From the NCBI GenBank assembly GCA_020747065.1, contig JAGMVK010000010.1, forward strand, positions 868,001 to 932,000: a stretch of 64,000 nt of DNA, given 5' to 3'. The stretch is from Cadophora sp. MPI-SDFR-AT-0126 (lineage: Eukaryota; Ascomycota; Leotiomycetes; Helotiales; Ploettnerulaceae). The notes beneath the pieces are model-generated. The model saw only the letters and a program-made list of their open reading frames with translations, was not told the DNA's origin and ran no database searches. Both the position numbers and the translations under genes were made by a program. Position 1 is the stretch's first letter; every line of letters starts with the position of its first letter. Positions 1 to 64,000 of the stretch are shown piece after piece.

Positions 1-260
1 AGCTTTATATAAAGAGGAGGCGGAGGTACTAGAGGAGAGAGAGGTAGAGAAGGAGGAGGAGGAGGAAGAGGAGATAGATTAGGATATCCCGGAGACTCCC
101 TAAGGACCTAGCCCTAAGCTATAAATCCTATTAAGGGTCCCCTATAGAGGTGTAATTTGCTTTAAAATAGGAATTCCGGTCTATCTTACGTATTTTCGGC
201 CTTAAAATATAATTTATAGATATAATACTAACTTATAAATAATAAGAAATTTTTATAAAA
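1..260 (+). other. AT-rich flank with a Glu-rich reading frame end
   Basis: The first 80 bases read on the plus strand as a strongly acidic tail (runs of Glu coded by gag/gaa) that stops at a TAG near base 78. It looks like the C-terminal tail of a protein that starts left of the window, possibly another transposon, but I do not recognise it. The remaining bases lie between this tail and the end of the Helitron helicase frame. They may hold the Helitron 3' terminus, but I could not place a CTRR end or its hairpin. Confidence 0.25.
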
Positions 261-2197
261 TTAATAAATATTTATTAATACTTCTAGAAATATAATATTA
301 GGTATATAATTTCTGTTTTTAATTAGTAATAGTATACTTAATTTATCTATAAATAATATCTGTGAAACCTTAATATATAACTAATTATATATAAAGACTA
401 GTATCTATAAATCTAATCTAATAGTATAAAATAATTATCTTTAAGACTTATTAATTATTATAGTAAAGTATAAATAAGCTAGAAATTACTTATGTTTAAG
501 AGTAATACTTAATCTATTATCTATTATAAATAACTTAATACGTAGTAGTACTTGTAATTACTTATTAAAATTACCCCTAAAGATTCTTACTTTAATATAG
601 TACTTCTATAAACTAGTTACGATTATATGGGTTCTATTATAAAGGCCTTCTAGAGGCGTAAGGTTTTATAAAAGTAGAATAAGTAAGCTAATTTTAAGAT
701 AAAGCTACGAAGGTAAAAGTAATAGAAAGTTAATCTTTTATAATATCTTAACTGGAAATTAATAGATCCCTTCCTTAGTTATATTTACGTTTATAAAGTA
801 CGTATCTATAGATTAATAATTCTATACTTAACTTAAAAGGTGTATAAGAATTATCTTATTAAGTTCTATAATAGTAGTATTTAAAGTTAATAGTAAATAC
901 TAACTACTAAACGCTAATAGGTCTCTTATAGCTTATAATATAAGATCTCGCGGGTATACATGATTAATTAAGCCGGAAACACTAATAGGTTAATAAATAT
1001 ACACTAGGATTATAACTATATATTTTTATATAAAATCATATAGAATATTATAGATCTAATTTACGAATTCCGAACTATAGACCCCCTCGCGGATCCGTAT
1101 ATTAACCCGTAAAGTAATTCGTCTTAATTACAGCTAGATAAACAACTTCTAGAGGTGAGCACTTATAATATTAGCCCGTGTACCGCGAGGAACAATAAGT
1201 AAGATCTATATAAAGTTACCTCTAAGGATTATAGATACTTTACTAAAGAGAATATTATCTATAATCTTCTGTAAATTAACTAGTAAATAATAGACTACTT
1301 TAAAGTAGTACTTATATTATATAAGTACCTTATCCTAGATCAGTAAATCCATATTATGGAATAGCGTACTAAGAGTGCTTTATTAAGTAATACTACTTAT
1401 AGACTACTTGTATAAATTTAAGAAAATCTTAAATTATAAGTATAATGTACATTTATTAGGTAATAATAAGGCCGTAATTCCTGTGGAAGTAATATAAAGG
1501 ACTGTTTTTTCTTATCCACGATAATAATAATATAACATCTTATAAAGAAATATCTTTTCGAAGCCTCCCTAGTCTTATACATAGAAGTGAGCTATTTACG
1601 AGTCCGTATTAATAGTAGTTATAATCTTTATAAAGGCAGTACATTAGTTTGTATTTAATTGATCTCTTATAATTAGTGCGCGAGATACTAAATTATTACT
1701 TTATACTCTAGTAATCCATTCCGCGTATTTATAGGTCTAATCCTAGATATACTGCAGTAAACTAAAGTCCGGAAGAGATACCTGCTAATCCGTAAGCCTG
1801 CTAATAAGTAGAAATAAGCTATAATTAAAATAAGGATCTACTAATAGTAAGGGAAAGCTAAGAGCGCCTCTTTTTTCTTATAATTAGAGAGGTAAATTGT
1901 TATAAAAGCGCACTTTATACCTATCCTAAATAGTTTACAGATCTGTAATCTCTTATTAATATAACTTAGTTAAGAATAACATCTATAAACTAGCCGCAGG
2001 AGTAAAGAGGACAGCCTTATCAAAATAATAGTACTATTCCTAATTGTTATTAACTAACTTATATACAATATAGGCAGCCTTATATATATTATACGTAATA
2101 CTCTAAAACTAATATAATTACTTGTATAATTTTACCTACTAGACGATTATAAGAAGTAACTGTAAATAGAAGCGCTTACCCGAAATCGGACTATAAT
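261..2197 (-). mobile_element. Helitron relic, C-terminal part (end of Rep and PIF1-type helicase)
   Basis: Read on the minus strand from 2,197 leftwards. The frame opens with the conserved post-Rep block YSPISGKRFYLQLLL (Helitrons: SP.SGERFYLR). It goes on into a PIF1-type helicase: a damaged Walker A loop near 1,535-1,575 (QGGFEKIFLYKML where GGTGKT is expected), the block PRGTRANIISAHL near 1,153-1,191, and the C-terminal helicase blocks as far as a TAA at 261-263. Gln and Trp codons have become stops throughout, and Gly has become Ser, Arg or Glu, as expected for C-to-T on both strands. The frame continues across the copia insertion into 9,811-11,315. The family and strand are clear; the exact 3' end is not. 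Confidence 0.8.
2193..2197. repeat. Target-site duplication ATAAT, left copy
   Basis: The five bases ATAAT directly before the 5' LTR are repeated directly after the 3' LTR (9,811-9,815). Removing the element and one copy joins the Helitron frame as M-Y-Y-Y-S-P-I-S-G, which is the conserved Helitron order. This supports a single simple insertion. Confidence 0.85.
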
Positions 2198-2412
2198 TGT
2201 TGGTCCACAGGCCCATACGGGACATGTCTCAGCTAGAATAGGGGGTAGGACCACTTGCGGAGGCGATTCAGTGGCGTTTCGGAGGCAGTATATAGTCTGG
2301 CATCTCCCGCCCCCTCTTAGAAATAAACAGATTTTCCACACTATTAAGCTTGATATATATATACATGATATTTACGTTTGATTCTTAGCTTATATTCAGT
2401 ATTAAACCGACA
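2198..2412 (+). repeat. 5' LTR of copia copy 1
   Basis: The 215-bp repeat starts TGTTGGTCC and ends CCGACA. It matches 9,598-9,810 except for transitions and a 2-bp length difference in a TA run. No clear tRNA-complementary primer site (TGG...) follows directly, so the priming mode is unknown. Confidence 0.92.
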
Positions 2413-2739
2413 CTAATCAGTAGTCAACATGTACTATAGAGCAGATAAGTCACAGCAAGAAAAGCAGCGACTTCAACGTTAAGTACTTAGCTATACTTAA
2501 CAGGTAACTCTTTAAAACTGAATCAATAAGTAGCGATTCAGGAGTAAGGGATAGGTATCATATTTAGACTGTAAATCTTATACACTTATACATATAATAA
2601 CAGCAGCGATTCCTCTTCGATAATCGTTAAGTTAACTGCTTAACTCTAGCTAAAGAGCTTTTAAGTAAATAACACTATATCCGGAAGACTACTGATTCAG
2701 ATACGAACTATAGCTAAAGAAACACTAGCTGTTTCGGAC

Positions 2740-5700
2740 CGGGAGGAAAGAGTAGAGGGGGAAGAGGAAGCGGCGGAAGTAGTGTAGATAAGGCTAAAGC
2801 TAGTGAAGGAGCTACTAGAGGATCTAACGAAGCTTTCGCAGGAGTTTCGGAAGCTCTTCTACGATAGTAATAAGAAGGGCGAGTTCCTTTTCTAAGACTA
2901 CTAGGAGTACTTCGGAAATTAGTCTCTATTCCATTTTTCCTAGATAAGGAAATTAGAGCGGATTATACTATAGGACGTATTACGAGCTAACGGTGTTTAC
3001 GTACAACGGGATAGAGTACTAGTATCTATTACGTTAGCTCAGATAGCACGAGCTAAAGATAATATTTAGCCAGAGGATCAGTTAAGGTTATAGATTCAGA
3101 ACGCTCCTAAGACAGTACTAGACTAGATTCGAAGCACTCGCTAAGCGACGACCTCAACTACCTAAATACTTTACTAGAGAGTACCTTCACTATATCAACG
3201 TAATAAACTAACAGTAGTGATCGATTCTATTAAGTTGACTCCTCCAGAGAAGGAAGAGGGGACGCGCTAACGTGTTTAGTTAAGAAGTAATTTCCTAAGA
3301 GCCGAGGTGTCTTAGAGCTCAGATAATTTTACTACCCCTGCCTATACAAAGATCACTATTCCAGACAGCGATTTATATAGCGTAATACTACCAGTTCATA
3401 TAAAGAGGGAGTTCTTATTTACCCCTAGGAGAGGACCCCTAAATACAGCACTAATATAGAGACCGAATAAGAATCTGTTACCAAATCTAGTACTAGCCCC
3501 GGATATATACCCGCGGGATAGGTCTTTACTCTTATTTACAGGACCTAGACCTAACAGACTATATACAGAGCAGATATAACTGTCCTAGTATATCTAGGAT
3601 ATATTGACGCAGGGCTAATCGAAGTCCTTAGTAAGCCTTAGTAAGATATATATAAAAGAGCTTTAGTATAGTAGGTCTAAAGACCACTTAGATAAGAAAC
3701 TATATATCTTTACCGACTTCTACTAGAAAGCCGGCGTTAACTATGATATTTAGCACCAGGTATTTCCGATAATACTCCGGGACAGAGTAAGTTCGTACTA
3801 TTATCAGTACTTACAGAACAAGGGGTATAAATTTAATAATCTTATTAAAGTAACATGTACTAACTTCAAGACAGAAGAGAGAGCTAACTAATTCCTTAGC
3901 CGCTGGTTTAGGCTAACTTTCTCGTCATTTCAAGCCGAGCCTTACTAGAAAAGCAGGCCAATTTTAGCTTAGTTAGAGAGCTTCGCCAGAGAACTGCAAA
4001 GTATCTAACTTAGCCTTAAAGATAATAATATACGAAACGATAAGACGTTACGCGATAAGCTTATATAAGGAGTATCTAGAAACCCGCTCTTTAAGATAGC
4101 GTTATTTTAAGCACTACCTATATTCCTTATATTAATAGATAGCCTTCGCACGGCTTTAAGCGTAGAAACAACCCATAAGTCAGGATCATAAGTAGGAAAA
4201 TACACCGGGTTAGGGCTGAATTACTATCGTTCTTACGTAGCGAACAGAAGAGCCCTCTATTCAGATCGAAGGATGAAGTTTTCAGCAGGTAATAAACATA
4301 GAACTAAATTCCAGCCTAAACTAGGTTACACGGGGTATATTATCTATAAGAAGATAGATTACTACAGTAGCTGTTATTCTGACGAGGAGCAGAAAGCGTT
4401 AAAAGTAAAGTACTTTACTAAGCGTAAAGTAGAAGGTATAAAGGCAACTAACGATTCTTTCAAGGCCTACTTAGCGTATACTAAGGGAACCGGATTAGAT
4501 TCGGATTAGAACTAGGGAGGTCCCGAAATTCAAGAAGATAATCTAGATTCCTAGGATTCCGATACTTCATTATATTCTAATAATTTATTAACTAGTTCCG
4601 ATAGCAGGAATAAAGACGGAAAGGCTTTCTTCATAACCGTATTTACAGTAAGTAAGGCAGAGTATAATATACAAGATATAATAAAAAGGCTTAACGAACA
4701 GAAGGCGTTATATGTACTAGAGAGTAGAATTTAAAAACTACTCTAGGAAGAGAAGTACACGACGTAATAAATAGATCGATTCTTTCAAGGTCTTCTTATT
4801 AATATAGGAGCGTCTAGTAAGAACATAGGAGGTATTAATCAATTACGTGCGTTACAGCGAGTTCGGAATATTAAGTACAATACCAGTTAATTAGGCAGGA
4901 ATTAGATCCAATTCAGAGCCGGTTCTTATACCTCCTTAAGGGTTACTACAGTAGATACCTTAGTTAGGGTTTTAGACTTCCATATTATGAATACGGACGT
5001 GCTATTCTTAGTGTGTTTATAATAGCTAGATAAGATAAGTGCGTACTACGATAACCTACAGAATATATTAGTTCAGGGAAATAAGAAGTACTTAATTATA
5101 CGAAAGAAGAAGCACTTATAGCTTCTTTTAAACTAGTATTATTAACTAATCGAACCTTCAGTTAATATAATCAGCTAGTGCTATTTAATAGAGGTAAAGA
5201 TTCGTCAGCTTCATAGACGATTCGGCCACTTATTAGTATAACGTCTGCAGCATTTACTAGACTAAGCTAGCTATAAGTCTGATTCTAATATCATATTACA
5301 AGTTAAAGAGATATATGAGTACTACTAGAAATATACAAACGCTCTACACAGATTCAGATTTAAACTGTAAGACAATATAGACTTTAACTACATAGTTTAC
5401 GTCGATATTACATAATTTAGAGAATAATATGCACTTTATATAGTAGATAAGGCTATAGGATTTGGAGCTATAAAGCTGCTCTGAAAGCGCCCCGGTTCAG
5501 CTACAGCTCAGGCCACTTTTAACGCATTTAAGTCAGTATAAATAGATATATATATTAGACCTCCTAACTTCGTTATCTACGACTATAGAACTAACTTCAA
5601 CTCTACAGAGTTTCGGAGTATACTTAGGGCCGTAGGGAGCACGCCTAAACTTATCCTAGTAGAGGCGTATCACTTAATTAGTAAGGTAGAACGATATTAT

Positions 5701-7970
5701 CATCTACTTTAACGTGCCTATGAAATCGTCACGGAAGAGTACCCTAATATAAGCGATAAGAATCGCCTACAGATAGCTATTAAAGCTATTAACAATATAG
5801 CTAGACTAAATAGCTTAATCCCTACGCTTCTTGTTTTTAGTGCCTACCTAAAAATAACGGAAATAGATCCTCTAAACCCATCTATTTAATAATGTACGGA
5901 GACTATTAAGAGGGCTATAATAGAGGTGCGCTAAATACATACGAAACAGTAAGTCAACGATGCGCTAGTAACCTGTAACGGCCCTAGTACAACGTATATT
6001 CATGATCTTAAGCTTTAAGATTAAATATTAGTCTGGCGCGAAAAGAAGGGATAGAAGGGACTATATACTTTCTTAGGAATAGAGGGCGAAGCATGTAAAA
6101 TAGATATAGATAATAGTAGAACACGCACATTTCGTTTAACATTAGTATATCTATTTAAGATAGATATATCTGGCATTGAACAAAAGAAAGAAAAATTACT
6201 AGATATGACTTATAAGCCTAGCTCACTAGTCCGAAAAGCCCCCGAAACTACACTAAAAGCCCCCCGAATCGCTATCGAAGTCCTATTTATAAAGCTAATC
6301 CCAGGGCTACTAATAATTAATAATAATTACAATGCTAAAGTGTTTCTAACTAAGAAGAAGATAAGAGATTAAGAGCTATCGATTAAGCTACACGCAGAGA
6401 GTAAGATCATTACACCTAGCCTACTATTTCAGTAATCCCGATAAACTGAGTACGAAGCTCTTATTAAGAGAGGTATTTTTATGCCGATTTCTAAAGGCGA
6501 CCCTAGAGTAAGAAGCTACTATATCTTTAAATTAAGGATAGTAAATAAAGTAAAAGGTAAGGAGTCTATAATACCATACGAGAAATTAAGGCTTATTATC
6601 TAATACTTCAACAATAAAAGTAAGAAGGAGATATTAACCTAGTCTCTCACTATCTAACAAGTAAGCTAGAGATTACTTATCTCCCTAGCTACAACTATAA
6701 GGCACCCGAACTAGGTCCGAAAGGGGTCCGGTATATATCTAGTAATCTAAGATATTACCTAGGCCTACATCTAGTTAACAATAAAACTCCTTCGGAATAT
6801 CTTTATATAGCCGCCGAAAGAGATCGCAGATAAATTCCCCCTTAGCACGATATTCATAGTAATACTCCCTCTCTATAGTATACCAGAATCCGGAAATCAC
6901 TAGTTTAATACTTACTATAAGCACTATATAGAAAGGCTCCAGATAGAAACATTAACGTACGACCCTTACTTGCTAATTAGTACTAAAGAAAGCTACAAGT
7001 TTAGAGTCGTTAGAATATAAATAGACGATATTCTTATCCTCAGGGATAATAACTTCTTGGTAAGAGAGTAGGACGGGATTACGGAAGCTAATTTCCTAAT
7101 GAAGCTGATTTAGGTCCTATTCCCCTCCGAATCTATTACGTTTAACGGATATACTATTACTTTGGACGGAGACGATATTTATATATCGTAGAAAAGGCAA
7201 GGAGTAAGGCTAGAATTAGTTAATATGAAAGCACTAGATTATAAGAAGGCCTATATAGAGTAACACGCTCGCAGAGCTTATATTATAACGATTTACTAAC
7301 TGGAAGCCAACTTTAATCTGTTAGTAGTAGCGTAATATCAGGATCTAACGATTAACGACGCTAAAGCTTTAAATTAACGCCTTTAATAGCAGATGGATAA
7401 CGCGGAGAGAGGTTTATAGTATATACTAATTAATCTATACTATACTAAACTTTATATCTTCGTCGATAGATTATTTACTAATAATAAGGATCTAAGTTTA
7501 TAGATCAGGTTTCTAGTAGTAATCAGAATAGAAACGGAGAGGGACACGGAATTTATCCTCTCTAGTAATATTATTCATATAAGCTCTATAAAGTATAAGA
7601 GAGTAACGCGTGCTGTACTCGCTTCAGAGCTATATGCTATAGTAGCAGGAATTAATATATTAATTGCCTTGGGAACTACTATCAACATAGTAACAGATAA
7701 GCTTGAATTACTATAGCTTCCTACTATAATATATATAGATTCCTTATCTCTTTATAAGTATATTGTTAAGCTTAGCACTACGAAGGAGAAGTATTTAATA
7801 ATTAATATAATAGTAATTCATTAATTATATAAGAGTAGAGAGTTAACAGAGATTCAATAGATCAATAGTACTCGCAATCCTGCTAATACTATAATAAAAA
7901 TAACGCCGAATAGAGCTCTTTAAGAGCTAATTAACACTAATACCTTAACTATAAAGATAGAGGGTTAGGT
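2740..7970 (+). pseudogene. Gag-Pol polyprotein relic of copia copy 1
   Basis: One plus-strand frame. The Gag region near 3,840-4,500 has a knuckle-like block (GYIIYKKIDYYSSCYSDEE) resembling the Cys-rich CFVCKK.GC block of fungal copia Gag with its Cys changed to Tyr. Protease follows near 4,795-4,860: LINIGASSKNIGGINQL, where D-T-G has become N-I-G. The pre-integrase motif RQLHRRFGH is near 5,200, and the integrase core with VDITQF and IYDYRTNFNS at 5,390-5,620. RT has IQIDDIL near 7,018-7,038, equivalent to YVDD. Copia RNase H (SELYAIVAGI, IYIDSLSLYKYI) spans 7,500-7,960. A 79-codon open stretch, 4,273-4,509, is the longest piece left. The N-terminal start is not resolved. Confidence 0.88.
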
Positions 7971-8369
7971 TCAGAGGCTACTTAATATCGATTTAGAAGC
8001 TAGTTTAACTTATAATCTGAGCTCACGAATCGACAGTACTAATTTAGTGGAGTAATAGAGAGGTTTCGGATAAGAGGTGATTTTTCCTTTATTATGATTT
8101 CCTTATAACTCTTATTAATCACTTATAATTATTTTCAGTTGTATTTAAGATACAGAAGAGAGAACAAGTTTAATTTATAAGTAATTACCCTCTGATTTAA
8201 AGTACTAATAAGTAGCTTTACAATAATACTCTAACAGGGACTAAGTGCCGGTTTCACTATAGGAGGTTACTCCTATATACTAGTATAAAGAAAGTACTAC
8301 TACGAAGAACTAACTACGAAGCCTTTCTGAAACAGGGCCTATTCCCCTACTCGTAAGTAGTACCTAGAT

Positions 8370-9180
8370 TAACTAGCGTATTACCAGATTCTTCCTCCCC
8401 TGCGCTACCTAGGCGACTTCTACCCCGATTTCTCTTTACTCAAGGGCCTGAACCTTCTCTATCTCTATCTTTATTATCCCCTGTAGGGGTCTTACGCTTA
8501 ATACCACTATAACAAGACATAACGGAAGCTATAGCCTCCTTAACCCGCTTCTTTATACAAGAGAGGATCTACCCGTAGTCCTATAGAAGTTTTAGCCGGA
8601 TAGGAACCGGAGTATATTCAGTGAAGATTTAGAATAAAAGAAAAGGGGATTACTTATGAATTAACTTTAAGTAAGATCCGCTATCTTAGTATAGAGAGCA
8701 CGAGTCTCCTTTAATAACGCTAAACTTATCTTATCCTAAGTCTTTAGTAGCTTAGTAGCTATAACCCGGAGTTCTATATCAATAGCTATAGCAGCAGTAG
8801 AGACAGCAGCAGCATCCTTACTAGCGAGAGCATAAGTAAGTTCTTAGTACTCAGTATCTAAGAACTAGGGGATCTATAAATAGGTTAGTTACAGATTATA
8901 TTTAGGATAGTTCAGAATTTAGGATTAGAAAAAGGGAAGGGAGGTACCTACGAGATTATATAGGGATTTCTTTTCAGTATAGTATAAGTATTTCTTACTC
9001 TCTCGCTTATTAAAGGAGTAGACGTAGTTCGATTTCTTCGCTAGGAGTCGGACGCAACGGATACAGTGGTTTCAGTAGGTAGTAGCGAGAGCTCCGAATA
9101 GTGTTAGTATAAGCACTATTTATATTAGTATCTGTTTCACTACTAAATCACCTACGATTCTTTTAAATTTCTATACTTAC
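8370..9180 (-). pseudogene. Possible antisense accessory ORF in copia copy 1, Cys-rich
   Basis: About 1.5 kb lies between RNase H and the 3' LTR. The plus strand there is pyrimidine-rich and the minus strand reads sensibly. Near 8,985-9,070 it gives CIRCVRLLAKKSNYV, then a Lys-rich stretch with more former Cys positions. Further on comes an Ala-rich, helix-like stretch (near 8,700-8,830: YALASKDAAAVSTAAIAI), then a Lys/Arg/Glu-rich tail (near 8,400-8,490: KRKTPTGDNKDRDREGSG). The pieces are not all in one frame, so at least one indel is needed, or a spliced structure. The Cys spacing recalls Cys-rich motifs in other fungal transposon-linked ORFs, but I cannot name a family. The same stretch exists in copy 2 in more mutated form. 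Confidence 0.4.
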
Positions 9181-9597
9181 TTTTACTTATTTGATTTAGT
9201 ACAGACTATAGCAAAATATTAGCGAATATCTCTTAAGATCGAAGGTTTATATACTTATAAGTAGTTCTTTAGTGTTTACTTAAGGAGGGAGAGCTTCAGA
9301 ATAGAGAGAGATCTCGGTTTTATATAGCTAGCGATAGCCTCACTTAGCATTTATTTACTTGTTATTATCTTCTGACGGGCTATATTAACTACTTCCGATA
9401 TATAGCTTTCAGGCTATAACCGGAGGTCTTTCGGACTATAGTACTTCCGTAGCTCCGTACTTAGTACGCCTATTCTACCTCCTTTACCTATATAGTTACT
9501 CTTTACAGCTTTTTTTTTCTCTTATAATTAGAATAGAGATTCGCTTCTATAACAGAGATTTACTTAGAAACTGTCTTTCTAAAAGAAGATTTACCGG

Positions 9598-9810
9598 TAT
9601 TAGTCTATAGGCCTATACAGGACATGTCTCAGCTAGAATAGAGAGTAGGACCACTTGCGGAGGCGATTCGGTGGCGTTTCGGAGGCAGTATATAGTCTGG
9701 TATCTCCCGCCCCCTTTTAGAAATAAACAGATTTTCCATACTGTTAAGCTTGATATATATATATGATATTTACGTTTGATTCTTAGCTTATATTCGGTAT
9801 TGAACCGACA
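9598..9810 (+). repeat. 3' LTR of copia copy 1
   Basis: 213 bp, starting TATTAGTCT (from TGTTGGTCC by transitions) and ending CCGACA. A purine-rich stretch (aaaagaagat) lies a few bases upstream, the expected place for a polypurine tract. ATAAT follows at 9,811-9,815. Confidence 0.92.
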
Positions 9811-11315
9811 ATAATAGTACATCTAGCTAATTCAATTTAGTCCTCTCTTACAAGGGGTTCATTTATAAGTACTCTGATTCTATATATAATTGGCCGGAAA
9901 CTCTGAATAGAGGTACAGATAATTATTAAGGTAATCTATATTATACTTAAAATAACCTATTAACGTAGAATAAGCCGCATCTTATTTTATAATTAATTCT
10001 TAAGTTAATATACTATTCGTAAAGTATATAAGTTACTCTTCTTTTAAATAAACTACTAAATACTATATAAGCGGAAACTTCTAGTAGGTCGAAAACTCGA
10101 ATAATCGCTAGATAGCCTCCGAAGAACTTATATACTATACTTAAATATAATAGGTAATCTTATTATCTATATTTAAGACTATAAGAATTATATAATCCGT
10201 ATCTTTATATATATACTTATAGATATACTTTATAACTTAAACTAATCTATATATCTTAATATTAATATACGACTAGTACTTATTAAGAAGATATAAGTTA
10301 TATAGTATAATCCAGTTATTATCTATTATAACCTTCCGGTTACCTTTCCGGACTATAAATATCCGCGATCCGCCTCTCTATTAGTATTCTAAGTACCTGT
10401 CTTCTCGAATTATAGTTACTAACGTAAACTCCTTTAGAAATCACTTCTAATACGTTAACAGACTGTCGCTGAACTTACGGGCTATATATAGAGAAGTAAG
10501 GTAAGCTGATCTATAAGGGCCGTGAAGTATATAAGTAAGGATTAGCTCCTATAACTCACTTATAAGGTCTATAATCTTATCCGGAACCTCTATAGATATG
10601 ATCTTATTAACCTTATCTAGTGTTAAATACTTACTTAAATTTGTAATCTAAAGAAGAAGGTATAAATAAGATAGACTATATTTTTAATATTTAATAGTAT
10701 ATACGTAAGCTAAATATTTCCTAAAGAGACCTTTCTTTATATTACTTAATAGTTTAATAACCTTTAAGTAAAACACGCGAGAGATAATATTAAGTTGATT
10801 TATTACTTATTATACGTACTTATCGTATTCGCGAATAATTTCCGGTTATTACGGATTAGCTATAAAGGTAATGAAAAGCGTAGGTCGTCTGAAAAAGCAA
10901 ACTATTACTATAGAATCTTAAAATAATTATTACATAAAATAATCGCTACTAATAAAAGAAGAGGGAAATACGTAATACCAACCTAAACTACTAATCTCTC
11001 TAATATCTTCCTAAATTAATGTATCTATAAGCCTATTATACATATCTATACGGATATTCATTTAATATATCCGTAACTAATTAAGCTATATTATTTCATA
11101 AGTAATATAGGTATCAACGACATATTATTAAAATAAGTAGTTCTCCTAGAAGAGTGCGGACTATTCGCGGTCCCTTATATGTAACTAAAACCTGTAAAAC
11201 AGCTGTTAATTCAACTGTAGTTATTTATAAGTATTCTAGTGATCTAAAAGCTCTATTAACTAATGCCACTTATATTCGCTATATAGAAAGAGGAGAATGT
11301 AATATAAAGGTATAT
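9811..11315 (-). mobile_element. Helitron relic, middle part (Helitron-like N domain and Rep)
   Basis: Minus-strand reading from 11,315 leftwards gives the classic Helitron series. It starts with PLYYILLF and KWHQLIELLDHQN, then LFQ*YVVDTYI, then FPSSFISSD and FITFIANP (Helitron SSF.GS.RF and FITFT.NP), then the late Rep blocks REDRYLEY and RYISSSEA near 10,100. The HUH catalytic motif, normally H-L-H, reads Y-L-Y at 10,660-10,668, both His lost by C-to-T. The frame is continuous with 261-2,197 to the left and 23,196-23,960 to the right once the two LTR elements are removed. Strongly RIPed and inactive. Confidence 0.88.
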
Positions 11316-11501
11316 TGTGAAAGAGTAGAGTAGTGCTGTCAAGTGCATAGTAAATAGGGGAGTAACTTACGCGTGGACTATTTAGGTAATGGAAGTAAGA
11401 GGAAGAAGATAATGATTACTAGTCTAGCAGCGCTGACCTATCTATCTACAGCTGGAACGGAAAAATAAAAACCCTTATAATAGGCTTTTAACCCTACTAT
11501 A
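11316..11501 (-). repeat. 3' LTR of the gypsy element (left)
   Basis: 186 bp, TGTGAAAGAG...CTATA. It matches 23,010-23,195 apart from transitions. As the element reads right to left, this is its 3' LTR. Confidence 0.9.
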
Positions 11502-11587
11502 TACGTCCCCCCTCGGTTTAGTAGTTATCCCCTAACTGCAATAATCTTATATATAGTATAAAGAAGTCAAGAAAAGAAGAGCCAGTC

Positions 11588-14185
11588 TTACTCCCTAAGC
11601 CCTAGGTCGCCGAACTATACGCCCCTTATTCTATCCCTATATACTTCCTCCGTAAATAGTAAACCCTCCTTCAGTGCTTCTTAAAGCACTTCCTTACTTA
11701 GCTTATCCACGTCCGCCTCCACTTCCGGTATAAGTAGTCCTAACCTATCTGCCTTCTCCTTAAGAAAGTAATAGGATTTCTCTCCAAAGGCCTCCTTCTT
11801 AATCCTACGTATTATCTCAAATGCTTCCAATCCTACCCTTAGTGCTTTCCTTCTCCAATCCTCAATATACTTATACGCTGCCTCCCGATCACTCCTAAGT
11901 ACAACATCCCTTTAAGCTACTACCGCTAGTGAACTCCATCTGCAACAAGTAACCTGAGTATCAGACAAGGCCCTTAAGCCGGATACCTCTACTATAGCAG
12001 CGAACCTAAAGGGAATCGCACTATACCGGTTAGGTAACCCAGATAGTATAGCTTATAGAGTAATGAAATCCCTATAGGCGTCAGCTAGATCTCGCTACGA
12101 ACTACCTTCCACTACTTTAAGAGACTCCTCGTCATCCTATATAGCGATAAACCAGGGTAAAAGCGTTCGTCGGACAATCGTAGCAGGACCGGAGGACCTA
12201 TGCGGGATCTTAAGTAAGGCAATACGTATATCCCTCCTACTACACGGCGTTCTAACCTAATCTACCCCTAGCACCTCGGTATCCTCTCGTGTGAAAATCT
12301 AGTTCGTAATCCAGTGCACATAGCAATCGGTATCTTGCCCCCTAGCCTTGACTCGCTCCCACTATTCACCTAACTTATACTACATCCCCTTACAGATAAA
12401 GGTGCAGTTAGCCTTATCCTCCTGATCCAGCGAAATGCTTCCTTAAATTATCGCAGTCCTGTAATTAGTTGCTAAAGCCTGCGGAATATTAATATCGATA
12501 TAATAGAAGTAAGTACTATCTCCCGGAATAGTGTACTTAGCGTAGTAGGGGTAGCTGACCAGCCTCCATGCTTTATCGGGGCGAAGAGCGGCATAGAGTA
12601 TATAATACGCAGGGTCCTGACGCATAAGCTGCTAGGTAACCGAAAAGAACATATTACGCAGCTATCCAATGTTTTTCCTGCTATTGATTTCCTGAAGATG
12701 GTACCGGTATATATTAGTTTCCTCTAAGATCTTATTACCTAGTAGCGAGTCAAATTACTATTTGAAAAGACTGCGAATAATCTGCCTATCCTACTCCTAC
12801 TACGGTAATATCGACAGGTCCTAGGAGTTCAGGATTAGTTTCTGATTAAACTCAAAGATAGGTGCCCCTCCCTGCTACTGGAACTTATATAGCCCGAGTC
12901 CGTCTGAAGGCCTAGGTGGCCGATTAGCTAGCCGAAACTAATTATATATCTCTAGATCTGTCTTTAGCTTCCCTATTTCTAATCTCCGGTCGTATACCTC
13001 TTGTAAGCGCTCGATAGCAAGCTTCTCCGGTAATCTCTTCGTGTAAAGCCCTATATAGCTAGCCATCAGGCGCAGGTATCGGTAGCACACTTGTCAATAT
13101 CCTAGCATCCGCCCTAAGAGCCGCATATTCACTGCAAGGGGTAGTATTTTCTTTCCCCCGACAACTAACCTCCAATTGTTCGAGACGTCCTTGGAGCATC
13201 TGCACTTCTATCTACTATCCTCAGCATTACTCACCCCTTCCCTCTCGCGACCCTCTATCTCTTTTCCTACCTCCTCTATCTCCTCCTTATTAATTTCGGC
13301 CCTCTCACCCGAAGCAATACTAAACTCTTCTGCAGCTGCTACTCTCGCCAGTCGGTCGGACCTTCGAAGTGGATCGGCAGTAGTAGTAGTAGTCTCGCCG
13401 CTGATTTCCCCCGCCGGGCGAGCTAAATACTCTGGCTCACCTACCCCCTGCGACGAAGTTACTTCACTGACTTCAGTGCCCACACCTAGTAAGCTCAGTA
13501 ACCCCACAAATTATCCTTCCTCTGCAAAGCCACTCGCCCCAAGGCGTATCCCTATCCTTTTCCACATGCTTTCCGACATCCCTTCCAAGAGGGCACCGTC
13601 AACCTTCCCCTGCACCGCCTTCACTAGGTCCCCCGTAATAACCTCTCTCGTATTCAACACACCTCGTCTACCCGGTCCTATAACCCTCTTCCACACTTTA
13701 ATATTCACCCGCACTCTAGCCTCCTCTAAGGACATCTTTCCTAAAGCTTTACTACAGTTCGCTATAAATTCAGCCGACCTAGTTATTAGCTAATCTCGTA
13801 TAGCTCGATCGGGCTAATTCCTCGCAGTCCTAGTATATGCTTCCTAGAGGCGATTCCTTTTCTTAGCGTTTACAGCAATGACAAGGTGAACCTTAGCCCA
13901 ATTAGACTCGAACTCCGCCTTGCTCATATGCGCTTTAAAGACTCCCGATTTTTTTACGTGGTTGTAGACTTATTTAATCAAATCGCCGATCCTGTTATAG
14001 TACTTCATCATCTGTTCAAGCACTTAAGACTAAGCAGCATATTAATTTTCCGCTAGTATATCCCTCAGATATAAGATCACGTCCTTAATACTAGCGAAAT
14101 TCGGTAGTGCAACTACTACTAGCGCGTCCACCCCAGTTATACTCGTATCTTCGTTTATATTCGTCAGTAGGATTTCTACTCGCAT
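11588..14185 (-). pseudogene. Cargo ORF B in the gypsy element: large protein with a 2OG-Fe(II) dioxygenase-like motif layout (RIP-disabled)
   Basis: Not recognised as a named gene. From ATG at 14,185 one minus-strand frame runs about 865 codons to TAA at 11,588-11,590 (or TGA at 11,567-11,569 if the TAA was a Gln codon). All interruptions are TAG/TAA; I detected no frameshift (14,185, 13,735, 13,507, 12,625 and 11,902 share one frame). The middle is acidic and Ser/Arg-rich (SDRLARVAAAEE near 13,350). The C-terminal half has YPYYAKYTIPGDSTYF, then YYIDINI (codon 562 Tyr where H-x-D would need His, Asp at 564), then a Gly/Ser segment, then RRDIRIALLKIPHRSSGPA (His at codon 662) and RRTLLPWF. 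H-x-D, about 100 residues, H, then R about 10 later is the iron and 2OG site layout of double-stranded beta-helix dioxygenases. The assignment is an inference. Confidence 0.55.
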
Positions 14186-14524
14186 ACATACTTCAAAAGA
14201 TTTATTATTAAAAAAAAGTTGATTCTTTAAAAGGAAATCGCGCGGGCCGTTAAATCGTTAGAGGGGGCCGATCTCGCTTAAGAATTATTTATTTTATTTC
14301 CCGTCGCAAGTAAACAAATTAACGGAATCAAAGCATACTTCCTCTTTTTTTTTTTTTACGCCTCTTAGCTCGCAACCTTCTACTAATTCACTTTTCTTTT
14401 CACCTTTCTCTTACTATCCCTCTTAAATTCACCTTTTTCCCTAGCGCCCTTCTTAATATAAGAGGCTATCCCCGCTCCCATTTTCTTCCAATTTTCTTTC
14501 AACTTTTATAACAATTTTTCTCCT
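14186..14524. promoter_or_regulatory. Divergent intergenic region between cargo ORFs A and B
   Basis: About 340 bp separate the two cargo starts. The half next to ORF A is strongly pyrimidine-rich with a poly-T run (14,347-14,357) and CTTTTC-type tracts, typical of fungal promoters and 5' leaders. The half next to ORF B has an A-run (14,212-14,217) and a GC-rich island (GCGCGGGCCG near 14,240). This is consistent with a two-way promoter, but no transcription data exist here. Confidence 0.4.
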
Positions 14525-14582
14525 ATGCCAAACTGTCTTCCACTAGACCTTCCACTCTACACTCCTCACCTGCTTCTAGCAC

Positions 14583-16109
14583 TTGCTCTCCACTATAGCG
14601 CTAGTCCAGTTACCAAAGCTCATTACTGCAGCCTATATTAAACACTGCCCTCTCTTCGACCCCGACCCAGGAATAATGCATATTCAAGATATCATATCCA
14701 ACCTCCGTAGTAACCGCGCTGTTCGTCTATCCGACTACGTCTTCGGTGCTTTAGTTATAGCTATCGATAAAGGCATCCTAACTAAGATAGAAGTCGCGGA
14801 TGAAATGCGCATCGACTTCCTCCCCTACCTTCGGATTCATAAGGGACGTGTCTCTACTGGTCACTCCTTCCTTGACCCCGATAGCCTCTACCTCAAATTC
14901 GGCGATAAAGACCTGGCTAGTAACACTGAAACCGAGTACAACCCCTCTACTTTGGACTTTACTGCTCTCAAGGACTATAATAATTATAAGGAGTAGCTCT
15001 CTAGACTACTCTTTGCAGGTAGCGACCCTATGACTATTACCGATAAGAACTCCCTTCGACGCTATACTAAGTCTTGTACTGCCTCCACTACTACTCCAGT
15101 AACCCCCAGCCCTTTGACTACTCCTACTAAGGCTGCTGCTCCCCCTAAGACTCCTAAGAAGGGTGGATCTAAGGCTGCTTCCGCACTTAAGCTATCTATT
15201 ATTATATTTAAGAGTAAACCTAAAGCTACTCCTAAGTGTAAGGGCTAGGCCTCCGGTAAAAATAAGGGTAAGGGAAAGGTAAAGTCTAACGAATATATCC
15301 TAGATACTAATAATAACGGACCCCCTTATAATACTTTAGACGACTATAATAGCTCCCTAATCGACGGTCTTATATCCTTCCTTAATAAAGATAATAGATC
15401 TGATAGTAAATACAGTAAGTTAATACGTAAGAAGAAGAAAGGTACTACTACTTAACCTCGTAAGAAAACCTCTACTACTAGTCCATATTCTGCTCCTAAG
15501 GTAAAGGATCCTGCTACCGAGACTCCTACTAAGACTCCTAAGTCCAAAATAAAAGCTAATCCCCTCGCTCCTCTACGCACTACCCGGGCTAAAGCTAAAA
15601 TCCAAGATAGAGACCTCGCCTAAGCCCTCGCTGACTCTGCTACTAAAGCCTTAAACTCCCCGGTCGCTACTTTAGCTGCCGATGTTACTAACTAAAAGTC
15701 ACTTCCTTTGAAGGTCCAGAAGCTTATTGCCGCCCACGACTGGAAGTACGTTTGCAACGGTTTAATGTAGCACTCAGTCCTAGGAGACCCCGATAGTTTT
15801 CTTAAGCGATGCTCTTCGTGTTAGACCCTCTAATACATTCGCTATATTAAGGAGACTCGTTCCTATATCGAATCTGGCGATGAAGACAGTACTGCGGAGG
15901 GATCTCTTTACTTCTGCCTAGAGTGTATAAAGGAGACTCTTTAAGAGGCTTAGGATTTTCGCGCGGAGGCTATTAAGGCTGTTCTTGCAAGACGTACCGC
16001 CGGAGAATCTAATAATAATACTAGCGCTGCAGACGCTAAGCACCTAACTACTGGCGAAAAAGGTCCCTTAGCTTACTCCTCCTACAGTTCTAAGACTCCT
16101 ATTACTTGA
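14583..16109 (+). pseudogene. Cargo ORF A in the gypsy element: Lys/Thr/Pro-rich protein with paired CxxC motifs (RIP-disabled)
   Basis: Plus strand, opposite to gag-pol. One frame gives about 508 codons to TGA at 16,107-16,109, broken only by TAG/TAA at likely Gln/Trp codons. The 5' end is uncertain: the open part starts at a TTG at 14,583 and in-frame TAGs lie just upstream; the nearest ATG (14,525) is in another frame. The N-terminal 140 residues look globular (DEMRIDFLPYLRIHKGRVS, LDPDSLYLKFGDKD). The middle is Thr/Pro/Ala/Lys low complexity. The C-terminal part has CSSC (15,810-15,821) and CLEC (15,915-15,926), about 30 residues apart, preceded by WKYVCNGLM; this suggests a small zinc-binding or DNA-binding module. 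Family not recognised. It is convergent with pol. Confidence 0.55.
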
Positions 16110-16399
16110 AGCTATGGAGTAGTGGCTTTTACAAATAACGATAGTTGGTTTAATAAGCACTTCGATAGTAATTAGCGTTCTTACATTTGCTCTCCGGCGC
16201 GAGACATAATATTCGATATAATCTCGACTCTCGGTCCCAGATAGTTAGTAGGACTTAGTGCGGAGTACGCATGACTAGTATAATTAAGCCGAATAAAATG
16301 AAATGCATATAAATAAAACCTAAATAACTCTCGCAGTGAAATAACTAATTACTTCTTATGACTTCCTCTATACCTGTGACCCAGTTGCTAGGCTTTCCC

Positions 16400-19300
16400 C
16401 CCCCCTATTTCTAATTTACCTGGCCCTCTAAGTTCCTATTTCACCCGCCGGGCGAGTGAAATACCCCTAGTACCCCTATTACCTAGCTCGATCCTCTCAC
16501 GGAACTATAATCGCGAATCTCTTACTATCCGGTATTACTACTCTTTTTCTTTCTTTTTCTAAATTAACTACCTCTTATAAGAGCCTTCCTCAAGTAACTA
16601 GAGCTAAAGCTGAAAGTTCTTCTTCCTTCCCTTCTTCGTCTAAGCTTAGTTCGTTTCCAAGCTTAATTTCCCTAGCAGGCTCCGCGCTTTCTAAGGGTAT
16701 GCCTTCGCCTAGTTCTGGCTTAGAATTAATAAGCTTCTAAACGGAGTCTCTCTTTCGGAATACCTTTAGCTGGCTTCCTAAAAATATACCTTGTAGCTAA
16801 GTCCCGGATAGTTCGGCGAGGAGGTACGTCCCCTTCTCCAGAAGCGCTTTATCTACCTTATATAGTCCTAGCTATCTATAGCCAAGTTTAACTTTAGACG
16901 ATATATCTACTTCCTACTTCGTATTATATAGTAGTATAATATTATCCGCAGTAATTTCAGAGGAATAAATCCTCCTACTTACGTTAAACCCATCTTTCCA
17001 CATGACTCGCATCCTCTTCTGTCTAGCAGCGGCCTTCTTAAGATCCTTATCCCGGATTTAAATTTATTAAGCTCGCAATACTAGTAAGTCCGATTCTGAT
17101 TTAATATTCTCCTAGTCTATTATCCTCCAAGTTAGGATAGTGAGTTCTATTAGTAGAACAGCCTCCGACCTGTACTATATTTAGAAGGGCGTCCTACTAG
17201 TCGTAGTCTTAATAGTATAGCGGTCAGCTAGTAGGACTACATATAGATTCCTTACCCAGTCACTTAGTCCCCCTTCTGTTATTTTAGCGAGTCTATTAAC
17301 TATAGGTTTATAGCCTCTCTTAACTATGCTATTAGTAAGCGTATAGTAAGCTAAGATCACAACTCTCTTAATCCTATACTTTTTAGTAAGGCGCTTAACC
17401 CACCTCTTATTCTTAGGCCCCCTATCTATAATAAGCTTTCCGAAAATCCTATGTCTGTAAATAACGTCTTCCTAAATGAAATCTACTACTGCTACAGAGG
17501 TCGCGTTAGCCAGGGCCCTGGCCTTAACCTATCCTGAAAGATCGTCCCTAGCTACGACTAAACACCGCTTCCTATATCTCGCGGGTAGGTAGATAACGTC
17601 TATTCCGACCTTAGCCCATAAAGCGCTTATCCAGGTAAGGTGAAGAGCTTCCTCTAGTCTCGTGGAATCTTTAAATTAGTAGGCTTTACACGCGGCTACG
17701 TATTCCTTTATATCTAAGTAAAGGGTATCCTAGAAGTATCTTTCAGTAACTTTCTAGTAAGTACTTTCTCTTCCTTTATAACTTAATTCCTTATACAGGG
17801 ACCGAAGGACAGTTTACCTCTTATTCTGATTATTTAAGACCCGTCGGATTAGGAGCTTCTTATTAGCCCTACAGTAGAGCACTCTCGAGCGTACTATATA
17901 ATTCAACGCCCGCTACTTGAACGTTCTGAAATTAACTAGATTCACCCTATCGGGCCTCTTTAGTATTAATAGAAACTCCGCGATTAATCTAGAATCCAGA
18001 CTCTAACGTCCTTTCAGTTACAAAGACACTTTATTTAACTAGTACCCTATTCGAATCCAACTAAACTAAGTATTAATAAAGTTATTAATATCTACCTCCT
18101 GCGCTTTAGTATCTAACTCCTCCTAACTTACAGGGCGTCTTGAAAGCCTATCTGCCGTAGTGTGCTTAGTCCCGGGTACATAGCGCACTTTAAAATCAAA
18201 TAATCTTATCTAAGTAATCTATCTAGTGACTAAAGCTCCGGGGAGATCCGAAGTACCTTAGTTCAACTAGGCTACTAAGACCGTAGTATCCGTTTCTAGA
18301 ATAAAATGCCGTCTAATCAGGGCTCCTCGGACTTTCTTCAAGGCTTTTAGGACTCCACGACACTCCCTCTTAGTAGTATTATAATTCCTTTCCGCTACCA
18401 ACTATACTCCGCTATTATACCTGACGGGATATTTCTTTTTCTCCTAGTCCAGTTATATAAGGACTATGCCCTACCCCTAAAGGCTCGTATCCATAGCTAG
18501 TACTACTTCCCTAGTACTCTTAGAAATATCTAACCGCACTAAAGCTAGGGTAATTATTAGCGCTAGCTTCAGTTCATCTATTACTTAAACCTCCCGGTCG
18601 CGGAAATCGAACTCCACCTCTTTCTTCAGTAGGAGATAAAGCGGCTCTGCTTTCCGAGCGTAGTCCTTAATCTAAATCCAGTAGTACTTACAGACCCCTA
18701 AGAAGGCTCGGACTTCAGTTAAATTCTTATATTCTCTCTAATCCAGAATCTTAATCACTTTCTCACTATCTAGGGATCTCCCCTCTATAGTACATATAAA
18801 CCCTACTAGCTTTAGTCCCGTAACCCCAAACTAAGACTTTAGTCTAATTATAGCTCCTGCCCTTTCCACATCCGAGAGCACTAAATCCAAATTAATAAAA
18901 TATTTAAGTATAAATCTCCGTATCCCCGGCGCTGATTCCTTATTATTATAGGTAGAATATGGTCCTAGTACAGGTATATTATCAATAAAGATTCGTACTC
19001 GCGCCGGTTTATAATCCTTTAGAATCATCTTCCCTGCTCAACAGAATTAAGCTACTGAGTTAGTTGCTCCCTGAATAAGCGTAGTATGTCGAAGAAGCCC
19101 GAGAGGAGTTTGGAAGGCTATTAAGTCTCGGCTATTAGGGTACAGAGTTACTTAATCGTAGCCGGAAAAGAAGTCGATCAGGGAAGTAATTACGTAGCTA
19201 GTAAAGTCTTCAGATATCTCCTCTATATTAGGAGGTAGATTCGTATCCCTTACTATCACTGCGTTATACTTCATAGCTATATTAACCATATAGTAAGCTC

Positions 19301-20850
19301 CACTCTTCTTCTTAACCAAAAACTATTGATTTTTATAAGGCTTATGCCTATATTCTAACGTCTTAGCCTTTAACCTCTTATTAAGTATATCTTTGATATA
19401 CTTGCGTAAATGTTTTGGGACCGGGAATCCTAGTAACTGCTACACCTGGTGAGGCACTATACAAATCTCCTACGGAGAGTAAACGTCCTTATAGATCCTT
19501 CCGCATTCCGAGAAGTCAAACGCGATTACAGCCTCGCGCTAGTATAATATCTCAGTTAGGAGCTCTTTCTCCCGAGGCTATAGCTCTTCTCTAAAATTCA
19601 TCCCTTCTAACCTTTCTAGCGTTAATCTCTACCCTCTAGATAGCTCCGAGAACTTAGGAGTAATCTACTTATTAAACTCGTGCGATAGCTTAAGAGGACC
19701 CCGCCGTCTTTCTTATATTAGTCTTATCTACTTCCAATCCAGCTTCCCTTTAAGCTTCGATCTATTAGAAATACCCTCTTAAACAGGTATAACCTTATCT
19801 GCCTTCCTCTTATATACTCCCTAAATACTAATAATAGGAAAAAGCCGCTTTACCTAAATTAAAGAAATTAAATTCGTCTTCCTAGATATAACTATACTAT
19901 CCCCTCTACTAAACACTAACGCCGAGAAAACCCTAGCCCCTGCTGTTCGAACCCGATTAAACGCTGCCGCTATCTAGTTCCCTCTTTCAGTAAAGGATTT
20001 ACTAGAGACGCCTACTAATACACCCCTAGCTACTCTTTTCCCGAAAAGATTTCTGACTCGGACCTCGCCTTAGTTAAATCAGCTACTTTAACTATAACCT
20101 GCTTCGTCTACTTATTGTTAACTATAGTAGCGAATTAGCTACCCTTACTGTAAGAGAATAATATTAAGCTGCCGATAATAAAGAGCTACTCGAGGACTAT
20201 ATTATTCTCAGCCTTTTCTAACGTAAAGAAACTCCCGGTGATTATAATACTCCCTATTTCTACTACTATATTCTTATATAGCCCTCCGAACTTCTCATGC
20301 TCTCCCAAATATCTAACTATCCCTAAGTTAGGGTTAGAGCGTACAGGTAACCTTGCACTCACGGCTACGGATAATAGGATAATATTAGGCTCCGACTTAT
20401 AGTTAATCAGAGCTATTATAACTATTGAGCCTATTCGAACCTTGACCTTAGGGCTTCGAACTACTAGTAGTATAGGATCCTCCGAGCTACCTGTTATCTT
20501 AGCTGACCCTACGCTAACGTCCTTAGCCGCTCTATCTACCCTTACCTCAGGTTCCCCGGCTCACCTTCTAATTATGGCTATATTTTTAAATAGTAGCTTC
20601 TGCAGTACATCTAAATATACTAGTAGCTCTCTCCCGGTTATCCCCTTCAATTCGTTGTCTAAGAGCTTATCTAATAAGTCTATTAGACGTGTCTCCTTCT
20701 TAAGTAGGTCTATAAACCTCTTAATCTTCTTACCTACTCAGGGTCCGACCTTCCTTAGCTTTTCCGTCTACTCCTTATCTATTTCCATCTCCTCTACTAC
20801 CTCCCCCTACTATACCCTATTTCCAGAAGCCTCCTTTACTTAATCCCGGA
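16400..20850 (-). pseudogene. Pol relic of the gypsy element (protease, RT, RNase H, integrase)
   Basis: Read right to left. The retropepsin motif LIDYKSEPN is near 20,385-20,410, where LVDxGSEVN is usual. RT: the open stretch 19,028-18,831 reads PARVRIFIDNIPVLGPYSTY, the fungal gypsy form of the YxDD block with D-D changed to D-N near 18,980. RNase H follows near 18,500. Integrase has LSYKGREYTYQKVTERYF, then GIDVVYLPARYRKRCLVVA near 17,590 and LIIDRGPKNK near 17,420; the catalytic Glu region reads SIVKRGYKPI, with Glu changed to Lys. The reading ends near 16,430 with YFTRPAGEI. Gly-to-Arg, Glu-to-Lys and Gln/Trp-to-stop changes are all RIP-type. Confidence 0.88.
16437..16463. terminator. 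GC-rich near-perfect hairpin between pol and cargo ORF A
   Basis: The arms TATTTCAC and GTGAAATA flank a CGCC/GGCG core, giving about 13-bp arms with one mismatch. It lies between the convergent 3' ends of pol (minus) and ORF A (plus). A related, less symmetric copy lies at 13,403-13,429 inside ORF B. A role in ending transcripts is a guess. Confidence 0.35.
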
Positions 20851-21059
20851 CCTTCTAACTCCCTAGGCGAGGTACTTTAAGGGCCGCTAAATCCTTTTCC
20901 TTCTCCACATACCCTTTCAGAATCTTCCTTAGGTTCACCTACTTATTATTTCCCTTCGCTTTTAACTTCTTACTCCTCGCGCCTGCTACTCCTACTACAC
21001 CCTAATCCGCCTCTCTTTCCTCTTTATCCGACTCGTCCTACAGGACTATCCCTGCTACT

Positions 21060-22760
21060 ATCCTACTAATATCCTCCATAGTTACAGCTAGTTAGTACAC
21101 TACTTCTTATCTAACTAATCTACTTAAGGCCCCTTGCTTTAAAGCTTCCCACTATTACCGCACAATTTCTCTTCCAGGGACTCCCTACTTTACTTACACA
21201 GAATCACTTCTATCCTCTCTCTTTCCCTAATATATTCTTCCCTAGACTTCATATATAAACCCCTTCTCCGTATTTAATATAAAGTCGAGGTACTCCCTTT
21301 AGTAGTAGCTGTTCTCTATATAATAGAAGTAGTACGTAGGGTGATTATTATATATTCCTGCAGCCCTAACTGCAGTTAGTACTACGTTATATCGCTATCC
21401 TACATATATAGCCTAAGGTAGCTTTAATAGATCGATCCGACCTGAAGGCCTAGCCGGGTACGCCCTAATACAGTTTCCCCTGCTAAGCGGGCTAAATCCT
21501 AAGCGCGCCCCTAGACTAACCCTAAAAAGCGCAGCCTTCGCAGCGAGTATGAGCGTATTAAGAGCTTAAGTTATCTCCCTAATAGCTTCAGTAGAGACCG
21601 AACTTAGCGTAATCACTAGGACTACTAGGCGATCTTCACTTTTTCGCGAAATAATTATTTAGCCTAAAGTATTTACTAATTCGCTTAAGCCCTCCTTCTT
21701 TTCACAGCTATTAGAGAACTCTCGAACTATCTTATTCGCAGTATAAATACTAGTAGCTATCTTTATAAGTTCATTAAACACAATAGTATCCGGCTTATTA
21801 ATATTAACTTTATTCTTCCGAATTACCTTTCCGCGAACGTCTCCTAAGAGACTATTTAAGAACTAGATACCTCTAGTATAGCCCTCGAGCTGCCCCTTAT
21901 CTATAAGGGTAGCTAAGACTGCTATATACTATTGAATAAACTTCCGGACATTATCCTCGCTTATTCGCGGCTTCGATTTTAAAGCCTCCAAGAAGGATCA
22001 GGAATTCATCTATTAGAAGGTATCTTAATCCTTATACTCCTCTTGAAGTTCTTCGATTAAATACTTCTAATTTAGATAAGCTTAAGTAACTAGTATCTTA
22101 ATATACTACTTAATAGATAACCTGTAGTACCGCGGAAGTTACTTTACCTTATCTTTCATTTTTAACTACGTATCTTTGCACTAATCTAAATACCGCTTAA
22201 GAAATTCAGTAATATTAGCTCTATTAAAGTATAGGACCCCCGGAGTTCTAGGCGCGGGTATCGGAGCTATATACCTTAAATCAGCTATCTTTATAATAGT
22301 AGCGGTAGAGTCGGCTTACCCCCCTTACTAAATAGGAGGATACTGTTCCGTTTCTTCGCTGCTTTCTGTATTTAGCGTTAGTTAAAAGCTTTCCGAAAGA
22401 TCTTCCTCTAGGAATAAACCGGCTTTAATAAGATCTGGAAATAACTCGAGTCTTTAATAGCAGTAGCTACTTATTAGGTATAGTAAAGCGCAAATCGTTA
22501 GTGTTAGTAGTAGTAGCGCTAAGAGTATTAGAGCGATATAAGCGCCCCTTATAATCTTCAGTCCTAATACTCTAATACTTACCTTATCTACTACTATACT
22601 TACTTGCGATCCCTTTTTCCTTAGCCCTTTTTCCTTATACTCCTTCTTAGCCCGCCTCCTCTTTATATTTATTTACTCTTTAGCAGGCGATTAAGCTCGC
22701 TTAGCCCTATTACTCCACCGCGTTTCCCTAGCAACTATAGTTTTCTCCTCCCCCTAATTT
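21060..22760 (-). pseudogene. Gag relic of the gypsy element
   Basis: Minus-strand frame with RIP stops. A basic N-terminal stretch (INIKRRRAKKEYKEKG near 22,660) leads into a Leu-rich stretch at about 22,470-22,580 that was probably Pro-rich before CCA became CTA. The capsid-like core follows: ADLRYIAPIPAPRTPGVLYF near 22,260, then VRKFIQ, YTRGI and VRGKVIRKNKVNI near 21,850. This is the Gag arrangement of a common ascomycete gypsy group. A C-terminal zinc knuckle was not found with confidence. Confidence 0.75.
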
Positions 22761-23009
22761 CTCTTATCTCAGCTATACCTCGGCACCTTACTAAGGTATA
22801 ATCCGTCCGCTATTAACCTTGGCTTTACACCGCGGGTTCCTTAAAGCTCTGTAAAGCCCCTTTTTCCTAAACCGTTCTACTATATTCCGATATTCTCAAG
22901 GCGTTTCACTAATCGTTAATGAAATTCAATCTCTTACTTCCTACCTAAGTTAACTTATACTCGGTTTTACGCCTATATTACTTTCTTGACTCCTTACGTA
23001 AGTTACTAA

Positions 23010-23195
23010 TATAAAAGAGTAAAGTAGTGCTATTAAGTGCATAGTAAATAGGGGAGTAACTCACGCGTGGACTATTCAGGTAATAGAAGTAAGAGAAAGA
23101 AGATGATAATTACTAGTCTAGCGGCGCCGACCTGTCTATCTACGGCCGGAACGGAAAAACAAAAACCCTTGTAATGGGCCTTCGACCCCACTACA
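23010..23195 (-). repeat. 5' LTR of the gypsy element (right)
   Basis: 186 bp, TATAAAAGAG...CTACA, matching 11,316-11,501. It retains more CpG and GC than the left LTR (for example GGCGCCGACC), so the two LTRs took different mutation loads. Confidence 0.9.
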
Positions 23196-23960
23196 ATATA
23201 TATAGCAGAGGTTATAGGTACTTAATAAAGAAGTAGCCTATTATAGCTTAGCTCGCGGATTATAAGTATTATATCTTATTAGCTAGTATTATTATACTTA
23301 TTAGGTAAGATTTCTATAAGCTCGTTAATAATAAGGAAATTCTCTTATTATTTATCTACCCTTATTTGAATTACTAAACATATTTATAGACTTAAAACTA
23401 TCCAAAAATATCCGTTAAGTGTCTATAAATATTCCTAAGTAGTCTTATAAATACCAATAAATAAATTTTCCTCTATAATTATCTTATATAAATCACAAAG
23501 GATTATTAAATTAAGGCACGAATTATATTCTAACTATATATTAACTATATAATCAGGATTATAAAAGAACAACTAAGTAAAGGCAGGGCGTTCTTATAAG
23601 CCGGGAATTAAGGGATCCTATAGGTAGTATATCTCCCTATAAGCTATAAAAGTCGTAAGGCTACGCATTAAATCGATATAGTCCTCCTTTCCAGCGTTTA
23701 TAAACGTAAATACTAACGTAGAATTATATTTATAGATATCCCGGCGGAAACTTACACTTTATAGATCCGTATTATTTAAAAGCCTCTATAAAACTAGTAG
23801 CAGTAGCTGTAAAAGGTCTAACTTAATATCTTCTTTCTTATAGTAAAACTTAAATTCCCTACTAAGTCTCTGCTTACTAATCTAGTGTAAAGCCTTGTAA
23901 TACGTATATATATATACTATCTCTCTAGTAGAAAACAGATCTATAATAGTAAAAACAAAT
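23196..23960 (-). mobile_element. Helitron relic, N-terminal part
   Basis: Minus-strand reading from about 23,960 gives the start of a Helitron protein: KALH*ISKQRLSREFKFYY (a former CxxC-like block), then NSTLVFTFINAGKEDYIDL, then ERPAFTQLFFYNPDY and YNSCLNLIIL, and a block ending VPITSAIY. These match the Helitron order S.G...D, G..P.FAQLY.YD, NP.L, then HY.LLFP. It continues in frame into 11,315 across the gypsy insertion. The start codon and the 5' TC end were not located. Confidence 0.8.
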
Positions 23961-24640
23961 TGGAAACTAAGTGGGACTAGCTCTTAAAGAACTAGTAAAG
24001 CTACCGCAGGAACTACAGAAAGAGGTATTACAAGGGGGGTATCTACAGGTATTAAAATTAAAGGAGGAGGATTTTACGCAGTTACCTAGTTTACTACTAT
24101 CTGAATATTTATCCGCTGCCGACGCTTTATAGGTTAAGGGTTATCCGTAAGAGCCGCAACTAAGCTACTACGTGTTTATTAAGGAGTATTCACGTCTAAT
24201 TCGCTAAGGGGACGTTGTAAAGTTATATTTCCCTAGGAGGCTAGTTAGTGAATAGCCTGTAAATGCGTTATTAACTATACTATATACTTGTAATATATTT
24301 TATATTATTCTTTAATATAATTTGTCCAAAAATCTTACGTAAGGCGATTTTAATTATATCTTATACACTATTAAGATAAAGAAAAGTCTATTACTTTAAG
24401 GTAAATTAATTATTAATATATTTCAGGAGTTAGAAAATATATTATAAGTAGCTACAGCCTCTTATAAACGTGTAAGCCAAGGATTTTAGTATTCTTACCT
24501 TCGTATAGTCCGCAAACGTATAACTAATTAACGTACTTCATATAACTAGTTTTTTAATATAGAGATCCATAAATCGCTTAATATAAGATAGATTTGATCG
24601 TAATCAGTCTGCAGATCAATTACTAAGTTTGAAGAACATG
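23961..24640. other. Unassigned AT-rich stretch
   Basis: No reading frame here could be tied to a family. It contains the Helitron's upstream side and presumably the junction with the piggyBac-like element. GC rises near 24,600-24,780, where the piggyBac frame ends. Confidence 0.3.
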
Positions 24641-24739
24641 ACTACCTCTTGCTCCAGTATCCCTTCGTGTGGCAGCTCGCTTACAGGTTTTAGCGTCTTG
24701 GCAGGTAAATCCTCCACTAAAATATGAGGGCATTCAGAC

Positions 24740-25957
24740 TAGAATCATAACATCTCTATTCTACACTATGATACCGGGCAAAGCAGGAGTTATCTTTACA
24801 TAGGGAGACTATACAGACTTTACAGCTAAATATTAATTCTTTCTTATATCCGGATCCCTTTATATTTAGTAGGATATTTGTTAAAAGCTCACTTAAAACC
24901 TTCTTCTGTACTTACCGGGATATACCCTCTTTTTAATATATAACACACGCTCTAGAGTACTCTATACGCGATAAGGTATAGTCTCCTCCCTCTAGTATAA
25001 GCTCGACAGCGAATATTACAGATCTTTTATATTTTAGGCGATCTTAAGTAGTAAGAGTGAAATAATATTAAACTAGCTCTATTCTAAACTTTATCTAATT
25101 AGTCTACTTCTCTTCTAGTAGTACTTTGGAGTGGAAACTAAGCTTATAAGCGTTAGTAATCGCTATATCTTTAATCTAAGTAGTTAAAGATTACTAATTA
25201 CTTATTAAATAAAGATACTTTAAGGTATTACCTTTCTTAAGTTGATTTCCTTAATTTATAGTACTTATTTAGTAGTTATAATTGTCTTTGTACTTAGGAA
25301 TCTTAAGCTAGGCTTAAGTATACGTTCCAAAGGGTATATAAGCTGTTTTCTATGAAGTAGAGGTCTTAGAAGGTCGCCGGCGAAGTCTTTATACTTTCCT
25401 CTAAGTATTAGAGTATATTAATATTAAGAGTACTAAAGTATTATCTTTCCACGCTATTATATTAATTAAGTTATCTATAATTACTTCTATATAAAGTATA
25501 CCTTAAAGGATTTCATTTTTCTTTATATCTTTAGTCTTTATTTAAGTAAATCGCTTTAAAATACTACTTTTAGCTATATACGTACTTATAGCCCTCTACT
25601 CACACTCTCTACTATACTTCAAGAGCTTAATATTAGTAAATAAGTTATTAAGGTAAATAACGTAACCTTTACCTTAATTCAGAAGCCTCTCTATTACGTA
25701 CGTAATAATAGCTAAAGAAGTATTCTTCCCTAGAGCCCTAAGTTAAGAGACTTTCTATAAGCTAAGCCTACCCTATTCCAGATTATTAATTTTCGTACTT
25801 TTCTAGTAGAAAACCTAGTTAAAAAAGAAACCCTAATTAGTAAGGACCTATATCTTATAGCCCTAATTAATTAGCTTCCCTAAGATCTTTAATATATTCT
25901 TTAAGCAGCTCTAGAAACGTAATATAGCCTTATCTACAGTAATATCCCTCTTAGAGA
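24740..25957 (-). pseudogene. piggyBac-type transposase relic, catalytic and C-terminal part
   Basis: From 25,957 leftwards the minus strand reads RDITVDKAILRF (first catalytic Asp block VDEAI, Glu changed to Lys, 25,926-25,947). It then gives YKIQVLTNQGFFFQLGFL (fungal piggyBac YKIWVLANQG), then YLNNLFTNIKLLKYSRE near 25,610-25,665 (D-N-L-F-T, Asp to Asn). Next come RRPSKTSTS and IPFGTY, and a Cys-rich end (CKVCIVSLCKDNSC near 24,770-24,830), the usual zinc-binding tail. Several small frame changes and many RIP stops are present. It continues on the far side of the second copia element (33,573 rightwards). Confidence 0.75.
25953..25957. repeat. Target-site duplication AGAGA, left copy
   Basis: AGAGA directly before copia copy 2 is repeated at 33,573-33,577. 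Rejoining with one copy restores the piggyBac frame through I-S-K-R-D-I-T-V-D. Confidence 0.85.
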
Positions 25958-26172
25958 TATTGGTCCACAGGCCTATACAGGACATGTCTCAGCTAGAATA
26001 GGGGGTAGGACTACTTGCGGAGGCGATTTAGTAGCGTTTCGAAGGTAGTATATAGTCTAGTATCTCCTACTTTCTCTTAAAAATACATAGATTTTTTATA
26101 CTATTAAGCTTAATATATATATATATAATATTTATATTTAATTCTTAGCTTATATTTAGTATTAAATTAATA
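25958..26172 (+). repeat. 5' LTR of copia copy 2
   Basis: 215 bp, TATTGGTCC...TTAATA. The first 60 bases are nearly unmutated while the rest is strongly AT-shifted. Confidence 0.9.
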
Positions 26173-29100
26173 TTAATTAGTAGTTAATATATATTATAGA
26201 GTAGATAAGTTATAGTAAGAAAAGCGGCGACTTTAATATTAAGTACTTAGTTATACTTAATAAATAACTCTTTAAAACTAAATTAATAAGTAGTGATTCA
26301 GGAGTAAAAGATAAGTATTATATTTAGATTATAAATCTTATATACTTATATATATAATAATAGTAGCGATTCCTCTTTAATAATTATTAAGTTAATTATT
26401 TAACTCTAGCTAAAGAACTTTTAAGTAAATAATATTATATTTAGGAGACTACTGATTTAAATATAAATTATAGCTAAAAAAAATACTAACTATTTTAGAC
26501 TAAAAGAAAAGAGTAGAGGAGGAAGAGAAAGTAGTAAAAGTAGTATAGATAAAGCTAAAGCTAATAGAGGAACTACTAGAGGATCTAATAAAGCTTTTAT
26601 AAGAGTTTTAGAAGCTCTTTTGTAATAGTAGTAAGAAAAGCAAGTTCCTTTTTTAAAATTACTAAAAGTACTTTAGAAATTAGTCTTTTTTCTATTTTTT
26701 TTAGATAAGGAAATTAAAGTAGATTATACTATAAGATATATTATAAACTAATAGTATTTATATATAATAAGATAGAGTACTAGTATCTATTATATTAGCT
26801 TAAATAGTATAAACTAAAGATAATATTTAGCTAGAGAATTAGTTAAGGTTATAGATTTAGAATTCTCTTAAGATAGTACTAGATTAGATTCAGAGTACTT
26901 ACTAAGTAATAACCTTAACTACTTAAATACTTTACTAGAGAGTACTTCTACTATATTAATATAATAAATTAATAATAATAATTAATTCTATTAAATTAAT
27001 TCTTCTAGAAGAGGAAAAGGGAATATATTAATATATTTAGTTAAGAAGTAATTTCCTAAGGGCTAAAGTATCTTAGAGCTTAGATAATTTTATTACCTTT
27101 ACTTATATAAAACTTACTATTCTAAATAACGATTTATATAGTATAATACTACTAATTCATATAAAGAGAAAGTTCTTATTTACTCCTAAGAAAGGACTCC
27201 TAAATATAGCACTAATATAGAGACTAAATAAGAATCTATTACTAAATCTAATACTAGCCCTAAATATATACTCGTAGGATAAGTCTTTACCTTTATTTAT
27301 AAGACCTAGACTTAATAGATTATATATAGAGTAGATATAACTATTTTAGTATATCTAAGATATATTAATATAAGGCTAATCGAAGTCTTTAGTAAGCCTT
27401 AGTAAGATATATATAAAAGAGATTTAGTATAGTAAGTTTAAAGATTACTTAAATAAGAAACTATATATTTTTACTAATTTCTACTAAAAAGCTAGTATTA
27501 ATTATAATATTTAGTACTAAGTATTTCTAATAATACTTTAGAATAAAGTAAGTTTATATTATTATTAGTACTTATAAAATAAGGGATATAAATATAATAA
27601 TCTTATTAAAGTAATATATACTAACTTTAAAATAAAGAAGAGAGCTAACTAATTCCTTAGCTACTAGTTTAGCCTAACTTTTTTATTATTTTAAGTTAAG
27701 TCTTACTAAAAAGGGAGGCTAATTTTAGTTTAGTTAAAGAACTTTATTAAAGAACTATAAAGTATCTAACTTAGCTTTAAAAATAATAATATATAAAATA
27801 ATAAGATATTACGTAATAAGCTTATATAAGGAATATCTAAAAACCTACTCTTTAAAATAGCGTTATTTTAAGTACTACTTATATTCCCTATATTAATAGA
27901 TAGCCTTTGTATAGTTTTAAGCGTAAAAATAATCTATAAGTTAGGATTATAAGTAGGAAAATACACTAGATTAGGACTAAATTACTATTATTCCTATATA
28001 GTAGACGAAAAAGTCTTTTATTTAGATCAAAGGATAAAGTTTTTAGTAAGTAATAAACATAGAACTAAATTGCAGCCTAAACTAGGTTATATAAGGTATA
28101 TTATCTATAAGAAGATAGATTACTATAGTAGCTATTATTCTAATAAGAAGTAGAGAGTATTAAAAGTAAAGTACTTTACTAAGTATAAAGTAGAAGATAT
28201 AAAGGTAATTAATAATTCTTTTAAGGCTTACTTAGCGTATACTAAGGGAACTAAATTAGATTTAGATTAGAACTAAGAAGGTCTTAAAATTTAGAAAGAT
28301 AATCTAGATTCCTAGAATTCTAATACTTTATTATATTTTAATAATTTATTAACTAGTTCTAATAGTGGGAATAAAGACAGAAAGGCTTTCTTTACAACCG
28401 TGTTTATAGTAAGTGAGATAGAGTATAATATATAAGACGTAATAAAAAGGCTTAATAAATAGAAGGCGTTATATATACTAGAGAGTAGAATTTAAAAACT
28501 ACCCTAGGAAGAGAGGTATATAATATAATAGATAGATTAATTCTTTTAAGATCTTCTTATTAATATAGGAGTATTTAGTAAGAATATAGAAAGTATTAAT
28601 TAATTATATATATTATAATAAATTCAAAATATTAAGTATAATACTAGTTAATTAGGTAGGAGTCAGATCTAATTTAGAGTTAGTTCTTATACTTCCCTAG
28701 GGGTTACTATAGTAGATACCCTAGTTAGGGTTTTAGACTTCTATATTATGAATATAGACGTGCTATTCTTAGTATGTTTATAATAGCTAGATAAGATAGG
28801 TGTATACTATAATAACTTATAGAATATATTAGTTTAGGGAGATAAGAGGTACTTAATTATACGAAAGAAGAAGCACTTATAGCTTCTTTTAGACTAGTAT
28901 TATTAACTAATCGAACCTTCAGTTAATATAATCAGCTAGTACTATTTAATAAAGGTAGAGATTCGTCGGCTTTATAGACGATTTAGCTACTTATTAATAT
29001 AATATCTGTAGTATTTATTAAACTAAGTTAGCCATAAGTTTAATTATAATATTATATTATAGGTTAAAGAGATGTATAAGTACTACTAGAAATATATAAA

Positions 29101-32100
29101 TACTTTATATAGATTCAGATTTAAATTATAAAATAATATAGACTTTAACTATATAGTTTATATCGATATTATATAGTTTAGAGAATAATATACACTTTAT
29201 ATAGTAAATAAGGCTATAAGATTTAGAGCTATAAAACTACTCTAAAAGCGCTTTAGTTCAGCTATAACTCGAGTCACTTTTAATATATTTAAATTAGTAT
29301 AAATAGATATATATATTAGACCCCCTGACTTTATTATCTATAACTATAGAATTAACTTTAATTCTACGGAGTTTCGGAGTATACTTAGAGCTGTAAGGAG
29401 TATACTTAAACTTATCTTAATAGAAGTATACTACTTAATTAGTAAGGTAGAATAATATTATTATCTACTCTAATATACTTACGAAATTATTATAGAAGAG
29501 TACTTTAATATAAGTAATAAGGATTGCTTATAGATAGCTATTAAAGTTATTAATAATATAGCTAGACTAAATAGCTTAATCCTTACACTTCTTATTTTCA
29601 GTACTTACTTAAAAATAATAAAAATAAATCCTTTAAACTTATTTATCTAATAATATATAGAGACTATTAAGAGAGCTATAATAAAGGTACGCTAAATACA
29701 TGTAAAATAGTAAGTTAATAATACGCTAGTAATCTATAATAGCCCTAGTATAATATATATTTGTAATCTTAAGCTTTAAGATTAAGTATTAGTCTAGCGT
29801 AAAAAGAAGGGATAGAAAGAACTCTATACTTTCTTAAGAATAAAAAGCGAAGTATATAAAATAAATATAAATAATAGTAAAATACGTATATTTCATTTAA
29901 TATTAGTATATCTATTTAAGATAAATATATCTAGTATTAAATAAAAAAAAGAAAAATTACTAGATATAATCTATAAGCTTAGCTCACTAATTTAAAAAGC
30001 TTATAAAACTACACTAAAAGCCCCCTAAATTACTATTAAAGTCCTATTTATAAAGCTAATCCTAGGACTACTAATAATTAATAATAATTATAATACTAAA
30101 GTGTTTCTAACTAAGAAGAAGATAAGAGATTAAGAGCTATTAATTAAGCTATATATAAAAGGTAAGATTACTATACTTAGCTTACTATTTCAGTAATCCT
30201 AATAAACTAAGTATAAAGCTCTTATTAAGAAAGGTGTTTTTATACTAATTTCTAAAGGCGATCTTAAAGTAAAAGACTACTACATCTTTAAATTAAGGAT
30301 AATAAATAAAGTAAAAAGTAAGGAATTTATAATATTATATAAGAAATTAAGGCTTATTATCTAATACTTTAATAATAAAAGTAAGAAGAAGATATTAACC
30401 TAGTTTTCTATTATCTAATAAGTAAGTTAGAGATTACTTATCTCCCTAATTGTAATTATAAAGTACCTGAATTAAGTCTAAAAGAGGTCTAGTATACATT
30501 TAGTAATTTAAGATATTACCTAGGCTTATATCTAATTAATAATAAAACTCCTTTAGAATATTTTTATATAATTACTAAAAGAAATCGTAGATAAATTCCC
30601 TCTTAGTATAATATTTATAGTAATACTCCTTCTCTATAGTATATTAGAATCCGGAAATTACTAGTTTAATACCTATTATAAGTATTATATAAAAAGGCTC
30701 TAGATAGAAATATTAATATATAACCCTTACTTACTAATTAGTACTAAAGAAAGCTACGAGTTTAAAGTTATTAAAATATAAATAAATAATACTCTTATCC
30801 TTAGGGATAATAACTTCTTAGTAAGAGAGTAGAATAGGATTATAGAAGCTAATTTTCTAATAAAGTTAATTTAGGTCCTATTTCTCTTTAAATTTATTAT
30901 ATTTAATAGATATACTATTACTTTAGATAAAGATAATATTTATATATTATAGAAAAGGTAAGAAGTAAGACTAGAATTAATTAATATAAAAGCACTAGAT
31001 TATAAGAAGGCCTATATAAAGTAATATACTTATAGAGCTTATATTATAATGATTTACTAACTAAAAGCTAACTTTAATCTATTAGTAGTAGCGTAATATT
31101 AGGATCTAATAATTAATAATACTAAAGCTTTAAACTAATACCTTTAATAATAGATAAATAATATAAAGAAAAGTTTATAATATATACTAATTAATTTATA
31201 TTATACTAAACTTTATATTTTTATTAATAGATTATTTATTAATAATAAGAATCTAAATTTATAGATCAGATTTCTAGTAGTAATTAAAATAGAAATAGAG
31301 GGGGATACGGAATTTATCCTCTCTAGTAATATTATTTATATAAGCTCTATAAAGTATAAGAGAGTAACGCGTATTATACTCGCTTTAGAGCTATATACTA
31401 TAATAGTAGAAATTAATATATTAATTACCTTAAGAATTACTATTAATATAATAACAGATAAGCTTAGATTACTATAGCTTCCTATTATAGTATATATAAA
31501 TTCCTTATCTCTTTATAAGTATATTATTAAGCTTAGTACTATAAAGAAGAAACGTTTAATAATTAATATAATAGTAATTTATTAATTATATAAGCGTAAG
31601 AAGTTAATAGAGATTCGATAGATTAATAATACTTATAATCCTACTAATACTATAATAAAAATAATACTAAATAAAACTCTTTAAGAACTAATTAATACTA
31701 ATACCTTAACTATGAAGATAAAGGGTTAAGTTTAGAGGCTATTTAATATTAATTTAGAAGCTAGTTTAACTTATAATCTAGGCTTACGAATTAATAGTGC
31801 TAATTTAGTAGAGTAATAGAGAGGTTTTAAGTAAGAGATAATTTTTCTTTTATTATAACTTCCTTATAACTCTTATTAATTACTTATAATTATTTTCAGT
31901 TATATTTAAAATATAAAAGAGAGAATAAGTTTAATTTATAAGTAATTACCCTCTGATTCAAAGTATTAATAAGTAGCCTTATAATAATACTCTAATAAGG
32001 ACTAAGTATTAGTTTCACTATAAGAAATTACTCTTATATACTAGTATAAAGAAAGTACTACTACGAAGAACTAACTACGAAGTCTTTCTGAAATAAGGCT

Positions 32101-33357
32101 TATTTCCTTACTTATAAGTAGTACTTAGATTAATTAATATATTACTAAATTCCTCCTCTCTTATATTACTTAAGTAACTTCTACTTTGATTTCTCTTTAC
32201 TTAAGAGCCTAAACCTTCTTTATCTCTATCTCTATTATCTCTTATAAAGGTCTTATACTTAATATTACTATAATAAGATATAATAAAAGCTATAGCCTCC
32301 TTAACTCACTTCTCTATATAAAAAAGGATCTACTTATAGTTTTATAGAAGTTTTAGTTAAATAAGAACTAAAGTATATTTAGTAAAGATTTAAAGTAAAA
32401 GAAAAGAGGATTACCTATAAATTAACTTTAAGTAAGATCTACTATCTTAGTATAAAGAGTATAAGTCTTCTCTAATAATACTAAACTTATCTTATCCTAA
32501 GTCTTTAGTAACTTAGTAGCTATAATCTGGAGTTCTATATTAATAGCTATAGTAGTAGTAAAGATAATAATAGTATCTTTATTAATAAGGATATAAGTGA
32601 GTTTTTAGTACTTAGTATTTAAGAATTAAGGGATCTATAAATAAATTAGTTATAGATTATATTTAAGGTAATTTAGAATTTAAGATTAGAAAAAGAGAGG
32701 GAGGATACTTATAGGATTATATAGGGATTTCTTTTTAGTATAGTATAAGTATTTCTTATTCTCTTACTTATTAAAGGAGTAAATATAGTTCGATTTCTTT
32801 ATTAGGAGTTAGATATAATAAATATAGTAGTTTTAGTAGGTAGTAGTAAGCGCTCTAAATAGTATTAGTATAAGTACTATTTATATTAGTATTTATTTTA
32901 TTACTAAATTACTTATAATTCTTTTAAATTTCTATACTTACTTTTACTTATTTAATTTAGTATAAACTATAGTAAAATATTAGTGAATATCTCTTAAGAT
33001 TAAAGATTTATATACTTATAAGTAATTCTTTAATATTTACTTAAGAAGAAAGAGCTTTAGAATAAAAAGAGATCTCAGTTTTATATAGCTAATAATAGCC
33101 TTGCTTAGTATTTATTTACTTACTATTATTTTCTAATAAGTTGTATTAACTACTTCCGATATATAGCTTTCAGGCTATAACTGGAGGTCTTTTAAACTAT
33201 AGTACTTCTATAGCTCTATACTTAGTATACTTATTTTACCTTCTTTACTTATATAATTACTCTTTATAACTATTTTTTTTCTTATAATTAAAATAAAGAT
33301 TCGCTTTTATAATAGAGATTCGCTTAGAAATTATCTTTCTAAAAGAAGATTTACTAG

Positions 33358-33572
33358 TATTAGTTTATAAACTTATATAAGATATATCTTAGCTAGAATA
33401 AGGGATAAGACTACTTATAGAGGCGATTTAGTAGTGTTTCGGAAGTAGTATATAGTTTAGTATGTTCTGCCCTCTCTTAGAAATACACAGATTTTCCATA
33501 CTATTAAGCTTAATATATATATACATGATATTTACGTTTAATTCTTAGCTTATATTCGGTATTAAACCGACA
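33358..33572 (+). repeat. 3' LTR of copia copy 2
   Basis: 215 bp, TATTAGTTT...CCGACA. Opposite to the 5' LTR, the left part is mutated and the right part (from about 33,440) is well kept. Confidence 0.9.
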
Positions 33573-33842
33573 AGAGATCTATAGCTTTTAAGAGGTTTCC
33601 TAAATATAGGTATTTAAGGATTCTAACTAAAGGTACGTTAAATTAAAGTCCAGATTATAAATAACCTACTTACACGATTAAAGATAGCTTTAAAAGTATA
33701 ATCCGGATTTATACTATAGAGTTTAAACAAAGTATATAATACTTTAAACCTTCAAAGGCTTATAATAGCTATAAGAGTATGATCTAGCTACGTAAGGTCT
33801 TCTAATTTCTAGTAGTCCCTTACTTTATTTTCTGTATAAATA

Positions 33843-33873
<31 letters not shown>

Positions 33874-34070
33874 TCCAATATATTCGTAAGCTTTAATAAC
33901 TATTATAGAATACTAATTATTAATCTAAGCATATATTAGTACTTAATTTAACTTAAATCTCTCTTAATATTTCCTCTCTTTACAAGTATTTATATTATTA
34001 TATATAATTCGAATTTAATCCTCTAGGAAAAATAGTAAAAATAATCTCTAGGCGTTGATAGGCTTAATAT
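33573..34070 (-). pseudogene. piggyBac-type transposase relic, upstream part
   Basis: Minus-strand reading towards 33,573 gives LQLESLNTYIQETS, then K-L-stop-I-S-K into the first catalytic block on the other side of copia copy 2. This fits the stretch before VDEAI in fungal piggyBac proteins (E-L-W-x-P then the Asp). Upstream of about 33,800 I see only a TA microsatellite and no clear N-terminus. Confidence 0.6.
33844..33873. repeat. TA dinucleotide microsatellite
   Basis: About 13-14 uninterrupted TA units in AT-rich debris. Confidence 0.8.
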
Positions 34071-34073
34071 AGA

Positions 34074-37000
34074 TGTTACGAATACTCCTAAGAGGTCGCG
34101 GGGCCCTAGGAGGAGAGATCCTGTAAGTAGGCGCACTTCTGGGAACTAGGCAGCTCCTAAAAGCACAGCTCCCTAAAGCCCAGAGGCTCTAGAAAATATA
34201 AGTCACTTAGTTATAGTTTATAATAGTATCTTAAGATATAGTAATTTAGTTATAGATTTTTATAGTTAGGGTTATGTAATAAATTCCTAAATCTCTGAAT
34301 CCTTTACTTATGAAAGGGATTTAAGGATCTAAGAATCTAGGACTTTAAAAGATCTAAAGGATCCTAATATAATAAGGATTCTATATAAGTAAATAGTATT
34401 TTCTATTATAAATAGAAGCCTTATACTTAACTTAAATATAGTATTATTATATATACTTAGTAATTTATAATAGTTATTAGTCTTAATTAGTAATAGTATC
34501 TTTACCTACTAATTTACTAATCTTCGCACTCTTAAGTAATACTAGCTTGATTATATATTATACTTTAAGTACTAATACTAACGAGTACTGGCGTATACGT
34601 TAAATTAAGAATATCTTCTGTCTTAGGAAGTACTTAAAGCGCTGCTACAGCGATACTCGTACTATCGACTATTACTACTAGTAATAAAGCACTTATAGGA
34701 GAGATTAATAAGAACTTTAAGTATAAAAGTATTAAGCTTTTTAATAGTAAGAGAAACTACCTTTACAGGTTCCTCTTATAGCTATAGCTATATATTAAGT
34801 TTAATAAAGAGCAGTTTAAGTCTAAGACTAAGTAAGTCTTATAAGCTATAATACTCCTTAAAGGAAAAGCTATGAATTAGATTAAAGGATTCTTAAAGGA
34901 CTACCTCTCCTAGAGTAATAAGAATGGAATTATTAATAAATAAAAAGTAAAAGATATTACTATTAAAATCTTTAGTACTTAGGAAGGATTTATTACTGAA
35001 ATTAAAGTAAACTTCGGAGTTATAAATAAGAGAAGAGAAGTAGAAAGGGCTATTAAATCTCTTAAGTAAAAAGGATTAGCTACTACGTATACTTAAGACT
35101 TCTAACGCTACTCTACTTATACGGAATAGGAAGATAAAGTACTTAACTACGCTTACTAAAAGGGACTTAAAGATTTCGTTAAGAACGAGCTCCTCTAGTA
35201 TAGCGGCACTATTAATAACTTAGAGTAACTTATTAAAGCTACTTATAAGATTAATAACGATTAGTATAAGCGTAATATAAAGAAAAAAGGAAAGTATAAC
35301 TTAAATTACTAAAGAATAAGGGAAGGCAGGACTAGGGAAGATAATAACTACTCGTGTAAAATAAACTACAGGAATCCTATAGAACTAGATACTACTTATA
35401 AAAAAGAATTATCGCTATAATAGCGAAATAAGCACTTATAAGATTAAACTTATTTCAACTGCGGAAAACCCGGCTATATAGTACGAAATTGTAAAGGCAG
35501 GGGAAAACGATCTTAAGAATACTCGCTAGGGAAATAACTAAATGCTACTATATAGGGTAAAGGGGATTATAATAAACTAATAATGCTTAACGCTATATAG
35601 GCGTAGGAGGACGTAGCAGAGGCACTGGCTAAGGTAATATAAGACCTTAGCTTTAATAAAGGAAAGGGTAAGGGCGATAGCGAGGATAAGTCTTTAGATA
35701 ATGTCTTCCTATCCGACACCTTGGAAATATTACTAGAGGAATACCTTATCTGCGATATAGCTAGTAGAAGGAAACTAGTTTAGATTACGGCTTAGGAGGC
35801 GCGAGCTCTCTACGATCGCGATTATAAGGAGGCTACGGATTAATACCTCGCTACGTAGAAAGTAGGCGAGGCTATATAATATTAGAAGGCTAAGAAGAAT
35901 ATATATACGAAGTATATAATATGAATTCATACTATTATTAGCGATTATAAGGTAAGATATGATAAGAATAACGCCGCGACTCACTAAAGCTAATAATACT
36001 AGGAGGTATTCACGTAAAATATGGAATATATACTTAAGCTTAGAATAGAGTTTAAGATCTATAGGAAAGAACGAAATAGATATAAAGGGGAGATACGTAA
36101 ACTTTAAGGGGCTAGAGATATTATGGAGATTAATTACCCTTGTTACGTAAAACTCGTATAGTTATTCTATTAGAACTACACATATATAGTTCATTACTTT
36201 AGTAAGATTAATAGGGATTATTAGCTATATTATAAGGCATCTATATTCTTTAATAACGAATCGCTCCTTTTTACTAGGGAATTACTAATAGTACTTGAAC
36301 TTTTAAAAAACTAGAAGACTTTGCTAATAATAAGCTACTAATAAGTATTTATAAGGAGCTTAGGACTTTATATAATAGAGAATTATATATAATAGGGAGA
36401 GGATAGTAACTTTTCTTAACTGTTTATATTAACGGACGAACACTTAGAGTAATAGTAGACTCTGAAGTAATAGGTAATTTCATAGATTAATAGATAGCCT
36501 TAAGCCTTAGGTTTAAGCTAATTAGGAAGGAACACTTATATTATCTATTCGCACTAGATAGGGACGCTATTAGATCCTTAAATAAGTAGGTGACCCTTTA
36601 AACTAAATAGCTAATTATAAAAACATTGCAAGAATATACTAAAGATATTGAATTCGATATTATTAACTTAAGAACTTATAAGCTAGTACTTAATATACTA
36701 TAATTATTACTCTATAATTCTACTATAGACTAGTAAAGGGAGTGAATTACTTTAAACTATTATTAGTGCAGAAGCGACCGCAGGATACTTAATTAGAGAG
36801 CTAATACTTTGAAATAAGAAGAATTATGTACTATTCTCTTAACTATTAAGGACCCCGCCTAGGCCTTTGCGCTAAAGCAAATACTAGTAGTATATAAGGA
36901 ATATGAGTTACTATTTCTTAAAGGACCTAAGAATAAGGCTCTTCTAGAGCACTAACTATAGGATTATAAGATACCCCTAGAACTAGGAAAGATACCTAGC

Positions 37001-37469
37001 TTTAGACTAATATACTAGTAGTTCGTAATAGAACTACGATACTTAAAGAAATATATTAATAAGAACCTAGTAAAGGGGTTTATATAACTTTTTACTTTAT
37101 TAACTACTAGTCTGATACTATTTATCCTAAAAAAGGACGGGAAACTCCGCTTATGCGTTAACTATTATATACTTAATAATATAACTATTAAAGATAGGTA
37201 CTCACTACTTTTAATTAACGAGTTATATAATTAACTTTAGGGAGTAATGATATTTACTACCTTAGATATAAGGGGCGCTTATAACCTTATATAAATAAAG
37301 GAAGGTAAAGAATGGAAAATAGTGTTCTAAATATACTATAGTCTGTATAAATACTAAGTTATACTATTTAGACTTACGAACACACTTACGTCCTGCTAAC
37401 GGATAATTAACGACTAATTATACGAATATCTTGATATTTTTATAATCGCTTACTTAGATAATATACTTA
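34074..37469 (+). mobile_element. Ty3/gypsy fragment, plus strand (possible LTR, gag, protease, RT), interrupted
   Basis: A TGTTACG at 34,074 looks like the start of a gypsy LTR and the next 130 bases are GC-rich, but no partner LTR was found. Gag reads near 34,830-35,330 (LLKGKAMN*IKGFLKDY, FGVINKRREVERAIKSL), followed by a zinc knuckle near 35,447-35,495 (YFNCGKPGYIVRNC, first Cys and the His both Tyr). Protease is near 36,450 (VIVDSEVIGNFID, D-S-G changed to D-S-E). RT has [16 protein letters not shown] near 37,130-37,180 and ends in AYLDNIL near 37,446-37,466, where the next copia element starts. A different gypsy family from 11,316-23,195. Confidence 0.8.
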
Positions 37470-37674
37470 TGTCGTATAGTAGTGCGAGTAGGCTGGGTTA
37501 AAAAGATAAGATCTCCTAATTAGAGTAAAAGTATAGTATAAAAAGATATATTTAAAAGAGTATTACCTCCTTAAGGAAGGGCTTAAGAGTATATTATATA
37601 TATATAGTATACTTACTAAGTATATACTAGACCAAATATAATTTCTAATAGAGCGTGTTTAATATACTCTTATA
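37470..37674 (-). repeat. Left LTR (3') of the second-family copia element
   Basis: 205 bp, starting TGTCGTATAG. Less mutated at its left end than the right LTR. Confidence 0.8.
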
Positions 37675-40600
37675 GTAAGCTTAAGTCTAAGAGTCTTACT
37701 ATTAGATTTATATAAATAAAGATTAAGTCTAAAGTAGCGAGTACCTTATATATATATATATACTCTCTAGATAAGTACAATAATTATAAATATATATTTA
37801 TAATATATATACTTAGGTTATAAAGGGAAGTATAAATAAATATATTATAATTAAATAAGTAAATAAAGATTATATAAGTCTAATATATAATATATCTTTA
37901 TATTGCAAATACACACGTGAAATAATTTAATTAAAGAATATAAATAAAAGAATAATAAAGGATTTAATTCTAAAGATTATATAAAGTAATCTAGTTTATA
38001 GTTATATATAAATTAAGAAGCGTATAGATAAGTAATTATTATTGAATTTAAGTAAGGCTCTATAGTTACTAAATATAAGTAACTAAATTAAGATAAGTAT
38101 TAATTAGTAGAAGTAAAGTAAATTAATAATCTTTTAGGAAAGTATACTAAAAATCGGAAGTAAATTAATAAATAGCGTATAATAGCGCGCTTTAATTAGC
38201 TATATATTAATAAGTAATTATGTATTCCCTAGGTAATTATATACTTTCTTAAAGTATATTAACCTTAGATTTTTTTATACTTTTAAACCTTTAAGTTTTT
38301 AATATACTACATAATTTTTTATATCTTATACTTTTTCTCTTATTTTTCTTCTTTAAATTTATATAGAAAGATTACTATAGCCTTAAACTACTCTAAGATA
38401 TCTCCTAAAACTTCTTTATAATCTCTTATTAACTATAATTATAGAATTACTAAACTCATATATTATATAAGAGAGTAAGTTACTAATTTAAGTAATATAA
38501 GTTAAACTTATAAAGTAATTTAAGTAAGTTTATTTTTTTTTTAAATACTTATATTTATCTTTAATTATAATTATTTAAAGCTTATATACTAATATATACT
38601 TAGGATAATAATAAAAATAAGAGTAAGCTTAAGCTTATTACTAGATCTTTATTTTCTTATAATAATACCTCTAATATATAATCTACTAATAAATCTAATA
38701 TTAGATTAGTTAATTAGATTTCTACTAACTCTAAGTATTCTAGTATAGTACTATCTAGTTAGAATAAGTCTTTTACTTAAAATAAGTCTTCTAGCTAAAA
38801 TAAGTAATTTAGTAAAAATAAGTACTTTAATAATAATAATAATAATCCTTTTATCTAAGATAATAATAGTAATTTCACTAATTTTTCTAATTCTAATAAT
38901 AATAATACTATTACTCTTTCTACTTATATATATTCTTTACTATTACTTCTTAAGTATATATCTAATTATCTTTAAGTCTAAGAAAATCTATTTCTTATGC
39001 TTAAGTATAAGACTAAAAAGAAGTATATTACTATTATACTAAAAACTTCTTATAATACTAATCCTATTCCCTTTAAGCTTACTAAATTAATTCCTAAGAC
39101 TACTACTAAGTATATAAAATCTCTAATTAAAAGATAATAAAGTAAGTTTATACTTATTCTTTTTATACTTAATATAATTACTTATTTTAATATATATTAA
39201 TAATATAAGTAAAAAAGGAATTTACTAATTTATACTTAAAGTATATATAATCTACTATATTTAGGAAAGGAGATTACAGTTACTACTATACTAATATTAC
39301 TATTATTAGTAGTTATTATTATAATTATACTTCTAGCTATATTTATTCTTTTACTTTACTTTATATCTTATCTCTAGCTTATTATTTAATTAATATATTT
39401 AATTAAAATATATCTTCTTTTATAAGTTCTTTATTTTATTTTTATAATTATACTACTAATTCTTAAGTAAGAAATTAAGAAATATTATATAGCGCTTTAT
39501 ATTATATTAAATAATTTAAAGCTTTCAGATAAAAGTAATAATAATAATATATTTATAAAAAAAACTTATATAAGTAGTAAAAAAGCTATTAAAATATTAA
39601 AATAATAATAAGAATAATAAAAGTAGATTAAGTAAACTAAAGTATAAGAAACTTATATAAGCTTTTATAAATATTATAAGATTAATAATAAACTAGTAAG
39701 TAAGATTTAATAAGATTATAAAATAATTTATAAGATTTTTAAAGGATTTACTTAGATCTTTACGCTAGTTTATAGGATTTTATTAAGCTTTATATTAAAT
39801 CTTTATATTAATTTAGGGAATTTTTACTAAGCTTTATTAGATTTTAGCTAAGCTTTACTAAGTTTTTCTAGATTTTTAAGGTATTTATTAAAATAATCTT
39901 CTTTATTTAAAGTATAAATAAAAAGTTTATATACTTCTTTTTTAAATATAATTTTTAAATAAGTATAATTAAAGTTTTTTTACCTTAGATCTATAATTCT
40001 TAAAGTTTAAAAAAGTTTTAAAGTACTTAAATTTTTAGTAAGATAGATTCTTTATAAGTTTATTAATAAGTATATTAACTATTAAAATATATATAATCTT
40101 AAATAATTCTTAAGTATACTCTTACTTTAATCATATATTTTAAATATTTATATAGTAAAGTTTTATTAAGGTTTTCTTATTTTCACTTATAATAAGTCTA
40201 ATTATTTACTAATTATTATAAAAGATCTTTTAAATTTTATTAATATTTAATACTAGATCTTAAAAGAATCTTTATAAAACTATAATTTCTTTACTTATAT
40301 ACTCTAATAATAAAGTTTTAGCTTTAGTAATTAAAGTTATTACTATAGCTTATAGTCTTACTTTTTAAATTACTGAACTACTAAATATTATAATTATATA
40401 TTCTTAGAATAATTATTTTAATTTAGTATTATTAGTAAAAGATATATTAAATATATATATTAAGGATTTTTTATACTTTTTACTATATATAATACCTAGA
40501 AAGCGTGTTTTATATAAGTAATAGACTAGCTAATATATAGTAGTAAAGTACTTAGCGCTTAGATTTATTATAAATCTTAAGAGCACTATTATAGTAAATA

Positions 40601-43600
40601 CTATATTTAATTTTATAATAATCGTAATATATAATACTAAGCTTATATACTTCTAGTATACCTTAATCTACTTCTTAGTAGCTTATTCTTAATTCTTCTA
40701 AAAATTAATAAATAGAAGTAATATACTTAGGTACTTTCTATTTATTAACTTAAACTTAAACATGATTTTTTCAATATATTAGTTATAAATAAGAAAAATA
40801 ATCTTAAGCTTTTTATTACGAACTACCTTAATACCTAAAAACTATTAAATATCTTTAAGATTATATATATCGTATACTTTTTTTAATTATCTAATAATCT
40901 TTTCTCTAAGCTTCTAATTATCTTAATAATAAAGTACTTAAATATTATTTATATAAAAAAGAACTAGTATTTTATACTCTACGTCTATAAATATACAGAA
41001 CTCCTTTAAGTATAAAAAGAGTTCTAAATTTAGTAAGGTTTTATTTATATACTTATATTATAAGTATAAATAATCTTTTATTCCGTAAAGCATTTGATTT
41101 ACCTGTAGTATAAACCTAGGCTTTTAGAATCTAGGGAAAAAATAGTAATATATAATTTTACTATTTATATCTCTAAGCGTATTAATAAATATATTAATTA
41201 TATTAAAATACTTAATCTCTAGATTAAACTTTATTATAAGTGTTATAGTAATATAAAATAACTTTAAAGAAAGAGTACTTATATAAGTTAAGATAATTAT
41301 ACTTTTACTCTAGAGATTACTATATATAATAATACGTAATTAATATTTACTAATATATCTATTCTTATTTACTTTATACTTAAAAACCTATATTAGAGAA
41401 ACTAGTAAGCTTATAAGTTCTAAGTTAAATACTTTTAGTATTTAATAACCTTATTTTTCTATATTATTTATTTTTAAATATATATTCTTTATAAACTATT
41501 ACTTTATTAAGTAATTCTTAAGATTACTTTATTTCTTAGATTCTAGTAATAGATCTTAAACCTTAATTTTAGAAAATAAGATCTTTTTACTTAGTATTAA
41601 ATAACTTCCTTAAATAGCTGCTATAATAATATTATATACTATCTAAGTAAACCTTTATAGTTCTTCCTATTCCTTTACTATTATATACTAATTAAGTATA
41701 AATATAATAAGTATTTAATCTACTTTATTTATTAGACTTTTATATACTTTCTTAAAGGGATTACTCCTAAGCTTTAAATTACTACTAATATTTAGCTAAT
41801 TTTTTTATACTTTCTAAAGTAAATTAGTAAGTATTATAAATACTTTATTATATTTACTTCTTTTATACTTTCTTTTACTTACTCGCTTACTTTTAGTGCT
41901 TTTAGCTTTAGTATTTAAGTTAAGTGATTCACTTAATAAACTACTTATTAAGTTTAATATTTATAAGCATATTATTATTCTTATTACTTTAAGTATATTT
42001 ATTATTCTAATATCTTAATACTTACTTAGAGTTCTTAATAGTACTAGTACTAATCCTAGTTCTATAATTACTATTAGAGAAGATCTAATTAGAATTTAAA
42101 TCTTAATTATTAAAGAATAAAGTAGATTCCGCGCTTAGTCTTACTATATACTTATTATTAAATCTAGGACTTACTTACGTTCTCTTTAGTTCGCTTCTAC
42201 TAAACCTTACGCTATACTTAATATAAGTTCTAAATTTAATATACTTTATAATAACTACTTATTACCCTAGTTAAGTGTATTTTCTAATTTAGGCGTAGCT
42301 TCTAGAATTAGAAGTTTAATTATAGTACTTAAATTTCTAATATAATCTTTTACTCTTAAGTTCTAATTCTTATTAGTAATAATTTTAGATTAAGCTTTTT
42401 ATATTTACTCTTTCCTTAAATTAAGTAGAATCTCTTTGTTTAAAGTAATTATACGCTTATTTAGTATATTCTTTAAAATATCCTTTATAAGACTAGAGAT
42501 ATATTTTATTATTTCTTTATTCTATAGAAGCTCTATAAAAGATTAAGCTTCTTTTATAAAGATCTCTACTTCCTTTTCTTTAGAGATATAAAAGCTCTCT
42601 TTATTAAAGTAAATATTTTATATAATAATAATTTAATTAAGTTATAATACCTAAATCTTATAAATATTAAAAGCACGAAAATCTATAAGATACCTAATAT
42701 ATATATAAAGTTTAACTTTAAATACTCTCTTTTCTTATTTAAGTACTTATTCTACTATTAATAAGTATACCTTATATCTAAAGATATAGATCTTATTCTA
42801 GTTAAGTTTAAAATCTACTATTAGTCTTATAATAATTACAGAATTATACTATTAAAAGTAATTACGGAATCACTAATTATATATTTTAAGTAGTAATCTT
42901 TAATTTTATATATAATTTAGGTATTTATTATATAAATAAATACCTATTAGTATATATTTAAGTTTAAGTTTTTTAAAAAGATTTATAAATAGCTATATTT
43001 TAATACCCCTTATGATTATCTCCTAGCTAGCTTATTCTACTATATTATTTAGTTTATAAGTTATAGTTAGCAAGATCTCGAGCTTAATACTAAGCTTATC
43101 TACTTATATCTTATATTTTATAAATTTCTAGATAATAATAATTACCTTTTCTTAATTGTACTTGAATTTATAAATTAAAAGTCTAAACTAAGTTCGTACT
43201 TAATATTTAAAGCTCTTAATACATTTAAATACCTTATTATATATTTTTAATTAGAGTATATAATTAATAAGTAGTCCGCTATACTCGCATTTAAGTATAA
43301 AAAGTTAAAAATAGTTTTTAAAGTAAACTAAGAAATTAAATAAATCCTAACTAATCTTCTAAAATAATCTTATTAATTATTACTTATTTAAATAATAAGA
43401 TATAACTTATAAGATATATATTAGTATATATTACTTATACTTTAAATATTTAATAATATTAGAGAATCTTATACTCTTAGAAGCTTTTACTAATTTTTAA
43501 AGAGTATTTAAACTTAAGTACTTAATCTATAAATACTATAACCTTTTTATACTTAAGTAAATTATACTATAATTATATAATAGATAAAAAGCGCGTAGCT

Positions 43601-45634
43601 TTTAGTAGCTAGTACTAGAAAATATAATAATACTTACTTTACTATATAAGATCTTACTTAAGTCTAATAAATAGTTTAAACGCTTATTATATTTAAAAAA
43701 TATAAGATTAAACTCGTGAATAAGTTTTTAAATAACTAAGTAATCACTTATAGACTAAGTATTATTACGCTAGCGTAGTATATAGTCTATTTTATAGTAC
43801 TATAATCTAATATTCTATAAGCGAGCTTTTAAGATAATATTTATATAAAAGCCTTTAATAATAATTACCTTAATAAGTATAAGATTAAAGGTCTTTTTAT
43901 CTAGGTCTTAAAGAACGTTTTTTAGAATACGTATTCTATATCTAATAATTAGTAACTAAGAGCTTTTATACTTAATAGTATCTTATAAACCTGCCTTAAT
44001 AAATATATTAGGCTCTAATAAGGATATATTATTAATAAGGTTTATAGCTCTATAATTATTAAGTAGCATACTTATAAATAAGAGGTAATATTTATATAAT
44101 CCTTAAGTAGAGTAGATTCTGAACTAAAAAGCTTTATTTAAGCTTAGAAGTATTATAATAAAATTACTAAAAGATATCTTACTTTTATTTATTAAGTTTT
44201 TAGAAAATACTTCTTTTAATTTTCCTTAAACTTTATTAAATTCCTATCTTTTAAGAGCGCTTTTTATACTTAATAGTAATACTTTATTAATTTCCTTACT
44301 AAAATTTAATCTTAGTATTCTTTATTTACTAGTAATAAAGCGATTACGAATCTCTTTAGTAACTATATTTAATATAAAGAACTTTCTCTTTCTTATATAA
44401 GAAAAGGTTTTATTATAAACTATAAGCTAGAGCTTTATATAATCCTTTAGAGCTTAACTATATATATAATCCTTTAAGTATAAATATTTATTTTCTATTA
44501 TATTATTTCTACTAGTACTCCTAAGCTTTAGAGCTATTATTATATTAATACTAATATTACTACTCCTTTTACTAAAAGTAGTAAAATATCTATATTCCTT
44601 TCCTTTTTATTTATAAACTTATAATATTAAATATTCACTTCCTTAATATAAAAGAGTCTTATAAGTTATATAAGAGTATATAGTTATAAGCTTCTAAGAT
44701 TATTAGCCTCTTTAAAACTAGGAAAGTATTTATAAGACTATATATAATTAAAGTTACTTATAATAATTAGGAAATTAGTAATACTAAGAGCTCTATTAAT
44801 TTTTAAAATATAGTATAAGATACTCTTATAAATAAGCTCTTAATAAGATATAATTTATATTTTAGAATTAGTCTTAGCTTTATTAGCTACTTTAAGGGAA
44901 GCTTAGTACTTACTCTTTATTACTAATTAAAATAATCTCTGTATTTATAATCTTAAAGTACTACTTTATTATAGTTTTTTTAATTTATTTATAAAGCTTT
45001 TAGTACTATATTATCTAAAATTACTAGATAAAAATATTTATTTTTTAAAGCTTAAATTTTAATTTAGCTATAGATTTATAATTAAAGCTTTTAATAATCT
45101 TAGGTTTATATGGAGCTCTAAGTATATAATCTAGTAAAGATAATTCTCTTATTATTTATATCTAAAACTATATTTTAGTTTTAGAAGTATTACTCTAAAA
45201 GCTATTTAAAGTTAATAAAGATTTCTCTACTTATATTTTAAGATTCTTTAAGTATTTAGTGTAATCTATATTATAAGATTAAAGTAAGTGAGTATTCTAA
45301 TCCTTAGTGATTTACTCTATAATTTAAAGTATTTTATTAATAATTTAAAATAATAATAAAGTATCTAAAGTATTTAGATTAATAAATAACTATAATCTAA
45401 GGATATTAATATTAAGAGTTAAATACTTAAACTAAGTAAGGAAATCCTTTAGCTTTAAGTAAATAGTATTAAAGCTAAGTACTTTTCTAAAGTCGGAATT
45501 ATTTATAAGAAATATAATAATAAAAAGATTATAGATTAATAGAATAATTAAGAAAGTCTTCTTTTAATAGCTTAATTAATACTATAAACTATATTTATAT
45601 TAAATAAATAATAAGATAAAATATAATTCTTAAT

Positions 45635-45839
45635 TATTATATAATAATATAAATAAGTTAAGTTAAAGAGATAAGATCTCTTAATTAAAGTAAAAATATA
45701 ATATAAAGAAATATATTTATAAGAGTATTATTTCCTTAAGGGAGGGCCTAAGAGTATATTATATATATATAGTATACTTACTAAGTATATACTAGACTAA
45801 ATATAACTTCTAATAAAGCGCGTTCGATATATCTTTATA
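45635..45839 (-). repeat. Right LTR (5') of the second-family copia element
   Basis: 205 bp, starting TATTATATAA (from TGTCGTATAG by C-to-T and G-to-A). The best match to the left LTR is the central part with AAGAGTATAT and TATACTTACTAAG. Confidence 0.8.
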
Positions 45840-46900
45840 TACTTTAGCTTTTACTTAAATTATTTAAAAGTAATAAAATCAGTAGTATTAATTACTATTC
45901 TTATTTATACAAATATAATAAATAAGTTAATAATTATAGTAAGTTTATATATAATTAAGAACTAAGTTAAGAAAATCTTTAGTATTTTAGATATTCTTAA
46001 GAAGTAAAGAGACTAGATTCTTCTTATCTAAGTATTAAGATAAATTTAAATTAATAGCTATAATCTTCTAAGCTTAATATTCCGTAAAGATTAGTCGATT
46101 TTTCTTGTTATTATAAGCTATAAGAGAAGTATTATCTTGAAATAAGCTAAGGTTATTTTTATCTAGGATATAATAAAGAACTTAGTAAATACTATAATAG
46201 TATCTTATACCTTATATTTAAAACTTAATTCTATACTAGAAGTCTTTATAGCTAAGGAATAGTATAAGAACTATATCCTAAAATAAGGTAATCTATAAAT
46301 AGATATAATAAGTAATAATATAAGGATTTAATAATATTATATTATATATAATCTTCTACTTATCTTCCTCTAAAGTAGTACTATATTTATTAAACCTTAG
46401 TAAAAGATATTATAAATTATACTACTATATATCTATATAGCTAGTAGTTATAAATACTACTAAAGAATTATTAATTATATATATATAAGTTTTAAGAGAG
46501 CTTTTCTTTAATTCCTAGAATAGTAGTATTCTAAAGAGATATATACCTTACTAAATAATCTTTAGTAAAAGGCTTTTAGAGATCTTAAGAGCTTTCTCTA
46601 ATTTATTAAGAGTTAGACTAGTAAAATCAGAGTTTTAGTAAATAAAGTATTAGCTTATAAATATAGATTTATTTTATATAAAGTAATTAAATAAATAGAA
46701 TTTAAAGTAAAGATACTATTTAAACTAATTATTATAGAGCCGTAGAAAATACTATCCTTATTTTTATAAAGATACTAATTATTAGCAGGGGTTATTAAAA
46801 TTAGCTAATCTATATAAGAAAAGTATTAAAAATACTATAGTAAAAAGCTACTAAGTTCTTCTAATCTTATTAAGGAGTTATATTTTAATTAAGAGTATAG
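45840..46900. other. AT-rich debris next to the gypsy relic
   Basis: No secure family assignment. The plus strand has a long frame interrupted only by RIP-type stops (for example FRKDQSIFLVIISYKRSI near 46,080), but it does not match an expected gypsy RNase H or integrase in either direction. Confidence 0.3.
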
Positions 46901-48300
46901 CGATTATTCGAGTCTTTCTAATAGCTATATAAATAACTACTATTATAATAAGACGTATATTTAGAATCAGGGTGTTGCCTTAGGTAACCTTAGTTATAAG
47001 CCTTAGTAAGCTCCTTCTATTTATAAAAGCTCTTCTTTACTTATAGAATTTGAAGAATTAAAGACTTTTTCTACTTTAAATTTCAGTTATAAGTAGATTC
47101 TTATATTTTACTCCTAGGTTCAATAACCTACTTAGTTTTATATTATCCTAGGCCTTTATAATATAAGTCTGATATTCTCTTATAAATTCAGAGTAAATTA
47201 AGATATTATCTAAGTAAGCTATATAGAAATTATCTAAGTAATTAAGGAGTATATTATTTATATAATATTAGTATATATTAAGTCTATTATAAAGGCTAAA
47301 TAATAGTACCTTATACTTATATAATCCGTGTCTAGTTTAAAATATAATATACTCTTTAAAAGTTAGATCTATATAAATATAATTAAAAGTAGCTCGAATA
47401 TCTAATTTTATAAATATCTTTATATTTAATACTCTAGTAAGAAACTTATTAATTCAGAAGATTAAGTAAGTATCTTTCTATATAAGGGTATTTAACTTAT
47501 AATAATTAATATAGAATCGTAAGCTTCTATTAGGCTTTTTAATAAAGAGTATAAGTAATATAAATAAGCTCTAGCTTAATATAATAAACCCCTTATTTAG
47601 ATTCTCTAGAAAGTATTCCTTTATTACTTTAAGCTTCTTTATTAATTAATAGTAAAGAAAAGAGTAAGTATTAAGTAGTAGCTTTTTAAGATAAATCTTA
47701 TAATTATAATATTAATAAAGTAAAAGAGTATTTATATCTTTCTTAGAAAATACTAACTTTAGATATTAGTACTATTTTAAAAGCTTTTTAGATATAAGTT
47801 AAGTAGTAGTAAGGTCTTTTAATTTATACTATTTCTATAAAATATAGTTTATCTTATAAATACTAATTTAAAAGAACTTAGTATCTTTATATTTTAAGTT
47901 AAAATAGAAAGTATTTATACTAATCTTATAAATAAATATAGAAGTAAATAGTATTCTTAATAGTTTATATTTTAATTTCCGAACCTGTAAAAGTCCTTTA
48001 CTTATAAGAGATATTATTAGAGTTAGTTTAAGAAAGATTCGAATAAAATATTCTTCTAGTACTTAGATTATAAAAAAGAGATATTTTTATTATATCTTAT
48101 TCTTTTAGATTATTAGATCTCTATAGTTTATATTACTCTAGTAATCTTATTGTAAAAGGAGCTATATATGTAAAAAGAGTAAGACTAGCTCTTAAGACTA
48201 TTATTTAATAAGTAGATAATTAAATAATTATAAAAATCGATTCTAGTTTATCTATAACTTAAAATAAAATTAATATATCTATTTAACGCTTATTATTATA
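46900..48300 (-). mobile_element. Ty3/gypsy RT relic, minus strand
   Basis: Minus-strand reading from about 47,560 to 47,170 gives LFIKKPNRSLRFYINYYKLN, then KLDIRATFNYIYI, then RHGLYKYKVL and AYLDNILIYSEF (YLDN at 47,199-47,216). These are the conserved gypsy RT blocks. A different gypsy family from the other two in this window. After YLDN the expected RNase H blocks are not recognisable, so a break near 47,050 is likely. Upstream protease and gag (48-50 kb) were not identified with confidence. Confidence 0.7.
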
Positions 48301-50480
48301 TCTTACTTTCCTAAGTTAAGAATTATAAAGGGATAATTATATATATATTAATTATTAATTATTAAGTATAAATATATATAATAAATAGTATAGCTTTAGA
48401 TAGAGTTCTAAAAATTATAGATTAGTATAATATATAAGGAATTGAATCTTTACTTTTAATACTTTTAAAAGATATATAAATATAATCTAATTTATAAAAA
48501 AATAACTATTTACTCTAGTATCTACTAATATAAAAAAATATAACTCTTAATCTATTTATACTAAGTATATAATTAACTATAAACTACTTCTCTTCTATTA
48601 AAAAGTTTAAATTAAGCTTTAATAGATGATATTTATATAAGCTTAAGATAAAGTCTTTTCCTAAATCTCTTTATTTTCTTCTACTTAATCTTCCTTATTC
48701 TCTACTATCTTCTAATTATTAACTTTCTTTTTATCTAAGAGTTAAATCTTAAGTAATTCAAAGTAATCTAACTTATAGTAACTAAACCTTTTGTACTTAT
48801 AATACTTTATCTACGAGTCGCTAAAGCCTTCCTAAGGTTTTTATATACTTTCCTAATATAATAGAGTAGAAGTTATAAAGGTTTATAGTATTAAGTAGTA
48901 GTAAAAAAGAGTGTTAAGAGAAGAAGTAAGTAATCTAGAAGTCTTTTAAAAGAAGCTTAACTTAGCTACTTTCTAAGGAAAGTCTAATTTATAGAAACTA
49001 ATAAAAGATAAATTAAGTTATATATTCTATTACTTATTAGTATTAATTAATATCAGATAAATTACTATTACTATATAATTGTCTTACTATAAGCTCTTAA
49101 CTAATATAGTAGTAGTACGAAACTAAGAAGTGATTTTAAGCTATATAAAGAAGAACTATTTTATATAAACTATATTTTCTTAAATTATAGTATTCTAGAA
49201 TCTTATATAGAATTAAGTAAAGGTTTTATATATATAGTTTAGTTCTTATATATTTATATTAAAGAACTTAATATAAGTCTTATAAGCTTTATTTCTAGTA
49301 AAAAAGTAAGTCTTTAGTAAAGAAATTATTTTCTAGATTAATTAGAATATATTAGTTTCAGATAAGTATTAGGATTCTAGGTAAGAGTAGGCTAAGCTAG
49401 TAGTTAATCCTTATACTAAAACTTACTATATTTAAGTATCTAAGTAAAGACTTATATTAATCTTTAATTAATCTTTAATTAATCTTTAATTAATCTTTAA
49501 TTAATCTTTAATTAAAACTTTTTATTACTTAAATATTGAGTTAGTTTTATTATTTAAGAAAAAGATCTTTTCTATAAATTATACTTTAAATCCCTAAGGA
49601 ATATCCGATTCTACCTTAAATATAATAAAAGAGATATTTTCTAACTTAAATAAAGTATATTTACTCTAACTTATTAATTTATCTCTTTTTATTAATTAAA
49701 TAATTAGTAGTATAGTTCTAAGGGGAATTAAGATAGAATTAGTAAGGAATACTATTAGCGTAGCTTAAGTAAAAATTAGTAATTACTTAATATAAGATAA
49801 TAAAGCCTCTTAAGTATAATGATAATTCTTTATAAATTAGATAATTCCTTTTAATATATTTAAGTTACTAAAGTCTCTCTTATCTTAATTTACATAACTT
49901 TTACTTTTATTACTTTAAGTCTTACGACTAAAAAAGCTTCTAATTAGAGTTAAAGAATTAAGAGTATTATTAATAACTTTACTAGACAAATCTATTATAT
50001 TAATAGTATTTATAATAAAAATAAGAGAAGATTTAAGCGTGATTTAAGTTAGGCTTAAAATAAGAGTTCTAAGAGTATTAAGGGGATACTTTATAATTTT
50101 CTAGTAAAGAATATTAGTATTAAGGTAATTTTTATATACTATAACTTTATAGATAATAAGAATTACACGATTATATCTTAAAGGAAAATAAAGGTAATTT
50201 AAAAGAATTTTATAAACTTAAGGATTCTAGTAGTAGTAATTATAATACCTTAAATTTATTTATAGTAATCTTTATATAAAGGAGGTTATTTAAAGTCTCT
50301 ATTAATAAAAACTACTTTACTTTAACTATACTAATTTATAATAAGTAAAACTAAACCATAATTTATTAGTTTATTTAAGAAATCTTTAAAATCCTAACTC
50401 TTTAAAAATAATAATCGGGAGTAATTCGAATAAGAATTAATTAACTATATCTTTTAAATAGTAGGATATTATATAAACTA
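48301..50480. other. AT-rich TE debris
   Basis: Almost pure A/T with scattered C and G; no reading frame could be assigned. Probably the gag side of the gypsy relic. It contains the 11-bp tandem repeat listed separately. Confidence 0.3.
49457..49511. repeat. 11-bp tandem repeat, 5 units
   Basis: Five identical head-to-tail copies of TTAATCTTTAA, followed by a partial unit. Confidence 0.9.
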
Positions 50481-50482
50481 TT

Positions 50483-50558
50483 CTTAGTAAAAATTAACTT
50501 TCTTAGTAAAAATTAACTTTCTTAGTAAAAATTAACTTTCTTAGTAAAAATTAACTTT
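50483..50558. repeat. 19-bp tandem repeat, 4 units
   Basis: Four identical copies of CTTAGTAAAAATTAACTTT, with a partial fifth (CTTA). It lies about 120 bp inside the AT-rich block boundary. Confidence 0.92.
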
Positions 50559-50659
50559 CTTATTTAATATCATAACGTAATATTACTAAGTATAGTATTA
50601 AGTATAAGAGTAAGAAAGTAAGTAAATAATAATATTATAGATCTAGTATAAAGAAAATA

Positions 50660-50916
50660 AAAAGGTAAGGAACCCTTAAAGGAAAAGTAATCCTATATAT
50701 ACACGAATCTGGTCCGGCTTCCGTTCGGTAATATTCCGACTAAACCTGAGTACTCCTATTTCCAGCACCTCTATTACTTCAACGTTATATCCCTGATATA
50801 ATAAACCTAGTCAATGAACGGGTTTAGTTCTCTCTGAGGAAATCCGTTACCTAGATAGGCGAAGCAATTACTACAAGACGTGACATTAAAATCATTATCG
50901 CTAACATCTCCACATA
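50660..50916. other. Isochore boundary
   Basis: Composition changes within about 100 bp: up to about 50,680 C and G are scarce, and from ACACGAATCTGGTCCGG near 50,700 normal CpG-containing sequence begins. No gene is seen in this stretch. Confidence 0.6.
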
Positions 50917-51189
50917 GTGGAGGGTGAATCCTGGCCACAGTGCAGTGATCTCATAAGAGCGAATATCCTTATACCAGGAATGTCACCCACCATCCCAGAT
51001 TATAGTCGGCATGATATTGACACTGTTTCATGCTGTCTCAAGGTGCAATGGCCTTGGGGCAAGAACTTTCTGGTACCGGGCGGCGATTCGGGGCTTCAAG
51101 TCTTACCTGCGGTTTACGAGACTTTCATGTCGCTGACTGGTTGGGACATGGTGGGTAATTTCGCACAGGTACATCCAGAGCTTGTGTAA
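50917..51189 (+). pseudogene. Unidentified ORF remnant
   Basis: An open frame of 90 codons ending in TAA at 51,187-51,189. It starts at a GTG, not an ATG; the first ATG in frame (50,980) would leave about 69 residues. Codon use and composition look coding (CLKVQWPWGKNFLVPGGDSG, LPAVYETFMSLTGWDMVGNF). The C-terminal shape, with a Trp-Pro-Trp and an acidic end, suggests the tail of a globular enzyme whose N-terminal part was lost at the repeat boundary. I do not recognise the family. Confidence 0.35.
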
Positions 51190-51402
51190 GGCTTGAGCAT
51201 AGAGGTTATCCGGTATGAATGGAGATAAATGTAGTTACACTCTATGCTCGCGGATCATGGGCTCACATCAGAATGTCATGCTGCGAGGTCCTACTCAGCA
51301 GTGATTACCTCTAATACAGGGGCAACTTTACGAAAATAATACTGGCTGGGCGTAAAGTGTACAAGAAAGCCGAACTTCGACAATCCCCTTTCCCAGCTTC
51401 CT

Positions 51403-52423
51403 TCACCATCCGCAGATTTTGAGGCCACCAAATGTGCGATGATATCGACTATGGCACAGCAGTTCACACATGCTGTTCCGCTGTGAACTATGGCGGAGAT
51501 TCGCGCCGCGCCGTTGATATCCTAGGAGAACACTGCCCCAGAAAGCCTGGACGAGAATCACGCCTTCCTCCTCCTCAGCAGTAAACTCATTGCTCACCGC
51601 AACCGGGACGCATTTCTCCTCCTTGTAGATTCTCGCATCCCATCTGAGGTCGAGAGAAATGATTGGTAGCACTAAAAGTTCCAGCACATTGTCAATGTCA
51701 ATGCCCTCCCGGCGTCGCCTCGCCCAGATATACTTGCTTTGGCAAAGAGCGTGACACCACCAGTTACTGGAGTTGATTTTTTCTTCCCACGATCGACAAA
51801 TCTGGATTCCCGATCGAATTACGCATCATCCACAAGTGGACTGATGGTTGTCGTTGCTTCTCTGAATCCCCAAAAGACCCGTCTAAGGATTCAAACGATG
51901 TCTTCATTCTCTGCAGAAATTGGCCCTTGATAATTTTGGGGACATAAACGCCGGAGCTGATAATACAAGCCTGAATGCATATTCCCACTCTACCTTGGGT
52001 GCCTTCGAGAACTGCCACGTCAAGGTTTGTATCAGGAGATGCGATGCCTGAACTCTTGGCCCCCAACTCGAGTGTCACTCGCTTCAGGTTGCAAGAAGCT
52101 TCCTCCTGTGCGAATTTTGTCCCAGTGTCGGCACAGCCGTTAAAGGAAGTCTCACTGATATCCAAATGTGACGCAAGCAAGGCGCCTGTTTCGCTGCTAA
52201 CGGATATGATACTTAAAAGGCCTGGGGCGTTCCTGCCTCATCCACAGCTTGCCGAAGTAGAGCTTGAGAGAGCAGTAGTTTCGGATGCTTTCGTGACCAT
52301 AGTGTTTCTGCCTGCAAGGCATGGCGCATCTTTCACTACGGTCAATACTGCTGGGCCATCAAAGGAGTGAACAGCCGCGCAAACCCCAATGGGTTCATGG
52401 CGGTCTCCAAGCTCCTCGGTCAT
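51403..52423 (-). pseudogene. Aldehyde dehydrogenase (ALDH superfamily) pseudogene
   Basis: NAD(P)-dependent ALDHs oxidise aldehydes to acids. Three minus-strand pieces follow in family order. First, 52,423-52,238: RHEPIGVCAAVHSFDGP and NTMVTKASE, ending at an in-frame TGA. Second, 52,180-51,764 in the same frame: ETGALLASHLDI just upstream, then SFNGCADTGTKF, the Glu motif LELGAK (LELGGK) and a Cys at the nucleophile position (QACIISSGVYV). Third, 51,687-51,403 in another frame: RIYKEEKCVPVAV (EEIFGPV) and the end block FGGLKICGW (FGG.K.SG.G). So at least one stop and one frameshift are present, and the region between Cys and EEIFGPV is shortened. The first about 100 residues are missing. 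Decay here is by indels and stops, not by RIP. A vanillin or salicylaldehyde dehydrogenase-like subgroup is possible but not shown. Confidence 0.82.
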
Positions 52424-52980
52424 ATCTCAGTAACAAACAGATTTGTTACAAAACCAAGAACAGGGGCTTAGAGCGGGAAATCGATACCTCAGAGCAAACC
52501 AAAGACCACATATTAGCTGATTAATCAAGTAGTCGAGATGTGGTGAGGCGCACGCTTCCTTTCCATGGTGTGCGGTGGTGACTATCAACATACAAATGCA
52601 GCCACTCCCTGCTCATTCCTCATTGGAGAAATATCGAGCTTGAATCCTCCAACTGTTATAGACTCCAGAGTCTATATTCCAGTCTTCAATAGCGGAGCAT
52701 CCGCCGTCCCCTCACTCTGTCGAACAATGATAAAGTCTCGACATATGTGCCTGTATGAATACGGCGCTCACGTGTTCTATTAATATAGAATCTGCCGTAT
52801 GATCGGAACGCTATGACCTCTGCGGGCAGAGGCAGAATCATAGAGACTAGACGAAATCAGTCATATCAGCCAATGGGACCCGGAAAATGTAGGGGTCAAC
52901 CCCTCGGAGCCAAGGGCGACTGCCTACAACCGGCTTTGTTGTGTGCCTAAAGTATATATTGAACTCATATACACTTAATT
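52424..52980. other. No gene seen
   Basis: Normal composition. The short frames here do not match a family and stop quickly. The lost N-terminus of the aldehyde dehydrogenase would be expected at the left end. Confidence 0.3.
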
Positions 52981-53361
52981 AAGGCTGTGGCGAACATACC
53001 CTTCCCACCCCATGCACCATCAGCGAACGCCCCAAACAACCCAGATCTTGCAGAGCCAGAAGTTCCTTTGGAGTGTACTGCCATGGGTGTTAGGTTGTTG
53101 GAAACGTTAACTCCTGCAGAAATTTAGCCTGCTTTGGATCGCATAAAAAGGAAGGAGGAAGGATTCCGTGTTCACCACGCCTCAAGACCCATCGGAGTGT
53201 CATTCCGTTATAAATGGCAGCTAGCTCAATCACGGCTAGTAGATCTGCCAGGCAGTGATGATATTGTGACTTCTTGCTTCTTCACTGCGATCATTTCACA
53301 CTACGCGCGCACGGCAGTCCAGCTCGACACGATGTTGACTCCCAATGCACAAGACGCCTGA
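52981..53361 (+). pseudogene. Unidentified short ORF relic with one in-frame TAG
   Basis: One plus-strand frame runs about 126 codons to TGA at 53,359-53,361, with a single TAG near 53,127. It starts with a Pro/Asn-rich stretch (NIPFPPHAPSANAPNNPDL), then LLETLTPAEI-stop-PALDRIKRKEEGF, then RPIGVSFRYKW. The sharp change from open frame to TAG where Gln would fit (PAEIQ) suggests a recent nonsense mutation, or just a chance frame. No ATG start in a good place (first ATG 53,083). Function unknown. Confidence 0.3.
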
Positions 53362-53636
53362 ACCACCGGATCTCAAAGTCCACTACATCTAGAGAGATCC
53401 GATGGAACCTGCTCCAAACTAGAGCGTCAAGCTGTGGTGTCTAGTCATCCCGGCTTTCCACCTCCACAAGTGGCTGCTGCTAAGACTGCCACACTGCAAG
53501 TGACTCAACAACTTACCAACTACCACCATCGACTGACGAGTGAGATATTCCGGCCTGAGTCCAATCGATTTGGCCTGTAGCTAAATTTTGTCTCGCAGTC
53601 TTACTCATGATATCGTCGTCTTGACTAGTCACTACA

Positions 53637-55126
53637 ATGGCCCAACTAGCAAAATGGGTTCGGATATATGTGGCTGTTTTGATCTCCCTGATACTTCTAG
53701 CCTCTTCTGCTGCACTTAATGTTATCCGTGGACCTTCACCACGAAGGTTCATAGCGGGCAATCAAAGACGGAACGTCTCATTTTCCTTGACCCAGATACG
53801 AAACCCGAAGTGGAAACCACGGGAGACATCCACAACTGCAGTATACGCTGCAGAGTTCCTGAAGCACAAAGTGCGTATGCCCAAGGATCTCCGACTCGCC
53901 TGGGAAAAGCTCACATCGCACGACGACCAAAGTTCAAATCCCTCGATTCACCGCCGAGTTGGAGGACAACTTGTGAGGTACAGTGATGGCCAGTATGTAT
54001 GCATCAGCAGGATCAACAAGGGCCTTGACTGACGGATTTCTGATGACATAGATACGTGTTTCCTGTGACAATTGGAACGCCAAAGCAGACATTGAATTTG
54101 ATCTTTGATACGGCTTCAGGAGACTTTTGGGTATGGTCATGGCTGATGCCGATAGATATGCTGCAGAATCGCAAATAGTGAGTCCAGCAGTCCCAGAAAG
54201 CGAGTCTGTAAAATAATAACCTGCGAACATACTTGAGACTAACTTTTGTCAGCTATAACGGCTCGGCATCGTCGGATGCTACACCATGGGACGGCCAGTC
54301 TTGGGGTGCTACTTATGCGGTTGGAAGCAATTATGGCATCGTTTGGCAAGACATCGTCTGGGTAGATGCCATTGGTGTAGCAGGCAATCCGATAGAGTGT
54401 TCTCAAGGTGTCTCGAACTGGTTTGCATCTTTGCCGGGGGTTGACGGTGTCCTTGGACTGAGCTATGCCTACAACGATTCCGAAAGGCCAGAACCCCAGC
54501 AAACATGGATAACATACATTTTGCCACTACTTGCTTGTAGGTGCACGAACAGATGCAGCTTACAGATGATTGACTCTCCATCAGCTCCTGTGTTTACGGT
54601 CTCCCTCGTCCGCAATGGAATCGGCGTCATTGACTTCGGGTTCATTGACCAAAAGAAATATATCGGTAACATCGTCTATACACCAATCACCATCATCCCG
54701 GGCGGCGGAGCATTCTGGGCGTTCAATTGGACGGGGTTTGCAATAGGTTCGGACAAATTCAATCGCACTAATATCCAAGTCATGACAGATACAGGAGGAA
54801 ATATTTCCATGTTTCCCGAGTCAATTGCCAACAGATACTATAAATTAGTAGCTGGCAGCTATAAACAGGGAGATGGGGCGTGGATATTTCCCTGCAAAGC
54901 AACTCTTCCAAATTTCGTATTCGGAGTTGGGAACTCTCGAATCCTGGTAGCTGGGAAAAATTTCATCTTGACGAACCTTCCAGATGGCATAAATTGCATA
55001 GGAGGCATCCAGAGTAGAGAGGAAGACACATATGTGTTCCTCTCTATCCCTTTTATGCAGTCTATCTTTGTTGTCCATGACTACGGCAACATGAGACTTG
55101 GCTTCGCGAATCGGACGTGGGGATGA
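53637..55126 (+). CDS. Secreted A1-family aspartic protease-like protein, three exons
   Basis: Joining 53,637-53,992, 54,052-54,177 and 54,253-55,126 gives 1,356 nt, exactly 451 residues plus TGA. Intron 1 is 59 bp (GTATGT...TAG); intron 2 is 75 bp (GTGAGT...CAG, branch ACTAAC). The start is an ATG followed by a clear signal peptide (residues 1 to about 27: VAVLISLILLASSAAL). A propeptide of the aspergillopepsin type follows (YAAEFLKHKVRMPKDL). The mature part has FPVTIGTPKQTLNLIFDTAS with Asp138, a flap-like segment YAVGSNYG, DGVLGLSYAYN, and the second site TDTGG with Asp340, ending GFANRTWG. Both catalytic Asp are kept, but the first motif is Asp-Thr-Ala where the family has Asp-Thr-Gly. 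No stop or frameshift. It may be an active, altered or non-peptidase homologue. It lies 555 bp upstream of aro1 on the same strand. Confidence 0.82.
53993..54051 (+). other. Intron 1 of the aspartic protease-like gene
   Basis: 59 bp, GTATGT to CATAG. Removing it joins ...S-D-G-Q to Y-V-F-P-V-T-I-G-T-P in frame, which is the family sequence. Confidence 0.85.
54178..54252 (+). other. Intron 2 of the aspartic protease-like gene
   Basis: 75 bp, GTGAGT to GTCAG with ACTAAC about 10 bases before the acceptor. Removal joins Q-N-R-K-Y to Y-N-G-S in frame. Confidence 0.85.
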
Positions 55127-55415
55127 ACCTTAAGGATAAGCGTGCCTCTGCCATGTTGGGCCTTCTGTAAACAAGAGTGTAGAGACGATCGATCCATCCG
55201 CCCAGTGTGGGAAATGCATGGCCTGAAAGGCGGAGGGTGATCGAGGCAACCAAAGGAAAGTAGGGGGCGAGACGATGCAAATAAAACGAATTTCGTGGTA
55301 CTCATCTCTAGAGAATATATATGTATAACAGATCCGAAAATGGGGAATGCATGCTGACTACTGATAACAACCTCCTCGAAGCTCACAAGCGAATGCGGCC
55401 AGAGGCATGAGTATG
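55127..55415. other. Intergenic, 3' side of the aspartic protease gene
   Basis: No gene seen; no canonical AATAAA, only the AT-rich stretch AATATATATG near 55,314. Confidence 0.4.
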
Positions 55416-55423
55416 TCACGTGA
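55416..55423. promoter_or_regulatory. Palindromic E-box TCACGTGA upstream of aro1
   Basis: A perfect 8-bp palindrome 259 bp before the aro1 ATG. In fungi TCACGTGA/CACGTG is bound by bHLH factors (Cbf1, Pho4 or SREBP types). Occupancy is not known. Confidence 0.4.
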
Positions 55424-55513
55424 GCTGCAGCTCCCTACACCGCCCCGGCAGAAAAAAAGGTTTCCACCGTAGTCGGAGCAGCACTTAGTCCTTGTCCTTG
55501 TCCCTCCTCGAAG

Positions 55514-55520
55514 GAGTCAT
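55514..55520 (-). promoter_or_regulatory. Possible Gcn4/CpcA-type half site
   Basis: The minus strand reads ATGACTCC, one base off the ATGACTCA core used by general amino-acid control factors, which are known to control aromatic amino-acid genes in fungi. A weak single site. Confidence 0.25.
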
Positions 55521-55541
55521 ACCTGTCTCTTTCCCAACTTC

Positions 55542-55547
55542 ATGTAA
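55542..55547 (+). promoter_or_regulatory. Start-stop minimal uORF ATGTAA in the aro1 leader
   Basis: The only ATG seen in the roughly 180 bases before the aro1 start is directly followed by TAA. If the transcript begins upstream of it, ribosomes would pause or reinitiate here. Confidence 0.3.
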
Positions 55548-55561
55548 ACGGACCAAAGTAA

Positions 55562-60475
<4,914 letters not shown>

Positions 60476-62408
60476 GGCTCGATTGGGCTTTGGTGGGTTT
60501 TGGTGGGAAATGTCAAAGGAAAAATGGGCGTTGTTAGTCAGAAGCAATTAGATTATTGGCATCTTCAAAGAGAAAGCCGCCTTGATTTCTGTCACGCCAG
60601 TATCTATTGACGTCACGAACTCAGAATCAGATACTAGTCTTTTCGAGGGTTCATCTCAGGCTTCAGGTTTAACGTTTGCATTTTGTTTATTTATAATTTG
60701 TTTGAAGTGGACTGCAAAGGAAGAGAAAAGAAATCTTGTCTCTCTGCCCTCGCCGCGAAGTAAACGTGGAGATTCCCGAGTTCTTGCAGGTAAGACCAGA
60801 GGACAAAAGTGGCCAGGCTTACTGGAGATTTCGAAGGTTCTTAGAGCTCCAAGGCCACCCGGCCCACCTTCGATCCAAAGGTGAATTGCTTTGGTATTGG
60901 CATGCCTATCTTTTCACTTCAACCTGGGCAGCAAGAAATGTATCTCGAGTGGATTAATAGTTGCGTACACTGTGCAGGCACAAGATTAGCCAAAGAGTGA
61001 GATCCGCGGCTCTCAGGAACAGACCAGGAACGGTGACTGGAAACAACCGACCTCATTTACCTAAGCGCAGGTGAGGGATGTTGGCAACACCAGCACCTAC
61101 GAGCGGGATTCGCACAATAGCAAAGCACCGAAATAGAAACCTTTTAATCCAAGACGGATACCGATTCCGAGAGAGTGACGGGCGGATGATCACAAATCCC
61201 ATGCCACCCGATGTCCTTGTAGACAGATAAGAGGCAAATGCAGCGGTTAATTATTAATACATTGTGCAATACACTTGCTACCAATCTAACTGCCGCTTGA
61301 GCACCTGTCATCCGAGAATTGATCCGGAAACCCTATCCTATCCTCCTCGTCTATCATCCAGTCATCCATTCGCTACATTCATAGCAATCATACATCATAA
61401 AAGTACACAGCCACAAGACATAGCCATAGCCGTAAGGTGGAAAATGCAAGAGAGAAAAAAAAGACATGAAGTGACAAAAAATAGGACACAATATACAGTC
61501 TAGTCTAGTCTGCAACCCTGCCCATACGGACCCATATTTTTTTTTTGGAGACATGATTGCTGTACAATTGAAAAGCATGCTTGATATACAGATGACCAGC
61601 TTTCGCCCGGCCAGGAAAAGAGGGGGAAAGGCCATTTTCTGGCTTCAACCATGACTAGATCCCTTGCAAATGTGACGCTAGTACGCCCCCCAAAAAGCAA
61701 ACGCTGCACGGCTCCCACGCAAGAAAACACAGAGCCAAGGAAAGAAAAGCATGCAAGCGAAGCATGATGAAATGATGATGATGATGATGATATGAAAGTC
61801 ATTAAAACTCGGACAAAGTAGGGCCAGGTGGAGGTGGAGGTGGAGAGCAGCATGTTGCCGTTGAAGTTCCAGTTGCGAGACACATCCCCGAGGGGTCGCA
61901 GGTCGCATGTTAGTTGGTGATGTCATGCTGCTGAGTGCGAACCCCTCAGTGGGTTTGGGGTGATGGTGGGATGTGTAATGCTTGCCATTGGCGAATCAAC
62001 GCAGAGGGTGTGTCTGCGCTGGCGCGCCACCTTCTGACCTGCCCTGCCCTGCCTGGTCGGAGTCCTGGTCCAACCCTGCAAAGGTAAAGTTGAGTCTGCC
62101 CGCATTGACAATTTAAACGTTCGTGATGCAGGCCTCCAAATCCCCGTTTACCGAAGTCCCTGCAGATGTAGAAACCCCGGAGTTGGTGGAATGCCCGATA
62201 ACAGGAAATGTTGTGTGATGGAGAGAAGAGCATCTGTGGCCCCACAGACAGCTCAGCTGTTCCGTTGTTCATGTCATGTTGTGTCGTGTCATATCATATC
62301 ATATCGTACCGCATGGCATCGTATCGAATTTGAGTCGAGTCGTGACGATGGCAATGATGATGGCCAGATAACACATCAGACCAATAGATCAGATCAGCAC
62401 AGGTCAGA
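60476..62408. other. Intergenic region between convergent aro1 and the zinc-finger gene
   Basis: No protein gene is supported. The frame 60,736-60,957 (IPEFLQVRPEDKSGQAYWRF, ELLWYWHAYLF) looks partly coding-like but starts at a TTG and has no family match. Short repeats: a GAT run near 61,771-61,791, GTGGAG units near 61,828-61,843, and CATAT(CG) units near 62,287-62,306. A TTTTTTTTT tract lies at 61,539-61,547. The right part is likely the 3' untranslated region of the zinc-finger gene. Confidence 0.5.
61771..61791. repeat. GAT trinucleotide microsatellite
   Basis: About seven ATG/GAT units in non-coding sequence. Confidence 0.75.
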
Positions 62409-64000
62409 TCAGTCATGAATGCCACCCACCCGACGCCGACTCTTGGTCATATCAACATGCTCAGGATGCACCACGCGCAAGTGACGAGTTAATGCGTCGT
62501 TCCGGCTGAAGGTCTTCTCCTCGGTGCATAGCGGACAGTGCACCTTCAACTTGCGTGCGTTGTGGATGGTGTCCTCATGTCGGGTGAGATCGTATGGACG
62601 AGAGAAAATGGTGTTACATGGCTTGCCAGTTGATGGATTGATACGTTCACACTGCGTTTAATTAGTATTTATTTGTCGTCAAATGGTAAAAACAAGAGAG
62701 GAATGAAAGGAAGGATTTGGATGAAAATGGGGAACCGAGCTTTGTGAAAATTGTGAAAAACTGTGAGAAAAGAAGAAAACTTACTTTGTGAGGCCCCGCT
62801 TGAGAATTGCGTTGCGCCGCTGAGGTCATCCCGCCTTCATCCCCGCCGCCGATCACCGCCGAAGCCGAATTTCGGTGGCCTTCGCGTTTGTGTCGCTGCA
62901 GCTTCGCTGGAGTGTCGAAACGGAGAGTGCAGCCATGGTAGGTACAAGTGTAGGTGCCAGTGTCGGCCGCTGCACCCAAAGGCTTTTTCATGTCCGAAGA
63001 GTCAGCAGCAGCATACTCGCTGCTGCTGGATTCCATCGAGGTAAGCGTCGAGGGGAAGTCCTCGCTGACGTTGGAGAGATTGCTTGGTTGGCGTCGGGAG
63101 TTCGGGACGAATGGGTATTGCTGAGGAATCTGCCGGACGCTGCCTGCAACCGCCGGAGGCACAAAGTTGAATGAGCCCTGGTGTTGCGTGGTCTGCGAGG
63201 CTGTTGAGTATGCTGACGAGCTTTCCCTCCTCGTGGTCGCCATGCTACCATAACTTCTCTGGGACGCATTGTCATCATCCGAGGGATCCTGAGCCAGAGC
63301 AGGCTGTTGGCGATAATTTGAAGTCTGACGCTGGTTCTGCTGTGGTGGGAATAATGGAGTATTCGCATCCTCCTCGCTCTCGTGATACACTAGATCAACA
63401 TCCTTCGGTGAAATTGTCTTGGGTGTGGAGTGTTCCGAGGATGCCCTCTCCAGCTGCTGCTGCAATGCCCGCGCATCGCTCTCCGCCTTTTGCTGCTGTC
63501 TCAAATGCTGTGCAGTTCCAAAACGAACATTGGGCGACTGCGGCCCAAAAGTATTTCCCAACGGCGCCAGGGGGGACCCTTGCCTGAAGGGCGACCGCTC
63601 TCGTGAAGGTATCGTCAGAGGTGTTTGAATGTTGGCACTCAAGTGCTGAGAGTTCGCAGCTTGGAGTCTCTGCGAAAAGACATCGTTCTGAGGCGAAAGA
63701 GTGACGCTGGGCGCGGGAGTCGAGGAAGGCGTCGACGTGAGTTGGAAGTTTGGGTTGTAGAGTTCGTCGGTATAGACGTCCGTCATTGTCCTGTTGAGTT
63801 TGGGGACCGTATTTCTATGTGCTTCATCGTCGCAATGTTGTAAGTATTCAGACAACCATAAATCGAACCGCGAAGTCTCACCATTCTTTTGTCTGTCTTC
63901 CTCGTATGACGGTGGCGTGGATGGTGAGTCATTTGCCACCGTAGATGATATTGACGGCCTCCCCGACTGGTTGAAATCCGGAGCTGCCAACAGCTCGGAG
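62409..64000 (-). CDS. C2H2 zinc-finger transcription factor (5' end outside the window)
   Basis: Coding on the minus strand: from the right edge (64,000, frame still open, no start seen) to 62,785, a 133-bp phase-0 intron (62,784-62,652, GTAAGT...GCAG), then 62,651 to TGA at 62,409-62,411. The visible protein is about 485 residues. The N-terminal two thirds is Ser/Gln/Pro-rich and disordered (SVTLSPQNDVF, RERSPFRQGSPLAPLGNTF). The C-terminus has three fingers: CTYHGC...LQRHKREGH; C-x10-C in CERINPSTGKPC with DLTRHEDTIH, directly after the splice; and CPLCTEEKTFSRNDALTRH with VVH. The block RPYDLTRHEDTIHNARK is typical of a conserved ascomycete C2H2 family. Nuclear DNA-binding regulator; targets unknown. 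Confidence 0.88.
62652..62784 (-). other. Intron of the C2H2 zinc-finger gene
   Basis: 133 bp on the minus strand, GTAAGT to ACGCAG, phase 0, between G-P-H-K and C-E-R-I-N. Reading through it gives a Phe-rich tail and a stop, so it must be spliced to make fingers 2 and 3. Confidence 0.88.

What the first reader, a model, noticed from the sequence alone, without database searches (positions are those of the whole stretch)
11588..16463. Gypsy retrotransposon carrying a divergent two-gene cargo between pol and the 3' LTR
Seen: between the pol end (about 16.4 kb) and the polypurine tract next to the left LTR lie about 4.6 kb with two long frames on opposite strands, starting from a shared 340-bp region and broken only by RIP-type stops. 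The LTR pair and the short duplication enclose them, so they travelled inside this element. Known: gypsy elements normally end soon after integrase; extra ORFs at this place are rare (env-like, or antisense ORFs in some plant elements). Inference: a cargo-bearing gypsy lineage, possibly a small self-protection or mobility module. It could instead be a separate element nested inside.
Basis: partly seen in the sequence, partly recalled or inferred. Interest (0 to 1): 0.85.

Follow-up and report, generated by a model that had tools for sequence, protein, structure and literature searches.

The report
Fungal retrotransposon carrying an oxygenase gene
A fungal jumping element of the gypsy kind carries two extra genes as a fixed part of itself, one of them for an iron-dependent oxygenase that might help it evade the host's silencing; a few other mobile elements are known to carry comparable enzymes.

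Summary
An 11.88-kb Ty3/gypsy element (window 11316-23195, minus strand, 186-bp LTRs) carries two divergent genes between pol and the 3' LTR. They are a fixed part of the family: all 20 pol-bearing copies found in the genome have both (17 uninterrupted, 3 split by later insertions), and 7 of 8 LTR pairs tested have a matching 4-bp duplication. All copies found are broken by RIP. No terminal repeats bound the cargo, so a nested transposon is unlikely.

The sense gene (11591-14185) has at least 54 database relatives (best E 1.3e-170). The model of an intact relative shows a PhyH/DUF1479-type 2-oxoglutarate/Fe(II) oxygenase with a conserved HxD...H...R site; by profile it is not TET/JBP. The antisense gene (about 14619-16110) found no database relative, but its N-terminus is related to two open nuclear genes of the same genome.

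Closest known: antisense gene brtn in Botrytis Boty elements, AlkB in orchid gypsy elements, TET/JBP in fungal DNA transposons. The proposed role, erasing a host silencing mark, is inference; substrate and presence in other species' elements are untested.

The parts
11312..11315 (.). target-site duplication, left copy (ATAT)
   Evidence: matches 23196-23199; 7 of 8 LTR pairs in the genome match at 4 bp
11316..11501 (-). 3' LTR (element lies on the minus strand)
   Evidence: 24 transitions and 0 transversions from the other LTR
11507..11514 (-). polypurine tract candidate next to the 3' LTR
   Evidence: read directly from sequence; not tested
11591..14185 (-). cargo gene 1: PhyH-type 2-oxoglutarate/Fe(II) oxygenase, about 860 codons, 31 in-frame stops
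   Evidence: 54 relatives, best E 1.3e-170; PhyH profile in 10 of 54 relatives; model of relative P0005 pLDDT 83.1; fold matches
14186..14618 (.). divergent intergenic region shared by the two cargo genes; possible bidirectional promoter (inferred)
   Evidence: position only; edges approximate
14619..16110 (+). cargo gene 2: antisense gene; N-terminal part related to open nuclear genes; Lys/Pro/Thr-rich middle; start and end approximate
   Evidence: (27% over 222 aa, E 4e-14 against the gene at C6:1304190-1305233)
13404..13428 (.). copy of a 25-bp palindrome (3 mismatches), in frame in the oxygenase linker, giving RPAGEI
   Evidence: frame
16438..16462 (.). 25-bp palindrome at the pol/cargo junction (0 mismatches to the degenerate pattern)
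16464..18401 (-). pol, RNase H end and integrase piece
   Evidence: Pfam RT_RNaseH 1.6e-6, Integrase_H2C2 2.6e-6
18402..20009 (-). pol, reverse transcriptase piece
   Evidence: Pfam RVT_1 8.5e-4, below the curated cut-off; 20 family copies in the genome
20043..22528 (-). gag/protease region by position (no Pfam match)
23010..23195 (-). 5' LTR
23196..23199 (.). target-site duplication, right copy (ATAT)

Best explanation
This is an 11.88-kb Ty3/gypsy LTR retrotransposon family that acquired two genes between integrase and the 3' LTR and multiplied with them. Gene 1, in the sense of pol, makes a protein with a helical N-terminal domain, a disordered linker, a CxC...CxxH motif that may bind zinc, and a C-terminal 2-oxoglutarate/Fe(II) oxygenase domain of the PhyH/DUF1479 kind. 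Gene 2, antisense and divergent, makes a basic, low-complexity protein whose N-terminal domain is shared with two nuclear genes. Shown: anatomy, linkage to the element, homology, modelled fold of an intact relative, RIP-type decay. Inferred: the pair is expressed from its own bidirectional promoter, independently of the LTR, and the oxygenase oxidises a host silencing mark (on DNA, RNA, histone or another protein) so that the element is transcribed before RIP destroys new copies, with gene 2 as a nuclear or chromatin partner. The anatomy and homology part is about 0.95 likely, the counter-silencing role about 0.4.
Confidence: 0.6

Rival explanations
1. Passive transduction: the element captured two host genes by accident and amplified them in one recent burst; the cargo gives the element no benefit.
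For: Transversions between copies are few (26 in 9,883 bp; at most 32, in 5,612 bp), so the copies may stem from one recent master element. Gene 2 has open nuclear relatives.
Against: Two genes of about 2.6 and 1.5 kb lie behind pol in 20 of 20 pol-bearing copies found. No host donor of the oxygenase was seen: all 32 matches scored carry stops. Gene 2 is antisense and only 27% identical to the nuclear gene, so it is not a fresh copy.
Confidence: 0.25
2. A separate transposon carrying the divergent pair inserted into a gypsy element and was then carried along.
For: The oxygenase family is found on many fungal and metagenome contigs, and dioxygenase genes are reported to pass between transposons (PMC12730594).
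Against: No terminal inverted repeats bound the cargo; the longest inverted pair is 22 nt at 82%, with arms inside the genes. 29 of 30 fetched oxygenase loci hold the gypsy LTR, the other is cut by a contig end, and 2 of 32 matches were not fetched. No copy of the pair was seen outside the element.
Confidence: 0.07
3. The oxygenase is a TET/JBP enzyme, which would make this a TET-bearing retrotransposon.
For: Same superfamily and HxD...H site; Kojima 2025 reports diverged TET-like proteins recognised only by structure (PMC12730594, sections 3.2.3 and 3.4).
Against: Tet_JBP matched none of 54 relatives at E<=0.01 while PhyH matched 10 of 54. No TET is among the 50 VIA rows shown, which does not exclude it.
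Confidence: 0.06

Closest known systems
Boty-like retrotransposons of Botrytis cinerea with the antisense gene brtn (Zhao et al. 2011: only its title seen, in reference lists; described in passages of PMC4227169, PMC8365987, PMC7264820)
   Same: Fungal gypsy element with an additional gene antisense to gag-pol; PMC7264820 places it between pol and the 3' LTR, the same place and direction as cargo gene 2.
   Different: No oxygenase was mentioned in the passages seen; brtn sequence was not at hand, so homology with gene 2 is untested.
Phalaenopsis orchid gypsy elements encoding an AlkB-type 2-ODD RNA demethylase (PMC9289625, abstract and Discussion)
   Same: Gypsy element with an additional ORF for a 2-oxoglutarate/Fe(II) dioxygenase kept through amplification.
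   Different: AlkB family, plant host, 25-kb elements, no divergent partner gene described in the parts read; here PhyH-type, fungus, 11.9 kb.
TET/JBP dioxygenases in fungal DNA transposons (PMC12730594)
   Same: Mobile elements of fungi carrying a 2OG oxygenase, proposed to counter methylation silencing.
   Different: DNA transposons and Helitrons; [quoted passage not shown] Our protein is PhyH-type by profile and fold rows.
PhyH / DUF1479 oxygenases (YbiU, Candida GIG2)
   Different: 12-13% identity; extra N-terminal helical domain, linker and Cys-rich motif; carried by a retrotransposon.

Membership tests
Ty3/gypsy LTR retrotransposon | LTR pair with TG...CA ends and short target duplication | tested here: met
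   186-bp LTRs; matching 4-bp duplications in 7 of 8 pairs (RIP has altered some LTR ends)
Ty3/gypsy LTR retrotransposon | RT-RNase H-integrase order in pol | tested here: met
   RVT_1 weak (8.5e-4, below cut-off), RT_RNaseH 1.6e-6, Integrase_H2C2 2.6e-6, in that order; integrase core profile not matched
Ty3/gypsy LTR retrotransposon | tRNA primer binding site | not tested
   not searched
PhyH-type 2OG/Fe(II) oxygenase | double-stranded beta-helix fold | tested here: met
   model of relative P0005; Foldseek and VIA matches
PhyH-type 2OG/Fe(II) oxygenase | HxD...H...R active site | tested here: met
   in relatives: HxD pattern 48 of 54, distal pattern 47 of 54; D562 invariant, H560, H660, R670, R671 at least 90%. 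The window copy has lost the first His.
PhyH-type 2OG/Fe(II) oxygenase | Pfam PhyH profile | tested here: met
   10 of 54 relatives at E<=0.01, best 4.8e-6; 44 of 54 and the window protein itself do not match
TET/JBP dioxygenase | Tet_JBP profile match | tested here: not met
   not among the four families matched by any of 54 relatives at E<=0.01
TET/JBP dioxygenase | closest fold is TET/CMD1 | tested here: inconclusive
   no TET among the 50 rows shown; absence there is not exclusion
[quoted passage not shown]
   20 of 20 pol-bearing copies found
Boty/brtn-type antisense additional ORF | sequence homology with brtn | not testable with these tools
   no brtn sequence identified; two searches found no homolog of gene 2
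independent (nested) DNA transposon | terminal inverted repeats bounding the cargo | tested here: not met
   10 inverted pairs of 14-22 nt, none at the cargo ends

The most novel reading that the evidence does not exclude
A PhyH-type oxygenase family of about 850 residues, with its own Cys-rich and helical domains, spread through fungi largely inside gypsy retrotransposons as a counter-silencing enzyme: an LTR-element parallel to TET/JBP in DNA transposons, possibly acting on a mark nobody has assigned to a PhyH enzyme. A short PAxE motif shared by the pol tail and the oxygenase linker would tie the two proteins to one partner, and the antisense gene would be derived from a nuclear gene.
Probability: 0.25. 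Interest if true: 0.82.

Novelty: new variant of a known kind. Interest (0 to 1): 0.62.

Why it matters
Additional genes in LTR elements are a long-noted puzzle. A review (PMC7264820, section 6 read) argues that antisense ones are not transduced genes because no similar genes are found outside the elements; here the antisense gene has two open nuclear relatives in the same genome, which makes its origin testable. As far as the searches listed here show, the sense gene adds a further class of 2OG oxygenase to gypsy elements (AlkB is known in orchids) and to mobile elements of fungi (TET/JBP is known in DNA transposons), which suggests that oxidative erasure of host marks may be a recurrent strategy. 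Relatives without stops exist in databases, so the enzyme's substrate can be assayed.

Tried and rejected
First frame chosen for the oxygenase and for RT was wrong and dropped. Pfam on the window's own cargo proteins gave nothing significant, nor did sequence search of the PDB with P0002, P0003 or the family profile. TET/JBP, my first idea from the HxD motif, was rejected on profile evidence; the Tet_JBP genome search is uninformative because no control genome rang either. Relatives in viral and prokaryotic contigs: none confirmed of 26 and 14 pattern stretches. Rfam: nothing at gathering scores. Gene 2 against the protein database: nothing at E<=0.001 with residues 30-560 (only 7,989 candidates sharing most words were scored, and low-complexity words probably swamped them) and nothing at E<=1 with residues 43-180 (161 candidates). 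C17 LTR pair: flanks CTAG and GTAT do not match, 13.5 kb apart, probably not one element; it is kept in the count of 8. LTR ends without a known mate (L040, L041, L046/L065, L048, L066) were not used for duplications. LTR dating not attempted: all 24 differences are transitions. Palindrome as a dispersed genomic element: rejected, the 4 places matched at up to 3 mismatches lie in this family. Whether the related open gypsy family has an LTR close behind pol was not settled: the repeat goes on for at least 2.2 kb behind its pol. Of 7 papers fetched, PMC3248453 gave nothing on this cargo in the passages shown. No fold search of the N-terminal domain alone was made.

Literature: searches (open-licence library only) listed no paper whose title or abstract start reports a PhyH-type oxygenase in an LTR retrotransposon; Zhao 2011 was not read.

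Full report
What is there. The window lies in a 54.0-Mb, 38-contig assembly; that it is a fungus is inferred from the RIP pattern, the fungal relatives and a pentafunctional AROM gene. Window 11316-23195 is one gypsy element on the minus strand: 5' LTR at 23010-23195, gag/protease region, pol to about 16.46 kb, then about 4.9 kb of extra sequence, then the 3' LTR at 11316-11501. The two LTRs differ by 24 transitions and no transversion. RIP-type composition runs through the element (TpA/ApT 1.33-2.0; CpA+TpG index 0.40-0.92), while the gene-rich end of the window shows the opposite (0.60 and 1.37).

The cargo belongs to the element. A genome search with the RT piece (81 of 111 candidates scored, so counts are lower bounds) found 20 copies of this family (58-100% identity; 18 in one row, 2 in two rows), all with stops. 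Each has gene 2 on the opposite strand and the oxygenase on pol's strand, in that order behind pol. In 17 of 20 the three lie together; in 3 (C6:224844, C23:647514, C34:2277749) RT matches of another gypsy family lie between, and I read the pieces as one copy split by later insertions. The gap between RT and gene 2 is 2,098-2,107 bp in 18 of 20; the exceptions are C6:224844 (2,458) and C23:647514 (14,070). For C1:3841734 the 'nearest oxygenase' printed belongs to another piece; its own is at C1:3834979-3837068. I fetched 30 of the 32 oxygenase matches, some of them pieces of one copy: 29 hold the family LTR and the other is cut by a contig end. Eight LTR pairs could be tested for target duplications, and 7 match at 4 bp (C2, C5, C7, two on C23, C12, C37), against 10 of 56 mismatched pairings (Fisher P 2e-4; the pairings are not independent). 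Ten fetched loci align with the window's element at 76-87% identity with few gaps; the longest alignment, 9,883 bp, has 1,548 transitions, 26 transversions and 17 gap columns, and the most transversions seen are 32 (in 5,612 bp). The element therefore moved as a unit with its cargo, recently enough to leave few transversions, and was then mutated by RIP. The genome has DNA-methylase matches, among which I did not identify the RIP enzyme.

No sign of a nested transposon. Inverted repeats in 11500-16700 are short (10 pairs of 14-22 nt, 77-89% complementary) and do not sit at the cargo ends.

Cargo gene 2. The plus-strand frame from about 14619 to about 16110 found nothing in the protein database. 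In the genome it matches the family copies and, at E 7e-11, an open 348-aa frame at C6:1304190-1305233; directly compared, 27% over 222 aa, E 4e-14. By eye the first 150 residues or so of that alignment are not low-complexity; the rest partly is. The same search from the nuclear gene returned the window's gene 2 and a third, longer open frame at C13, of which I fetched 703 codons. So gene 2 shares its N-terminal domain with a small nuclear family. The C6 gene matches no Pfam family; the C13 gene was not tested. Direction of transfer is not shown, but two diverged nuclear genes and a single element lineage favour host to element.

Relation to other elements in the genome. The next gypsy family (42% RT identity) has five open, same-scoring copies. 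They are not among the matches of either cargo gene. In the one copy that I fetched, no frame of 100 codons or more lies in the 3.4 kb behind pol; 2.2 kb of that stretch is the same in all five. As far as these searches go, the cargo is specific to one lineage in this genome.

How it probably works (inferred). The two genes start from a shared region of about 430 bp, away from the LTR promoter, so I expect bidirectional transcription independent of the genomic RNA. [quoted passage not shown] I cannot exclude a metabolite substrate. RIP has hit every copy found, so any protection is limited, for example to transcription between sexual cycles.

Novelty. [quoted passage not shown] A 2OG oxygenase in a gypsy element is known in orchids. 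The combination, the PhyH type and nuclear relatives of the antisense gene were not seen in the searches listed. I rate it a new variant of a known kind.

Noticed in passing
window 13404-13428 and 16438-16462: A 25-bp palindrome, matching the degenerate pattern without mismatch at the pol/cargo junction and with 3 mismatches inside the oxygenase linker (0 expected by shuffles); the 4 places matched in the genome are in this family. One frame of each copy reads RPAGEI, PAREI also occurs in the pol tail, and 18 of 54 oxygenase relatives carry PAxE[IMLV], 15 of them at residues 210-337, in or near the linker.
   Followed up: partly
G000 C6:1304190-1305233 (L039:3188-4234 -) and C13 (L067:2-2110 -, cut): Two open nuclear genes sharing an N-terminal domain (29% over 108 aa) that is also the N-terminus of cargo gene 2; no Pfam family for the C6 gene.
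   Followed up: partly
G000 C3:115022, C8:1361033, C22:31949, C23:655418, C38:573077: Five open, same-scoring gypsy copies without stops in the matched stretch, in a genome with strong RIP; the C23 copy lies between pol and cargo of a copy of the present family. Apparently recent activity.
   Followed up: partly
G000 C5:1403830, C10:376133, C13:1159194, C18:732613, C23:3009765, C23:3239036, C34:1395714: A second, distant RT family (25% identity) with seven open frames of 1341 codons, no stops.
   Followed up: no
window 26000-51000 / 51000-64000: Sharp compositional border near 51 kb: mostly 15-34% G+C on one side, about 50% on the other, with open genes beyond it: pentafunctional AROM protein (55607-60475 +) and an aspartyl protease (54233-55126 +).
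   Followed up: partly
BFVD A0A401IPD4: An 824-aa protein of a shrimp nimavirus matches the oxygenase model (Foldseek E 7.8e-7, TM-scores low at 0.25-0.26); similar total length to the cargo protein.
   Followed up: no
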